Part shown: in pieces, positions 1 to 61,012 of the stretch
How positions within the stretch are numbered: position 1 is the stretch's first letter
Layout: the number at the start of each line of letters is the position of its first letter
Origin: a virus
Virus record (IMG/VR): IMGVR_UViG_3300010367_000056
Coordinates: 64,001 to 125,012 of that record
DNA length: 61,012 bases
Direction: 5' to 3' (one strand)
The notes under the pieces: generated by a model
What the model saw: only the letters and a program-made list of their open reading frames with translations
The model's database searches: none
Told to the model about the DNA's origin: nothing
Made by a program: the position numbers and the translations under genes

Positions 1-326
1 GGGGCAATAGTTTTATAGGATTCAATCATGGTAATAATATTAATGATAAACTTCCACTAGCATTTGCTCAAGAGTTCTACAAAGAATGGGGATTAGCCAA
101 ATACCATGACATTTATATAGGTGATAAACATCACAATAATGAGAAATTGTTTAATAAAAAACAAGCTCAGGATGAGAAACAAGGTGTAAGATTAAGAATT
201 CTTCCCTCTTTAAGTAAGCCTGATACATGGCATGATGATAACTTATATAGATCAAGACAATCTGGAATAGCTCTAATATATGACAAAGAACGAGGAAAAA
301 TCTGCGAATGGGAATATCAAGTTTAA
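1..326 (+). CDS. Probable metallophosphoesterase, C-terminal fragment
   Basis: This gene enters from the left edge; the first complete codon is at position 3 and the TAA stop at 324-326, leaving 107 residues. The fragment has an N-H-G segment, then IGDKHH about 30 residues later, then LPSLSKPDTWH, then a short C-terminal strand region. That order resembles the end of calcineurin-like phosphoesterases (His, GHxH-like motif, product-release loop), with GDKHH as a variant of GHxH. The metal-binding first half lies outside the window, so the family call is inference. Its last 47 bases overlap the next gene. It would be the fourth phosphoesterase in the window, and the only one on the plus strand. 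Confidence 0.5.
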   Translation, partial: GNSFIGFNHGNNINDKLPLAFAQEFYKEWGLAKYHDIYIGDKHHNNEKLFNKKQAQDEKQGVRLRILPSLSKPDTWHDDNLYRSRQSGIALIYDKERGKICEWEYQV

Positions 327-528
327 GATTAAAGTAATTAAAGTAAAGGAACCCCCTGTATTTGAATCTTTAGTTGATAAGATGAAACCTTTACAGCAAC
401 AACAAAATAAACTTAGTCAAGGTATTTACCAACAGTTAAAAAATGGAAATAAGGTTACTTATAACAGAAATTTTTCTATAAAAGAAATGGAAGAGGTATT
501 TGCTGAACTCTTCTATGGTAAAAAGTAA
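280..528 (+). CDS. Small hypothetical protein (82 aa)
   Basis: I do not recognise this protein. It is lysine-rich, with a basic N-terminal third (NIKFKIKVIKVK) and a C-terminal helix ending FAELFYGKK, and has no signal peptide or membrane segment. The ATG at 280 overlaps the upstream gene by 47 bases, which is long for this genome. The next in-frame ATG is at residue 34 and would remove the basic region, so the upstream start is kept with some doubt. The gene sits three bases before the first neck-type protein, in the same operon, so a role in virion assembly is possible but not shown. Confidence 0.6.
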   Translation: MTKNEEKSANGNIKFKIKVIKVKEPPVFESLVDKMKPLQQQQNKLSQGIYQQLKNGNKVTYNRNFSIKEMEEVFAELFYGKK

Positions 529-531
529 AAA

Positions 532-1209
532 ATGAGTACAGGAAGAGAATTAGTATCAGAAGTAAGATCTCTGAATAAACTGATAAACTCAGATAACAAT
601 ATAACTGATAGATTAATCTATAATATTCTTAAAGATAGTGCTACACTCTTAATTAAGAGAGAAACTAACTTAAGAAGATTATGGAATTCTCCTATTATAT
701 TCACTCCAATACCATGTTTAGAGATGACTCCAGTTCCTCTCTCAGAGTGTTGTGATTATAAAAATCCTTGTATGGTATCTAGGAGCGTCAAGAAATTACC
801 AACTATCTCTGAAGGGATATTTGGACTTTTAGTACAAAGTGTATTTTCTCCAGGAAGAAGAAAATTTGACTACGCTCCAGTTGATAGATTTGTAAACTTC
901 TTAGGTCTTAAACTTAAGAATACAAAGAAATACTATTGGGTATATAATGATTACCTCTATGTATCAGATCCTGATATTGAATATGTAGACATTATAGCAT
1001 ATTTTGATAAGGATATAAATCCTTCAGATTATGCTTCTTGTAATAGTGCAGAAGATACCTCTTGTGTAAATCCTCTTGATAGAGACTTTAAGATTCCCTC
1101 CTATTTGATTAAAAATCTTAGAGACTTGGTAAATGATGAATTAAATAAAACTTACTTTAGACATATTGTAGATCCACAGACTAACGCAAAAGATGAGGAG
1201 CAAAGTTAA
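532..1209 (+). CDS. Putative neck/ring (tail-tube adaptor) protein
   Basis: 225 residues. It begins with helical sequence, has a cysteine-rich middle (ECCDYKNPC around residue 72), and ends with an acidic and aromatic region followed by a helix (PSYLIKNLRDLVNDEL). This layout and its place directly before the muzzle-type giant gene fit the small ring or neck proteins of podovirus-like crAss phages, which lie between portal and tail. The assignment rests mainly on gene order, size and general resemblance, not on a diagnostic motif. Three bases separate it from the gene before and two from the gene after, so all are probably co-transcribed. Confidence 0.5.
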   Translation: MSTGRELVSEVRSLNKLINSDNNITDRLIYNILKDSATLLIKRETNLRRLWNSPIIFTPIPCLEMTPVPLSECCDYKNPCMVSRSVKKLPTISEGIFGLLVQSVFSPGRRKFDYAPVDRFVNFLGLKLKNTKKYYWVYNDYLYVSDPDIEYVDIIAYFDKDINPSDYASCNSAEDTSCVNPLDRDFKIPSYLIKNLRDLVNDELNKTYFRHIVDPQTNAKDEEQS

Positions 1210-1211
1210 TT

Positions 1212-1703
1212 ATGAGTAGAAGCAAGGTAGAATTTTGGACGCATAGTAGAGATAATTATGACAGATTTTTATTAGAAAATCGTGTTATAGAGAAAGAATT
1301 GTCTTATAAAAAATATAAGAAAATTATTGAGACTTGTAACTGGATGTATGTTGAATATGCTCTTAGAACTGGATTTAAAGTAACTCTACCTTTTGGATTT
1401 GGTAATATCTCTGTGATCAAAAAGAGAATTAAGACCTTCAAAGAATTTAAAGGAAAACAATATATAAATCTTAGAATAGACTGGGCTAAAACTAAAGAGG
1501 TCGGTAAGAGAGTTTATCATACTAATGAACATAGTGATGGATTCAATTATAAATGGAGATGGTCAGGAAAAGAAGCTAAATTTAATCTTAGTGACTTGTA
1601 TACATTCAGACCTCAAAGATATGCCAGTAGAGCCATAAGTAAGTATGTTAAGAAGCCAAGCTCTCAATTTAAAGATTTATACACAGAACAATTATCTAAA
1701 TAA
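1212..1703 (+). CDS. Basic virion protein, probable neck/tail component
   Basis: 163 residues, strongly basic and aromatic (many K, R, Y, W), with GFKVTLPFGFGNISVIKKR near the middle and a basic C-terminus. There is no signal peptide or membrane segment. The gene lies two bases after the preceding neck-type gene and six bases before the next, inside a block that leads to the tail stabilisation gene. Genes of this size and charge occur among the neck proteins of crAss-like phages, so a structural role is the best guess. No enzymatic motif is visible. Confidence 0.5.
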   Translation: MSRSKVEFWTHSRDNYDRFLLENRVIEKELSYKKYKKIIETCNWMYVEYALRTGFKVTLPFGFGNISVIKKRIKTFKEFKGKQYINLRIDWAKTKEVGKRVYHTNEHSDGFNYKWRWSGKEAKFNLSDLYTFRPQRYASRAISKYVKKPSSQFKDLYTEQLSK

Positions 1704-1709
1704 TAAAAT

Positions 1710-2612
1710 ATGGACAACTTATTAGGTCAAATGCTTCCTCTTGGATATAACCGAGATCCAAAAGTAAGTTGGTACTATAAATATAACTTTATTTCTCCAG
1801 AACCTATATACTCTCTTGTAAAAGAAGAACTTAAGAGTTATTTTATAACTGGAGTTATTGATGATACTCTTTTTCCAAGATATACAGAAGAATGTCTTAG
1901 AAAGCTTGGAAAAGGATCGTTGAAAATTGAACAAAATATATTTCAACTTCAAGATTACGAAACTCTATTACCAGATAACTTTGAGTCTGTAAGAGAGTTA
2001 TGGCTTTGTACTCCAGTTGAGTATAGTTATAGAATGCCAAATTCCTGTTATGAACAAGCTTTAGTAAGACTTGGAGCAGAAACTGCTGATAGATGTGATA
2101 CAGGTTCATTTTGTGCTCCACAAGAAATTAAAGTTACATATAAAACTACAGGAAAAGTAATTCAAAAATTCAATACACATAGACTTTTAAGACCTGGAAA
2201 TGTTCATGCTAAAGATGCATGTACTCCAGATAGTGCTAATAGATTTTGTGACTCTTATGATACTTTTGATATTAGAGGTGGTAGGATCTTTACTAATTTT
2301 CCAGAAGGTCATTTATTCATGACTTACTATGTAAAGGATTATGATGAAAATGATTATCAATTAATTCCTGAAAATATTTGGATTGAAAAGTATATAGAAT
2401 CTTATTTGAAATTTAAATGCTTTGAAACTCTATATAATACAATTACAGATGAAACCTTAGCTCAAGTAGAAAGAAAAATGCAATATTATGAGCAAAGATA
2501 TTTAGAGGCTAAGGTTAATGCTGAAGTTGAAATGAAAAAACAGACTATAGATCAACAAGTTAGAGCTACAAAAGCTGCTAGAAGAAGATTAAATAAATAT
2601 ATTATAAGATAA
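1710..2612 (+). CDS. Putative ring/tail-tube protein (300 aa)
   Basis: The protein has an alpha-beta N-terminal two thirds with scattered cysteines (residues about 112-172), including a segment resembling receptor-side neck proteins. The C-terminal 55 residues form a basic, charged helix rich in K, R, E and Q that looks like a coiled coil. It ends two bases before the giant muzzle-type gene. In crAss-like phages the corresponding position holds a ring protein that joins portal and muzzle; that identification is by context and is not proven by a motif. Confidence 0.5.
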   Translation: MDNLLGQMLPLGYNRDPKVSWYYKYNFISPEPIYSLVKEELKSYFITGVIDDTLFPRYTEECLRKLGKGSLKIEQNIFQLQDYETLLPDNFESVRELWLCTPVEYSYRMPNSCYEQALVRLGAETADRCDTGSFCAPQEIKVTYKTTGKVIQKFNTHRLLRPGNVHAKDACTPDSANRFCDSYDTFDIRGGRIFTNFPEGHLFMTYYVKDYDENDYQLIPENIWIEKYIESYLKFKCFETLYNTITDETLAQVERKMQYYEQRYLEAKVNAEVEMKKQTIDQQVRATKAARRRLNKYIIR

Positions 2613-2614
2613 TA

Positions 2615-5600
2615 ATGGCAGATATAAATCAGAATCCTAATCAAGCTATGCTTGGTCTTAATCAAGATAATATATCTCAGCAGATTAAACCAGGTCAGCT
2701 AACCTATGCTCTCAATGCACAAGTTGAATCATTTGATGGTGATATGGTCACTTATCAAAATGAACAATCCAATGTTTTATGTTCTGAATTTAAAGCAGGG
2801 TATAAAGTAATTGGATTTTATAACATTGTTGAGCAAGATAGGACTATTATTTTCATGACCAACCCTCATACAGGAGATTCTGAAATTGGTATTATTTCTA
2901 ATGTAATTACATGTGATGTAGATGATCCTACACACTTAAATGAAAAGAAATCAAGTAACTATGTAAATAATGGTTACAATAATATAGATGGTGAATGTAA
3001 TTGTGAATCTCCTGAAATACTTACATTTTATCAACTTTATAAAAAGCTAAATCCTACCAACACTCTACAAGTAAATCAATGTTGTCAATATAGAACACTT
3101 GTTAGTGCAAGATGTTTAGGTTTTAATATTAATTATCCAATTCATAAAGTTGCACATAGAATAGTAGATCAGAATGATGATGCTAATAAATGTGGAACTG
3201 AGATTTATTGGGGAGATGGATTAAATCCAAGAAGATATTTAAATATTGATGATCTTCCATATGAGACTATTATTGATGGTTGTGATAGAGTTCAAAGTAA
3301 TATAATTGATTGTGATTTACTAGAGGTAGAAGCTGTAATAGATATACCTTGTATAACTCCTCTGGTAGTATCAGATGGAGGTTCTTTAGTCTCAGGAACT
3401 TATCAATTTGCTATTCAATATGCAAATGATAAAGCAGAAGGATATACTGCTTATTACAGTATTACCAATCCTATTGGAATATTCAGAGATAGATATGGTC
3501 TTGATTTTAATTTTGAGACTGACAAATCTATAAAACTTAGAATTACAGATTTAGATACAAGATTTAAATATTTTAATCTAGCTGTAATCAAAACCATTAA
3601 CGGAGTAGCTGATCCAGAGTTAGCTGGTACATTTGAGATTGTAGGAGAAACTATGGAAGTAGTTTATTCTGGAAACAATAAAACTCAAATAAACTTAGCT
3701 ATTGAAGATATATTTCAAAAATTTCCTAGTTACAGAATTGCTTCAGAAGTAGCTACTGTAGGAGATACTATTATGTGGGCTAACCTTAAGTCAGATAAAA
3801 GACTCAATTACCAGGAAATTGCTAGTAACTTAAAACTTCAATGGATAACTTATCAAATTCCATATAATCAATTTCAATCATATGAAAATGGTATAAACAC
3901 AGCTCTTTATAGAGGTTATATGAGAGATGAAGTTTATGCTTTTGAAATTGTATTTATACTTAAAAATGGTCAACAAACTGATGGTTTCCATATACCTGGA
4001 AGAACATCTGTTTCAGGAGATCTAACTTTAGTATCTAATAATGATGTTATAACTGGAGCTATGGATAGCTGCATAGTTGAAGATCCAGATCAACCAAGAT
4101 GGAAGGTTTATAATACTGCATCTGTCACTGGTACAGATCCTGCATATACAGCAGCAACTAATAAAGATTGTTATTTAGGGCCTTACCAATATGGTGAATT
4201 CTCTTATTGGGAGTCTGAAAGAACTTATCCATGTAATTCCAAAGTATGGGGTTCTTTGACTGGACAAAAAATAAGGCATCATAAGTTTCCTGATAATTTG
4301 ATTACTCATATCCATGATAAAAATCCAACTCCTACTAATAAGGCGTTTGAACATAAAATATTTCCTATTGGAGTTAGATTAGATCAAGAAAGTTTAAGAC
4401 AAGCTATTCTTAGTTCTGGTTTAACTGATAGGGAAAAAGCTAATATTATTGGATATAGAATTGTAAGGTCTGATAGAATTAACAATAAATCTGTCATTGC
4501 TAAAGGTCTTCTTTATAATATGGGTGTGTATACTCCATATTCGGAAGGAGTTCCCGCTAGTAATCAAACTATATTTTATCCAAATTATCCTTTTAACGAT
4601 TTAGGTGGAGATCCATTCTTGACTAACTTAAGTTCAGCAGGAGATGGTGGATTTTCTATCTATATACTTGATAACTTAGATAATAGAATAGATAGTGCCT
4701 TAGGTCAACTAGATTCATTAAAATCAGTATTAACCATTATTAATGCTGTATGTTATTCAGCAGCAGGTAAAAATGATTGCGGCTTAGGAAATCCAGCAAT
4801 TATTCAGATTACAAATTCTGAAATAGCTGATTTACAAAATAAAATGTTCACTACTGAACAAGCTGGTACAGCTCTTCAGAATAGAATAAATGAAATTGAA
4901 GCTTATTATCAAAATAAAATAGCTAACAATGAAGCTGTGTGCCAAGATGATGTTACAGATTTAACATTGAGTTCAACACTAGTAGATAATTTTACTAATG
5001 CAATATCTGCTATTGGATCATCTGGAGCTATTACTAACTTTACAGCAATAGTTGCTTATATTACAACTAATGCTTCAACTTTAAATAGCCACACATATGC
5101 TGATGAAATCTTTCAATTAAGATCTGATTTAACTTCAGTTCTTGGTGTGAATAGTGATTTTCAAGCAATGATAACTCCTATACAAGATAACTTCTCTGAT
5201 TGGGAAGATGCGTTGACACAATTAGCAATGGTAGACTGTAATGGAAGTATTATTGTAGACTCAGCATTTTCGAGAGCTAGATTTACTTTTCATTCACCTG
5301 ACACTCATTTCTTTCAGCCATTCTTAGGAACTTTCTTAAAGTTTGAAACTGTAGAAGGTGGTATGGCATTAGGAAATTTTGTACAAGTTCAGGATCATGC
5401 TGGTGCTAAAATGATGTCAGCATTTTCTGCTAGTATAGCATTAGCTGCTGGTATAGCAGTAGGAGCTTTATTTGCTGTAGAACCTAAACCACACGTTATA
5501 GGTTCAATGCCTGGCCCAATATATACAGCTTATTATCCTGATTTTCCTTCTTTAGGAACTATTGCTGAAAAAGCTTTATATTGGAATCAACAATTTAAAA

Positions 5601-7957
5601 CTTTAATACAGAATTTATTACCATTTAAAAACTATGCTTATCAATATAATGCAGTAGGTTATTATAATACCTTTAATGCAATTGCTAATAATGGTAACAA
5701 ACAAAGAATGGTAGACAGAGCTTACTATCTCTTACCTGGTATGCAGAGTCTTGGAGATGTAAATCCTATAAATAATTGGAAAAGAGAAAGTTCTGTATTT
5801 TTTAGAATAGATCAAAATTCTTCTGCTCCATTATTACCAAATGATGCTTCTATAAAAGGCTCATTAGCAGATGATGATTCAAGAGTTGCATATTCTGCTG
5901 ATAGACAAATTTATAGTAATGTACTCTCTTACTATGCGAGTAATAAAAGAAAGTTCTATGATCAGTATGGAGATATTTATAGTTATGGAACTGTTGATAC
6001 AGGATTATGTGGAAAAGTAAATATTTTTACAAACTATGGAACTCAAAAGATTGATGTCTTTGGTGGAGATATTTTTATTAATAAATTTGGTCTTAAAAGA
6101 AAACTTTCATATTTCATTGATACTAATGTAGGTAAACCTGATGGTACTGATATATCTTATTCTGACTTATCAAATGTTGGTAGAGTCAAATATTGGTATA
6201 ATACAGCCTCAGCTCAGACTCCAGGTTCTGGTTTTAAAGGACTTATGAAGTCTATCTTAGGAGTTCCTCAAAGTAATATGGATGGAAATAGTAATAAATT
6301 ATTTTATCAAAATGGAAGAATTTATTTGTACAATTATGGTATTGCTTATTTCTTTGTTGAGAGTGAAGTTAATGTTGATTATAGACAAGCAGGAAATGCA
6401 ACAACACATGATTTTTTCCCACATGTAGGAACTGGTATTCCTAATGATTGGTTGCAAGAAAAGAATGTACCTATTGTGCATGATAATTATTATATTTATA
6501 ATAAAACATTCTCTAAACAAAATAAAGAAAATTTCTTTAGTCATTTACCATTAAGTTATGATCCTAATGAAACTTGTCAACAGGATTATACTCATAGAGT
6601 TATATATTCAGATCCTAATAGATGGAGAATATACAAACCGATATCGTTCTATGATTTTCCTAAGAATTATGGAAAATTAACTAGTATTGATACTATTAAT
6701 AATCAAGCAGTTCTTGTTAGATTTGAAAATAAATCTTATGTTTACAATGCTTTAACAGCTATTCAAACTAGTTCAGGAAAGTATGCTTACTTAGGTAATG
6801 ATAGTGTATTCAAATCTGCACCACCTTTAGACTTTGGAGAAACTGATATTGGTTATGCTGGTTCTCAGCATCACTTATTACTTAAGACTCAAGCTGGACA
6901 CTTATTTATAGATGCTAAGAGAACACAGATATTTTTAATAAATGGAACTGGAGTAATTCCTATTTCGGACGTAGGAATATCTAAGTGGTTCAATAAGAAT
7001 GGTGCATTTAGAATCTTAGATTATTTTTCAAATGTGAATGTAGATAATCCATATAATGGTATAGGATACACTGGAGTTTGGGATAACAAATATGAAAGAT
7101 TTATTATAACTAAATTAGACTACGAACCTGTAAAAGAGTTTGTTAATGACATAACTTATGATTCATATTTTGGTAGATTTTTATATAAAGGTTCTGAGAT
7201 ACTATTAGAAGATCCTAAATATTTCTGTAATAAATCTTGGACTGTATCTTATAGTCCTAAGATAAAAGCTTGGACAAGCTTCCATAGCTATATTCCTAGT
7301 TATTATATAGGACATGCTGGACACTTTGCATCAGGATTAAACTCTAGCTTATCAAATGGTAAGTCTTCTATATGGTTACATAATTTAGTTCATACATCTT
7401 ATCAAAGATTTTTTGGTAAACTTTGTCCATATACTCTTGAATATCCATTTGTATTCAAAGCTCAAGATGAAATTTTACAAAATGTAAAAGATTATACTAC
7501 AATTCTTGAATATTATAATGAAAATGATTTCTATGAGATTAATGATGGAGTTTACTTTAATAAAGCTGTCTTATGGAATAACCAACAATGCTCAGGTATT
7601 TTAAATCTATATCCAAAACCAAAAGGTAAGATGAATTTATACTTCACTTATCCTAAGTATAATAAAGATAGTAAGGATATAATATATACTAAATCTGATA
7701 ATTTCTTTAACTATAATACTTTTTGGGATGTTATTAAAAATCCTAATAATCATATTCCAATTTGGGTTGATTCTTGTATTAATAAATCAGTTGATAAAGA
7801 ACTAAATAATGATAAGTTTGATTATAGTAATAGATCTCATCAGAAAACTAAATTAAGAGCTAAAGATTTGAAAGTTAGACATATAAATGATATGTTTGAT
7901 AGATATAGATTTATTTCCAAATTTGTATTAGCTAACACTCAAATTTCTTACAAATAA
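2615..7957 (+). CDS. Tail stabilisation/muzzle-type giant structural protein
   Basis: 1,780 residues. The N-terminus contains a region with PGQLTYALNAQVES and GYKVIGFYNI, which resembles the start of the tail stabilisation family of Bacteroidota podophages and crAss-like phages. A cysteine-dense stretch follows at residues 110-230 (CNCES, QCCQYR). A small-residue hydrophobic segment (about 932-955, ASIALAAGIAVGALF) could insert into a membrane. The rest is beta-rich with many Y, N and G, as in tail nozzle proteins. The likely role is the distal tail barrel or muzzle through which internal proteins and DNA pass. Its stop overlaps the ATG of the next gene by one base, which indicates tight coupling. 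Confidence 0.7.
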   Translation: MADINQNPNQAMLGLNQDNISQQIKPGQLTYALNAQVESFDGDMVTYQNEQSNVLCSEFKAGYKVIGFYNIVEQDRTIIFMTNPHTGDSEIGIISNVITCDVDDPTHLNEKKSSNYVNNGYNNIDGECNCESPEILTFYQLYKKLNPTNTLQVNQCCQYRTLVSARCLGFNINYPIHKVAHRIVDQNDDANKCGTEIYWGDGLNPRRYLNIDDLPYETIIDGCDRVQSNIIDCDLLEVEAVIDIPCITPLVVSDGGSLVSGTYQFAIQYANDKAEGYTAYYSITNPIGIFRDRYGLDFNFETDKSIKLRITDLDTRFKYFNLAVIKTINGVADPELAGTFEIVGETMEVVYSGNNKTQINLAIEDIFQKFPSYRIASEVATVGDTIMWANLKSDKRLNYQEIASNLKLQWITYQIPYNQFQSYENGINTALYRGYMRDEVYAFEIVFILKNGQQTDGFHIPGRTSVSGDLTLVSNNDVITGAMDSCIVEDPDQPRWKVYNTASVTGTDPAYTAATNKDCYLGPYQYGEFSYWESERTYPCNSKVWGSLTGQKIRHHKFPDNLITHIHDKNPTPTNKAFEHKIFPIGVRLDQESLRQAILSSGLTDREKANIIGYRIVRSDRINNKSVIAKGLLYNMGVYTPYSEGVPASNQTIFYPNYPFNDLGGDPFLTNLSSAGDGGFSIYILDNLDNRIDSALGQLDSLKSVLTIINAVCYSAAGKNDCGLGNPAIIQITNSEIADLQNKMFTTEQAGTALQNRINEIEAYYQNKIANNEAVCQDDVTDLTLSSTLVDNFTNAISAIGSSGAITNFTAIVAYITTNASTLNSHTYADEIFQLRSDLTSVLGVNSDFQAMITPIQDNFSDWEDALTQLAMVDCNGSIIVDSAFSRARFTFHSPDTHFFQPFLGTFLKFETVEGGMALGNFVQVQDHAGAKMMSAFSASIALAAGIAVGALFAVEPKPHVIGSMPGPIYTAYYPDFPSLGTIAEKALYWNQQFKTLIQNLLPFKNYAYQYNAVGYYNTFNAIANNGNKQRMVDRAYYLLPGMQSLGDVNPINNWKRESSVFFRIDQNSSAPLLPNDASIKGSLADDDSRVAYSADRQIYSNVLSYYASNKRKFYDQYGDIYSYGTVDTGLCGKVNIFTNYGTQKIDVFGGDIFINKFGLKRKLSYFIDTNVGKPDGTDISYSDLSNVGRVKYWYNTASAQTPGSGFKGLMKSILGVPQSNMDGNSNKLFYQNGRIYLYNYGIAYFFVESEVNVDYRQAGNATTHDFFPHVGTGIPNDWLQEKNVPIVHDNYYIYNKTFSKQNKENFFSHLPLSYDPNETCQQDYTHRVIYSDPNRWRIYKPISFYDFPKNYGKLTSIDTINNQAVLVRFENKSYVYNALTAIQTSSGKYAYLGNDSVFKSAPPLDFGETDIGYAGSQHHLLLKTQAGHLFIDAKRTQIFLINGTGVIPISDVGISKWFNKNGAFRILDYFSNVNVDNPYNGIGYTGVWDNKYERFIITKLDYEPVKEFVNDITYDSYFGRFLYKGSEILLEDPKYFCNKSWTVSYSPKIKAWTSFHSYIPSYYIGHAGHFASGLNSSLSNGKSSIWLHNLVHTSYQRFFGKLCPYTLEYPFVFKAQDEILQNVKDYTTILEYYNENDFYEINDGVYFNKAVLWNNQQCSGILNLYPKPKGKMNLYFTYPKYNKDSKDIIYTKSDNFFNYNTFWDVIKNPNNHIPIWVDSCINKSVDKELNNDKFDYSNRSHQKTKLRAKDLKVRHINDMFDRYRFISKFVLANTQISYK

Positions 7958-10900
7958 TGAAAAAATATCAAGATGGAGGAGGAGTAGAACCCTTCTCCTC
8001 ATCATATGCTTTACAGCTTGCACAACAAGCTCCAGTTATGATTGATCTTCAAGATACTAGAAAGGTTAATCCTGCTACTGGTAAGCCTTTAACCGATAAA
8101 CAAAGAAAATCAGTTAAGGTAGATCAAGACAATGTAAAGAATATTATTTCCCAAGCTAAAGCTGCTGGTATAGATCCTTATACTGCTCTAGCTATCTCTT
8201 ACCAAGAATCTGGTTTTCAGAATGGTGATAAACTATATAATCTTAATCCTCAAGTATTTGGAAAACCATTTGGAAATGCTGAAGAGGGTATGAAGAGTCT
8301 TCAAGATATGTTTAAATATGCTAAGAATCTTCAATCAAGAGGTGTAGTTCCAGAAGGAGAAGAATATCTATTACAAGGTAATAATGGATATGGTAAAATC
8401 AAAAAAGGTCATGCTGATCTTGAAGGATCAACTTCAATATATGGTATGCCAATTCCAGATGAAGGAATTGATTTTAAACAACATCCTCTTTATGGAAAGA
8501 CAATTATTTCTTTAAGAGATGAAGTATTAAAGAAAAACCAATCAATAAATGACTTAATTCAAAATACTCCAGCATATATGAAGAAACCTGTAAAAAAATA
8601 TGCAGAAGGTGGAGCACTTACTAGTGGCCCTGGTACTGGTGATCCTTTAACCCCTGCTGAACAAAAAGTAGCTGATCAGTATACTAAAATGGGATATAAT
8701 GTAAGTAAAGTAAATGGTCAGTTACAATATAAGAAAGATCCTAATTTTAAAGCTCCTGTTCAACAACAAGCAGCTCAACAATCTGCTACTCAACCAGTTC
8801 AACAAGCACAGCAACCAATGATGATGAAAAATGCTGCTGCAACTTCTGGTAGAGGTAATATAACTGAAGATCAATGGAATACTTTAAAAGCAAAATATAC
8901 TCAAGGACTTCCTCAAGTAAAACCATATGGATCATCTGCTAAAGGTGGTGCTCTTGATAAGAGAATGAATTGGGTAAAATGGGCTGATCAAGAATTACCT
9001 ACTGGTGGTACTCCAGCTAAACTATCAGCTCAAGCTGCTAAACAAGCAGGTATTGATCCATCTATGCTTTTAGCATCTTCTTTAGAAGAAGGTGTTGGTC
9101 TTAGATTTATGGGAGAAGGTAATGATTATTCTAATGCATATGAAGCATCAAATGAAAAGGGAGAATTAAAAGATTATCCTGTAGATGCTTTTAGAAACTA
9201 TGGTCTTGACCAGGTAGCAGGGAATATAGATAACTTTATTAAGAAAGGTTGGGTTCCTGCTGATATTAAATCTAAAATGAAACCTTTTAATGCTTCTAAT
9301 GAACTTGATGAAAAAGAATATTATGATAATGCTTATAATGTTCTTGGTAAAAAAGGTTTATTAAAAGGAGTTAGTAGGAAAGATACTGATAAGTTAGATG
9401 AAATTATAGATGAGAAAGGTTGGGACTTACCATTAATGAAAGAAAGTGCTCACACTGCTGCTTTTAAAGATGATGCTAGTGCTTATTATGCTAAAGCTGC
9501 TTTTTTAAGATCTGAACAAGATAATCTTTTATCTTATGCTAAACAAAAAGGTTATAAGTTAACTCCTGAAGAAACTAACTTCTTCACTATGGCTGCTTAT
9601 AATGGTGGATCTGGTAATGGTAGATCTATGTTAGATTTTTATGGTGGTCAAAAACAATTAGGTAATAATGGATTTCTAAAGATTAGAGCTAACAAGGGAC
9701 AAATATATGATAATATTATACCACGTTATGCTGGTGCTCAAATGTTTAAAGGTGAAGGTTATTTTGAATATGGTGGAAAGATGCCAAAAAGTCCAAAAGG
9801 AGTACCTAAATATGATAATGGTGGCCCTGTTGATCCATTTACTCCAGCAGCAGATTTAACTGGTGGTAATAATTGGTTGAATACCAATAATGGTGCAACT
9901 CCTATCAATCCTGATGGAACTACGGCTATACCATTACAAAATCAATCTGGAACACCTACTAATCAAGGTAATATTGTTCCTTTAAGTCAATTCTATGATA
10001 CAGTAAATGGCCCTAATGGAAATAAGATGTTACAAGGAACTGGTACATATGTTAATGCTCAAGGACAAACTACATCTCCTGAAGACCAACAAATGATTGC
10101 TGATCAAGTTACTGCTCAAAATAAAAGTACTGCTATGAAAAGAGAAGGTATAAAGGATGATGCTGAGATGATAGCTGATACTAGTATGGCTGCCATCAAT
10201 GCTTTTTTCCAAAGAAATAATGCTGCTCAAGTAGATAGATCTGGAAAAAGAAAAGCTATCCAACAGACAATGATGGCTCAAATGAGTCCTTATCTTGAAG
10301 GTACTGGATCTCAAGCTATCATGAAAGATGGTGGAAGTATTCATATTAAACCTGAGAATAGAGGTAAGTTTAATGCTACTAAAAAAAGAACAGGAAAAAC
10401 TACTGAAGAACTTACACATAGCAAAGATCCAGTAACTCGTAAGAGAGCCATATTTGCTCAAAATGCTGCTAAGTGGCATCATGGTGAAAATGGTCTCAGT
10501 TTAGATGGTCAAGGTCAAAACATGCAAGTTCTTGATGGAGGTAATACTGAAATGATATCTAGCTCAGACCATAGTAACCCTATGATACAGTTTAGTGGAA
10601 GAACACATGATGAAGGTGGTATTGGTCTTAAATATGGTGGAAGTCTTGCTGAAGTGGAAGATAAAGAAGTAGGATGGATAGATCAACAAGGAAGTTTAAA
10701 TATATTTGGTAAACTTAAACTTCCAGGTACTAATCAAACTTTTAGAAAAGCTGCTGAAGATATAGCTGGTCAAGAAAATAAAGTAGATGGTCAGAAATCT
10801 AAATACCTAAATATATTAAATAATAGTAATCCTGCTAGTCCTTATCAGGAAAGTGCTATCTCAACATCAAAAGTAATGTTTAAATCATTAGATAAACAAA

Positions 10901-12519
10901 GTAAACAGATAGCTGAAAAGAAAGAAGCTTTGGCTTCATATCAAAATCTCATTCTTGATATGGTAGATAAAGGACAGAAAATGAAATATGGTGGTCAAAT
11001 GCCAGCTATGCCAGGTGTTCCTAAGATGGCTAAAGGTGGAACTTTAGATGGGCCAGAAGATCCTACTGATGTTAAATCTGTTCAAGCTTATATTGATAAA
11101 GCTTCAGGTGGTAAATCTCCGTTAAAAGCTGAGGACTTTATTGAAGTATCCAAAAAATACAATGTTCCTCTTGATTTAATGTTAGCTCAAGCCACTCAAG
11201 AGTCTAACTTTGGTACTAAGGGAAGAGCTGTTAGAACTCATAATATATTCAATGTAGGTAATACAGATGATGGTACTGCTAACAATATGGGAGATTGGAA
11301 GAAAGGTTTAGAGAATTATGCTCAGGTTTTATCTAAAGAGTATTCAAAAGATGGTAAAATTAATACTCAGGATTTATTGAATAATGGGTTTACTAGAACT
11401 AAAGATCATGCTAGGTATGCTACTGATCCTAAATATACTCAGAAATTGTCATCCATATTAGATGAGATTAATCCTAATAACACATATTCATACATAAATT
11501 CATATGGTGCAAATGATCAAGCTAATGCTCCAGCACATAAAACTCCTGGTACTATTACTACATCAGATGTAATGGCTGATTATAAACCTATTAATAATCC
11601 ATTACCTGACAAGACTGAACAAGTTGTTCAAACTAAATATGGAGCAGCCAAGAGAAATGCTACTCCTTTTAGCGATAAAGCTCTTATTACATCTGGTGGC
11701 AGAGAAAGAGGAACTCAGTCTTCCTTAGATGTAGCACAGATAGCTCCTGAATTAATTTCTTTGGCAACAAATCAAAGACAAGCAGTTCCTGGATTTAGTT
11801 ATGAACCTGATCTTCAACAGACCTTTGATATTTCTTATCAATTAGGTAGAAATGAGAATGAATCTACATTTAAACAAACTTCTGCTCTGGCTGAACAAAC
11901 TGGTAATATGGATGTTTTAGCTCAGTTGGCTGCTCAGAAATATAAAGCTGATCAACAATATAATATGCAAGAAGTTCAAGGAAATGCATCTCAAAGATTA
12001 CAGACTTATGCTCAAAATATTGCTACTTTAAATGATGCTAAGGTTAAGAATTTAGCTCTTACAGCAGATCAACAAGCTAAACAAACTCAAGCAGATTTTA
12101 ATACTAGAGTTCAAGATATGGCTGCTATTAAGTCTATTTCAGGTAAAGTTGAACAAAATAAGCTTGAGAACAAAACATATAATGCTTATGCTAATCTATT
12201 CCAAAATTATGGATTTGATAGTAAAGGTAATGTAACTTTTGATCCAGGTAAGGTTAGTAAGAAATTTACTTCTGGTGAAGCTCAAGCTTTTGGAATGATG
12301 GCTGCTCAACAAGGAGCTAGTTCTATTTTAAATGGTGATTACTCAAGACAATTTACCAAAGTAAAGAATTCAGATGGTTCTACAACCACAACTGAACAAC
12401 TTGGAACTAATAAAAAGATTCAAGAAGAGTATAGTGCTCTTAAAAAACAAGGATTTGATGATGCTATTATAGGAAATATGCTTCAAGCTCGATATCCTCA
12501 AACCATAAATGGAGATTAA
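7957..12519 (+). CDS. Virion protein with three peptidoglycan-hydrolase-like domains
   Basis: 1,520 residues. Three segments share the pattern of lytic transglycosylases or glucosaminidases. The first is near residues 65-135, with candidate catalytic Glu84 in YQESGF. The second is near 345-590, with Glu377/378 in SSLEEGVG and AAYNGGSGNG at 546-555, the AYNxG motif of SLT-type enzymes. The third is near 1055-1130, with Glu1082 in ATQESNFG followed by NIFNVGN, as in GH73-like enzymes. Short K-Y-x-x-G-G motifs mark the borders (residues about 2, 213, 603-625, 891, 1009-1033). The C-terminal 250 residues are helical and Q/A-rich. The likely role is local cell-wall digestion during DNA ejection. 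A strong hairpin follows the gene. Confidence 0.7.
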   Translation: MKKYQDGGGVEPFSSSYALQLAQQAPVMIDLQDTRKVNPATGKPLTDKQRKSVKVDQDNVKNIISQAKAAGIDPYTALAISYQESGFQNGDKLYNLNPQVFGKPFGNAEEGMKSLQDMFKYAKNLQSRGVVPEGEEYLLQGNNGYGKIKKGHADLEGSTSIYGMPIPDEGIDFKQHPLYGKTIISLRDEVLKKNQSINDLIQNTPAYMKKPVKKYAEGGALTSGPGTGDPLTPAEQKVADQYTKMGYNVSKVNGQLQYKKDPNFKAPVQQQAAQQSATQPVQQAQQPMMMKNAAATSGRGNITEDQWNTLKAKYTQGLPQVKPYGSSAKGGALDKRMNWVKWADQELPTGGTPAKLSAQAAKQAGIDPSMLLASSLEEGVGLRFMGEGNDYSNAYEASNEKGELKDYPVDAFRNYGLDQVAGNIDNFIKKGWVPADIKSKMKPFNASNELDEKEYYDNAYNVLGKKGLLKGVSRKDTDKLDEIIDEKGWDLPLMKESAHTAAFKDDASAYYAKAAFLRSEQDNLLSYAKQKGYKLTPEETNFFTMAAYNGGSGNGRSMLDFYGGQKQLGNNGFLKIRANKGQIYDNIIPRYAGAQMFKGEGYFEYGGKMPKSPKGVPKYDNGGPVDPFTPAADLTGGNNWLNTNNGATPINPDGTTAIPLQNQSGTPTNQGNIVPLSQFYDTVNGPNGNKMLQGTGTYVNAQGQTTSPEDQQMIADQVTAQNKSTAMKREGIKDDAEMIADTSMAAINAFFQRNNAAQVDRSGKRKAIQQTMMAQMSPYLEGTGSQAIMKDGGSIHIKPENRGKFNATKKRTGKTTEELTHSKDPVTRKRAIFAQNAAKWHHGENGLSLDGQGQNMQVLDGGNTEMISSSDHSNPMIQFSGRTHDEGGIGLKYGGSLAEVEDKEVGWIDQQGSLNIFGKLKLPGTNQTFRKAAEDIAGQENKVDGQKSKYLNILNNSNPASPYQESAISTSKVMFKSLDKQSKQIAEKKEALASYQNLILDMVDKGQKMKYGGQMPAMPGVPKMAKGGTLDGPEDPTDVKSVQAYIDKASGGKSPLKAEDFIEVSKKYNVPLDLMLAQATQESNFGTKGRAVRTHNIFNVGNTDDGTANNMGDWKKGLENYAQVLSKEYSKDGKINTQDLLNNGFTRTKDHARYATDPKYTQKLSSILDEINPNNTYSYINSYGANDQANAPAHKTPGTITTSDVMADYKPINNPLPDKTEQVVQTKYGAAKRNATPFSDKALITSGGRERGTQSSLDVAQIAPELISLATNQRQAVPGFSYEPDLQQTFDISYQLGRNENESTFKQTSALAEQTGNMDVLAQLAAQKYKADQQYNMQEVQGNASQRLQTYAQNIATLNDAKVKNLALTADQQAKQTQADFNTRVQDMAAIKSISGKVEQNKLENKTYNAYANLFQNYGFDSKGNVTFDPGKVSKKFTSGEAQAFGMMAAQQGASSILNGDYSRQFTKVKNSDGSTTTTEQLGTNKKIQEEYSALKKQGFDDAIIGNMLQARYPQTINGD

Positions 12520-12548
12520 CTGATTTCATTAATATTTTTCCTTATTTC

Positions 12549-12611
12549 TAATTAACTTGATTAAACTATCTATCTAAGGATTTGGTAGTCTTAATCAAGT
12601 TAATTATTTTT
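12549..12611 (+). terminator. Long hairpin, probable terminator or processing site
   Basis: Arms TAATTAACTTGATTAA (12549-12564) and TTAATCAAGTTAATTA (12591-12606) are perfectly complementary over 16 bp, with a further ACTA/TAGT pairing inside the loop. Five T residues follow (12607-12611). It lies in the only sizeable gap (129 bp) of the giant-gene block, so it may end or attenuate transcription between the hydrolase protein and the next virion gene. The remaining 37 bp before the next ATG show no clear Bacteroides-type promoter. Confidence 0.7.
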
Positions 12612-12648
12612 ACAGCAATTTATTTCGCTAATTTTAACGAACTTAATT

Positions 12649-15600
12649 ATGGCCTCATACGCTGGTGCAATAACAGAATTTAACCCATATATACAGCAAA
12701 TTCCCACTGAAGCTTACACTAAAGTTGGGATGTTTAAGCAACAACAATATGATGCTGGAGTAGCCAAGATTCAAGATACAGTAGACAAAATAGCTGGTCT
12801 TGATATTGCTAATGAAGGTGGTAGACACTATCTTCAATCCAGAATCACTGAACTTACTAATACTTTAAATAAGTATAATACTGTAGATTTCTCAAATCCT
12901 AATAATGTAGCTCAATTAGCTAGTTTAGCTAAACCATTATATCAAGATGAAAATATTGTAAATGATGTAGTTAATACATCTATTTATCGTAAATGGTCTA
13001 AAGATGCTAATGATGCTTATAAAGGTGGTAAGATGGAGCTTGGTCAATTCATGAGAGAATCTACTGACGCAAATCAATGGCTATCTTCTCAGAGTGCTGG
13101 TGCAACTTACACTGGTAGACAAACTCCTAATACAGCTACTAAGAAGGATCTTACAGATAGAATTATAAAAGCTAAGAAAGATGGAATGGAGAAGAATGAA
13201 TTTGTATATGATACAAGATATTCTACTGACACTCCATATTATGTAAAGTCTACTCAGAAGTATTATTCTGAAGCTGATTTCAATAATTTTGTAGCTAACA
13301 ATTTAATGTCCTCAAGAGATAGAGAAATGCTGATGAACGATCACTGGTATGAGAATCAGGGTGTACCAACACAAGGTCTTCAGTTACAAGACATTAGTAT
13401 GTATACTGCTAAAATTGATCAAAATAATGCAGAAATTGATAAAATCAAACATCTTCCAGATTTCTTAACTGGTGATTCTAAAACTGAGTATCAACAAAAG
13501 ATTAAAGACTTAACTGATTATAATAAAACACTTAAAGATGGTAAGATTGCTTATCTTAAATCTTTAAATTTAGCAGATCCAACAACTAGAGATGTATTTC
13601 ATAGAGATTTGTCAGAGACCAGATTCATTAATTCTTTGGATGTATTAAGAGATCAAGTAAAAAAAGAAGAATTTCAAAAGAATGAGCAGTGGTTTAAGGA
13701 TAAAGATCTTCAGATTGAATTAGCAAAAGAGGCTGCAAAAGCAACAACTAAAGCTGAAACTGGAAAAACTAAAACTCCAGGCGAAGAAATAGATGAGGTA
13801 GGGGTTTATACTCCAGTTGCTCCAGAAGCTCCTAAAACTGAAGTATCTTTAAATACTATTCAAAGGGGTTATCAAATCAAGAATGATCAGATAAATGAAG
13901 CTATGGATGGTCTTATTGGTAAACTCCAACAAAATGGAGTAGACATGAATCAGTTTATTTCAGGTTGGGATCAAGTACAAGTAGGTTCTAAGGGTGGTGC
14001 TGCTATGTCTGTACCAAGATGGAAATCAGCAGCAGATAAAGAGAGATTTTATAATATGGTTTCTGGTCTTGATTATATGTATAATGTTGAATCTTCAGAT
14101 GGTAAAATGGATAATAAATCATTTACAGAGTATGTAAAGAAGACTATTGCTGGATATAATGATGATGATCCTAATAGTAAGTTTACATTTGCTGATAAGA
14201 TGGTGTCTGATGCTCTTAATACTCTAAAAGGTACATCAGCTCTCTTGCCAAGAATGGAGAACTTGTTTGCAGATAAATCTGTAGTAAAGTCATTAGCTCA
14301 AATAGATAGTTCTATTAAAGATAAAAAAGATATGGCTAATGCATACAGAGAAGCTTTGTTGAAATCTGGAGCATTAACTACCCAGGAGGTAGGAACTTTG
14401 AAAACTTTAACTGACGATCAAATCTTGTCTAATTCATATCATGTTAACACAGAAGTAGAGAAAAGAAGATTTAATAATCAAGGTCTAAAAGCTGTACACA
14501 CTGTTGTAAAAGATTCAGATGGTACTTATAATGTTGTACAAAATGTAGTTTCTGATCCTAATAATGTAGTACTTGAAGACTTTGAATTAGGAATAGTACC
14601 AGAAGGTATTATGGGTAAGATAAAGCAAAATACAACTCCTCAACAAACTAATGTACTTGCTAGAGGATATAAAACATATGATGAAGCTCATAATGCTTTA
14701 GAAAGTGGTGACCTTCAAATTAATCCAGGTATTTCTCCAGAAACTATTGCTAAAGCAAATGAATATGTAAAGAAGACATACTCATATGTTCAAGAAAACA
14801 TGAACTTCACAGTTGAGAATCTAAAAGAAGATAAAAATTCATATGCAGCAGTACAGGATGGTCTTACATTATGGATGAATTCAGCTAAACTTCAAGCAAC
14901 TTCTCAAGACTTTAATATCGAAGGTGGAAAAATTGATCCTAAATCTTTAACAGGTATAACAAAAGTAGATGTACTTGGAGCTACAGTTTCTAATACAGAA
15001 GATCTTTTTAATCCTAATCCAATGTATAACGTACAATTTTCAGCTACAACTGGACAAGGAACTAAAGAAGAAAAAACTTCTACATATAATGCACAAGTAT
15101 CATTAAAATCATTCTTAGCTGCTAATCCTAACTATAGAACTACTAAATATGCTAAGTACTTTGCTCCTATGTTATATGCTCAAAAAGATGCATATGCTAT
15201 GATTAAGTCAGCAGTAAATCCATTAGAGGGATCACAAGGATCTTATCTTAATAGAAATGATATGGAACCTGTATATAATTCTATTAATCAACAAGGTAGA
15301 TCTCAGTTCTTTAATGATAGTCAGAGTGATATTCAATGGGAAACTTTACCTATTGAAAAAGATGGAAGACAGACAATGATTTCTTATCAAGTACAAGGTG
15401 TTGGTCAAAGTGCTACACTTGCTAATCAGAAATCAAAAGATATGAAAAACTTTGATAATGGAGCTTTCTATGTGAAACTTAGAGTTCCTACATCGACTGG
15501 CGAACCAAAAGTTATATATTTAAAAAGACCTAATGGAGAATCAATGAAATTTGATTCAGCGGCAAAAGCACACTATACAATTAGAGATCTTATTTTTAAT

Positions 15601-15813
15601 AATCCTGATGTTAAATTTGATGAAGTTGATCCTAAAACTGGTCAAATAAATTATTTAACCATTGATCCTTCAACATTAAGAGGTATCTTTAATACTCAAT
15701 TGGCTTATAGTGGATATTCTACTCTTGAGACAATTAAAATTAAAGATGCTCTTGGAAAAGAAGTGCAGAAACAACAAATAGCAGCAAATTCACAGGCTCA
15801 ATTTATAAGATAA
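12649..15813 (+). CDS. Internal virion (cargo-like) protein, 1,054 aa
   Basis: The protein is long, mostly helical and hydrophilic. It begins MASYAGAITEFNPYIQQIP, has no signal peptide, and shows repeated charged helical stretches (for example residues 345-370, rich in K, E and A). I see no catalytic motif. It follows the peptidoglycan-hydrolase protein and precedes the giant helicase, polymerase and nuclease proteins. In crAss-like phages that position holds large cargo proteins carried in the capsid and tail and released at infection. The role is therefore inferred from position. The hairpin upstream suggests that its transcription is separated from the preceding gene. Confidence 0.6.
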   Translation: MASYAGAITEFNPYIQQIPTEAYTKVGMFKQQQYDAGVAKIQDTVDKIAGLDIANEGGRHYLQSRITELTNTLNKYNTVDFSNPNNVAQLASLAKPLYQDENIVNDVVNTSIYRKWSKDANDAYKGGKMELGQFMRESTDANQWLSSQSAGATYTGRQTPNTATKKDLTDRIIKAKKDGMEKNEFVYDTRYSTDTPYYVKSTQKYYSEADFNNFVANNLMSSRDREMLMNDHWYENQGVPTQGLQLQDISMYTAKIDQNNAEIDKIKHLPDFLTGDSKTEYQQKIKDLTDYNKTLKDGKIAYLKSLNLADPTTRDVFHRDLSETRFINSLDVLRDQVKKEEFQKNEQWFKDKDLQIELAKEAAKATTKAETGKTKTPGEEIDEVGVYTPVAPEAPKTEVSLNTIQRGYQIKNDQINEAMDGLIGKLQQNGVDMNQFISGWDQVQVGSKGGAAMSVPRWKSAADKERFYNMVSGLDYMYNVESSDGKMDNKSFTEYVKKTIAGYNDDDPNSKFTFADKMVSDALNTLKGTSALLPRMENLFADKSVVKSLAQIDSSIKDKKDMANAYREALLKSGALTTQEVGTLKTLTDDQILSNSYHVNTEVEKRRFNNQGLKAVHTVVKDSDGTYNVVQNVVSDPNNVVLEDFELGIVPEGIMGKIKQNTTPQQTNVLARGYKTYDEAHNALESGDLQINPGISPETIAKANEYVKKTYSYVQENMNFTVENLKEDKNSYAAVQDGLTLWMNSAKLQATSQDFNIEGGKIDPKSLTGITKVDVLGATVSNTEDLFNPNPMYNVQFSATTGQGTKEEKTSTYNAQVSLKSFLAANPNYRTTKYAKYFAPMLYAQKDAYAMIKSAVNPLEGSQGSYLNRNDMEPVYNSINQQGRSQFFNDSQSDIQWETLPIEKDGRQTMISYQVQGVGQSATLANQKSKDMKNFDNGAFYVKLRVPTSTGEPKVIYLKRPNGESMKFDSAAKAHYTIRDLIFNNPDVKFDEVDPKTGQINYLTIDPSTLRGIFNTQLAYSGYSTLETIKIKDALGKEVQKQQIAANSQAQFIR

Positions 15814-15823
15814 TAAAATTAAT

Positions 15824-18800
15824 ATGGCAGATCCTATACAACCAAGTAATAATCCAAATCAGTATTATCAGGCTCCGCTTGAGGTAAATAACTATGTACC
15901 TCAGTCATCGACTCCTATACAAGCTCAGCCTATTGATTTGTATGGATTACTAGGTATGATACAACCAGCTAAAGGTAAATTAGCAACAAGGAAGAAAACT
16001 CCATATGAACTTATGATGGAGGGTGATAATCCTTTGCTTACTCCTGAAGCTGCTCCTATACAAACTAGCTTAAGAACTTTAGAACCATTAGATGATTCTG
16101 CTGGTTTATTCCATTCACAAGATGGGTTTGGCAAATATGGTTATTCTTCTATTCTTAATGAAGGAGATAATGAAGATAGATATTCTCAGAACTTTAAAGC
16201 AGATAATCCAGCTAAATTCTTTAGACCTGGAGCACATCCTATTGAAGGTGTATGGAAAGGTATTTATTGGGGTGGTGGATTTCTTGAAAAAACCTTAGAG
16301 TCAGCAGTTGTAAAACTTGGTCAAGGTCTGGGTGCTGTCTGGGGCTTGACTTTAGGTAATGCAGCTAATGAATTAACAGGACAGAAGTATGAGAATTATG
16401 GTGATTGGTTAGCCAAGTCCTCTGATAATATATTAAGCAATTTCTTTAATGGTTGGGATCAAAACTTAAAAGACAGATATCATTATTTCCAAGAAAAATC
16501 AGATAGAGATAATAAAGGTTTTATACAATCAATGGGAGATGGAGACTTCTGGATGAATGATGTTTCAGATGGTCTTGGTTTCTTAGTTTCATCTATGTTT
16601 GAAGCAGGTTTAGTATCTAAGCTTGGACTTGGTACTAAATTGGCTACAAGATTAGCTCCTTTAGCTGAGGATGTATCTCTATCAGGATTATCAGCAGGTG
16701 AAGCTGCTAGTAGAAGTATGTTACAAAGATCTCTCAATGCTGTAGGTTTTGAAGGTTCTGGTAATATGTTAGTTAAGAATGCCGTAGATTTAACTTCCCA
16801 AACCCTCGCTCTTACGGCAATTGAGTCTGCAACTGAAGCACAAGAAGCTAAAGATAAAATATATCAATCATTTGAAGGTAAAATCAATCCTGAAACAGGA
16901 ATGGTATATTCAGAAGATGAAAAGAAAAGATTATCTGCTGCTGGTGCTGCTCAAGTATTTAAGCAGAATATGATGATCTTAGCTGGCCCTAAGTTTCTCG
17001 AAACTATTGTATTCAATAGAATTGGAGACTTTGCTATGGGACAGTTTAATAAAGTCTTAGGAAGAGCTGAAGTAGAAGCTGGAAGAGCGTCAAATGCTTT
17101 AAGATCAAGACTTGGTACTTTAGCTTCAGAAACAACATATAATAGAAGTTCAGCTCTTGCTAATATATGGAAAGTAGGGTCTGCTGCTGCAATAGGTTTT
17201 GCATCAGAAGGTCTTTTTGAAGAAAATATTCAACTTGCTATTTCAAGAACTGCTGAAGACACATATGGTAGTGGAGATGAGTACTATAGACCCAAGACTA
17301 CTAAGAAAGAAATTGATAAGATGGATCTTAGTGATGAGTTAAATATTAATCCTTTAAAAGGAGTTAAAGGTATATTTAAAGGTAATGGTGTATCTGACTT
17401 TTTTGGAGGAACTGTAGGGGAGAAATATGTACAACAAACTAAACAATTTTTCAAAGGAATTAATGATGATAGATATTTAGATGATGAGTTGTCTAAATCT
17501 ATTGGTATTGGTGGTGCTTTTGGTATTGGTGGAGGTGGTATCCATACTATGATTGGTATTAGACAACAAGCCAAAATAGATAACTATTGGAATAATAGAT
17601 TAAATCAAGCTAGAAATAACTTGTTTACTTCTAATTATTTTTATCAAACTAGAACTGAAGATAAACCTGATCCTGAAAATCCTGGAAAAACAATTCCTAC
17701 TACTAGTATAGTAACAGATCCTACTACAGGTAGTCCTTTGCTCGATCAACAAAAGTTAAGAGATTATCTTAATAAGATGAATAATATTCAAGGTATAATG
17801 GATATTATTGGTAATACCGAAGATCAGAATAATGAATTAAACCAATTACCTCAGAATCAAGAACTTAATAAGTTAGCAAGAAATGTGCTATTTACACAGC
17901 TTGCTATGGAATATATTAAAGCTGGTAAGAAAGATCTCTTATTATCTAACTTAGCTTCTACATCACAATTTAGCGATAAAGATATTCAAGCCTTAGGTTA
18001 TGAACCTGGTATGATGTCTGATCAGGACAAGAAGAATATGTTGGCCAAAATGGTTAATGTAGTTAATAGATTAGATAATGCTGATCAATGGATTGAGAAT
18101 AACGTACTTGACAATCTTAGTGAAAAAAGACAAGGTAAGTTTGGATTATCTTATACTAAATCTCAGAAAGAAAAAAGAAGACAAGAATTTGAAGCTAAGA
18201 AAGCTTATTTAAGAGGACTTGCTATGCAAAATGCTCTCTTAGATACATATTTAGATGATATTAATCAAAGTGAGCAAGGATTAGGAGAACCACAAACTCC
18301 TATATTATCATCTACTATTGATGAAAATGGTCTTCCAGTCAGAGACTTTCAAGTTCCATTAGACGCTACTTTAAGAGAATACAATACAAGAATGCCAGCT
18401 CTCAAGAATCAAATGAGAGTATTGGAACAAGAATTTGCATATCATTGGGAAAACAGTAAAACTTCATTAAGAAATGCTCCTAAAGGTCAAGAATTTGATG
18501 CCTGGAGTAAATCTAATAATGGAACTATCCTTAGAAATTCTCAAGCAAAATCATGGGAAGCTCTTGAGAAACTTAATAAATTACAAGCTGAATATGATGA
18601 ATTAACAAATAGAAGAAAGCAATTTCTTAATGAAGGAGAATTTGAATTAGTTGATGAAGATGGCAATCCTATAACTGATGAAACTGATCCTAACCAGAAC
18701 TATTTTGTTCAACCTAAAAGACAAGAAAATACTTCATTAGAGCAACTTAATAATGATAAATTAAGAAGAATTAATGATGTTAAAAGAGAAGAAATTGGAA

Positions 18801-21800
18801 TTCAAAAGTCTTGGATTGAAGAAGAATGGAGGTTAACTGCTGCTTTAAAAGAGTCAAAAGAAACAGCAGGACTGAAAGATACTAGACTTTCAAGAAGAAT
18901 GTCTGGTAGTGAAAACACCTATAACCAATACTTCCAAAGAGAAGTTGTCACTAAAGATAGAGGTCAAGGTGAGAGAAAAATGAAGTTATGGCATAGTGAT
19001 GAGAGTAAGAGAGTAGGTGCTAAAAGATATAAAGCTAATGAAGAAAAGCTTCTTAAGGTTGAAAGAATTCAAGGTAAAGTAAGAACAATATTAGCAGAAG
19101 TAAATGGTCAAAAATTATTAGCTGAAATAGAGGCTCTCTTAGAGAGAGACCTATCTTCTGAAGAATTTGCTGTTGAACTTCAAAAGGTTATAGATATATA
19201 TAATGGTAGACCTGTAGTTTTATCTAAAGATGAGAAATCTTTAATAGATAATCAAATTGAGAATACTCAAGATGAATACAACTTTGTTCAGGCTATATTT
19301 GAGTTTATGCCTGAAGATGAAAGATTTAATAGTAAGTATTATAATATTGATGATAATGGATTCTTTGTAGTTAAACCTGAATATGATGATCTTCAAGCTT
19401 TAGCTAATGTTGCTACTAATCTTAATAGCAGACTTGAAGATCTTGAAGGAGTTAAAAAATATCTTGATAGTATTCCTGAGAATATACCAGACAACGAATC
19501 TTGGAATAACCCTAATCTTGTAAGAAGAAAGATAGCAGATACTTATAATGAGACTGCTGATAATATTATTGATGCTTATAACAGAGTTTCAAATGATGGT
19601 CAATCTGATATTGCTGGTGACTCATTAAATTCTAAGCAAGATCTTGATAAAGTAGAAGAAGAAATTAATGAACTTGAACAACTTAAGAAAATCTTTGAAG
19701 ATAGAAATAAGACTGATAACATATTATCTAGTCCTGAATTCCAGGGATTTATAGAGGGTTTAGATTCGAGATTAGCTAAATTAAGTGAGATTAAGGATAA
19801 AGTTAAAGAAAGAATTAATTCGAGATTAAGAGAAAATCAAGATTTTTTAGTTGATAGTATAAGTAATTTAGTTGAACAAATTGGTCTTAATACTAATGGT
19901 GAAATCAAGAGTGAACCTCTTCAGAAAGAATTTGAGCAAGTTGCAGGTTCCGAAATGATGAGCAAACTCGTAAATTCTCTTCAAGATTTACAAAAATTAA
20001 TTGATAAGGAAGATAAAACTGCTGATGAAAAGAAACAATTAAATGAATTTTATTGGACTATAAATGGTCAAGTCTCTGCTATTCAAGACATTGTTAAGAG
20101 AAATGGTAAAAAAGAAATTCTTGCCGAAGTTTCTAAGCAAAAGAAAGAGTTTATCCAAAAGCTTGAAGAGACTAATTTAATGAAGAAGTTAAGTACTACT
20201 TCTTATTATAAAGATATTATCAATAATATTGATGATTCTTTATTAGGAGTATTACAACTTATGTTCTATCAAAGTGCTTTTTCTCAAATTGGATTGGGCT
20301 CAACTAATGATTTTTTAGATGATAATCCAGCTTCTCCTGTATATAAATTCAGAGAAGACTTTAATCTGAGAAAGTTTGTAAGAAATGTAGAAAAAGATAA
20401 TTCAAGAACTCCTCAAAATTCTGAGATTAGTAAAGAAGATCTTTTACAATTTTTACAGATTGCTCAAGAAATTCAAATACTTGAAGACTTACAATTAAAT
20501 CTTGAGTCTGAACTAAACTTACTTGATCAAGTAGAAAGAGAAAAGCAAGTAATTCAAGAGAAGGTAGAAGATAAAGATAATAAGTATGAGAACTTAATTA
20601 TTCCTTCTATACAACAATTATTCTTTTTAAGAAAGATCGCTGCTTTTTTAAGAACTAATAAAGTTATAGGAGAAAATCCAGGATTTAGAAATTGGATTTA
20701 TATACAAGCACCTGGTGGTGCAGGTAAAACTCAAACTCTAGGAACTTGGTTTAATATAATCTCAGGTATTCCTAGAGACAGAGTATTAGCTACAGCTTTT
20801 ACTGAAGAAGCTTCACGTGCAATAAAGAAAGCCCTCCTGGTAGGTGAGTCAGGCCCTAAAGATGTTACTGAAATGTCAGCAGCTATAAGAGAGTTTACTA
20901 GAAATAAGAATTTTGATCATGATGTTCTCATAGTAGATGAGTTTCCAGCTATCTCTGTAGATCAACAAAAAGAATTATTTGACGCTGTAACTGAATATAC
21001 TAAAGCCAAAAAAGCTGCTAATAAGGGAGAATTTAAGGTTATTACAATGGGTGATACTAATCAGTTAACCTTTTCTGATAACTTTATTATCCCTAGACCT
21101 TCTATTATAGCAAATCCTAATTATTTTGCTGAAACTAGGAAAGGTACAAATGATAATCATACAGCTAAGATGACTATCATTCCTTCATTAACAGTAAACT
21201 TTAGATCTAATATATTTGCTGTAACTTCTTTTATGGATATTTTTAAGGGTTCTAATAAAGATCATATTAATGAAGCTATAAAAGTAACTTCTACTGATCC
21301 TGAATTAGAAAGTAAAGATGTAAAAGGAGTTGTATCAATTGAGAAAGCTTCTTTTCCAGCAAGATTGATTTCATATTTAAAATTAAATGAAAATTCCACT
21401 AGAACTAGAGCTTTAATAGTAAATGAGGATAAATTAGCTTTCTATAAGAAATTACTTGAAGATAATGGAATTAAAGTAATTACTGATCCTAACGATGAAG
21501 TTACCAAAGGTGTATATGTTTCTACAGTTAGAAATGTACAAGGATTCTCTTTTGATGAAGTATTTATAGATTTTGAAAGTAAAGACAAGGGACTTTTTTC
21601 AGGTTCTGCATCTCCAAACTTCAACTATAATAAAGCTATGTATGTAGCTGCTTCAAGAGCTAGAAATCTTATTGTAGCTACTAATTTTCCTAATTTCCAG
21701 AACATTCAAGATGATTCTATTAATAATTTAGAGAGTAAGGCTTTATCTGAACTTCAAACTAAAAATGAAGACTTTTTAAATCAAAGAGATCTTGAGATCA

Positions 21801-24307
21801 ATGGAGCAAAATCACTTTTAGGTGATCAATATAGTAAAACTGTTGTAAATCAAAATCCTGAAAAAGCTGAAGAAAAAGTTGAAACAGTACTCGATCCTGA
21901 AGAAGAAACTACTCAAGCTGAAGAAATCGAAGAGGAAGAAACTCAGTCTGAAAATAGTGAAAACAATACTCCACAGGAAACACAAGAACAAGTTAGTGAA
22001 GAAGATGAAGAAGGAGCTGACGAAGAAAGACCTGGAGAAGTTATATCCTCTGATGGAATTGAGGACAATCAACAAGAGAATGATGTTGAGTCTCCTGTAA
22101 AAACAGAATTGGTTGAAGCTGTTACTTCTATGTGGGAAAGTATTAGAGATAAAACTATAACAGCCTTTGATAAAATGAAAGCTGGAGTAGTAGAATTACT
22201 ATTTCCTACTGGACAAACTACTAAATATAAAGTAACAGAAGGCCAATTTACTTTAAGACCTGAAGGAGAATATGAGAATAGAAATCTTAGAAATGGTGAT
22301 AAAGTAATAGTAATTCCTTTTAAACCAAGTAAAACTAGTAAATCTGGAAGGAAGTTTGGTTATGCTGTAGTTACTCCTGCAATAGGAGAAGATGGAAAAG
22401 CAATTCCTAATAGTTATAGAACTGTATCTATCTTATCAGATTCAGAAATAGACAAGTTTAAAGAGAATAATGATACTATTCCTTTATACGACTCTATTAC
22501 AGAGAATGAAGGTAGAAATGTAGGTTTTGTATCTATTTTATATGAGGATGTTAGTGGAACTAATGGATTCATTACTACTTCTTCTAAGGTTATTAATTCT
22601 TTACAAGAAGGTCAAGTAATTCATAGTCAACCAATTAAATACTTTTATAGTGCTCCATATAGAGATATGAATGCTCAATATATGAGTAACCTTATTGATC
22701 ATTTTATAGATAATTATTATGATAATCATTTAAATGCTTTACCACCTGCTCAAAGAGAAATAGAAAGAAGACGTATTAGAGAGTTTTACAATAATTCTCA
22801 GAATGCTCAAATTATAATCCCTACTAATAAGGATGTAATCGAGACTCCCAATAGAAAACCTCTTCTTAATATTCCTCCTGAATTAAAAGGTATTATAAGA
22901 CCAGGTAGACCGTATATGATGTTTAGATCATATCATAGAGGTGGTGCCATGCAATTTGTTGGATTATCTCGTAAATTCTTAAATACTAATTTACATAATG
23001 AAAGTTTAGCTCCTATTAGAGACTTTATTAATTCAGCTAGAGCTGTTAAGACTTTATTATTAAGCAAGGGTATTACTAATAGAATGGGCTATTCAAGAAC
23101 TTTAAGTAATTTATTATCAAGACTTTCTAATACTTATATTAGAGATAATAATCAAGATAGTTATACAGTCTCATATACAGAAAATACACCAGGAGGTGTA
23201 AGAGTAACTAGAGATATTAAATTCTCAAATACTGAAGCTGAAAGAATATATAATCTATATGCTATGTATTCAGAACCTAATACTCAATATCAAAAATCTG
23301 AAACAGAGAGGGAAATAAGAAACTTAACTAATTCTAAAAAAGCTAGAACTTATATCTTTGAGGATGGTGAAGTTATTTATGGTACTATTGAGTCTTATGA
23401 TCCAAATACTAGGTCATTTGTAGTAAAAGATGTTAGAGCCAAAGGTACTGATGAAGAATTCAAGACTAAATCTGGAGTTATATATCATACTTCAAGATCT
23501 GTAGTAGGAAAAGCTCAAAAAGCTCTTGATGATATTATGAACTCAAATTCTAATATTTCAAGGTTATTCACAGCTACTACTGGAAGAACGGGATTTGTCA
23601 CTGGTAGGAGAGAAACTGGTATTTCTACTCAAAACAAAGCTTATAAATTCATGGCTCTTTTAGGTTCTAAATCTGTTCCTGTTCCTAAATCCTATAACAC
23701 AGATGGTACAGTTTCAGAATATTATGAAGATGTTGTTGATATTCTCGAAGATTTGTTTAACTTTGCTACTAGAGGTGAATTACCTGGAAAACAAATGCAA
23801 TATATAAATGATGAAGGACAAATACAAAATACTCAAGTGAAGTTTAGAGTTCCTGTACCTCTTAATGCCTCAGATGATGGAGGCCAACTTATACATGATT
23901 ATTCCTATTCTCCACAGAATACTTCAAGGGATAATACTGTTCCTAACACTAGGTACTTTGAAAGTAATTTTGATTCAATGCTACCTACAAGAGTATTTGT
24001 TCAATTTGGTGAAGTTACTGAAGAACAGCCTGAAGTTGAAGAAGTAGTACCTACTACAGAGGAAGAAATAGGAGAACAAGTTGTAGAAGAAGTTACTCCA
24101 GTACAAGAACTTACAAGACAGGAAATCAATAGTCTTCCTTTTGAAGAAATTGAGAGAAGATTGACACCTGAAAATTGGAGAAGATTAGAAGAATATGCTC
24201 AAAGAGAGGGTTTTGGTACTGCTAGAGAATTCTTTGATACTTTATATTCACAACATCCAGAAGAACAGGAAATGTTTAGAGATTATTTAATTGAATGTTT
24301 ATTATAA
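15824..24307 (+). CDS. Giant virion protein with SF1 helicase domain
   Basis: 2,827 residues. A complete SF1 helicase core is visible: Walker A PGGAGKT (1630-1636), Walker B VLIVDEF (1701-1707), motif III MGDTNQ (1742-1747), motif IV NFRSN (from 1792), motif V VQGFSFDEV (from 1905) and motif VI ASRAR (1943-1947). The N-terminal part has glycine-rich hydrophobic stretches near 160-185 and 556-580, which could help membrane passage, followed by about 900 residues of charged helices. An acidic low-complexity linker (about 2015-2089) leads to a separate C-terminal domain. The gene sits directly before the polymerase-bearing gene. In crAss-like phages the large proteins here belong to the virion RNA polymerase set that is ejected into the cell. 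RecD/Dda-like and UvrD-like helicases are both possible relatives. Confidence 0.8.
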   Translation: MADPIQPSNNPNQYYQAPLEVNNYVPQSSTPIQAQPIDLYGLLGMIQPAKGKLATRKKTPYELMMEGDNPLLTPEAAPIQTSLRTLEPLDDSAGLFHSQDGFGKYGYSSILNEGDNEDRYSQNFKADNPAKFFRPGAHPIEGVWKGIYWGGGFLEKTLESAVVKLGQGLGAVWGLTLGNAANELTGQKYENYGDWLAKSSDNILSNFFNGWDQNLKDRYHYFQEKSDRDNKGFIQSMGDGDFWMNDVSDGLGFLVSSMFEAGLVSKLGLGTKLATRLAPLAEDVSLSGLSAGEAASRSMLQRSLNAVGFEGSGNMLVKNAVDLTSQTLALTAIESATEAQEAKDKIYQSFEGKINPETGMVYSEDEKKRLSAAGAAQVFKQNMMILAGPKFLETIVFNRIGDFAMGQFNKVLGRAEVEAGRASNALRSRLGTLASETTYNRSSALANIWKVGSAAAIGFASEGLFEENIQLAISRTAEDTYGSGDEYYRPKTTKKEIDKMDLSDELNINPLKGVKGIFKGNGVSDFFGGTVGEKYVQQTKQFFKGINDDRYLDDELSKSIGIGGAFGIGGGGIHTMIGIRQQAKIDNYWNNRLNQARNNLFTSNYFYQTRTEDKPDPENPGKTIPTTSIVTDPTTGSPLLDQQKLRDYLNKMNNIQGIMDIIGNTEDQNNELNQLPQNQELNKLARNVLFTQLAMEYIKAGKKDLLLSNLASTSQFSDKDIQALGYEPGMMSDQDKKNMLAKMVNVVNRLDNADQWIENNVLDNLSEKRQGKFGLSYTKSQKEKRRQEFEAKKAYLRGLAMQNALLDTYLDDINQSEQGLGEPQTPILSSTIDENGLPVRDFQVPLDATLREYNTRMPALKNQMRVLEQEFAYHWENSKTSLRNAPKGQEFDAWSKSNNGTILRNSQAKSWEALEKLNKLQAEYDELTNRRKQFLNEGEFELVDEDGNPITDETDPNQNYFVQPKRQENTSLEQLNNDKLRRINDVKREEIGIQKSWIEEEWRLTAALKESKETAGLKDTRLSRRMSGSENTYNQYFQREVVTKDRGQGERKMKLWHSDESKRVGAKRYKANEEKLLKVERIQGKVRTILAEVNGQKLLAEIEALLERDLSSEEFAVELQKVIDIYNGRPVVLSKDEKSLIDNQIENTQDEYNFVQAIFEFMPEDERFNSKYYNIDDNGFFVVKPEYDDLQALANVATNLNSRLEDLEGVKKYLDSIPENIPDNESWNNPNLVRRKIADTYNETADNIIDAYNRVSNDGQSDIAGDSLNSKQDLDKVEEEINELEQLKKIFEDRNKTDNILSSPEFQGFIEGLDSRLAKLSEIKDKVKERINSRLRENQDFLVDSISNLVEQIGLNTNGEIKSEPLQKEFEQVAGSEMMSKLVNSLQDLQKLIDKEDKTADEKKQLNEFYWTINGQVSAIQDIVKRNGKKEILAEVSKQKKEFIQKLEETNLMKKLSTTSYYKDIINNIDDSLLGVLQLMFYQSAFSQIGLGSTNDFLDDNPASPVYKFREDFNLRKFVRNVEKDNSRTPQNSEISKEDLLQFLQIAQEIQILEDLQLNLESELNLLDQVEREKQVIQEKVEDKDNKYENLIIPSIQQLFFLRKIAAFLRTNKVIGENPGFRNWIYIQAPGGAGKTQTLGTWFNIISGIPRDRVLATAFTEEASRAIKKALLVGESGPKDVTEMSAAIREFTRNKNFDHDVLIVDEFPAISVDQQKELFDAVTEYTKAKKAANKGEFKVITMGDTNQLTFSDNFIIPRPSIIANPNYFAETRKGTNDNHTAKMTIIPSLTVNFRSNIFAVTSFMDIFKGSNKDHINEAIKVTSTDPELESKDVKGVVSIEKASFPARLISYLKLNENSTRTRALIVNEDKLAFYKKLLEDNGIKVITDPNDEVTKGVYVSTVRNVQGFSFDEVFIDFESKDKGLFSGSASPNFNYNKAMYVAASRARNLIVATNFPNFQNIQDDSINNLESKALSELQTKNEDFLNQRDLEINGAKSLLGDQYSKTVVNQNPEKAEEKVETVLDPEEETTQAEEIEEEETQSENSENNTPQETQEQVSEEDEEGADEERPGEVISSDGIEDNQQENDVESPVKTELVEAVTSMWESIRDKTITAFDKMKAGVVELLFPTGQTTKYKVTEGQFTLRPEGEYENRNLRNGDKVIVIPFKPSKTSKSGRKFGYAVVTPAIGEDGKAIPNSYRTVSILSDSEIDKFKENNDTIPLYDSITENEGRNVGFVSILYEDVSGTNGFITTSSKVINSLQEGQVIHSQPIKYFYSAPYRDMNAQYMSNLIDHFIDNYYDNHLNALPPAQREIERRRIREFYNNSQNAQIIIPTNKDVIETPNRKPLLNIPPELKGIIRPGRPYMMFRSYHRGGAMQFVGLSRKFLNTNLHNESLAPIRDFINSARAVKTLLLSKGITNRMGYSRTLSNLLSRLSNTYIRDNNQDSYTVSYTENTPGGVRVTRDIKFSNTEAERIYNLYAMYSEPNTQYQKSETEREIRNLTNSKKARTYIFEDGEVIYGTIESYDPNTRSFVVKDVRAKGTDEEFKTKSGVIYHTSRSVVGKAQKALDDIMNSNSNISRLFTATTGRTGFVTGRRETGISTQNKAYKFMALLGSKSVPVPKSYNTDGTVSEYYEDVVDILEDLFNFATRGELPGKQMQYINDEGQIQNTQVKFRVPVPLNASDDGGQLIHDYSYSPQNTSRDNTVPNTRYFESNFDSMLPTRVFVQFGEVTEEQPEVEEVVPTTEEEIGEQVVEEVTPVQELTRQEINSLPFEEIERRLTPENWRRLEEYAQREGFGTAREFFDTLYSQHPEEQEMFRDYLIECLL

Positions 24308-24310
24308 TAT

Positions 24311-27300
24311 ATGAGTTGCGTAAATATTAACAGTCCACAGTATAAATCCCTTATAAAGGGAATGTCTCCTAGAGAAAAGTTTGTAGCTAAGGGTGTAATG
24401 AGTAGATTTATGTCTGAGAATGAAGGTAGAATGCCAGATTTCATAGAACTTAAATCTGCCATTGCAGATCTTTATAATACCAATAAAGGTGGTGTTGACT
24501 ATAAAACTTTTTATAATGAAGTAAAAGATATATTTAAATCTCTCTTACCAGGAATGTCTGAAGCTGAGTTAGATCAACGAGTAAAATTTGTTGATAAACT
24601 TGAACTTATGAGGCTTAGGGATGGTAAAGAAGTTTTAACATCTTTTATTAATGATGTTGTGTATATAGCTAAATCTCTTCCTGAAGAAAGAGGTGAAAAA
24701 GCTTATACTGATATTAGACATGAAATCTTCCATGTTATCTTCAATAATTTTTTATCTGAAGATGAGCAAATTAAGATGGTAGAAACCTTCAAAAGATGGA
24801 AACCAGAATATGCTAAAACAATGGGCAAAGAAGATCTGGAAGAAGCAATGGCTAATTCTTTTGAACACTATAGGACTTCTCCTAAAAAAACTATTCCCAT
24901 TATGATAAGAGATTTCTTTGTAGATCTCTTAAAATTCTTTGGACTTATTGGTGATAATTATGTAGATATTAAGAAACTATTTGATGATGTTGAGAGTGGT
25001 AAATTTACTCGTAATTATTTGAAAGATAGTTTGGTAACTAGGGATAAAACTATATTATCAAAATATACTGAGTTTTCCACAAATCTTGATTTATTCCTAC
25101 AAGCTAAAGCATTTGTACTCAATAATTTAAATGAGTTAATGTTTCCTGAGAATAATACTCAATTATCAGAAGTTGGTAATAGTAACCTATTCTTAAATCA
25201 GAACTATAATACTGCTTTATTTCAAAATAATAAAGAATTATTTAAGTTAGGATTAACTAAAAATGATGCTCTGAAACAACTTCAGAGAAGAATTAGAGAC
25301 CTTTCTAGTGGAAGAACTACTGATGCACAGTTAACTAATGTTCTTAGTGTTTTATCTAAAAATCATATCTTAAAAGATATGTTTGAGTATTTACAACCAT
25401 ATAGTATTGCTAAAGTAAATGCTAATGGAGAGCTTGTACTTGAAGATCAAGTAGAAGAAGATCCTACAGAAGAATTGTTAGAAACAAGTGAAGATTATAA
25501 CTCTTTAGAAATTGGTAGTAAAGAGCTTATAAATCCTATTACTAAGATTTCTGAAGTAGTTAAAGACTTTCTTTCTTCTGTTACATATGAAACAACTCCA
25601 GGAAACTTTATCAATATTGATCCTGGTGCTGGTTTTATTTCTCTATTAAATATGTTAGGTCATTTATATGGAAATCAGTCTGTAGAGGATAATCTGAACT
25701 CATTAAATAGAAACTATTCTGAATCTGTAAGAGGAGTCCAAACTACAGCAGTTTATAATAAACTTAGAGAATTACATGAAAACTTAATAGGATCTAATAG
25801 AATTGTTATAAATATACAAGGAGTCTCTGCTGAAGACTTAAATACTATCAGACAAACTTTAGGTCAATTTGGTATTCAGCATGAAACCTTTAGAGATAAT
25901 ATGACATTAATAGTTCCAGACAATATGAAAATAGAAAATCATGGAACTAATAATGTTGACAACAAAGTTGTATTTACTCTTAATAGATTCAAAGATGGCT
26001 TAGAAAGCTTTAAAATAGAGCAAGGTGCTAGAGAATCTAATAAAACTTTTATTGAAAAAGTTGCTAATGAAACTGGTCTTCCTAGTTTTGTAGTTGCTAA
26101 ATTATTTAAGTATAATGAACAACGTAATCAGTTAGCTGAATTAACTAAAGTAGCTGGTTCTTTAAGAAAACTTTCACCTAAGTTTGTAAGAGTTCAGACT
26201 ACAAGAACTAGTGTAGAAGGGTTTACTCAAACTACTACTTCTTATGCATTTCTTAACAAGGTAAATGAATATAGAAGTTCAGGTTCTATGGCTTCAGTTA
26301 TCAGAGATAGATTGGATCTCATACCGTCAAGACAAGATGTTATTGGCTCTATGAGAGCCTATCCTAGATTAAAAGAAAGAGGTAATAGACAAGAATTAAG
26401 AAACTTATTACAAGATGTATTAATTAATAAACTTAATGCTATTTCTCCTTCTGATTTTCAAAGAATTCCTTCAAGAGGAAATGAAGTTACTACAATGCTT
26501 GATACTCTCGAAAGAATTATGAATATACCTGAAATGTCCACAGAAAAAGCTACAGAGGAATTTACAGATTCTGATGTTTTTTTGAGACAGACATCTAATT
26601 TTTCTAATTTATTAAATAAATATACATTTGAGAAAAATAATCCTACTAGCTTCTCAGTATCAACAAGTAATAAACAAAAGTGGGAAAATGTAATGTCTAA
26701 CTCTTCTTTTAAACTATTTAAAAATTTAAAAGATTTTGCAGCAGGTTTGAGAGGAGTTAAATTATTAGGATATCTTGGAAATAGTTTCAATAACTATTTA
26801 AGATTTAATCCTTTATTTGATCATAATTTTAATACAGGTGAAGTTGATGTAAATAGAACCTTATTAAAAGTTATGGATGAGGACTTCTATGCAGATCACC
26901 AAGAGACTTATTTTGATAATAGAACCTCTGCATATGCCAAACCTCCTGTTCCATTTGCTAAGGAATCTCCTAGAGATTGGATTAATAGAAACTTTTTAGC
27001 AATGTTTCAGTTACCAATTCTTGAGACTCAACAAGCCTCAGAAGGTGAAAGAACTGGACAAGCTTATTACCAACAAAAATTCCAACCAGAATCTGCTCCT
27101 AATGTATCTGTTGTAAAAATGGGTATTCATGGTTCTAATTCTATACAAAATGCTATTGCTTATATGATCCTTCAAGAGGCTTATATGCATCACTTAGCAG
27201 GTGGTTCTGTAAGAGGTAATATTGTAAAAAATACTAAGAAATCTTTGTTACCAGGTTTAGAAGGTTCTACTTATTTTATTAGAGAAGGTAGAAATATATT

Positions 27301-30300
27301 CTTTGATGGAGCTGGTAATTTAGATGCTCAATTTGGATCTATTATTAATGGTAAATTAGCTATAAATAGAAATAACTCGATTTTAAGTGAATTAACTAAT
27401 ACTATATTAAGTAACCTTGATAACTCACTAAATGAGTTTGTTGATCTAGCAATTGAAGAAAAAGCTACTTTGGAGGGCTCTAATATAGCTGATATGTATA
27501 ATAAAATTAGAAGTTCATATCTTAATCAATATCATTTAACTGATTCTGAACTAACAGTTTTAAGAGGTGTTTATTTAACAGCTCAAACAGACTTATCTGA
27601 ATTTAGATCTGGTCAAAATTTTGTACAACAAAGAGAAGTTTTAAAGAAAGCTTTATCAAGCTATTATTTAAACTCTTTTGTTAATGGATTCTTCATGAAC
27701 CAAATATCTAGTGGAGCTACACAGAATTATAAGAATCCTTTAGATGAAATTAAACGTCAAGCTGGTGTAAATGCCATGAATGATACTGGTCTTATAGACA
27801 ACAAACATGGTATGAAGAATAGCTATAAAAATATTGTAATAGCTGCTGCAAATAACTTTTATGGAGCTTCTCACAGATTTGCTAATATTCCTTTATTAGA
27901 AAGATTCTTCAAAAATAAAAAACAAGAAGTAGGTGATGCTCAATCATGGGATATTCCTGAATATAAAGGAATGCTTAGGAAATCTTTTGGTAAATCTGTT
28001 GATATTGGTGTAATTACTAAAGATGTACACTTTGAAGTAAATAATGATGGTTTTGTAGATTATCGTAAAACATCTTCTGCTGAACTTACTAATGAACTTG
28101 TTAAAAATAATAAAACACTAAGAGATCTTAGGTATGCTTTAACATTTCAACCTTATTTAGAGTCTCTTTCTACAGAGGAGAGAGAAGCTGCAAAAGAAAG
28201 AATTGATTATCTATATAATAAACTTGTAGACAATAATGATCTTGATAATGTAGATGAGTTTATGGAATATCAAGATATTCTTCAAGACATTGATGATAAA
28301 GACTTAATGATTCATAAAGCTTCATTTGAGTCTGCTATTAAAGGTAGTAAACCTTCAAGAATGTCTCAGTTTATAAAAAATCAAGAAACAGGAACATTTG
28401 ATTTTGTTCTTGAACCTTCTAGTGTAATAACATTAAATTCGGCTTATAATGGTATTCAACAAGCTATAAGACATAGATATATAGATTCATTCATAACTCA
28501 CTTTACTCAACTTACCTATTTGATAGGTCTTAATAGAACTGAAACATCTATTAAGAATAATAAAGCAATTACTAGAGCCTTAGCTAAGTTTGCTAAATCT
28601 GGTATGTTTGATACTTTATTTGATATGAGAATGGCTTACTCTGAAGAAGGATTACTTAAAGCTAATAATAGAAGTAAGAAAGAGTTTATTAAAGAATTAG
28701 TTAAGAAGTTAGATCTTCCTGGTAATGAAAGGATTGTAGAATTACTCAATACTCCAAGAATCTCAATGAATAATCCATTATTCTCTGAGAAACTTATGCA
28801 AACATTCTTTAATTCATTTACTAAATCAACTGTTAAACCTAAACACCCAGGTGGATCATTTGTACTTCAATCTGAATTTGGATTTGAAGCTAATAGAATT
28901 ATATCTGAGAATTCAATGAGAATTCCAGAACTTGTAACTGATGATCAAGGGAACTTACTATATGCAGAGTGTTATTTACCAGAAATGTACTCTGATCAAA
29001 TTAAAGCTGGTGAGATGGTATATTACAATTCAGAACATTACAATAAAATGTTTGGATTTCGTATTCCCTCATCTGATTTACATTCCTCTGTACCATTGAA
29101 AGTGATAGGATATTATCCTTCTTCAATGCATGATAATGTAGTTGTAATACCTTCTGCTGTTACTGCATTACATGGATCTGACTTTGACGTAGATAAATTG
29201 TTTGTTGTTAGATATGGTGTATTTGGTCAAGATGATGAAGATATAGATCCTAAAAGTCCAGATCAAAATCCTGAACAACCAGATGTAAAGAGAGAGTATA
29301 AAACTAAATTTCAAACTAGTAATAGTGTCATTGCTCAAAAAGGAGTTAAATTTGGTTATGTAGCTCCTGATGCTACTTATAATGATAGAGGAAACTTAAC
29401 TTCCTTTGGCCCTGATGATAGACATACAGAAATATTTAATATAGATTCTGTTCTATTAGATGAAAAGAAGAAAACTCAGGATAGAATTATACAACAAGAA
29501 GTTGCTATAACAGAACATGATAAAACTCCTACTGCTAATAGAGCACAAGAAAATGCAAAAGCAGCAAGAAGAAGAGAGCTAGTAAATGAGCAAAAGAGTC
29601 TTGAAAAGCACTTAGATACTCTTAAAACTATTCAAAGAGGTCTTTATTCTAATCAAATATTAGATGCTGTCCTAGATAATATTTCCTATTCAGGTCAAAA
29701 TGCTGAAGACATTCTTTTTGGTATTACATTCGATCCTGTAAAAGGATATGAGGAAACCTCCGAGTATTCAGAATTAGCCAGAGTATTCTCTGATATTAAT
29801 AGAGCTAAAGGTTCAGAGGATCTTTTACCAGAAAGACCTACTCTTTACACAACTCTTCAACAAGCACAAGATGCTGATGCTGAATTATATACTAAGATTA
29901 AAGAAAATCTTGAAAATAATTTAGGAGTTGATACTACAACTCAACAAGGTCAGACAGACTTATTGGCACTTATTAATGATGAATTAAAAGATGACTGGAT
30001 CTCAGATAGAGATGAATTTATAAGAAGACAAAGAGGAGCTGGTTCAGTTAATATTAATAAAGTTGAACAACATGTAACTGTTCACAAAGAAACCTATATG
30101 GCTGCTGGTCTGGTAGGTTTAATTGCAAACTTTTCAAAAGGTCTTGCATATGCATTTCATGGTATTACTAATAACGCTAATCATATTGAATTAGATATTC
30201 CAGAAAATTCAGTAGTAGAATTAGATGGTCAAAAGTTTGATAAACTTACTCTCTCTAATAGAGATGGTATTAAGAATCAGGAACTTAGATCACTAGCTCT

Positions 30301-33076
30301 TAATGCTGCCATTGACCACGTAAAAGAACAAATCTTAAACGTACTCAATGTTGGTAATAAGACAGCTAAAATATTCCTAGCTGCAATCTCTACTGAGATG
30401 AACTTACATCAGTCTACTATGATTCTCTTGCAACCTGTAGCTAAAGAATTAAATAGTTCTAATGCTACTACTGTAAGAAATACTTTAGCTTCTATGAGAG
30501 ACAAGATTGCTGAGAAGTTAAATGAAATACAAAGACCTTACTCAGATCAAGAACTTCAAGAATTAAAAATCACTACAAGAGATCTTGAAAGACATGTTCA
30601 AACTAGTTTCACAGATGTAATGGCTGATAGTAATAATCCAGCTTATAGAAGAAACTTAATGATTCAACTTAAGGTAATTGAGCAGTTAAGAACCTTAGAT
30701 CAAATTGGTCAAGAAATATCTGACGTTTCAAGAGTATTATCTGTAATTCAAGAACTTCCATATAACTTAGAAGCAGCATATGAGAAATTAAAAGATTTAA
30801 ATAACTATATAGATGTAGAAAAATTCTTCAATAAACTCACATACCAAGAAAGAAGTGAATACACTCAGAATGGATTTAAGAATGATCTTAGATCTAATAA
30901 AAATATCTTAGCAAATGTAAATTTAGCTAACAATGAAAATGTACTTGCAGCTCTTGAAGCTATTAAAGTTCAAGTAGATGTTGCTTCTGAGATGTTCACT
31001 GAGAATTCAATTCAAATGCAGTATTTAGTTCAGAATATACTTAAAGCAATAACTAATAATTCTGAACCTGGTACTATGTTTACTGGTGAACATGATATTA
31101 ATGTAAGTTTTGATACAACTAGAACATTTCCCATACAAGGGAAGTATTTAAAAGGAAAAGATACATTTAATATGGTTAAGATGATCTCAAGAAACATCTT
31201 TAATCTTTTAACTTCAGGATTAAATGTAGGATATAATAATGATAATCACTTATTCTCATTAGCTATAAATACTCAAGAATTACAAACATTTAGTGATGGT
31301 GATCAACAATTCACTTTAACTGCTGTAAGATCATATATTAATGCTTTCTTAATGAAAGAAGGTGAAGCCATATCAGGAAGAAATTATGATGGAGATTCCT
31401 TTGTAGTATCTCAAATAAATCCTGATTGGAGATTAAAACCTTTAGCTATAATTAAAAGAGAAAATCCTAATAATAAATTTTTGAGAGGATTAGGTATTGA
31501 TACTAACTTTAGAGATAAGGTAAGAATCATGACATATGATGTTTCAACTGCTAACACTGCTGAAAATTTAGCTGAAGTTGAACAAGGCGTAAATGAGTTA
31601 AATACTCTGAGAAATATTTATGTAAAACAAGATAAAAATGGTAACTGGATAGATGTTCCTTCAAATGAACATCCTGAGACTCCAGAAATGAATGAAATTA
31701 CATTTAACATCTTAAAAGCTTCTTTATATATTGATAAGTTTAAATTCTCAATGTCAAGAGCTACGAATGTAATTCCTCCTAAATACTTCCAAAAGATATT
31801 TTTATCTTTAGAGACTTTAGTAAAAGACTTAATATATTATCAGAAATCAACTCAAGGTAATAAATATTATAAAGACTTTACAGATCTTGATAATCAAACT
31901 AATAGTACATCAGCTTTAGGAAATATTAAAGAAAACTTATTTGTAAATACTATTTTTAGTGTACCAACAGTACTTCCTAATTTAAGAACCGTACTTCCTA
32001 ATTCAAGAGAAAGATGGAGACATTTACATAGACAAGCTGGTATTTTGCCAAATGGTAATGTGTATGATCTTTATTTTGATGCTAGTGTTTTAGATCAACA
32101 ACAGGAACAACCTGAAGTACAAGCAGAAACTACAATTCAGGCTTCTGAAATCTTAAATGAAGAAAATACCAATGTAGAGACAGATCAAGATACTGCTGAA
32201 TCTGAAGCCGAAACTAGTTTGAGTGAAAAACTTAGAAAAAATCCTTCTTTTATTGTTGATGAGAATCCTAGAAAATTAGGTACATTTGAGATATATATGA
32301 AGGTTGGTACAACTGGTTCTAAGGAAACAAATGATCAGAAGTACTTCTATAAGAAGATTTCAGTAGTTAATGGTAAACTAACTAATAACTCATTTGATCT
32401 CAACTTATTATTAAATAGATATAGAATATCTGATTATTTCAATCCTAAAAGATTAGCAATTGGAGTTAAAAACGTAGACTTTACTGGTAACAGAGTCACT
32501 TTACCTAATATCACCATTAGTAGTTTCTTAGTAAATGCTTATGATGATAGAAGAACTCAAGAACAAGAAAGAGCACAGATTGATCAAGCAGTTGAAGCTC
32601 AATTTGAAGCAAGGAAAGCAATGCCTGAAAATGCTAATAAAAGTGATGCTCAAATAAGATCAGAAATTAGAACAAAACTTAATGTTCAAAACGTAATAAA
32701 TTCATTAAATGAGGTATCTTTGTATGACGCTCGTAACATGGATAGGATTGGAATTAAACATTTCAAAGTACTCTCCAGATCAATTTCTGAAGATAAAAGA
32801 TCTGTATCCTTTACACTCGAAGCATTACCAATTAGTCAACAAATAACTTATAATAAGTTTGATGCTCCATTAGAACTATTAAAAACAGTAAGAAAAGGAG
32901 AAATGACTAGGGAAGAAAGAATAGCTTATATCAACTCTATACCTGGAGCTAAGAAAATAACCTCAGCAGTAGCTGCTACTATGACTGATGCTCAGATAGA
33001 TGAAGAATTTGATAGAGCAACAGAAATTGAGGAAACTAAAGAGATAGATCAGGTTTTAAAAGATAAAAGTTGTTAA
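24311..33076 (+). CDS. Putative virion RNA polymerase with N-terminal zincin
   Basis: 2,921 residues. Near the N-terminus lies HEIFH (137-141) with a candidate third ligand at Glu177/178 (EDLEEAMANSF), as in gluzincin-like peptidases. Residues 1624-1628 read DFDVD within HGSDFDVDKLFVV. This fits the metal-binding DxDxD signature of the crAss-like virion RNA polymerase, which belongs to the double-psi beta-barrel polymerases related to cellular RNAP and eukaryotic RdRP; most relatives have Gly where this has Val. A second, perhaps accidental, NYDGD is at 2358-2362. An acidic linker (about 2595-2640) separates a C-terminal domain. It starts four bases after the helicase gene. Known relatives transcribe early phage genes after ejection. 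Confidence 0.75.
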   Translation: MSCVNINSPQYKSLIKGMSPREKFVAKGVMSRFMSENEGRMPDFIELKSAIADLYNTNKGGVDYKTFYNEVKDIFKSLLPGMSEAELDQRVKFVDKLELMRLRDGKEVLTSFINDVVYIAKSLPEERGEKAYTDIRHEIFHVIFNNFLSEDEQIKMVETFKRWKPEYAKTMGKEDLEEAMANSFEHYRTSPKKTIPIMIRDFFVDLLKFFGLIGDNYVDIKKLFDDVESGKFTRNYLKDSLVTRDKTILSKYTEFSTNLDLFLQAKAFVLNNLNELMFPENNTQLSEVGNSNLFLNQNYNTALFQNNKELFKLGLTKNDALKQLQRRIRDLSSGRTTDAQLTNVLSVLSKNHILKDMFEYLQPYSIAKVNANGELVLEDQVEEDPTEELLETSEDYNSLEIGSKELINPITKISEVVKDFLSSVTYETTPGNFINIDPGAGFISLLNMLGHLYGNQSVEDNLNSLNRNYSESVRGVQTTAVYNKLRELHENLIGSNRIVINIQGVSAEDLNTIRQTLGQFGIQHETFRDNMTLIVPDNMKIENHGTNNVDNKVVFTLNRFKDGLESFKIEQGARESNKTFIEKVANETGLPSFVVAKLFKYNEQRNQLAELTKVAGSLRKLSPKFVRVQTTRTSVEGFTQTTTSYAFLNKVNEYRSSGSMASVIRDRLDLIPSRQDVIGSMRAYPRLKERGNRQELRNLLQDVLINKLNAISPSDFQRIPSRGNEVTTMLDTLERIMNIPEMSTEKATEEFTDSDVFLRQTSNFSNLLNKYTFEKNNPTSFSVSTSNKQKWENVMSNSSFKLFKNLKDFAAGLRGVKLLGYLGNSFNNYLRFNPLFDHNFNTGEVDVNRTLLKVMDEDFYADHQETYFDNRTSAYAKPPVPFAKESPRDWINRNFLAMFQLPILETQQASEGERTGQAYYQQKFQPESAPNVSVVKMGIHGSNSIQNAIAYMILQEAYMHHLAGGSVRGNIVKNTKKSLLPGLEGSTYFIREGRNIFFDGAGNLDAQFGSIINGKLAINRNNSILSELTNTILSNLDNSLNEFVDLAIEEKATLEGSNIADMYNKIRSSYLNQYHLTDSELTVLRGVYLTAQTDLSEFRSGQNFVQQREVLKKALSSYYLNSFVNGFFMNQISSGATQNYKNPLDEIKRQAGVNAMNDTGLIDNKHGMKNSYKNIVIAAANNFYGASHRFANIPLLERFFKNKKQEVGDAQSWDIPEYKGMLRKSFGKSVDIGVITKDVHFEVNNDGFVDYRKTSSAELTNELVKNNKTLRDLRYALTFQPYLESLSTEEREAAKERIDYLYNKLVDNNDLDNVDEFMEYQDILQDIDDKDLMIHKASFESAIKGSKPSRMSQFIKNQETGTFDFVLEPSSVITLNSAYNGIQQAIRHRYIDSFITHFTQLTYLIGLNRTETSIKNNKAITRALAKFAKSGMFDTLFDMRMAYSEEGLLKANNRSKKEFIKELVKKLDLPGNERIVELLNTPRISMNNPLFSEKLMQTFFNSFTKSTVKPKHPGGSFVLQSEFGFEANRIISENSMRIPELVTDDQGNLLYAECYLPEMYSDQIKAGEMVYYNSEHYNKMFGFRIPSSDLHSSVPLKVIGYYPSSMHDNVVVIPSAVTALHGSDFDVDKLFVVRYGVFGQDDEDIDPKSPDQNPEQPDVKREYKTKFQTSNSVIAQKGVKFGYVAPDATYNDRGNLTSFGPDDRHTEIFNIDSVLLDEKKKTQDRIIQQEVAITEHDKTPTANRAQENAKAARRRELVNEQKSLEKHLDTLKTIQRGLYSNQILDAVLDNISYSGQNAEDILFGITFDPVKGYEETSEYSELARVFSDINRAKGSEDLLPERPTLYTTLQQAQDADAELYTKIKENLENNLGVDTTTQQGQTDLLALINDELKDDWISDRDEFIRRQRGAGSVNINKVEQHVTVHKETYMAAGLVGLIANFSKGLAYAFHGITNNANHIELDIPENSVVELDGQKFDKLTLSNRDGIKNQELRSLALNAAIDHVKEQILNVLNVGNKTAKIFLAAISTEMNLHQSTMILLQPVAKELNSSNATTVRNTLASMRDKIAEKLNEIQRPYSDQELQELKITTRDLERHVQTSFTDVMADSNNPAYRRNLMIQLKVIEQLRTLDQIGQEISDVSRVLSVIQELPYNLEAAYEKLKDLNNYIDVEKFFNKLTYQERSEYTQNGFKNDLRSNKNILANVNLANNENVLAALEAIKVQVDVASEMFTENSIQMQYLVQNILKAITNNSEPGTMFTGEHDINVSFDTTRTFPIQGKYLKGKDTFNMVKMISRNIFNLLTSGLNVGYNNDNHLFSLAINTQELQTFSDGDQQFTLTAVRSYINAFLMKEGEAISGRNYDGDSFVVSQINPDWRLKPLAIIKRENPNNKFLRGLGIDTNFRDKVRIMTYDVSTANTAENLAEVEQGVNELNTLRNIYVKQDKNGNWIDVPSNEHPETPEMNEITFNILKASLYIDKFKFSMSRATNVIPPKYFQKIFLSLETLVKDLIYYQKSTQGNKYYKDFTDLDNQTNSTSALGNIKENLFVNTIFSVPTVLPNLRTVLPNSRERWRHLHRQAGILPNGNVYDLYFDASVLDQQQEQPEVQAETTIQASEILNEENTNVETDQDTAESEAETSLSEKLRKNPSFIVDENPRKLGTFEIYMKVGTTGSKETNDQKYFYKKISVVNGKLTNNSFDLNLLLNRYRISDYFNPKRLAIGVKNVDFTGNRVTLPNITISSFLVNAYDDRRTQEQERAQIDQAVEAQFEARKAMPENANKSDAQIRSEIRTKLNVQNVINSLNEVSLYDARNMDRIGIKHFKVLSRSISEDKRSVSFTLEALPISQQITYNKFDAPLELLKTVRKGEMTREERIAYINSIPGAKKITSAVAATMTDAQIDEEFDRATEIEETKEIDQVLKDKSC

Positions 33077-33094
33077 TATTATTAATTATAAAAT

Positions 33095-36000
33095 ATGGCA
33101 TTTTGCACAATTTCAAGAGATGAAAACAAGGAAATACAGGAAGTTTATGCTCCTAATAAGAAACCTTCTAAGCTATTCAGGGACATTTTACAATCTTTAA
33201 ATAACTTTACTAAGGAAGGTAAAGATCAAGCTCTAAAAATATGGGCTAGAGCATATACTTCTAAGTTTAAAAAATCATTTGGAGATTGGGAAAAAGTTTC
33301 AGAAGCTCTACAGCACTCAAAAGAAGTATCTGGAATTTATAGAGATATTTTTGTACAGAATCCTCAGCAAACCTTGTTTGAGGCTTCTGTACAATCTCAT
33401 TCTTCTCAAACTGATCACAAAGAAGCTACCAAAACTTTTGGCCCTAATGTAATTAAGATAGCAAGAGAGTTATATCCTAATGCTAAGCCTGGTTCTGTTT
33501 ATAAGCCTATTGTAAGTAAATCAATTGATGAGAATGGAGAACCTCTTGTTAGTTATATACTCAATCCTACTGAGAAACAAAGGTTTACAAGAATAGAAGT
33601 AGCGCCTGAAGTTACAGGTATGAGTCCTGTTGCTTTAGCAGAGAGATTTAGTGAGAAACTAGGAATTCCATTTGAATTTGATCCTAACTTAGATCAACTT
33701 GGAGCTATTAGAGATGGTAAGGTAATTATTAATCCTAATACTTTAAGTATTGATACTGTATTTCATGAATTCTCTCATCCTTTTGTAGACTCTATTAGAA
33801 GAGCTAATCCTTCTTTATTTAAAAATCTGAGTTCAAGAGCTGCTGATTTTACATATCAGGGAAGATCTTTATTTGATTTTGTTAAAGAAAATTACCCTAA
33901 TCTTAAAGAAGGTTCTCAAGAGTTTATGGCTGAATTAATTACTACTGCAATTGGTATAGAAGCTGCTCAACCTGGTTCTATAGTAGATAGACAAAAGTTT
34001 ACTCAGTGGCTTAAAACTGTAATGCAGAAGATAGTAGATTATATTAATTCTTTAATAGAAGATCCATCTCAACATATTAAACCAGAAAATCTGGATATTA
34101 ATATGAGTATTAGAGATTTGGCTGATTTAATGAAAATTGATAATAAGATTGATCTTGATCCATTGTCTAAAGATGTAGAATTTGTAGCTGATCAAGTAGC
34201 TTCAGCAGCCCCACCTCTGTATGGGAGCCGTGCAACTATAGACTTCTTTGAAGATAAACAAAGAAATATAAAACTAGTTGAAGATGGAGATGTGTCTTAT
34301 TATACAGATGGAACCATAGATCCAGAGACTGGTCAACCTAGAAGATTTACAAGGTTAACTGAATTTACTTATGCTAATTTTTATGGAGCAGAGGACAAAG
34401 ATCCTTTTGATCCTGAAAAATACTTAGATAAACTTACAACTAGAACATTCCAGGAAGCTGGAGCTACTCTTAATGATAGTATTCCTTACGGACAATCTCC
34501 TACTCCATTGACTTATGATCAAGTTAAACAAGAGATCAAAAAAGCATTTGAAGAAGCTAGGATTAGAGGTAAGATAATGCACAAAATGATTGAAGGTTAT
34601 CTTAAGCATCAAGATATTAATTTCTTTTCAAAAGAAATAGAAGATTTAAGACAACAATCAAATATCTCTGAGTATGATCTTTTATGGTTTGACGAGAAAA
34701 GAATACAAGGAATGCTTAATCAACTAGGTGTTAATACAGAAGAATTTGGAAATACAGATGTAGCATTTAGAGATAATGTATCATCTGAACTTATGATGGT
34801 AAATAGAGATCTTTATATTGGTACATCAAATGATGGTATTATAGAACATAATGATGGTACTATTTCTTTTGTGGATTACAAAACTGGTGCTAAATTTTTA
34901 GCAGATGAAAACACCATTAGAAAAATGCAATATACAGATGGTTTAGCTTCTCCAATATTTGATAGTAAATTAGATAGAGCTAAGCTTGAGCTGGTCATGC
35001 GTATGGTTGTTGCCAAAATGAATAAACCTGATTTAAAAGTAAGAGATCTTAGAATTGCTTATTTATCAAGATACTATGGCAATCAAATTAGATATATAGA
35101 TGTTCAAAAGTTCTTAGACTATATTAATAATAACTACAGAATATCTATTAATCAACTTAAAAGTGATGTTAAAAAGAAACCTGAATTAAGACCTATTCTT
35201 GCACAGAAAATAAAAGAGTATAATGCAATGAAACAGGCAAGAGTTTTTGATTTTCATAATTATCAAGGAGAAAATAAAATCTTTGATCAAGATGAAGATT
35301 TGAAAACTATTACAGATCCACAAAAGAAATTAGACTTCTTAAAGAATAGAGTAGCTACTAAAGCTAGAGAGTCTCTATTACAGAATGGAGAAGCTGGTGT
35401 TGGTAGAGATGCTCTCAAGAAAGTTAAAACTTCTGTAATTGCACTTTTGAATCAATTTAAATCTTCAAATATAACAGATATACAATCATCTGGTACTGAA
35501 GATATTACTTGGTTTGCTGCTAAAACAATGGGTCTTAGAGATCAAAAGAATGCTTATTTACAATCTTTTTCTGAGTTTTATGAAACTTCAGTAGATAAGA
35601 GTATAAAGAAGATGGAACAACTCTTAGGAGAACAAAGTGAATTCAGAAAAGCAGATAGAGCTTTGTATAAAGAATATTTTGAGAGAACTGGTAGAACTAT
35701 AAAAGCTGCTAAAACTTTCAGTTACAATAAAGGAAATACTCAAGTACCTGTAAATGAACAAGGTGTATTTGACTTTATGTATACCTGGAAAAATGTAGCT
35801 GGAGATAATGTAAGAGTAGGAGCTGTATACACAGAAAATGATGTACAAGCTGGCAAAATCACTCAAGCTCAATGGAATTATTATAAAGCTTCAAAAGCAG
35901 TTCTTAAAGAGGTCTATGAATCTGTAAGAAATAAAGTAGCTTATGTAGACCAATATGGTAAAGCTAGAACTTATGGTGAAGAGTATATCAAAGCTTCTAA

Positions 36001-37915
36001 AGGCCCTAATGGAGGTTTTAACTTCCAACCATTCACAGATAGTTTTTTACCTACAGTTCCATTTCAAAATAAAGAAGAGATAATTGAGAAAAATATTCAA
36101 ACCAGAGATCTTAATCCCATAAAGATCACAAAAGAATTCTTTGAAAATTATAAAGATAGATATGATATGTCTATCCAAAATGAGGATAAGTTTAACATTG
36201 GAATTCCTCTTAAATATATGTCTCAAGAATTCTTAGGTAATGATGATCATAGTTTTAATGTCAGCCAAGCTGTTGATGTTTTTGCAAGACACATGATCCA
36301 AAAAAATGAGTTAGATGATGTATATGATGTAGGTATGACTACTATTGCTGTTATGAGTGATGTGAATGATCCTAATAATAGAGATAGAAGAAATAAATTA
36401 CACTTGGAAAATTCTATTTTTCATTTACAATCATTCCTAAATCAACACTTATTAGGTCGTAGGAGAGTCACTTTAAATTATTTTGGTAAAAAGAATGAAG
36501 TTCTTAATAAAAGAACAGATTTAGTCATAGATAACATTGGTGGATTTATATCTAAAAATGCTTTCTGGTTTGCTCCTGTAACAGCATTATTTAATGGACT
36601 TTATGGTTTATTTACTAATATGAAAGAAGGATTTATTGGCTCTCTTAGTAGTAGATTATTTGGAGATGAAAATGCTGTTACATTAACACATATTGCAGAA
36701 GCAACTAAAATATGTGGAATTCATCAATTTACAAATCACACTAAACAAGGTAACTTAGTAAGACAATTTAATGAAGACTGGGATGGTTCTTACTATAAAG
36801 ATAAAGTAAACTTTTTCTCTAAAGTATTTAGACTATCTAATAAGAACTATAGATATACTGATGCTTCCTTAATGTTAGGAGTTCATAATAGAATCTTTAC
36901 TGCTGATAATGCTTATGCTATGGAAGGCTTAGGTGAAGATTTATCAAATGAAATCTTAGTAGTAGCAGCTTTAAAAGCTCAAAAAGTATATCAGACACAC
37001 GTAGATAATAATGGTAAAGAAGTAAAGACCTATCAGAAGAAAGATGGAACTTACACTACTGATAAGAATGATAAGAATATTAAATCTATGTGGGATGCTT
37101 ATGAGTATAATACTCAAACTGGGGAATATGAGTATAAAGGCCCAACAAGATTCCTTGATAAGAATGGCGAAGAGGTAAAAGGACTTACAACTCTCGAAAC
37201 TCTTAGAGTAAAGACATATCTTGAAAGAATGTATGGTGCTTATTCTCCAGAACAAAGGACTCACTTAGAAAGATATGCTCTTGGTAGAATGGTAATGAAG
37301 TTCAGAAAGTTCTGGATCATGAATATTAAAGAGAATTTTACTTTGAATTCTCACCAAAAATATGTAGGAGAATATCAAATGTTATTAAATCCAGATGGAT
37401 CTCCTAAACTTAAAGATGGTCAACCAATGTATGAATGGCAATCTGAAATGATGAAATCCAGAGTTAGAGTGTTTGCTTCATTAGTAGGTTCTATATGGAA
37501 TGCTAAGAATAGTAAAACCTGGGGAGAAATGTCTGTAGAAGAGAAAAAGCAATTTGTAAGATTCGGCACACAACTTGTATTTATGGCATTAGCTATAACT
37601 CTTGGAATGGGTGGTCTACTCCCTCCAGAAGATAAGGACAAACTCTATGCTAAAAGAATAACAAGACTTGCTGAAGACTTGGCAGCTATACATCCTTTGG
37701 ATATTCTTAGAGGTACGACAACCATAGATTCATATCCAACTCAATTGTATAAAGCTACAGATGCTGCTTTAACTTTCTTTAATTCTATACTCACAGATGA
37801 TATTGTAAGTAGAGGCCCTTATGCTGGAGATTATAAAGGTTGGAACACTCTTGAGAATTTCTTACCAGTTTATCATAGTTATAATCAAGCAGTTAAGTTA
37901 GTAGGAGGTAATTAA
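33095..37915 (+). CDS. Giant virion protein: zincin plus PD-(D/E)XK nuclease
   Basis: 1,606 residues. A peptidase-like motif HEFSH (224-228) is followed by EFMAEL with Glu276 or Glu280 as third zinc ligand, matching the arrangement in the preceding polymerase protein. A RecB/Cas4-type nuclease follows: RGKIMH with His496, IGTSNDGII with Asp580, and the hallmark VDYKTG with Asp594 and Lys596. The C-terminal 150 residues contain a hydrophobic segment (MALAITLGMGGLL) and end in a region of the kind seen at the end of ejected crAss proteins. A helicase, a RecB-like nuclease and a polymerase on three consecutive genes suggest a DNA-processing complex delivered with the genome. An inverted repeat follows the gene. 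Confidence 0.75.
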   Translation: MAFCTISRDENKEIQEVYAPNKKPSKLFRDILQSLNNFTKEGKDQALKIWARAYTSKFKKSFGDWEKVSEALQHSKEVSGIYRDIFVQNPQQTLFEASVQSHSSQTDHKEATKTFGPNVIKIARELYPNAKPGSVYKPIVSKSIDENGEPLVSYILNPTEKQRFTRIEVAPEVTGMSPVALAERFSEKLGIPFEFDPNLDQLGAIRDGKVIINPNTLSIDTVFHEFSHPFVDSIRRANPSLFKNLSSRAADFTYQGRSLFDFVKENYPNLKEGSQEFMAELITTAIGIEAAQPGSIVDRQKFTQWLKTVMQKIVDYINSLIEDPSQHIKPENLDINMSIRDLADLMKIDNKIDLDPLSKDVEFVADQVASAAPPLYGSRATIDFFEDKQRNIKLVEDGDVSYYTDGTIDPETGQPRRFTRLTEFTYANFYGAEDKDPFDPEKYLDKLTTRTFQEAGATLNDSIPYGQSPTPLTYDQVKQEIKKAFEEARIRGKIMHKMIEGYLKHQDINFFSKEIEDLRQQSNISEYDLLWFDEKRIQGMLNQLGVNTEEFGNTDVAFRDNVSSELMMVNRDLYIGTSNDGIIEHNDGTISFVDYKTGAKFLADENTIRKMQYTDGLASPIFDSKLDRAKLELVMRMVVAKMNKPDLKVRDLRIAYLSRYYGNQIRYIDVQKFLDYINNNYRISINQLKSDVKKKPELRPILAQKIKEYNAMKQARVFDFHNYQGENKIFDQDEDLKTITDPQKKLDFLKNRVATKARESLLQNGEAGVGRDALKKVKTSVIALLNQFKSSNITDIQSSGTEDITWFAAKTMGLRDQKNAYLQSFSEFYETSVDKSIKKMEQLLGEQSEFRKADRALYKEYFERTGRTIKAAKTFSYNKGNTQVPVNEQGVFDFMYTWKNVAGDNVRVGAVYTENDVQAGKITQAQWNYYKASKAVLKEVYESVRNKVAYVDQYGKARTYGEEYIKASKGPNGGFNFQPFTDSFLPTVPFQNKEEIIEKNIQTRDLNPIKITKEFFENYKDRYDMSIQNEDKFNIGIPLKYMSQEFLGNDDHSFNVSQAVDVFARHMIQKNELDDVYDVGMTTIAVMSDVNDPNNRDRRNKLHLENSIFHLQSFLNQHLLGRRRVTLNYFGKKNEVLNKRTDLVIDNIGGFISKNAFWFAPVTALFNGLYGLFTNMKEGFIGSLSSRLFGDENAVTLTHIAEATKICGIHQFTNHTKQGNLVRQFNEDWDGSYYKDKVNFFSKVFRLSNKNYRYTDASLMLGVHNRIFTADNAYAMEGLGEDLSNEILVVAALKAQKVYQTHVDNNGKEVKTYQKKDGTYTTDKNDKNIKSMWDAYEYNTQTGEYEYKGPTRFLDKNGEEVKGLTTLETLRVKTYLERMYGAYSPEQRTHLERYALGRMVMKFRKFWIMNIKENFTLNSHQKYVGEYQMLLNPDGSPKLKDGQPMYEWQSEMMKSRVRVFASLVGSIWNAKNSKTWGEMSVEEKKQFVRFGTQLVFMALAITLGMGGLLPPEDKDKLYAKRITRLAEDLAAIHPLDILRGTTTIDSYPTQLYKATDAALTFFNSILTDDIVSRGPYAGDYKGWNTLENFLPVYHSYNQAVKLVGGN

Positions 37916-37945
37916 GCTATATTAAGCATTCAAAAACTATTCACA

Positions 37946-38010
37946 AAAGGGTATTAACAAGGTAAATCAAATATTTCTCATAAATTTGTAGCAATCTGTT
38001 AATACCCTTT
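37946..38010 (+). terminator. Inverted repeat ending at the next start codon
   Basis: AAAGGGTATTAACA (37946-37959) pairs perfectly with TGTTAATACCCTTT (37997-38010), a 14-bp stem with a 37-nt loop. The right arm ends at the base before the ATG at 38011. It could be a late terminator after the giant genes, a translational control hairpin for the lysis cassette, or both. There is no long T-run after it. Confidence 0.6.
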
Positions 38011-38325
38011 ATGCTAATTAAAATATTCAAATATCTTGAGAATTTATGGACTGGAAAAGATGGAAGACCTTCTAAAAGAAGTGTTCTTGCCATAATTTTC
38101 TCTATAAACTTTCTTCAAAATATAACTTATGCTGTCCATAAGTGGGATGCAAATAAGTCTTTGGATGGATTAGCCTTAACTCTTAGCGTTGAAGCTGGAC
38201 TAATCATGGCACTTCTTGGCTTAAAAGCTTGGGAAAATGTAAACTCACTTAGAAGAAATAGGTTTGATAATCAACCTTTTAATGGCTTTGATGATGGTAA
38301 GGGACAGATAGAAGAAGTAAAATAA
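38011..38325 (+). CDS. Small two-helix membrane protein, lysis region
   Basis: 104 residues with two hydrophobic segments (about 28-46 and 56-76), a basic N-terminus and a polar tail. The size, topology and position two genes before a holin-like protein and upstream of the lysozyme point to a holin, antiholin or accessory lysis protein. The ATG directly abuts a 14-bp hairpin arm, so translation is probably sensitive to RNA folding. No in-frame ATG lies nearby downstream. Confidence 0.6.
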   Translation: MLIKIFKYLENLWTGKDGRPSKRSVLAIIFSINFLQNITYAVHKWDANKSLDGLALTLSVEAGLIMALLGLKAWENVNSLRRNRFDNQPFNGFDDGKGQIEEVK

Positions 38326-38354
38326 TCCATTAACTATCAAACTCGAAGCATGAG

Positions 38355-38696
38355 ATGAGGAATGACATCTTTAATTTCTTAGACGGTTTAGGTCTCGTCT
38401 GGAAATATATGATCAATGGTCTTGTTGGGGGCTTTATATGGTCTCTGTATAAGAAAGCAAAATTTTGGGAAGCTCTTAGACAGATTATTATAGGTGGCTT
38501 TGTATCAGGTTATTTTAGTCCAGTAATAGTGACTAAATATCACATGGATTTGTCGCTTATAGGTTTTACATCCTTCATTATTGGGATGCTTGGAATGGTA
38601 ATTATAGATTCTGCTTATAAATATGTAGCAGGAAATTACAAGAAATGGAGTCTAATATTAAAGATTCTTTTTTCAAAAGAAGAAACAAAAAACTAA
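38355..38696 (+). CDS. Putative holin
   Basis: 113 residues with hydrophobic helices near 18-32 (MINGLVGGFIWSLY), 44-60 (IIIGGFVSGYFSPVI) and 68-88 (IGFTSFIIGMLGMVII), followed by a lysine-rich cytoplasmic-type tail. The pattern of several short membrane helices with a charged C-terminus and the genomic setting (membrane protein cluster, spanin-like protein, lysozyme) fit a holin that forms membrane lesions to release the endolysin. The ATG at 38355 is preferred; the ATG at 38350 runs into a stop after two codons. Confidence 0.6.
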   Translation: MRNDIFNFLDGLGLVWKYMINGLVGGFIWSLYKKAKFWEALRQIIIGGFVSGYFSPVIVTKYHMDLSLIGFTSFIIGMLGMVIIDSAYKYVAGNYKKWSLILKILFSKEETKN

Positions 38697-38700
38697 TAAA

Positions 38701-38919
38701 ATGAAAGTAATCAATTTTGTAAAAAGGTATTGGCGAGCAATTTTATTTGTGCTTTTTGAAGTATCTATGCTGGTTTTAGCAATTGGTGGCATTGGCTGGA
38801 CTGATTATGCTGAAACTAAATTCTGGCAAACAGCTTGGATTGTTCTTGCAGTCTTAGGTGTAATTGGTTTTGTTGCTGGTATGAAATGGCTAGATAATCA
38901 GAAAAATGCAGATTTCTAA
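38701..38919 (+). CDS. Small two-helix membrane protein
   Basis: 72 residues, with a basic N-terminus (MKVINFVKRYWR) followed by two hydrophobic helices (about 12-30 and 44-64). It sits four bases after the putative holin gene. Its stop shares a base with the ATG of the next membrane protein (TAATG), so the two are likely translationally coupled. It may be an antiholin or holin partner; no family-specific motif was recognised. Confidence 0.55.
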   Translation: MKVINFVKRYWRAILFVLFEVSMLVLAIGGIGWTDYAETKFWQTAWIVLAVLGVIGFVAGMKWLDNQKNADF

Positions 38920-39317
38920 TGCTATTGGCAGAAGCTCTTTTAATTATAGCAATCTTATTTCTTGCAGGAAAAGATGCTTCTTCTTACCTGTTAAAGGATA
39001 AGACTCCTAATAACCAGGAACTTACACTAAAGAGAATACAGAGATGGCATAGAGATGGAGTTGCACTCTATCTTCTATATATAATTCCTCTATTATTTTT
39101 AGAAAATCCCTGGCTAATATTATCTTATGCTCTTTTAATTAGACTTGCAATTTTTGATATTGCATTTAACTATTGGGCTGAATTAGATCCTAAATTTCTT
39201 GGATCAACATCAAAAGTAGATCAATTCTTTGCAAGATTATTTGGTCAAAATGGTGCTATAAAGAAATCAGCAATCTTTTTAATTATATTATTGCTGCTGA
39301 ACTTAATATTCATATAA
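38919..39317 (+). CDS. Multi-pass membrane protein in lysis cassette
   Basis: 132 residues with hydrophobic segments near 2-18, 50-77 and 116-132, and a polar loop (DPKFLGSTSKVDQFFARL) between the last two. It is coupled to the upstream gene by a TAATG overlap. It is the last of four consecutive small membrane proteins before a rho-independent terminator. I do not recognise the family; accessory lysis or membrane remodelling is the simplest guess. Confidence 0.55.
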   Translation: MLLAEALLIIAILFLAGKDASSYLLKDKTPNNQELTLKRIQRWHRDGVALYLLYIIPLLFLENPWLILSYALLIRLAIFDIAFNYWAELDPKFLGSTSKVDQFFARLFGQNGAIKKSAIFLIILLLLNLIFI

Positions 39318-39384
39318 TAAATTCAAAGTTATGAAGACATATAGAGGGAATGGAGCCATGAACTCCTAAGCCTTAAAAATGATT

Positions 39385-39418
39385 ACCTGAAGATTTTTCT
39401 TCGGGTTTTCTTGTTTTT
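39385..39418 (+). terminator. Rho-independent terminator
   Basis: Stem ACCTGAAGA (39385-39393) pairs with TCTTCGGGT (39398-39406) with one G-U pair around a TTTT loop, then TTTTC, TTG and TTTTT. This is a classic intrinsic terminator. It separates the membrane protein cluster from the spanin and lysozyme genes, whose transcript may therefore start just upstream of 39439 or arise by read-through. Confidence 0.75.
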
Positions 39419-39438
39419 ATAATTCAAAAACCAATAAT

Positions 39439-40077
39439 ATGAAAGATTTCATAACTAAAAACTTCCAATTCTTAATAGTCATAGCATTATTTTTTGTGCT
39501 GATGATACAGAGATGTGGAAGTGATGGAAAATCAGATATAAATTTTGTAAAGAGGGATACTACAGTAGTTCTTACTTATCACTATTATAAAGATACAGCT
39601 AAGTCAGTACCTACAATTATAAATTTTATTCCTCCTAAACAAACTGATATTCCACCTGCAATGATTCCAGATGGAACATATACAGACTTAAAAAAGAAAT
39701 ACGATTCACTCTTGACTGCTTATTACACAAAAAATATTCAGAAAGATAGTATAAAAGTTGACACTTTTGGCTATGTAAAGACTCTGGATACAGTGAATCA
39801 AAATAGGATAATAGGAAGACAATGGATTTCTAATCTAAAAATACCAGAGAAAACGACTACAATTACTATCACTAAAACTCTACCTTCTAAAACTCAACTA
39901 TTATTAGGTGGTTCTATATCAGGTACTCAAGAGAATCTAATTAATGGAGCTGGAGCTGGCTTCTTAATTATAAATAAGAAACAACAAGCTTATGGAGCTG
40001 ATATAAAACTTATGAACAAAATTGGAGTTGTATATGAAGCTCGTACTTATTGGAACCTTAATAAAATATTTAGATAA
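39439..40077 (+). CDS. Spanin-like membrane-anchored protein
   Basis: 212 residues. One N-terminal membrane helix (about 9-25, FLIVIALFFVLMI) is followed by a Cys at 27 and a long periplasmic-type part rich in T, D, K and Y. A short heptad-like region lies near residues 80-95. The C-terminal third is glycine-containing and beta-rich (LLLGGSISG, GAGAGFLI), which suggests outer-membrane contact. Bacteroidota phages often place such a protein between holin and endolysin, so a single-gene spanin that disrupts the outer membrane is plausible. Its stop overlaps the lysozyme ATG (TAATG). Confidence 0.55.
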   Translation: MKDFITKNFQFLIVIALFFVLMIQRCGSDGKSDINFVKRDTTVVLTYHYYKDTAKSVPTIINFIPPKQTDIPPAMIPDGTYTDLKKKYDSLLTAYYTKNIQKDSIKVDTFGYVKTLDTVNQNRIIGRQWISNLKIPEKTTTITITKTLPSKTQLLLGGSISGTQENLINGAGAGFLIINKKQQAYGADIKLMNKIGVVYEARTYWNLNKIFR

Positions 40078-40517
40078 TGGAAATTAAATCAATGGATCAA
40101 GCAGGAATAAACTTCCTGGTAGGAGAGGAGGGAATTGTATTACACCCTTATTTAGATTCAGTAGGAATTCCTACAATTGGTGTTGGTTGTACTTATTATG
40201 AAGATGGTAATAGAGTAACAATGAGAGATTCTTCTATATCAAAAGATAGAGCTATTTCACTCTTCAAAAATGTTCTTAAAAATTATGAACAAACAGTATG
40301 GTCTCTTACAAGAGATGATATTAATCAAAATCAATTTAACGCTTTAGTTTCAATTTGTTATAATATTGGAGTAAATGGATTTAAAAATTCTACTCTATTA
40401 AGATTAGTAAATAAAAATCCTAAAGATCCTGCAATAGTAGATGCATTTAGAATGTGGAGAAAACCTGCGGTTCTTTTACCAAGAAGAAACAGAGAAGCTA
40501 AACTATACTTTAGTTAA
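40077..40517 (+). CDS. T4-type lysozyme (GH24 endolysin)
   Basis: 146 residues, close to the size of T4 lysozyme. The catalytic triad spacing of T4 (E11, D20, T26) is reproduced exactly as Glu18, Asp27 and Thr33 in the stretch from EEGIVLHPYLDS to VGIPTIGVG. The family motif near NQFNALVSICYNIG is also present. It hydrolyses the MurNAc-GlcNAc bond of peptidoglycan to release progeny. There is no signal peptide, so export must depend on the holin encoded upstream. It is coupled to the spanin-like gene by a one-base overlap. Confidence 0.92.
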   Translation: MEIKSMDQAGINFLVGEEGIVLHPYLDSVGIPTIGVGCTYYEDGNRVTMRDSSISKDRAISLFKNVLKNYEQTVWSLTRDDINQNQFNALVSICYNIGVNGFKNSTLLRLVNKNPKDPAIVDAFRMWRKPAVLLPRRNREAKLYFS

Positions 40518-40531
40518 ACTTATCCAAACCT

Positions 40532-41974
40532 ATGAAAAAAGAAAAAGCCATTGATTATCAGTTTGTAAGACCAATTGAAGTAGGAGCTTCATCAATGAAA
40601 GGTAAAATACCTTTAATAAATCTCTTCAAAGAGTATCTTAAAAGATTAAATGTTGGTTTTTACGATCCTTGTTGTGATAATCCAGCTACATGTCCTCCGA
40701 TATCACAAGATGTTGATAATGTAGTTCAGTGTAAACCAGATGGTTTATATGTAGCATACCAAGATACAGGTGGAGGTGGAAGTGTTAATAGTGTTGGATT
40801 ATCAATGCCCACTCCAGCTTTTAGTGTAACTAACAGCCCAATTACAAATACTGGTACTATTGCAGTTACAATGACAGGTAATAGTTCTCAATATTTAAGA
40901 GGTGATGGTACTTTAGCTAATTTTCCAACTATAGTAAATACATTAGATGAAGTTCTTTCTGAAGGTGGTGAACTTACTACTAATAGACAAATAAATTTAG
41001 GTGCATCAAATTTTAATATTGTCGATACAAATAACAAGGGTTATTTAAGAATCAATCCAGGTAGTGAATTCTCTTTAGGAGACTTAGATTCTACTCAATT
41101 TGGATTTAAGATTAAAATAGAACCTAGATCAATACTTTTAGGTAGTGAAACTTATGCTGCTAACTATATATTCCTAGAAGATATTTTCAGTAGGATTACG
41201 ATAGTTAGTCAGGATATTATAGCAAATGGAAATATCAATGTGATGGGAACTTTTAAATTAACTTCAGGTACATTAGGATCTGGAAAAGTTCTTACCTCTG
41301 ATAGTAGTGGTATAGGTACATGGCAAAGTCCTTCTCCAAATTATTGGACATCAAGTACGACAGGCTGGATAAACAATACTAATACATTTGGTATTGGTAT
41401 TGGAGTTACAAGTCCTAGTGCCTATGTACATATTAAAGCTGGTAATACAACTTATGCACCTTTAAAATTTACTAGTGGTGGCTTACTTGCAGCTCCTGCT
41501 GATGGTGCAATTGAATATGATGGTGTAAATTTATATTTTACAACAGGGATTACTAGAAAAATATTTCCACTTGGAACCACAGACACTACAATCTATACAG
41601 GTGATGGTAATATTGGTGGCCCTAGAACTATTAATGTTCAAAATAATACAATCACTTGGAATAATACTGGTTTGTTCAGAATTGTAGAAGGTGATATGAC
41701 TACTGGTGGAACTTATGACTTTAATGATGGAGTCGATTTCTTAGCTTTTAATGCTACTAATTCAGCTAATTTAGTAATCAACGCAATCAGTGGATTCTCA
41801 ATGGAATACACAGCTCTTGCAGGCCCATCAGTACTAAGCTCAATGGTAGTAAATGCTACTGGTATAAAGCTTACTGGAATTCAGGATTTTGCAGATAATG
41901 CTGCTGCATTAGCAGGTGGTTTAACTGCTGGTTATATTTATAAGACTGGAGATAATCTTAAAATAGTGCACTAA
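40532..41974 (+). CDS. Tail fibre/adhesin paralogue 1
   Basis: 480 residues. The N-terminal 75 residues (from GKIPLINLFKEYLKRLNVG to DPCC, then CPPIS and CKPDGLY) are shared with the fibre gene at 43015 and partly with that at 44616, and probably anchor the protein to the virion. A glycine-rich hinge follows, then beta-rich fibre sequence with VLTSDSSGIGTW. A module near residues 305-350 (APLKFTSGG, then GAIEYDGVNLYF) occurs in all three paralogues. The likely role is host-surface binding. The stop overlaps the ATG of the downstream subtilase (TAATG), so the two are probably made together. Confidence 0.75.
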   Translation: MKKEKAIDYQFVRPIEVGASSMKGKIPLINLFKEYLKRLNVGFYDPCCDNPATCPPISQDVDNVVQCKPDGLYVAYQDTGGGGSVNSVGLSMPTPAFSVTNSPITNTGTIAVTMTGNSSQYLRGDGTLANFPTIVNTLDEVLSEGGELTTNRQINLGASNFNIVDTNNKGYLRINPGSEFSLGDLDSTQFGFKIKIEPRSILLGSETYAANYIFLEDIFSRITIVSQDIIANGNINVMGTFKLTSGTLGSGKVLTSDSSGIGTWQSPSPNYWTSSTTGWINNTNTFGIGIGVTSPSAYVHIKAGNTTYAPLKFTSGGLLAAPADGAIEYDGVNLYFTTGITRKIFPLGTTDTTIYTGDGNIGGPRTINVQNNTITWNNTGLFRIVEGDMTTGGTYDFNDGVDFLAFNATNSANLVINAISGFSMEYTALAGPSVLSSMVVNATGIKLTGIQDFADNAAALAGGLTAGYIYKTGDNLKIVH

Positions 41975-42996
41975 TGAAGAAGAGATATATAGTAGATAAA
42001 GCTGCATTAAGTATTCTAAATATTACTGCTCTTGATGCTCAAACTGAGTTAGGATCTAGTAAAATAATTACAGATGAACCTCTTGAATATAGAAATATTC
42101 CATATGTTAGTTTAATGCTAACTCCTTTTCAAGTTAAGTTATTAATTCATAATGGTTTAAATCCACAAGAAGAAGTTTCTAAACAAGATGTGAGTCTTGC
42201 AGTAGAGAATACTGGTTATGAAAAAATAAGATCTTCATTTTATAAAGCTCAAAGAAGAGCAATTACAGGTAAAGGATGTAAAGTAGGAGTATTAGATTCA
42301 GGATGTAATCAATCAGTTGTTCCCTGGAATTATGCTTATAACTTTATAGATAATAATACTAATGTTACAGATATATTTGGACATGGAACTGAAGTTTGTT
42401 CTATTATAAAACATCCTTTAATAGCATTAGCTCCAGATTGTGAACTTCATTTTCTAAAAGTAATTGATGATGGTGGAGCTGGAAATGAATCAGCAGTTTT
42501 AGCAGCTCTTGATTATGCCATTACTCATAGTTTAGATGTGATTAATTGTTCCTGGCAGTTTGATACTAATGCAATAAGAAGTGCTATGGCTAATGTTGTA
42601 GCTGGAAATACAATAGTCTCAGCAGCCTCTGGAAACTCAAGTGTAGAAACATATACAGTTTCTCCAGCTTGTCTGCCTGGAGTAGTTGCAGTAAATGCAA
42701 TATCATATGATTTCTTTCCAGGATTTAAAAGTATTATTGCTCCTCCTGGAATACCTAACTCTCATGGGGTGACAATAGCTTGTAATGGAGTCTCTTGTCA
42801 ATTATATAATAAAGATGGCAATCGTACAGCTTCTTGGGGAACATCATTCTCAGCTCCATTTTTCGCAGGCACATTTGCTCTTTATAAAGAAATGTTAGGA
42901 ATATCAGATAATAAAAAAGTATTAGAATATATATTAGATAGAGCTAAAAGAAGACAAGAAACAACTTATTATGGTGTAGGATTACCTACATTTTAA
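41974..42996 (+). CDS. Subtilisin-like serine protease (S8 family)
   Basis: 340 residues. The catalytic triad is complete: Asp108 in VGVLDSG, His137 in GHGTEV and Ser291 in GTSFSAP, with oxyanion Asn221 in AASGNSS. About 90 residues precede the catalytic domain. They do not look like a signal peptide and may be a propeptide or virion-docking segment. Subtilases cleave proteins or peptides. Placement between two fibre genes, with the ATG overlapping the stop of the first, suggests processing of fibres or a virion-borne protease acting on host surface proteins; both are inference. It could also be a cell-release factor. Confidence 0.88.
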   Translation: MKKRYIVDKAALSILNITALDAQTELGSSKIITDEPLEYRNIPYVSLMLTPFQVKLLIHNGLNPQEEVSKQDVSLAVENTGYEKIRSSFYKAQRRAITGKGCKVGVLDSGCNQSVVPWNYAYNFIDNNTNVTDIFGHGTEVCSIIKHPLIALAPDCELHFLKVIDDGGAGNESAVLAALDYAITHSLDVINCSWQFDTNAIRSAMANVVAGNTIVSAASGNSSVETYTVSPACLPGVVAVNAISYDFFPGFKSIIAPPGIPNSHGVTIACNGVSCQLYNKDGNRTASWGTSFSAPFFAGTFALYKEMLGISDNKKVLEYILDRAKRRQETTYYGVGLPTF

Positions 42997-43014
42997 ATAT
43001 TAAAATAAAATAAA

Positions 43015-44604
43015 ATGGCTTCAGAAAGATTTATAGATCTTCAACTAATCAAACCCCTTACTAAGGGTAGTGGAATAAAAGGAAAGGTTTCTTTAACAAA
43101 TCTTTTCAAAGAATACTTTAATAAATTAAATGTGGGTTATGTTGATCCATGTTGTCCAGTAGGCTCAGATAATGCTTATGGTTGTCCAGCTATCTCTGAA
43201 GATGATGGCAACTCATTAGAGTGTAGACCAAATGGATTATACTCTGCTGCCACTTTGGCTTCTGGCCCAGGTGGTGCTGATACCAATGTACAATTTAATG
43301 ATGCTGGTACTTTTGGTGGCGTTTCAAATTTTGCTTGGGATAATTCTACTAAAACATTAGGAATAACAAATAATAATGCTGGTCAACAAGCAACAGTATC
43401 ATTACTTAATGATTTAGCTAACTATTTTAGAATCAGAATAACTGGTAGTACTAATTCTACTCCTAATACTGCTATTATGCAGTCTGATAAAGCTATAAAT
43501 GTAAACTCAGCAGTATATATTAATTTAAATTCACCTGGAGTATTTGTTGGAGTAGCTCCTTCATTTCCTTCTGCTAAGATTCATATTGAAGCCAGTTCAG
43601 GTGCTGTAAATACTGCCCCAATAAAACTTACTGCTGGAACTTTAATAACTCTTCCAGAAGCAGGTGCTATAGAGTTTGATGGAACTCACTTTTATGGTTC
43701 TATTGGTTCTACAAGAGTTCAATTAGATAATCTATCTGGTGTAATAACTGCTGCAAATAATGGTATTACAAATACTTCTGGTACTGTAGGATTAGGTGGC
43801 TCTCTTACGAGTTCTCCTACAATTACTGCTGGTTCAAATGTTCTTACTCTTACAGGCACAAGAACCAACTTTAACCAACCTGCTTTACAACTTACTAATA
43901 ATAGTGGTGGAGCTGCATTACAAATAACAGGTACAGGTATTCCTGCTTATATAAATGTCACAGGTGGTGCTGGTAGTTATGGTTTATATATTCAACAATT
44001 AGGTACAAGCCAAAATGCTGATGCTGCTAGATTTGAAGCTTCAGGTAGTGCTAAAGCTCTGGAATTAACTGCAATTGGTGGTACTCCACTTGCTATTTAT
44101 AGTACACCTACTGGTACATTAAATACTGCAACAGAAATAATGAGACTTACTAAAAATACTGTTAGTACTACTGATGGTAATGGTATGTATATTAGCATGT
44201 TTCTTAATTCTTCATCTGGCCCTGGAGGGTTGCCTACTTGTCGATATGAAGGTGTTTTAACAGATTCGAGTGCAGGAGGTCTTGCTACTCAGATGAACTT
44301 CTACACCTACGGTACAAGCTTGGCTACTGGTACTAATAGAGCTGTACTTTCTTTAAAAGGTACTGGTCAAATGCAAACTCCTTTATATGGAGTAGGAACA
44401 TATACAGGTACATATGCTCGTAGCATTGCAGTAGATGCAGTAGGTAATCATATCGAAGTATTATCTCCTGTAATTACTTCAGGTACAGCAGCTCCAGCAA
44501 CAACTCCTGGAAAAGTTGGAGATATTTTTGTTGATACAACTGGTAAAAAAATGTACATTGCTACTGGAAACGCTTCTAGTGCTGATTGGACAATAACTAA
44601 CTAA
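43015..44604 (+). CDS. Tail fibre/adhesin paralogue 2
   Basis: 529 residues. The N-terminal 85 residues closely match the fibre at 40532 (KVSLTNLFKEYFNKLNVGY, VDPCC, CPAIS, CRPNGLY). Then come a Gly/Ala hinge and a long repetitive beta region rich in T, G, S and N. The shared module APIKLTAG then GAIEFDG lies near residues 202-228. The C-terminus has TPGKVGDIFVDTTGKKMYIATG, typical of a fibre tip or trimer-stabilising segment. It follows the subtilase by 18 bases. It probably forms an alternative or accessory receptor-binding fibre. Confidence 0.72.
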   Translation: MASERFIDLQLIKPLTKGSGIKGKVSLTNLFKEYFNKLNVGYVDPCCPVGSDNAYGCPAISEDDGNSLECRPNGLYSAATLASGPGGADTNVQFNDAGTFGGVSNFAWDNSTKTLGITNNNAGQQATVSLLNDLANYFRIRITGSTNSTPNTAIMQSDKAINVNSAVYINLNSPGVFVGVAPSFPSAKIHIEASSGAVNTAPIKLTAGTLITLPEAGAIEFDGTHFYGSIGSTRVQLDNLSGVITAANNGITNTSGTVGLGGSLTSSPTITAGSNVLTLTGTRTNFNQPALQLTNNSGGAALQITGTGIPAYINVTGGAGSYGLYIQQLGTSQNADAARFEASGSAKALELTAIGGTPLAIYSTPTGTLNTATEIMRLTKNTVSTTDGNGMYISMFLNSSSGPGGLPTCRYEGVLTDSSAGGLATQMNFYTYGTSLATGTNRAVLSLKGTGQMQTPLYGVGTYTGTYARSIAVDAVGNHIEVLSPVITSGTAAPATTPGKVGDIFVDTTGKKMYIATGNASSADWTITN

Positions 44605-44615
44605 TATATTATAAC

Positions 44616-45929
44616 ATGGATTTAGTTAATATAATTTTAAAAAATTCAAAGGATATTAAGAATTTGAAAAAGCAGATTTGCTGCATTCAAAATCAATGTC
44701 CTCCTATTTCAGCATCCCCAGGAAATGCGATTACTTGTAATCCTGATGGATTATTCTCCACTGGTGGAGGTGGAGGAGCTGGTTCTGCTTCTAATGGATT
44801 ACATGTGGATAGCCCTGATATCAAATTAGGTGGAAATCTAATAGAGGCTACTACTATTACTGGTAATACAACTACTGAAACATTATTATTTACTGGTGTA
44901 ACTGCAAATACTATTGGAGATACTCAGCCAAATATTGGAAATAGCTTTTTCAGAATAGATAGTACTTATGACTTAACTGCACCAGATCCACAATTTGGAG
45001 TTACATTAGGAGTAAGTGCTCCTGCTGATGGCGCAAGTAATGTAGCTATATATACTCAAGGTGGAGACACTGGTATAATAGTAGATGGTGTAGTACCTGG
45101 TGGAGGTCAATCTGGAGTAGGTATACAAGTACAAGGATTTACTAGTCAAGGTATATTAGTTAATGGAACAGGTAGTTTTATTGCTATACAAGTTTCAGGA
45201 GCTACTACTGGTATTCAAGCATCTGGAAATGCTGGATATGCTGTAAAAGCAGTTAATGGAAACTTTACCACCATTTATTCTGAAACTAATGATGCAGTAT
45301 CATCATATACTTTTCAAGGTATAAAAACAGGTAACTTAAATGTTGGTACTATTGAAACACTAGCTAGTTTTAACAGAAATACTAATGCTGTAGTACCTGC
45401 TAACTCAGCAGTATCCATTGATATTGGTGCTCCTCAAGTAGGAAATACTGGTCTTAAAACTATAAGACTTGTATCAAGAAATGCTAATCAAGCTAATAAT
45501 ACTTCTAAATTTGAAATTTGGGGTCTTAATGCAGGAGTTGAAACTCAATTATTCACAGTTGATGCTTTACTTAATGGTAGAATTGGTATTGGGTCTACTA
45601 TGACTTCACCTACAGCTAGATTACATCTTCCTGCTGGTGCTGCTGGTGCTCAAACAGCTCCTTTGAAATTCAGCTCTGGTACAAGTCAGACAACTCCAGA
45701 AGCTGGAGCAATGGAGTATAATGGTAGTAACTTATTCTTTGTAAGATCTGGTACAACTAGAGAAACAGTATTTACTGGTGTATCTGGTGCTACTGCTCCA
45801 GCTACCACAACAGGTGTAACAATTACAAACTTTTATGGTAGTGCTGCAACTAATTTCTTAGGAGATCCTAACTCATGGGCTTCTGTAGTTATTAATGGTA
45901 CAACCTATAAAGTTCCATTATATACTTAA
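44616..45929 (+). CDS. Tail fibre/adhesin paralogue 3
   Basis: 437 residues. It has a shortened N-terminus: a helical segment (VNIILKNSKDIKNLKKQ) replaces the start seen in the other two paralogues, but ICCIQNQCPPIS and CNPDGLF align with their cysteine motif. A glycine hinge (GGGGGAG) and a beta-rich shaft follow. The shared module APLKFSSG then GAMEYNGSNLFF lies near residues 347-375. The tail WASVVINGTTYKVPLY is aromatic and may be the tip. It is likely part of the same fibre set, perhaps combined with the others in the virion. Confidence 0.7.
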   Translation: MDLVNIILKNSKDIKNLKKQICCIQNQCPPISASPGNAITCNPDGLFSTGGGGGAGSASNGLHVDSPDIKLGGNLIEATTITGNTTTETLLFTGVTANTIGDTQPNIGNSFFRIDSTYDLTAPDPQFGVTLGVSAPADGASNVAIYTQGGDTGIIVDGVVPGGGQSGVGIQVQGFTSQGILVNGTGSFIAIQVSGATTGIQASGNAGYAVKAVNGNFTTIYSETNDAVSSYTFQGIKTGNLNVGTIETLASFNRNTNAVVPANSAVSIDIGAPQVGNTGLKTIRLVSRNANQANNTSKFEIWGLNAGVETQLFTVDALLNGRIGIGSTMTSPTARLHLPAGAAGAQTAPLKFSSGTSQTTPEAGAMEYNGSNLFFVRSGTTRETVFTGVSGATAPATTTGVTITNFYGSAATNFLGDPNSWASVVINGTTYKVPLYT

Positions 45930-45998
45930 AATATTACTTTAAGTGGTATAAAAATTGTATTTTTGATGGAATTAATTAACTTTCAAACCAATAATTAA

Positions 45999-46310
45999 AT
46001 GAAAACTTTAGAATTAAAAAAAGTAGAAGAAACTGTAGTAATTAACAATCAACAAGTTAAAACTGAGATTAGCTATTTAGACCTTTTAAAAATTGCAGTA
46101 AATGCTCCTTCACAAGGTGGTTATACTGTAAGTGAGATGGGACAAAGGCTCAGGATACTAGATGTTATTAATGCTACTGAAAAAGCTAATGATAATAAAA
46201 TTGCTTTTGAAGATGCTGACTTCACAGTTCTTTCTAAACTGGTAAAAGATGCTAAATGGTCTGTAATTAGTAGGACTATAGTAGATTTTGTCGGTGAATT
46301 TGACAAATAA
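45999..46310 (+). CDS. Small conserved-type protein within adhesin cluster
   Basis: 103 residues, acidic-basic mixed and mostly helical, with no cysteines or membrane segment. The central part (EMGQRLRILDVINATEKA) and the end (KWSVISRTIVDFVGEF) look like a compact helical domain. The setting between fibre and Fn3-like genes suggests a chaperone or assembly factor for adhesins, but I do not recognise the family. A-rich sequence with CAAACCAATAAT precedes the ATG. Confidence 0.55.
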   Translation: MKTLELKKVEETVVINNQQVKTEISYLDLLKIAVNAPSQGGYTVSEMGQRLRILDVINATEKANDNKIAFEDADFTVLSKLVKDAKWSVISRTIVDFVGEFDK

Positions 46311-46324
46311 TTAAAATTATTAAA

Positions 46325-46954
46325 ATGCCGCAATTCAAACTTGACTGGTTTGCTGCTCCAGTGATGGTTAATCCAAATGCTACAGGTCAAAGAGCCGTTT
46401 ACAGACAAAAATCTGTAGGTGGTTCTTTTATCTCCACTGGCTTTACTCCAGCTAATGATTTATCTATTGTAGCTCAAACTACAACTTCTCCTAATCTCGA
46501 TGCTAATAAAATATGGGAATTTAAAGTACAAGCACTATGTACTTCAGGAGGCCCAACTGATAATAATAATGGTATTATAGAAGCCCTTAAATTTGCTTGT
46601 CTCTTACCTACTTTATCGTCAACTAGTTTTACAGCTACTATACAGCTCAACATTGCAAGTCTTGATATTACAAAAGCAGTATTTTCACTACATTTAGTTA
46701 GTGATGATACTATTGTATATGGCCCAGTTACAGCTACTCCTTTAGGTACTATTATTCAGACTCAGGCTACTGGAATTGACGATGATACTGATTACTATTG
46801 GACTTTTTCTCTTAAATCAACTGTAAATGGAGTTGAAATATCTTCAACAGACTCAACTCAATTAAATCAAGAATGTCAATCAGTAGAATTTAGTACACCT
46901 CCTGATGTATGTTTACCTGTTACTGCAACAACTGCCGTAGCAACAGAATTCTAA
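46325..46954 (+). CDS. Fn3-like virion surface protein
   Basis: 209 residues, beta-rich. The N-terminal half (from FKLDWFAAPVMVNPNATGQR to WEFKVQALC) and C-terminal half (from FTATIQLNI to DDDTDYYWTFSL) each resemble fibronectin type III sandwiches, including the Y-x-W-type strand before the final turn. Cysteines at roughly one per 50 residues may stabilise them. It lies in a row with other adhesins, so surface display and glycan or host adhesion are likely. There is no signal peptide. Confidence 0.6.
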   Translation: MPQFKLDWFAAPVMVNPNATGQRAVYRQKSVGGSFISTGFTPANDLSIVAQTTTSPNLDANKIWEFKVQALCTSGGPTDNNNGIIEALKFACLLPTLSSTSFTATIQLNIASLDITKAVFSLHLVSDDTIVYGPVTATPLGTIIQTQATGIDDDTDYYWTFSLKSTVNGVEISSTDSTQLNQECQSVEFSTPPDVCLPVTATTAVATEF

Positions 46955-46974
46955 TAATATTAAAAATTAATATA

Positions 46975-47997
46975 ATGGCTTATCATTTTACCTTAAGTGG
47001 TATTACGCCTTCAACTCCTCCTGCTGATGGATGGAATGTGGGATATAGAATACTTGGTTCAGGTGGTTCTTATACAACTGCTGGCCCTTTTATGTCTCAA
47101 CCAATTGTTATCCCAACAGCAGATGCTGTAGGTACTTTATATGAAGGGTATATTACTAGAGATTGTGGAACTCTTGTTTCTACTCAATTTTTTTGGCAAA
47201 CTCCTTGTAACTGTGTAGGTGCTGGATATTCTGTAGCTCCTTCTGGAACTCAGTGTCAAAATGTTCAGACTCAAGCTCCTACAATTACCAATCCTGGATA
47301 TTGTTTGGCTACATCTCAAGATGGAGTTTATACTCAATTTGGTTCTAGGATATATAATCCTGGATTTACTACTGCTACCCTTAATTTAAATATGGGTACA
47401 ATAGATTCTAATATTTTTGCCGATTTAACTACTCCAAGTTTATGGGCTAATCCTGGAAGTTCTAGTACTATTGGGCCTCTTAATAGAGAAGGTGTTTGGA
47501 TTGACTCTAACTGTGATGGTACTAAAGATCCATTATCTAGTGGAGTCCAAACTACTGTAGCTTATACATTTAATAATACAGGAGCAACAAGAACAATTTT
47601 TGTGGGAGCTGGAGCTGATAATCAGTTTCAGATAGTAGTGAATGGTGTTCAAGTAGCTGATTCCGATACTACTGGTGTTGATAAGCCATTTAAAATATGG
47701 CATATAATGCCAATAACGGTAGTTCCTGGTGTAAATTTTATCAACTTAGTTGCTACAGGAGATGGATCTGTAAATGATGCTCTTGGTATGATAATATATG
47801 ATAATACAGCTAGTCAAATTCAAGCTGCTGGTAGTGAAGGAGCACTTACTATTCCATTTAGAACATCCTCTTTAAGAGGTACATCTTATAATGTAGCTAC
47901 ATGTCCTACTGGATGGTCTTTAGATACTAGTTCTGGTAATCCTGCTACATGGCAGTGTGTACAAACAACTTATAAATCTTGTAATACTTTATCATAA
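46975..47997 (+). CDS. Fn3 plus carbohydrate-binding-like adhesin
   Basis: 340 residues from the ATG at 46975. An in-frame ATG at 46909 lies inside the upstream gene and adds an implausible cysteine/basic leader, so it was not used. The first 75 residues (GWNVGYRILGSGGSYTTAGPF) form an Fn3-like domain. Residues about 155-290 (REGVWIDS, FVGAGADNQFQIVVNG, FKIWHIMPITVVPG) resemble a jelly-roll carbohydrate-binding or PA14-like sandwich. The protein ends with a cysteine-containing tail. It is probably a virion adhesin binding capsular or surface glycans. The stop overlaps the next ATG (TAATG). Confidence 0.6.
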   Translation: MAYHFTLSGITPSTPPADGWNVGYRILGSGGSYTTAGPFMSQPIVIPTADAVGTLYEGYITRDCGTLVSTQFFWQTPCNCVGAGYSVAPSGTQCQNVQTQAPTITNPGYCLATSQDGVYTQFGSRIYNPGFTTATLNLNMGTIDSNIFADLTTPSLWANPGSSSTIGPLNREGVWIDSNCDGTKDPLSSGVQTTVAYTFNNTGATRTIFVGAGADNQFQIVVNGVQVADSDTTGVDKPFKIWHIMPITVVPGVNFINLVATGDGSVNDALGMIIYDNTASQIQAAGSEGALTIPFRTSSLRGTSYNVATCPTGWSLDTSSGNPATWQCVQTTYKSCNTLS

Positions 47998-48875
47998 TGA
48001 AACTTAGATATTGGTATAAAATTGATCAAAGCAAACAACCTATTCCTGGCTCCAATATTAGGAGAAAATCAAGACCAGGCCCTAACTATCAATGGAAAGA
48101 GATTTTAGATCCTTGCTGCTCTCCACTTGATATCACATGCAGTTGTGGCCCAAGATACTTTATCCAACTTGATGGAAGAGGAAAACCTGTAGACGGTTCT
48201 CTTATTAAGAGAGCTGAAGAAGGTATGCCAGAGGGTACTGATGGCACTAAATTCTATGAACTTCAATGGAAATCGCCATGCTGTGGAGGTATTACATATG
48301 ATTTCTCACTAGGATTCTTAGCTGGCGGCACATTTACTGTCTCTGTAAACGGAGTCTTAAAATTAAGTACAATGACTGCCAAATCAGGTAAAATAGCAGC
48401 TAATAAAGGTGATAGTATTATTGTTAACTTAATACATTCTACTGGAGCAATGGATAATAGTTTAGTACTTACTGGTGGACACACTTTTGTTAGTACTTCT
48501 CAACCAGCTTCATACTCATTTACATGGAATGGTAAAGACACTAATATTGAAGCTAATATTGAAAAACAACCTGATATTATTAGCTGGAACTTTAATGTTG
48601 AAGGTGGTTACAGTGGCTCTGTTCAAATACTTGATAATGCAGATGATGTAACCGGTGGAGTTTTAATAGATCCTAATGGTGGAACGTTTGGATCTGTCGT
48701 AGGTCATACAATTACAGTTCATGTAAATAAATTAGTAGGAGCTTCTACTGCTATCTCAATGGATTTAAGTAATTCTATGATAGACCACCAAGAAGGTACT
48801 AGTCCAGCAACATTTACTTTTGTTTACACAGGTGGTCAACTTACTATGGATATATTTGTTCCTATCCCAGGTTAA
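47997..48875 (+). CDS. Adhesin-type protein with N-terminal tandem repeats
   Basis: 292 residues. Two related units lie at the N-terminus: RYWYKIDQSKQPIPGS ending DPCC (residues 4-41) and RYFIQLDGRGKPVDGS ending SPCC (53-97). Each has aromatic-x-I/L-D, then P-x-x-GS, then a basic segment and a CC pair. The rest (100-292) is Ig- or beta-sandwich-like (FTVSVNGVLKLS, FTFVYTGGQLTMDI). It is coupled to the upstream adhesin. The repeat unit may be a short surface-binding or virion-docking module. The function is inferred from context only. Confidence 0.6.
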   Translation: MKLRYWYKIDQSKQPIPGSNIRRKSRPGPNYQWKEILDPCCSPLDITCSCGPRYFIQLDGRGKPVDGSLIKRAEEGMPEGTDGTKFYELQWKSPCCGGITYDFSLGFLAGGTFTVSVNGVLKLSTMTAKSGKIAANKGDSIIVNLIHSTGAMDNSLVLTGGHTFVSTSQPASYSFTWNGKDTNIEANIEKQPDIISWNFNVEGGYSGSVQILDNADDVTGGVLIDPNGGTFGSVVGHTITVHVNKLVGASTAISMDLSNSMIDHQEGTSPATFTFVYTGGQLTMDIFVPIPG

Positions 48876-48891
48876 TTTAAACTTTAAACCA

Positions 48892-49173
48892 ATGATAGTT
48901 GAGAAAATCAATATTCCTAAATTAATGTTAGATAATGATGCTGCTTACATTAATCATGTGGAATATTTAGTGAATTCTATAGACGAGGAAGCTAAGTTAA
49001 CCATAATTCAAAAAATAGGTTCACTTGGCTTTCAAGTTATTCCGTCAGATCCTAAGCTTAAATCTTTTATAATTAAAGCAATAAGAAAATCTCACTATAA
49101 GTTGGGTCTCGAAATTAAGTTTTCTAAATCAGTGAATGCTACTCAGAATATTTCTTTTTGGACTGAATTTTAA
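48892..49173 (+). CDS. Last late gene, hypothetical (93 aa)
   Basis: 93 residues from the ATG at 48892 (AAACCAATG). The in-frame ATG at 48820 lies in the upstream gene and would add a hydrophobic leader, so the shorter form is chosen. The sequence is helical with an I/K-rich middle (FIIKAIRKSHYKLG) and no known motif. It ends 12 bases before the convergent terminator. The role is unknown. Confidence 0.6.
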   Translation: MIVEKINIPKLMLDNDAAYINHVEYLVNSIDEEAKLTIIQKIGSLGFQVIPSDPKLKSFIIKAIRKSHYKLGLEIKFSKSVNATQNISFWTEF

Positions 49174-49184
49174 TATGAAAAAAA

Positions 49185-49226
49185 AATAACCCCCATAAAT
49201 GCATTTCTGCATCTACGGGGGTTATT
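49185..49226. terminator. Bidirectional terminator between converging operons
   Basis: AATAACCCCC (49185-49194) pairs perfectly with GGGGGTTATT (49217-49226), and inside the loop ATGCA pairs with TGCAT. An A-tract lies on the left. It is placed between the last plus-strand gene and the last minus-strand gene, where transcription from both sides must stop. Confidence 0.9.
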
Positions 49227-49252
49227 ACTCATTATACAATATAAGTCTACAA

Positions 49253-49672
49253 TTAAATATAAGCTTCTAAAACTTCATAGAGTTTAGCAATTTCTTCAGG
49301 TTTTTCAAGAGTGATCTCACTTTGAACCCAAACTGTTTCTTTTCTTTCAACAACATTACCTTCTACAAAGCCTTTCTTAGGATTCTTAAGACTTACAGGA
49401 ACCCTTTGATCCTCATGATGACCATCAGATAATAATACAATTACTTTACCATTATCCAGTTCATGAGTTCTGATAAATAAATCTAAGTTGATATAATCAG
49501 TTTTCCACACAAACTCAGTCTCAAACTTTCCAGGAACAATTACTTCCTCATGAGTAACTTCTTCATCATCACCATCAATATCAACTGGAACTCTCTGTTT
49601 CAGAGGAATAGGATTACCTTGTGCATCTTTCTTTTGAACTTCTTTCTTTCTGCTGTACTTAAATGGAGTCAT
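49253..49672 (-). CDS. Hypothetical protein, last gene of minus operon
   Basis: 139 residues. A lysine-rich start (KYSRKKEVQKK) is followed by an acidic loop (DIDGDDEEVTHEE), then beta-rich sequence with LDLFIRTHELDNGKVIVLLSDG, then a helical end (KPEEIAKLYEVLEAYI). There is no recognised motif. It is separated by two bases from the gene before it and ends at the convergent terminator. Confidence 0.6.
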   Translation of the reverse strand: MTPFKYSRKKEVQKKDAQGNPIPLKQRVPVDIDGDDEEVTHEEVIVPGKFETEFVWKTDYINLDLFIRTHELDNGKVIVLLSDGHHEDQRVPVSLKNPKKGFVEGNVVERKETVWVQSEITLEKPEEIAKLYEVLEAYI

Positions 49673-49674
49673 TA

Positions 49675-50373
49675 TTAGTTTTTATTTTTACGTTCTTGAA
49701 TAGCGTTTAATAACATTTGAGCTTTATCAAATTTTCTGTCTTGTACAGATTCTTGTAATAATAATTGTAATTCTTCCAAAGAAAATTTCTCAGTATTAAT
49801 CTCTTCAGATACATCTCTCATTGAGATATTTTCTTCACCAGAGTTAGCTAGATGATATTTGATCTTAAATAGTTTTCCTCCAAGAGTTACATCTGCATAA
49901 TCAAATTTACCCTCTTTTTTACCTAACTTTTCTTCAAAATTGTCATAATTAAGACAAGAAGGACATGTACAATTTTCATCCTCGGACACTTCTTCTTGAA
50001 CTTCCTCATTTGAGGTCTCATTTACAGGAGTAGGTTTTCTACTTTCTTCCAGTTTTTTGGCTAACTTACCCACTAGTTCCTCAAGAGAACTTTTCAACTT
50101 AGATCTCTCAGCTTCAAATTCTTCTTTTGACATATTCTTTACTTTGTCTATAAAACCAGGAGGTAACATAGAGTTAGGAATTTGTTGTTTTGGAGTTTCA
50201 CTAAAGATCTTACGAGGATCAAAACTACCAAAACCATCCATACTTTCTATTTGGCCATTATCCTTAAGTTTCAGAATAGCGCCACCACCTACATTAACAC
50301 CTTTTTGTGCTAACTGTTTCACAATGTTTTCTACAAGTTTCTTTAACTCTTCTTTATTTGAATTATTCATCAT
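49675..50373 (-). CDS. UVR-like motif protein with CxCxxC (possibly McsA-like)
   Basis: 232 residues. There is a lysine- and glutamate-rich N-terminus, a central acidic linker, then CTCPSC, which could hold a metal. The C-terminal 33 residues (LEELQLLLQESVQDRKFDKA) resemble a UVR motif, the helical hairpin of UvrB, UvrC and the Clp adaptor McsA. A zinc-type cluster plus a UVR motif in one small protein recalls McsA, but the order and spacing are not diagnostic. It could be an adaptor for host Clp protease or a DNA-repair accessory; confidence is low. The start overlaps the HNH gene by 11 bases. Confidence 0.55.
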   Translation of the reverse strand: MMNNSNKEELKKLVENIVKQLAQKGVNVGGGAILKLKDNGQIESMDGFGSFDPRKIFSETPKQQIPNSMLPPGFIDKVKNMSKEEFEAERSKLKSSLEELVGKLAKKLEESRKPTPVNETSNEEVQEEVSEDENCTCPSCLNYDNFEEKLGKKEGKFDYADVTLGGKLFKIKYHLANSGEENISMRDVSEEINTEKFSLEELQLLLQESVQDRKFDKAQMLLNAIQERKNKN

Positions 50374-50869
50374 AATTGATTTTACTTTTTACGATTGTGG
50401 CTTCTATCATTTCAAGAAGCTCTATTTTCTTGATTTTTAAATAAGGTACATTATCTGGATTTAATTCATAACTATTATGACAATCTGGACAAAGTATTGC
50501 TATATTCCAACTAGAATGTCTATACTGTGGATAGTTTCTTTTCTCCAAGATGTGATGGAAATGCATTAAATTAGGTTCTGATCCTAATCCCTTATGACAA
50601 CACTCACATCTTGGATAATGTAGAATAATATCCATTCCAGGATCTCCTTGTGTTCTATTATCCCAAACATTCTTATAAAATATCTTATCATCCTCCAGTA
50701 AGTTCTTCTTTAAAGTTATTTTAAACTTTTGTTTTTCACTCACTTTAGCAATAGATTTTGGAGGCTGAAGTTTAAATGCACAGGTCTTACAGTACTTATT
50801 ACCTTCTATATTTTTATATATATAAGTTATTTGTAAACAACCTGCGCATATTTTCTTCTTTGATTGCAT
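50363..50869 (-). CDS. HNH endonuclease
   Basis: 168 residues. An N-terminal zinc-finger-like part has CAGC and later CKTC. The HNH core shows CECC (metal-binding pair), MHFHHILEKRNYP with the general-base His, an N in SSWNIAILC, and CPDCHNSYEL. The order C-x2-C, HH, N, C-x2-C-H is typical of zinc-bound HNH nucleases. It may act in recombination, packaging or host DNA breakdown. It is linked by a TAATG overlap to the gene at 50869-51054 and lies downstream of recA. Confidence 0.85.
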   Translation of the reverse strand: MQSKKKICAGCLQITYIYKNIEGNKYCKTCAFKLQPPKSIAKVSEKQKFKITLKKNLLEDDKIFYKNVWDNRTQGDPGMDIILHYPRCECCHKGLGSEPNLMHFHHILEKRNYPQYRHSSWNIAILCPDCHNSYELNPDNVPYLKIKKIELLEMIEATIVKSKINYDE

Positions 50870-51054
50870 TAATAAACTGGTTCGTTAGTAGTCTTTGCTT
50901 TCATGAACAAGGCTCTAGTTTTACGAGCTTGTGTGATATTTGGCTTATAAGCACTCAGACCATTTACTCTCACACGAAAAGATTTACCTACTTGATAAAT
51001 ATTTTTCTCTACTGCCTTGTAAGTTTTACTAACTTGATTGGTTTTTGTTGACAT
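50869..51054 (-). CDS. Small basic protein, possible arm/AP2-like DNA-binding domain
   Basis: 61 residues, basic. The section YQVGKSFRVRVNG followed by NITQARKTRALFMK resembles the three-strand-plus-helix fold of AP2 or integrase arm-binding domains, which contact DNA. It stands alone, with no catalytic domain. It lies between recA and the HNH gene and overlaps the latter. The DNA-binding role is inferred from pattern only. Confidence 0.5.
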   Translation of the reverse strand: MSTKTNQVSKTYKAVEKNIYQVGKSFRVRVNGLSAYKPNITQARKTRALFMKAKTTNEPVY

Positions 51055-51082
51055 TGATATGAATTTTAATTGTTACACAAAT

Positions 51083-52096
51083 TTACTTTGCCTCTTCCAC
51101 TTTAACAAGTATTTTGTTAAGTATTTCTTGAGAAAGTTCTGGATTATCTTTAAGTAATTGATTTACAGCTTCTTTACCTTGTCCAAGTTTATTTTGTTCA
51201 TAACTAAACCATGAACCAGATTTATTAATAATGCCTAAATCAACGGCAATACCTAAGACTTCACCCATTTTATTAATACCTTCACCAAACATGATATCAA
51301 ACTCAGCTTTGGTAAAAGGAGGAGCTACTTTATTCTTAATAACCTTTACTGTTACTGGATGACCAATAGCAGCATCTTCTTGGTTTTTAACTAAATTAGC
51401 ATTAGAAATGCTTCTTCGCACATCAAGTCTAACAGTGGCATAAAATTTAAGAGCATTACCACCAGTAGTAACTTCAGGAGATCCAAACATAACACCAATC
51501 TTTTCTCTCAATTGATTGATAAAGATTAATAATGTGTTATTCTTACTAGCTGATGCAGTAATCTTCCTTAAAGCTTGTGACATCAATCTAGCATGAAGAC
51601 CCATTTTATTATCTCCCATCTCTCCTTCAAGTTCTCCTTTAGGAACAAGTGCAGCTACAGAATCAACTACAACTACATCAAAGGCTCCACTACAGATCAT
51701 TCTATCAGCGATCTCAAGGGCTTGCTCACCGTAGTCGGGTTGAGAGATAATAAGATCATCAACATTAACACCTAACCTTTGAGCATAACCTTTATCAAAA
51801 GCATGTTCTGCATCTATAAATCCTACCATCCCCCCATTCTTCTGAGCTTCAGCCATCACATGAATAGCAATTGTAGTTTTACCTGAACTTTCGGGGCCAT
51901 AGATTTCCACAATCCTACCTTTTGGTAATCCACCTATTCCAAGAGCAATGTCAAGACCTAAGCTTCCAGTAGATACTACATTTGCTTTATCGAAGTCTGG
52001 CTTATCAGTTAATGCCATAATACTACCTTTACCAAAGTCTTTTTCAACTTTATCCATCATTAGCTTGATAGCTTTTTGCTTTTCTGCTTTATCCAT
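51083..52096 (-). CDS. recA: RecA recombinase
   Basis: 337 residues, full length for a bacterial RecA core. Walker A GPESSGKT is at 67-74, the same place as in cellular RecA. Walker [14 protein letters not shown] is intact, as are the L1 region ([15 protein letters not shown]), [20 protein letters not shown] (L2 area) and IKNKVAPPF. It binds single-stranded DNA and catalyses strand exchange with ATP. The similarity to cellular RecA, not to the diverged phage UvsX type, suggests acquisition from a Bacteroidota host. It starts 25 bases after a hairpin that probably ends the preceding transcript. Confidence 0.95.
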
Positions 52097-52121
52097 ATTT
52101 ATATTTTAGTACCTCAAAGGT

Positions 52122-52164
52122 AATAAATTTGCCCAAGATTTCAATCATCTTGGGCAAATTTATT
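52122..52164 (-). terminator. 18-bp hairpin upstream of recA
   Basis: AATAAATTTGCCCAAGAT (52122-52139) pairs perfectly with ATCTTGGGCAAATTTATT (52147-52164) around a 7-nt loop. On the minus strand it follows the gene ending at 52163 and overlaps its stop codon, and recA begins 25 bases later. It is likely a terminator or RNA-stability element, which implies separate control of recA. Confidence 0.65.
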
Positions 52165-52498
52165 AATAATTCATGGGGCCATCTGATCTATATAATTTCT
52201 CTCTATCATTTAAATGGTCTAGTGTTGCGGGAAACTTATCTATTGCTTCTTTACCTGCCCCATAGAATCCTTGTTCTTGAGCTTGTGTGGCGAGAAACTG
52301 TAAATTCTCTTGTTGTTCAAGCTCCATAATTGCTCTTTTGAGATAGTTAGCCTGATCCAGAGTCTCTTCATAAGCATGTTGTAACCAATCTTTTAGACTT
52401 AAGTCCTTTCTATCAAGTGTAACTCCGTACTTGTTAATACCTACTTGAGATCTCTGTAATAGATCAGTCCTAACTGCTTCAACTATTTGATCTACCAT
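52163..52498 (-). CDS. Possible MazG-like NTP pyrophosphohydrolase
   Basis: 111 residues, mainly helical. The first half (RSQVGINKYGVTLDR, then DWLQHAYEETLDQANYLKRAI) matches the pattern of small phage all-alpha nucleotide pyrophosphohydrolase-like proteins, in which the EE-x-x-D acidic residues hold magnesium. The second half is shorter and unusual (GFYGAGKEAIDKFPATLDHL). If correct, it would remove unwanted nucleotides from the pool, fitting its neighbours ThyX and ribonucleotide reductase. The family call is by pattern and could be wrong. Confidence 0.5.
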   Translation of the reverse strand: MVDQIVEAVRTDLLQRSQVGINKYGVTLDRKDLSLKDWLQHAYEETLDQANYLKRAIMELEQQENLQFLATQAQEQGFYGAGKEAIDKFPATLDHLNDREKLYRSDGPMNY

Positions 52499-52509
52499 AA
52501 TTTAATTTT

Positions 52510-52686
52510 TTAAATATCCATTGCACATCCATGCTCACAATCTGAACAACAGTTACATTCTGTTTCACAGTCTCCGTGAATTTCTTCACTAAAAGGACAT
52601 GTGTAAGTTTCTCCAGACACAGGTTTTTTACAACCTTGACATAAAAAGGTTTGATCTTTCTTTTCTAACTTGATTTTGAAGTCCAT
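52510..52686 (-). CDS. Small cysteine-rich protein (58 aa)
   Basis: The ATG is at 52686 and the TAA stop at 52510-52512. The sequence contains LCQGCKKPVSG, YTCPF, GDCETECNCCSDC and EHGCAMDI: ten cysteines and two histidines in 58 residues, enough for two zinc sites. It resembles zinc-ribbon or knuckle micro-proteins. It overlaps the end of the upstream gene by 22 bases and lies 11 bases before the pyrophosphohydrolase-like gene. Short length and composition make it easy to miss in automated annotation. The function is unknown; nucleic-acid or protein binding is the usual role of such folds. Confidence 0.72.
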   Translation of the reverse strand: MDFKIKLEKKDQTFLCQGCKKPVSGETYTCPFSEEIHGDCETECNCCSDCEHGCAMDI

Positions 52687-52964
52687 AAAAGCATATTTTG
52701 AAGTTGTTTAAACTGTTGCATTGTTTCAATCTTAAGAATTGTTCTTATATTCTCAGGATCTGGTATTATATCTATAAATAATGACGGATCTCTAAGAATG
52801 AATCTACAAATATTAGTACTGTAATCTACAGACATATAATAATTGTCTTTCTCATATAATTGTCTCAATGTATTTGTTTCAAAATCTTTCATGAATTTCC
52901 AACCAAGTTCTTCTAAGGACTCCTTATTGATAGGATCATGCTCGGATAATTTTATCTTAAACAT
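52665..52964 (-). CDS. Hypothetical protein starting MFKIK (99 aa)
   Basis: It begins MFKIKLSEHDP, like the three tandem MFKI paralogues at 58349-59099, and shares with them a W/Y-rich beta pattern (WKFMKDFETNT, YYMSVDYSTN). Its end overlaps the cysteine-rich gene, and its ATG overlaps the stop of thyX (TAATG). The function is unknown. The shared N-terminus could be homology or convergence. Confidence 0.6.
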   Translation of the reverse strand: MFKIKLSEHDPINKESLEELGWKFMKDFETNTLRQLYEKDNYYMSVDYSTNICRFILRDPSLFIDIIPDPENIRTILKIETMQQFKQLQNMLLWTSKSS

Positions 52965-53611
52965 TATACAAAGTTAAAAGCTTTTAAAGTATGTTCAAAC
53001 GGATTTCCTGGAATATTTCTTACAGCATTTAGCATGTAAGTTGCTAATTCCCTAGTTTCTTGTTGAGCATCAGGCTTTAATCTTTGTTTCATCATGTTAA
53101 TAAAAGCTAACATACTACCAGTCCAGATACATTGAGTTTCAAGAGCTAATGGAAGTACAGCCCTAGCTTGTTCTTTAGAAACTCCCAAAGAAATTAAAGC
53201 ATTGTAAGATCCTTTGCAATAATCTATTGTTTGTCTATAAATATCTTTAGCTAGTTTATTATCAGTAGTAGATAATAATCCTTCACTTCCTTGCTTAGAA
53301 GATTTAGCTTGATTTCTAAATTCTTCTATCATATAATACTCATCAGAAAAATCAACATACCTACCTGAAATAGAGTTAGTTGTTATACCAACTTGATGCT
53401 TAAATACTTGTCTTTCAACGAATATTGGAAAGGTTAGTCTAAACTGCAACTGGGGATGTCTGAATACAGAAGTATGTCCATGTTCATAGAGATACTTAAT
53501 CAATTTCTCATCCTTCTCATCAAATTGCACTTTATTCTTTCCATAAGAGACTCTTGCAGCATTAACTACCATAAGATCATCTCCAAAATGACTTAATAAT
53601 TCTACTTTCAT
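52964..53611 (-). CDS. thyX: Flavin-dependent thymidylate synthase ThyX
   Basis: 215 residues. The region from VSYGKNK through HTSVFRHPQLQF, then FVERQVFKHQVGITTNSISGRY, follows the ThyX fold, including SGRY at 82-85. The usual catalytic motif RHR followed by about 8 residues and S is changed here to K71-H72-Q73. ThyX methylates dUMP using FAD, NADPH and methylene-tetrahydrofolate, so the phage can make dTMP independently of host ThyA. The gene is coupled by TAATG overlaps to nrdJ on one side and to a small gene on the other, forming a nucleotide-supply operon. Confidence 0.88.
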   Translation of the reverse strand: MKVELLSHFGDDLMVVNAARVSYGKNKVQFDEKDEKLIKYLYEHGHTSVFRHPQLQFRLTFPIFVERQVFKHQVGITTNSISGRYVDFSDEYYMIEEFRNQAKSSKQGSEGLLSTTDNKLAKDIYRQTIDYCKGSYNALISLGVSKEQARAVLPLALETQCIWTGSMLAFINMMKQRLKPDAQQETRELATYMLNAVRNIPGNPFEHTLKAFNFV

Positions 53612-55524
53612 TATGCTATTTCACACTTGCCTCCTGCACAAGCAGTATCCTGAGTAAATGCTGTATTATCATCTATTTCTACAACTTTAGTAAGGTCTAC
53701 ATCTGTAAGAGAGCCAACTCTTTTCAGATATTCTTCTTCAGAACAACTCTCAAAAGGAGCTTGAACATAAGTTCCACCATCATAAGGTAATACAGATAAT
53801 CCATTATAGACATCTCTATTATCCCACATCCAATTTCCAACCATCTCCCATTCATTATATTCTTCACAAGTCATTTTCTCAAGATCTTTACCCATTATAT
53901 TACAGTAGTATTTTCTATCCTTATCAATAGAAATAGTTGCAGAAACATTATGAGTATTTACACCATCTCTATGGCCAGATTTAATCCAGCTTGTAGAAAA
54001 TTGTTTTACTCTTTCTAATAAATCAATGGCACTCTCTGACCTCATAATAGCGTCTTCTGGAGCTTTCATAGGGATTCTTACACAAAGTACATCTGATCTT
54101 AATTGATCAACTTCACAAAGCTCAGGATGATGTATCTGCATATGCAGAGCTATATCTTCATTAATATTAAATCTTACAGTTCTTAAGAACCATTTATCAT
54201 GCCATGCATGAATTCCAGATGAAGAACCTAATACCAAAGAAGTAGTTCCTGAAGGTTTAATAAGAGTAGTTCTAGCTGCTCTATTAATTCCTAATAATCC
54301 AGCAATATCAGAATTTACTTCTTTAACTATCTCAGCAGCTTCTGCAAGATCTAAATCTTTAAGTTTACCACCTCCAATACCAGTAATACCTATACCTACA
54401 AGAGCATCTTTCTCAGTAGTTTTCTGCCAGATAGGTCTAAGATAGTGAAAATCAGTGAATCCAGCTTGTAAAGTGCCAAAGAATGCAGCGACAGCAGCTC
54501 TTTCATTTAAATCTTCTTGAGAAACAATAGTATCACCATTAATTTCACAAAGATTACAGAATTGGTAAGGTCTCAAAGCTACTTCACAACATGGATTTGT
54601 ACCCCAATCTCTATCATTACTCCAATAAAATCCTGGTTCTCCTGAACCTGAAAGTTCAATTTTATGCCATAACTTCTTGAATTCTTGTTCTGAAATCTTA
54701 TCTCTCTCAAGAACAGCAGAGTTATTAGCTCTTCCTCTCTGTTCATTCAACTCCCACCAATTTCCATACTTACACTCAAGCATTTCAACATCATCATGAG
54801 AGAATAAACTAATCATAGCTGCTCTCCTAATGCCACCAGCCAATACTGCATTTGCAATATGGCACATAATATCATGACATTCAAGAGGAGTAAGCCATTC
54901 ACCATTCTTTTTTCTGTCTAAAATTTGTTGAATTTCAAATAAACATTTTTTTAGAGGTTCAGGGCCAGGTGCTTTACCACCAGCAGTAACTAATCTTGCT
55001 CCTTTTAGTCTAATTTGACTAAAATCAAAAATTGGAAGAGGTTTTCCTTGTAAATAAGCCTTCATAAGAGCTTTAACAGCATCAGCCCAACCCATAATAT
55101 CATCAGCGACAACAAATCTTCTATGTTTTGTAGGTACTTTAATAGTAGGTAATTGATTAACATGATGGAATTGAACACTATAACCTACTCCAGTTCCTCC
55201 TAATAATAGAAACATAGTCTCTGAAAATGCATGAATACTATCAACAGGTAAATAACAACAGTTATAACCTCTAGCATGATTAGCTTCCATAGCTGGGCCT
55301 GAGAACTGTAAGGCTCTCATAGAAGGAAGAATCTTCTTATCTCTGATAAAGTCAATTTTAGCTGATATACTTGCTCCTAACTCAGGATATTTCTTCTCCA
55401 TCATTGTGAAATACCTATCAACAATCTCATCCCAAGTTTCTCTTCTCTTAAGATCAGGTCTATACTTTGCATATTTTGTAAATACAATTAAATCCGATAA
55501 AATTTGCTTTTCTTTTGTCATCAT
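53611..55524 (-). CDS. nrdJ: Class II (B12-dependent) ribonucleotide reductase
   Basis: 637 residues. Active-site elements match the monomeric adenosylcobalamin-dependent RTPR. Cys89/90 lie in GYNCCYL. N310-P-C312-x-E314 (TNPCCE) is followed eleven residues later by Cys323 (CNLCEIN), the same spacing as C408 and C419 in the Lactobacillus enzyme. A C-terminal redox pair Cys629-x4-Cys634 ends the protein. GTTSLVLGSSSGIH is the substrate loop. No N-terminal ATP-cone and no small radical subunit gene are seen. It is shorter than the 739-residue reference. It reduces ribonucleotides for DNA synthesis and needs cobalamin from the host. It overlaps thyX by one base. Confidence 0.9.
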   Translation of the reverse strand: MMTKEKQILSDLIVFTKYAKYRPDLKRRETWDEIVDRYFTMMEKKYPELGASISAKIDFIRDKKILPSMRALQFSGPAMEANHARGYNCCYLPVDSIHAFSETMFLLLGGTGVGYSVQFHHVNQLPTIKVPTKHRRFVVADDIMGWADAVKALMKAYLQGKPLPIFDFSQIRLKGARLVTAGGKAPGPEPLKKCLFEIQQILDRKKNGEWLTPLECHDIMCHIANAVLAGGIRRAAMISLFSHDDVEMLECKYGNWWELNEQRGRANNSAVLERDKISEQEFKKLWHKIELSGSGEPGFYWSNDRDWGTNPCCEVALRPYQFCNLCEINGDTIVSQEDLNERAAVAAFFGTLQAGFTDFHYLRPIWQKTTEKDALVGIGITGIGGGKLKDLDLAEAAEIVKEVNSDIAGLLGINRAARTTLIKPSGTTSLVLGSSSGIHAWHDKWFLRTVRFNINEDIALHMQIHHPELCEVDQLRSDVLCVRIPMKAPEDAIMRSESAIDLLERVKQFSTSWIKSGHRDGVNTHNVSATISIDKDRKYYCNIMGKDLEKMTCEEYNEWEMVGNWMWDNRDVYNGLSVLPYDGGTYVQAPFESCSEEEYLKRVGSLTDVDLTKVVEIDDNTAFTQDTACAGGKCEIA

Positions 55525-55540
55525 TTAAAATTTTAGTAAA

Positions 55541-55561
55541 AAGGGTAGCAAAACTATCCTT
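55541..55561 (-). terminator. Possible weak terminator
   Basis: AAGGGTAG (55541-55548) faces CTATCCTT (55554-55561). On the minus strand the stem has one A-C mismatch and is followed by TTTTT. It lies in the 83-bp gap between the phosphoesterase gene and nrdJ, one of the few gaps on this strand. Confidence 0.4.
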
Positions 55562-55607
55562 GTTATTTGTAATTACCAAATTTTAACTGAGACTTCTAAA
55601 AGAAATT

Positions 55608-56321
55608 TTATCTTACCTCATACAATTCATTTATATCCAATAGCTTGAAATCAACTCCCATTGCTTTCTCTTTTCTACTACTGTGAAAATGTCCATAGAT
55701 CCATTGGGATGGTTTATATTTTTTTATAATAAGTTCAGCAAAAGCTGTAACATATTTTCTTTCCCTATCCAGATCATCTCTTAAATTAGGATCAAGTTGA
55801 CAATAATTATCAACAATACTAGCTGAGCCTCTTGGATAAGCAAAATGAGGTGCTGTATGAGTTACAATAATATCTAAATTCTGAATATTCCTTTCAATTG
55901 TAGCTAATTTAAAACTATCAAGTTCAAATTCTTCTCCAGCCCACCAAGTGGGTGGATGTTCATCTCTCCTGACAATTCTATCAATACTAATAGCTCCTCC
56001 TACAAATAGCATTTTCTTATCTTCAATTAATCTACATTGATAATCATCAACTAGATGAATATTTTGGAATTTTGGTAACCATAAACCTAAATCTTTCTTC
56101 CAAAATATAGGATTATCATGATTACCTCTAATAGCATATAAGGTATTACCAGTTTCTCCAAGAATTTCATCAAGTTTTAGTAAATTACTAATATCTCTCT
56201 GAACTTCTTGAAAACCAAGTCCTAAATCCCCTACTTGTATGAGATTTTGATTTTCTAGCTTATGCTTATCAATAATCTCAAATATTGGTCTTACACCATG
56301 AGTATCACCTATAAAATACAT
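55608..56321 (-). CDS. Calcineurin-like metallophosphoesterase A
   Basis: 237 residues. The motifs are in order: GDTHG (5-9), GDLGLG (about 32-37), RGNHDNP (about 67-73), VTHTAPHF (about 153-160) and YGHFHSS (about 213-219). This is a complete two-metal phosphoesterase. The substrate could be cyclic or capped nucleotides, DNA ends or phosphoproteins; sequence alone does not decide. It overlaps the next upstream gene by one base. It is one of three complete phosphoesterases on this strand. Confidence 0.88.
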   Translation of the reverse strand: MYFIGDTHGVRPIFEIIDKHKLENQNLIQVGDLGLGFQEVQRDISNLLKLDEILGETGNTLYAIRGNHDNPIFWKKDLGLWLPKFQNIHLVDDYQCRLIEDKKMLFVGGAISIDRIVRRDEHPPTWWAGEEFELDSFKLATIERNIQNLDIIVTHTAPHFAYPRGSASIVDNYCQLDPNLRDDLDRERKYVTAFAELIIKKYKPSQWIYGHFHSSRKEKAMGVDFKLLDINELYEVR

Positions 56322-56611
56322 TATTTATAAATTGTTATAGTTTTTCTACTCTTTTTTACTTCATTCCATTCTTGTTTGGCATTATATTCAGCTTGTGCAT
56401 ACCACTGACTTTTACCAAGCTCAGCTCTATAATATTTTTTAGTTGTTAAATCTTGAATAACAACTTCATAAGTTACTGAACTTTTTTCTATATCAGTTTC
56501 TATTACTTCTTTATGAACAACATCAAAAAGCTGATTATCGTCATCCCAAATACCATCTTCAAGAAGAATATCTTCTACTTCTCTTACTGTAAACTTTCTT
56601 TTTAATTTCAT
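56321..56611 (-). CDS. Hypothetical protein (96 aa)
   Basis: The protein has a lysine-rich N-terminus, an acidic segment (EDGIWDDDNQLFD) and a C-terminal beta-helix part (KYYRAELGKSQWYAQAEYNAKQEW). Small phage proteins with a Y-Y-R-A-E-L-G-K-S-Q motif exist, but I know of no function. It overlaps the genes on both sides by a few bases, as expected for a tightly packed early operon. Confidence 0.6.
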   Translation of the reverse strand: MKLKRKFTVREVEDILLEDGIWDDDNQLFDVVHKEVIETDIEKSSVTYEVVIQDLTTKKYYRAELGKSQWYAQAEYNAKQEWNEVKKSRKTITIYK

Positions 56612-56895
56612 GGATTTAGATGAGTTTGTGCATAAATCTGCTGTAACTGAGCAGCAGTATAATTAATATTTTGAGAAAAGCCAATAAAAGTAGCTCCCCT
56701 TTGATAACCACCAAGAGATATTTCATTACAAGGATTTCCAGTTTCAAATTTTTGTTTCTTTACACCAGTAATCTTCATTTTATCAAATCCTAAAGCTTCT
56801 CTTGCTAGTTTTTGAGCTACTTTATTAGCATCTCTTCTCTGCTGTTGCTCCTCAGTTAATCTTTTAACTTTAGATTTCTTTAACTTCTTTTTCAT
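56608..56895 (-). CDS. Hypothetical basic protein (95 aa)
   Basis: The ATG at 56895 (MKKKLKKSKVKRL) is preferred because it lies one base after the stop of the upstream 43-residue gene. An ATG 21 bases further upstream would add a hydrophobic MTFQFFS leader and overlap that gene. The basic helical N-terminal half is followed by PCNEISLGGYQRGATFIGF and a helical tail. The function is unknown; nucleic-acid binding would suit the charge. Confidence 0.6.
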   Translation of the reverse strand: MKKKLKKSKVKRLTEEQQQRRDANKVAQKLAREALGFDKMKITGVKKQKFETGNPCNEISLGGYQRGATFIGFSQNINYTAAQLQQIYAQTHLNP

Positions 56896-56896
56896 A

Positions 56897-57028
56897 CTAA
56901 AAAACTGAAAGGTCATAGTTACCTTTCATTTTCTTATGAGAGATTCTTCTAGCTTTTGGAAAACTTGATTTCTCTTTTGGCTTAGTTTTCCTTTCTTCTT
57001 TTCTTATTGCTTTTCTTAACTTTCTCAT
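56897..57028 (-). CDS. Very basic 43-residue protein
   Basis: The ATG is at 57028 and the TAG stop at 56897-56899. About 18 of 43 residues are K or R (RKLRKAIRKEERKTK). It fills the gap between two genes exactly, five bases after one stop and one base before the next start, which supports it being a real gene. It could be a small nucleic-acid-binding protein. Its TAG stop shows that TAG is not reassigned to glutamine in this phage. Confidence 0.6.
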   Translation of the reverse strand: MRKLRKAIRKEERKTKPKEKSSFPKARRISHKKMKGNYDLSVF

Positions 57029-57033
57029 AACAA

Positions 57034-57702
57034 TTATTTAAAATATGATTGCCAGTATTCTTCTGTATCAATGTCCATGATAGTTAAAGGGCCTCCTTTA
57101 CCAGATCCTGTGTCTACATTTATAATTCTTCCTGCTTTTATTGGAGTTAATTCATCCCAATAAATAGTAGGAGTATGACCTATAAAAATCTTCTTAAAAT
57201 CATATAAAGAATTAGTATCCTTACTTCTGTCTTTCATAGCTTCTTGGATCATTTCTCTGTCCCAAGCAAACTCTTCATCAGAAATATCATCTAATTTTTC
57301 CATTAAAGGTAAACCTCCATGAGTAAAAATAATATTATCACTAGAGAGATGATATGGAACCATTCTATTGAATATATTACTCTTATAGGATTCTTTCTCC
57401 TCGGAATTAAGACTATTCCATCTCCCAATAGTAGTATGTGTGCCATTAGATGTATAACCGCCAAGAAAATTTTTATTACTCCTATAATATTCCATGAAAT
57501 TTGCATCATGATTTCCTTTTATAAGAATTAAGTTTTTGATTTTCAATAACTCATCCATACATTTAAATGGATCTACACCTCTATCACAGATATCTCCAAT
57601 CTGAATAAGAAGATCATTTTCATAGTCAAATTTGGATTTTTTGAGAACATCCATGAGGTAGTCATACTCCCCATGAATGTCTCCCATTACTAATCTTCTC
57701 AT
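57034..57702 (-). CDS. Ser/Thr-phosphatase-type metallophosphoesterase B
   Basis: 222 residues. The motifs are GDIHGEYD (8-15), GDICDRG (about 36-42), KGNHDANF (about 59-66), FTHGG (about 124-128) and IGHTP (about 171-175). This set, with the D-R-G after the second motif, is that of the phage lambda protein phosphatase / diadenosine tetraphosphatase group. It may dephosphorylate proteins or alarmone-like dinucleotides. It shares four bases (ATGA) with the upstream gene. Confidence 0.9.
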   Translation of the reverse strand: MRRLVMGDIHGEYDYLMDVLKKSKFDYENDLLIQIGDICDRGVDPFKCMDELLKIKNLILIKGNHDANFMEYYRSNKNFLGGYTSNGTHTTIGRWNSLNSEEKESYKSNIFNRMVPYHLSSDNIIFTHGGLPLMEKLDDISDEEFAWDREMIQEAMKDRSKDTNSLYDFKKIFIGHTPTIYWDELTPIKAGRIINVDTGSGKGGPLTIMDIDTEEYWQSYFK

Positions 57703-58028
57703 ACTAATAATTTATTTATAAATGCCATTTTAGCATCTACAGCTTCTTGAAGAGTGTCATATTGTCCATAGTGAACAGTCTTTTTGCCAAAAGGTAGTGC
57801 AAATTTGAATTTTCTATCTCTTGTATTTATAGAAATACATTTAGGTAATAACCAAGAGTTCTTAGAATAAAAATCAAAGCAATAATCATTCAAAATCTTT
57901 CTGGCTTTTTCTTCATCTTTATCATTACCTAAAAGTATTCTAGTTTGATTTATAGGATTCCAAAATTGAGCTTGAAATGTTAATCCAGTGTTACATACAC
58001 TACCATAACTTGCATTTCTCGTATTCAT
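57699..58028 (-). CDS. AP2-like DNA-binding domain protein (109 aa)
   Basis: The C-terminal 45 residues (RDRKFKFALPFGKKTVHYG followed by QYDTLQEAVDAKMAFINK) match the three-strand plus helix pattern of AP2 or integrase N-terminal domains. The first 60 residues are unlike known families. AP2 domains in phages usually accompany HNH nucleases, but none is fused here. It could be a regulator or a remnant of a homing enzyme. It overlaps the phosphoesterase gene by ATGA. Confidence 0.6.
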   Translation of the reverse strand: MNTRNASYGSVCNTGLTFQAQFWNPINQTRILLGNDKDEEKARKILNDYCFDFYSKNSWLLPKCISINTRDRKFKFALPFGKKTVHYGQYDTLQEAVDAKMAFINKLLV

Positions 58029-58029
58029 T

Positions 58030-58365
58030 CTAAAACTTCATTTTAAAAGTTCTTCTTTGATTTATTGGAATTCCAGCTTTAATTTGTTTAACAATTTCTT
58101 GATGACCTTTTACAGCTTTATCCCAACTATCATATCTCCACTGAAATTCACTAAAATCTGGATTAGATCCAAATGTCATAGTTTCAAATAAAACTGGTTT
58201 ATCAGTAACTCCAAAACTATGATCTAATCCTAAAAATACAGTAGAAACTGTTGTGTCCTTAACTTCATCAATACCTACTCTTTTAATAGTTTGCATTTCT
58301 GTGGCCCATTGATTAAAGTCTTCTATTTTCACAGGATTGTGATCTTTATCAAGTATATAATACAT
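58030..58365 (-). CDS. Conserved phage protein with STVFLGLDH motif (111 aa)
   Basis: It begins MYYILDKDHNP and contains VSTVFLGLDHSFG, then LFETMTFG, then a RYDSWDKAVKGH segment. I recognise this pattern from many unrelated phages, where it is a small uncharacterised family with a conserved start and STVFLGLDH core. No function is known to me. It overlaps the first MFKI paralogue by 17 bases. Confidence 0.75.
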   Translation of the reverse strand: MYYILDKDHNPVKIEDFNQWATEMQTIKRVGIDEVKDTTVSTVFLGLDHSFGVTDKPVLFETMTFGSNPDFSEFQWRYDSWDKAVKGHQEIVKQIKAGIPINQRRTFKMKF

Positions 58366-58594
58366 TATATGTATTTTTCATTAAATTCCAAAAACCTGTG
58401 ACTTGATCATTACTATACATCCACTTATAAAGTGATACATGTCCAGTAATATAAGTACAATAACATATAATTGAACCTTCATTTATTAAATATGTAACTT
58501 TATAGTTTTTTCTATCCTCTAAATGAATTTCTGGAATATGATATGTATTAAGAATATCAAGTCCATTTCCATGTTTTTTCTTAATCTTAAACAT
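58349..58594 (-). CDS. MFKI-family tandem paralogue 1 (81 aa)
   Basis: 81 residues. It starts MFKIKKKHG, then has a short loop with IPEIHLEDRKNYKV, then alternating aromatic strands (CYCTYITGHVSLYKW) and ends with a helical FWNLMKN. The layout MFKI, P-E-hydrophobic, N-Y-K-V, Y-aromatic strand and F/W-W/F-L end is repeated in the next two genes. It is probably one of three tandem duplicates, 3 bases from the next. The function is unknown. Confidence 0.6.
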   Translation of the reverse strand: MFKIKKKHGNGLDILNTYHIPEIHLEDRKNYKVTYLINEGSIICYCTYITGHVSLYKWMYSNDQVTGFWNLMKNTYNVLYT

Positions 58595-58597
58595 CTT

Positions 58598-58840
58598 TTA
58601 AAGATTAGTAGTATTAAGAAATTTCCAGTATTCTCCAGTATATTTATAATGCTGAATTTGAGTATATCTATTCTTATCATTATTAAAAATCCAATATTCA
58701 GCAGTTATATCACCATTATTCCATTTTCTATATTGAACTTTATAATTTGTTCCTGAAGAAAAAATATTAGGTTTGAGTTCTGGTACATCATCTGGAAGAA
58801 ATACTGATTTTACTGATTTCTTTTTATGGATTTTAAACAT
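58598..58840 (-). CDS. MFKI-family tandem paralogue 2 (80 aa)
   Basis: It starts MFKIHKKKS, then VPELKPNIFSSGTNYKV and an aromatic strand (ITAEYWIFNND), and ends YTGEYWKFLNTTNL. The N-Y-K-V, tryptophan strand and Y-W-K-F-L end correspond to the neighbours at 58349 and 58842. No membrane segment or catalytic motif is seen. One base separates it from the next gene. Tandem duplication with strong divergence is likely. Confidence 0.6.
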   Translation of the reverse strand: MFKIHKKKSVKSVFLPDDVPELKPNIFSSGTNYKVQYRKWNNGDITAEYWIFNNDKNRYTQIQHYKYTGEYWKFLNTTNL

Positions 58841-58841
58841 A

Positions 58842-59099
58842 CTAAGTAGTTAAAATTCTTTTACTTGCTATATAAGTATCCCAACTAATTTTTTTATCAA
58901 AAATCCAATCTTTATTTGATAAAGAATAGTGATAGGTATCCACTTCAGGTTTAAGTTGCCCCTTATTATAGACAAACATTGTAAATTCTGTGACTTTATC
59001 TATAACTTTATCTTTATTTTGCCAACCTATGAGAGGTAAACCACCTTCATATATTATTGTATCATTAAGTTGAACTTTTTTTATTGATATCTTGAACAT
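58842..59099 (-). CDS. MFKI-family tandem paralogue 3 (85 aa)
   Basis: It starts MFKISIKKVQL, with GGLPLIGW and TEFTMFVYNKG, then a Y-H-Y-S-L-S-N-K-D-W-I-F strand, and ends with a short helix. It aligns loosely with the two downstream neighbours in strand order and aromatic spacing. As the most upstream member it may be the ancestral copy, but that cannot be judged here. The function is unknown. Confidence 0.6.
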   Translation of the reverse strand: MFKISIKKVQLNDTIIYEGGLPLIGWQNKDKVIDKVTEFTMFVYNKGQLKPEVDTYHYSLSNKDWIFDKKISWDTYIASKRILTT

Positions 59100-59100
59100 A

Positions 59101-59415
59101 TTAAACTTTTAGCTGTTTTGCTTCTTCTGGTGTATAGAAGATTATAATATCTTCATATGATAACTCCTGTAAACTAAATATAGGAGTTTCTCTATAATTG
59201 TCTTTATTATTATACAAAAGAGGAACAGCTTTTTCACCAGTAACATAGTACGGTGTATAAATGTGTTTTCCAGGATAATGAAAGTTGGTATAAACTACTT
59301 TTCCTTCATTATCTTTAAATTTAAAGCTATTACTAGTCATAAAATTCTTATAACTAGTAATTTCATCTTTATTTTTAGGAACAACATTTATCTGAAAATT
59401 TGGTGTTGTTGACAT
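59101..59415 (-). CDS. Hypothetical protein (104 aa)
   Basis: It has a lysine/asparagine-rich N-terminus (NFQINVVPKNKDEITSY), an aromatic middle (FHYPGKHIYTPYYVTG) and an end in YTPEEAKQLKV. Unlike its neighbours it does not start with MFKI. It overlaps the downstream end of the phosphoesterase C gene by one base. No motif was recognised. Confidence 0.55.
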   Translation of the reverse strand: MSTTPNFQINVVPKNKDEITSYKNFMTSNSFKFKDNEGKVVYTNFHYPGKHIYTPYYVTGEKAVPLLYNNKDNYRETPIFSLQELSYEDIIIFYTPEEAKQLKV

Positions 59416-60050
59416 TATTTGGGTCTTTTACCAGTGTTTGTACTAGGATCATGATGATCAGATAATTGTATTTCTCTCTTACTCATTGTCTTAGATATAT
59501 AATCAAGAGAAAATGGTACAGGAAATCCAAACTCTCTAATAGCTACATCTACTCCTACATCCATAGATTTACCAAATGGTGGTAATGATCCATGAGAATG
59601 TCCATATAAATGTATCCATCCTTTATGACTTCCGTGCCATACTCTCATACCATAATGACTAAGAACTATGACTCCAGCAGAAGTTTTTACTTCTTTATAG
59701 TGAGATACAGTAGTAAATAAATCTTCAGTACATCTAAAAGCTCCATTACAGTCAATATCTTTATTCTCTTCTATATGGTGATCATGATTACCTAGAATTA
59801 GATGAATATTTTGACAATGAATTTGACTTCTAAATTTCCAAATGTTCTCTATACCACCAAAACTCCAATCACCAAGATGATAAAGAGTATCATCAGCTTG
59901 TACAACTGTATTGATACTCTTAACCAAATCTTGGTTCATTTCATCCAAAGACCCATATGGTCGCCAACCTGATTTCCATTGACTACCCTTTTCACAAGCT
60001 ATATTCTTGTGACCAAAATGTGTGTCTGAGGTGAAATAAATATTACTCAT
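59415..60050 (-). CDS. Metallophosphoesterase C
   Basis: 211 residues. The motifs are SDTHFGHKN (8-16), LGDWSFGG (about 59-66), LGNHDHH (about 85-91), LSHYGMR (about 131-137) and YGHSHGSLPP (about 149-158). The F-G-H after the first motif and the second H in GNHDHH are those of the phosphoesterase group common in phages (YfcE/MJ0936-like, small alpha-beta). It may act on nucleotides. It overlaps the upstream gene by 8 bases. Confidence 0.88.
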   Translation of the reverse strand: MSNIYFTSDTHFGHKNIACEKGSQWKSGWRPYGSLDEMNQDLVKSINTVVQADDTLYHLGDWSFGGIENIWKFRSQIHCQNIHLILGNHDHHIEENKDIDCNGAFRCTEDLFTTVSHYKEVKTSAGVIVLSHYGMRVWHGSHKGWIHLYGHSHGSLPPFGKSMDVGVDVAIREFGFPVPFSLDYISKTMSKREIQLSDHHDPSTNTGKRPK

Positions 60051-60315
60051 CGCCTGCTTCTTCTTTTAATTCTTCAATAAAATCTTGAAGATCTTGAGCA
60101 GAAACTTCAGTATCTGAAGCTTGATAGGCATCAAAATCTTCACCACTACCTTTTATTACATACTCAATAAGACCATTTTCCAGATGAGCTTCATAAGCCT
60201 CTTTCAGATTCGATTTTGAAAGTGCTTTACCAGTAGCAGCACTAATAATAGTAGCTCCACATAATGCCATAAATTTGGCTAAATCAGTTCTCTTTAATGT
60301 GATTGTATCACCCAT
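60043..60315 (-). CDS. Hypothetical protein (90 aa)
   Basis: The N-terminal half is hydrophobic and helical (KFMALCGATIISAATGKALS), and the second half is strongly acidic, ending EELKEEAGDE. There may be a short membrane-associated helix near residues 15-30. The acidic tail is typical of small phage inhibitors or adaptors, but nothing specific was recognised. It overlaps phosphoesterase C by 8 bases. Confidence 0.55.
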   Translation of the reverse strand: MGDTITLKRTDLAKFMALCGATIISAATGKALSKSNLKEAYEAHLENGLIEYVIKGSGEDFDAYQASDTEVSAQDLQDFIEELKEEAGDE

Positions 60316-60325
60316 TGTTAAAATT

Positions 60326-60565
60326 TTAATTATTAATACCTTCTGTTTCTTCGTTATAAATTCTTACAAATTCTTGAGCATAAGTTTCTTTCTTAGGATT
60401 TTCTTGTTCTTTTCCTTCAAAAAGATTAATAGCTCTTTGTATTTCTGTCTTGGTTTTAGATAAAATTTTGCCATTAAGATCATAACCCATATTCTGAGCA
60501 AATGCTTTAATAGAAACAGCAATAACTTTGGCTAATTCATCATCTGTTAATAAATGACTACTCAT
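60326..60565 (-). CDS. Hypothetical helical protein (79 aa)
   Basis: The ATG at 60565 (MSSHLLTDDELAKVIAV) is chosen because it overlaps the upstream stop (ATGAGTAG). A start 51 bases further upstream would overlap the preceding gene more and add a hydrophobic leader. The sequence is helical and charged with an acidic-basic alternation. It resembles no family known to me. Confidence 0.6.
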   Translation of the reverse strand: MSSHLLTDDELAKVIAVSIKAFAQNMGYDLNGKILSKTKTEIQRAINLFEGKEQENPKKETYAQEFVRIYNEETEGINN

Positions 60566-60749
60566 TATCAAATTTGTTAAAAAATTCAGGAAATTGATCT
60601 GCTGTACTACCAGCAATTATGACAATTGGTTGATTCTTTAGTTTCAACTCATAATATTTCTTTGTTTCATTCCAGTGAAATATTGAACCTGGAAGAACTT
60701 CCCTTCCACTTTTAAAGTGAACAGGAATTTCAAGTCTTAACTTAGTCAT
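60558..60749 (-). CDS. Hypothetical protein (63 aa)
   Basis: 63 residues, beta-rich (LRLEIPVHFKSGREVLPGSIFHW, YYELKLKNQPIVIIAG) with a short helical end. It terminates in TAG. It overlaps the upstream partial gene by 8 bases and the downstream gene by 8 bases. The function is unknown. Confidence 0.55.
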   Translation of the reverse strand: MTKLRLEIPVHFKSGREVLPGSIFHWNETKKYYELKLKNQPIVIIAGSTADQFPEFFNKFDNE

Positions 60750-61012
60750 TTACACTAGCTTTTTTGACTTTATCTTGAAGATCTTTTGCTCTCTGCTCAG
60801 CTTCTGCAATAATTACAGTATAATCTCTATTGAGATTTTCAATTAACTGTCTGTCTCTCATTTCTTCAATAGTTTTTTCAGTTAATTTCTCTACTGTAAT
60901 AGGAGGAAGAGCTTTACCTGAATTTACTGTAAAGTAAATACAAAGATGATTAGATAGTAATCTAGCTAATTCTTTCTCTGTAAAGGTATAAGTTCTTTCT
61001 GCTTTAAACTTA
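60742..61012 (-). CDS. Partial helical protein at right edge
   Basis: The reading frame enters from the right edge (last whole codon at 61009-61011) and ends with TAA at 60742-60744; 89 residues are visible. They include YTFTEKELARLLSNHLCIYF, LPPITVEKLTEKTIEEM and a long charged helix (IAEAEQRAKDLQDKVKKA) that looks like a coiled coil. The start is outside the window. No motif was recognised. Confidence 0.65.
   Translation of the reverse strand, partial: KFKAERTYTFTEKELARLLSNHLCIYFTVNSGKALPPITVEKLTEKTIEEMRDRQLIENLNRDYTVIIAEAEQRAKDLQDKVKKASVND

Follow-up and report, generated by a model that had tools for sequence, protein, structure and literature searches.

We found that a crAss-like phage encodes a protease of the S8 (subtilase) family directly between tail fibre genes, within a host-attachment block (lysozyme–fibre 1–S8–fibre 2, together with fibre 3) that, judging from gene comparisons, is exchanged between distantly related crAss-like lineages. 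We propose that S8 is associated with the tail or a fibre and, at adsorption, cleaves a protein on the host surface, a reading to which we assign a probability of about 0.5. Phage tail-module S8 genes are of a known kind and already stand in annotated records; what appears to be new is that crAss-like phages have S8, that it is transferred as a unit together with the fibre bodies, and that the same locus can hold an unrelated protease. A literature search for crAss-like phages together with subtilase found nothing, and the term subtilisin led only to an unrelated review. The words “protease” and “peptidase” are absent from the Crassvirales review (PMC10136315), and “protease” is absent from the crAss001 atlas.

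The subtilase gene and its three fibre neighbours

The window, the whole stretch of 61,012 nucleotides that was analysed, is part of the source record IMGVR_UViG_3300010367_000056 (125,012 bases), and all coordinates are those of the window. The record encodes TerL, portal, and MCP of crAss-like families (phrog_6681, phrog_6547, and phrog_11589, respectively), along with the large-protein block of the Crassvirales. The matches among phage records, 122 for TerL and 135 for the portal, are mostly crAss-like and the best relatives are Crassvirales records, consistent with the assignment to the crAss-like phages in an earlier note on this DNA. The window was compared by reciprocal best hits with two further crAss-like records, G001 (IMGVR_UViG_3300005563_000030, 125 kb) and G002 (IMGVR_UViG_3300049919_000267). 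The features of the locus are as follows.

38011..40077, + strand: small genes before the lysozyme, several membrane-protein-like; probable lysis and spanin-like genes
40077..40517, + strand: T4-type lysozyme (endolysin), first gene of the exchanged block (Pfam Phage_lysozyme, E 4.3e-28)
40532..41974, + strand: fibre 1, 480 residues; N-terminal domain at residues ~1–79 (40532–40768), body from 40769
41974..42996, + strand: S8 subtilase, 340 residues, recognised by Pfam, PHROG, alignment, and predicted fold, 74% identical to the G001 S8; N-terminal part ~1–75 (propeptide-like), catalytic domain ~78–340 with D108, H137, N221, and S291
43015..44604, + strand: fibre 2, 529 residues; N-terminal domain from 43015 to ~43280, then the body
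44616..45929, + strand: fibre 3, 437 residues; third member of the set, with the common repeat module
46325..48875, + strand: three genes common to G002 in the same order (41–62% identity), which mark where the swapped stretch ends on the right

The two fibre reading frames that flank S8 are present as described earlier, while the claim of two fibres has to be extended to three, the gene at 44616–45929 having been overlooked. The claimed paralogy of fibres 1 and 2 holds for their N-terminal and repeat modules (43% over ~115 residues, plus a module of ~65 residues) and does not hold over the full length. In a tblastn search, fibres 1 and 3 had no match among the INPHARED phages. Among the small genes, those at 38011–39317 are common to G002 and G001 and those at 39439–40077 are not; the genes at 38919 and 39439 have no family match in Pfam or PHROG.

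The S8 reading frame matches Pfam PF00082 (77.4 bits, E 1.5e-21) and the PHROG protease family phrog_3677 (E 1.2e-38). It is not a chance frame: 30 simulated 12 kb stretches with a matching composition contained no open run of more than 120 codons. Judged against its G001 relative, S8 evolves under purifying selection (dN 0.20, dS 0.67; Nei–Gojobori). The residues D108, H137, N221, and S291, which are the Asp, His, and Ser plus the oxyanion Asn in the subtilisin order, are invariant in an alignment of 34 phage S8 proteins, in agreement with the earlier description of a complete S8 protease. The same description had the protein lack a signal peptide, and a direct reading of residues 1–40, MKKRYIVDKAALSILNITALDAQ, likewise revealed no hydrophobic N-terminal segment.

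Next, the structure of S8 was predicted. The AlphaFold2 model built from 34 sequences has an overall pLDDT of 77.8, with values over 90 for the greater portion of the catalytic domain, as compared to 37.6 for the model built from 2 sequences. In a VIA-align superposition, residues 78–340 of the model align with mature subtilisin (Z 35.8, rmsd 2.2, 254 residues aligned), and S8 is thus predicted to have the subtilisin fold. The catalytic fold and triad are those of BPN′, subtilisin E, and Savinase, and alignment of the mature domain from residue 78 leaves ~75 residues on the N-terminal side, the length of a subtilisin propeptide. In contrast to these enzymes, which are secreted by means of a signal peptide, S8 lacks one. 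The N-terminal part is predicted to adopt a strand-helix...strand-helix order, with pLDDT values of ~60–84 and a low-confidence gap at residues 20–42; this order fits a propeptide, with a model confidence that is low in places, and the Pfam I9 propeptide family gave no match in S8 at E 0.1. A scan of genome contigs for a bacterial source of S8 gave no relative, but it used poor patterns, taken from the N-terminal part, and is uninformative.

The S8 gene adjoins fibre 1 as tightly as the earlier note had stated: the stop codon TAA of fibre 1 (41972–41974) and the ATG of S8 (41974–41976) have one base in common, forming a TAATG junction at 41972–41976. The start of S8 overlaps the upstream gene by one base in the window, G001, and L143, and by four bases in L138. 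The proposal that coupled translation sets the dosage of S8 relative to a fibre gains little from this junction, since overlaps of 1 or 4 bases are common in this genome (12 of the 43 same-strand neighbour pairs, ten at −1 and two at −4), and we rejected it as strong evidence.

Exchange of the host-attachment block

How is S8 inherited with respect to the rest of the phage? The backbone of the window is 60–90% identical to that of G002 (TerL 78%, portal 76%, MCP 90%), and the genes flanking the fibre locus on both sides are in the same order in the two phages. At ~39318–46324, however, the window differs from G002, except that 33 residues at a fibre N-terminus match, and the lysozyme was not found in G002. 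The relationship to G001 is the reverse. The backbone proteins are distant (TerL 30%, portal 29%, MCP 26%), while the block is close: lysozyme 73%, fibre 1 66% (body), S8 74%, fibre 2 55%, and fibre 3 70%, the counterpart of fibre 3 being a G001 fibre located upstream of the lysis genes there. The order lysozyme–fibre 1–S8–fibre 2 and the one-base overlap are the same in G001, an independent contig. As the backbone is G002-like while the block is G001-like, the comparison indicates that the host-attachment block is exchanged between distantly related crAss-like lineages.

The boundaries of the DNA match further resolve the composition of the fibres. The match to G001 (~73%) begins at 40769, past the N-terminal domain of fibre 1, covers S8, and breaks off at 43017, where the ATG of fibre 2 ends; it is found again from 43281 on, past the N-terminal domain of fibre 2. 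The skipped N-terminal domains resemble the G002 fibre (z 16.7 for fibre 1 and z 12.4 for fibre 2). The N-termini of fibres 1 and 2 thus follow the particle lineage (G002), and the bodies and S8 follow the block (G001). This agrees with the docking of the crAss001 tail fibre gp22 via its N-terminal residues (PMC10172136). Such modularity provides a clean natural experiment, in which the N-termini stay with the particle lineage and the bodies, lysozyme, and protease stay with the host-attachment block.

The sharp change of the best relative at both block edges is also what a chimeric contig, with a G001-like cassette set into a G002-like backbone, would produce. Such an assembly artefact is very improbable, because in two fibre genes a G002-like N-terminus is fused in frame to a G001-like body. 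Moreover, the cassette is only ~73% identical in DNA to that of G001, and the same fibre 1–S8–fibre 2 order occurs in that independent contig.

Proteases at the fibre loci of other phages

S8 is rare among the crAss-like phages. The one close relative in IMG/VR is that of G001 (73–74% identity). No Pfam S8 match was found in 80 records that have a related TerL, of which many are fragments, in Leptolyngbya phage Lbo-JY46, or in G082, which is the nearest TerL relative of G001 (64%); S8 is thus found in 2 of the 84 crAss-like records searched, the window and G001. A tblastn search of INPHARED with S8 yielded 64 records, none of them named crAss-like, including four short “Bacteriophage sp.” contigs that are not assignable. 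The earlier remark that such a protease is unusual in the receptor-binding cassette of a crAss-like phage therefore stands.

An unrelated protein occupies the same slot in G002. It consists of 299 residues, has a lipoprotein-like signal (LLFSC), a thrombospondin type 3 repeat, and HEGGHTAGLYHQ, shows weak similarity to Peptidase_M57 (E 0.0047, under the cut-off), and is predicted to be a metalloprotease lipoprotein unrelated to S8. The end of its gene overlaps the fibre that carries the common N-terminal domain and C-terminal tail. In a Peptidase_M57 survey of 40 crAss-like records, only G002 was found, again under the family cut-off; a scan of viral contigs with the G002 protease found only itself, and among phage records only Synechococcus phage S-CRM01 has a similar protein. 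G082 has two adjacent paralogous fibres with the common repeat module, and neither S8 nor a recognised protease was found at its fibre locus. Judging from these loci, the fibres as such do not need a protease, as the G082 locus has no recognised one, yet two unrelated proteases adjoin fibres here. We tentatively suggest, as a possibility that we consider less likely than not, that the fibre locus is a swappable “protease slot” that receives unrelated proteases (S8 in the window and G001, the predicted metalloprotease lipoprotein of G002) along with the fibre bodies that match them; the protease and the receptor-binding specificity would then be inherited as a pair directed against a protein surface barrier or receptor.

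After G001, the next-best S8 matches are those of Staphylococcus phages of the genus Baoshanvirus and of the Staphylococcus-like prophage L138 (IMGVR_UViG_2826111491_000002). The Baoshanvirus phages phiSA_BS1, phiSA_BS2, and Golestan101-M (Herelleviridae, Twortvirinae) encode an “extracellular serine protease” that, like the window S8, has no evident signal peptide and has an N-terminal part before the catalytic domain. Its ATG overlaps the stop codon of the upstream tail fibre gene by one base, and a tail-fibre-type gene follows a few bases on. In phiSA_BS1 and Golestan101-M, the S8 gene, with this one-base overlap to a fibre-type gene, lies in the tail/baseplate module, and in phiSA_BS1 the gene after S8 matches the C-terminal end of the tail fibre family phrog_7389. 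These systems differ from the window in the low S8 identity (~24–26%), the myovirus baseplate module, the Gram-positive host, and the unrelated fibre families. L138, the best non-crAss match (29%), has the order tail fibre (BppU_N and collagen), S8 (−4 overlap), phrog_7389 tail fibre gene, holin, and amidase; it differs in its Gram-positive tail fibre families and in the holin and amidase downstream.

S8 lies directly between two tail fibre genes and overlaps the first of them in the window, G001, L143, and L138, a position that the majority of the other S8 genes in the set do not share. In trees of phage S8 cores, the Staphylococcus-phage S8s group with the window S8 (95/82; 85/91 without the long rows), a join that may be false because long branches meet, and common ancestry is thus not established. 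S8-like folds are also predicted in the cyanophage proteins A0A6M2ZHU7 (S-SCSM1) and A0A1D8KFC6 (S-CAM1), whose annotations name tail parts (baseplate wedge, proximal tail fibre); these domains, in contrast, are fused into large proteins, and the likeness is a fold match only. Taken from sequence comparison, the tie of S8 to the fibres is supported by the joint block transfer and by the fibre–S8–fibre order in the Staphylococcus phages.

Possible roles of the protease

The targets of the phage surface-clearing enzymes known so far are mostly polysaccharides. If a protease and receptor-binding fibres are inherited together as one unit, the hosts of these crAss-like phages would be expected to bear a protein barrier or a protein receptor. 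The location of S8 beside a fibre in a mobile attachment block suggests that it works on the bacterial surface and is not a chance passenger. According to our preferred reading, S8 would be made in the cytoplasm as a pro-subtilisin-like protease without a signal peptide, and would mature by losing its N-terminal ~75 residues. It would then be carried on the tail, probably via a fibre body and not via the lineage-specific fibre N-terminus, and would cleave a host-surface protein at adsorption. Attachment via the fibre body rather than a virion-docking domain is what we would expect because S8 is inherited whole while the fibre N-termini are swapped. S8 may thus be to protein barriers what tail depolymerases are to capsules. 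Enzymes at the host-attachment locus also include podovirus tailspike depolymerases and Crassvirales tail-spike hydrolases (PMC10136315), but these target polysaccharides and belong to the spike polypeptide itself, whereas S8 is a separate protease gene; the tail-spike region is highly variable among crAss-like phages, according to the same review.

Several observations run against tail carriage. S8 itself has no virion-attachment domain, the lysozyme is also in the block and a lysis-time role fits the position as well, and the lipoprotein signal of the G002 analogue would direct that protein to the host envelope and not to the virion. The main rival is accordingly a lysis-time enzyme, to which we give an appreciable but minor probability: a soluble pro-subtilisin would accumulate in the cytoplasm and be freed when the lysozyme opens the cell, and would then degrade matrix or surface proteins or leftover receptors, allowing the progeny to spread without sticking to debris. 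The absence of a signal peptide, the lysozyme as the first gene of the block, and the holin and amidase genes just downstream of the L138 S8 all suit this role, as does the predicted surface lipoprotein in the G002 slot, which is better suited to envelope or receptor removal than to virion carriage. The Baoshanvirus S8, on the other hand, lies within the tail/baseplate module between tail genes and not beside lysis genes.

The immediate adjacency of S8 to fibre 1, with a start/stop overlap kept in G001, would also be expected of a protease that trims fibre 1, 2, or 3, or of an assembly chaperone-protease, and NCBIfam reports weak similarity, far under the cut-offs, to QhpE-type and mycosin processing subtilases. 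We consider this unlikely. The cutting of fibre precursors, an option raised in the earlier note, is disfavoured because related crAss-like fibres exist without any S8: the G002 fibre shares the N-terminal domain and the C-terminal tail, and G082 has the two adjacent paralogous fibres with the common repeat module. In addition, no common cleavage site is expected, since the upstream fibres in the Staphylococcus phages belong to unrelated families. Less probable still is a protease that acts inside the cell on a host protein, for defence or host takeover, and merely happens to lie among the fibres. It would need no signal peptide, and the S8s of Lactococcus phage 949, Bacillus phage Goe3, and L140 have no evident signal and lie outside structural modules; their contexts differ, however, from that of the window S8, which moves between lineages together with the lysozyme and the fibre bodies. 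The comparison of these fibre loci turns the question of crAss-like fibre function into testable gene pairs.

Fibre modules and neighbouring genes
The fibre N-terminal domains track the virion lineage, and the fibre bodies track the exchanged block, the lysozyme and fibre genes with the S8 subtilase gene that moved between crAss-like lineages (window 40532-45929; compared viral loci L111, L109 and L221). A short C-terminal tail of the GLTAGYIYKTGDNLKIVH type is repeatedly present in the fibres of G001, the distant crAss-like genome that shares this block, and of the crAss-like relatives G002 and G003. In G002, the backbone relative of the window, a gene for the following predicted product overlaps a fibre gene:
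L109:12418-13317, predicted metalloprotease lipoprotein with a thrombospondin type 3 repeat and the motif HExxHxxGxxH
In G003 a possible glycosyltransferase-like gene, spotted by eye, is interspersed with the fibre genes (L110:16554-17573).

Short S8 proteins in other viruses
A large number of contigs in IMG/VR (L140, L174, L191 and similar viral loci) encode S8 proteins that are short, show no evident signal and, like intracellular subtilisins, have an LLPY- or VPPH-type start. At L140, the sole locus of this group with its neighbours read, the S8 gene lies outside a recognisable tail module.

Large-protein block and nearest named phage
Two giant ORFs of 2827 and 2921 aa (window 15824-33076) belong to the large-protein block, and the alignment of the first to an ORF of G002 is limited to its C-terminal half.

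Bacteroidota are a known source of crAss-like phages. Judged by TerL (34%) and portal (30%), the closest named phage is nevertheless Leptolyngbya phage Lbo-JY46 (L005, PP438436.1), for which the recorded source is a cyanobacterium and the host may be a companion bacterium.
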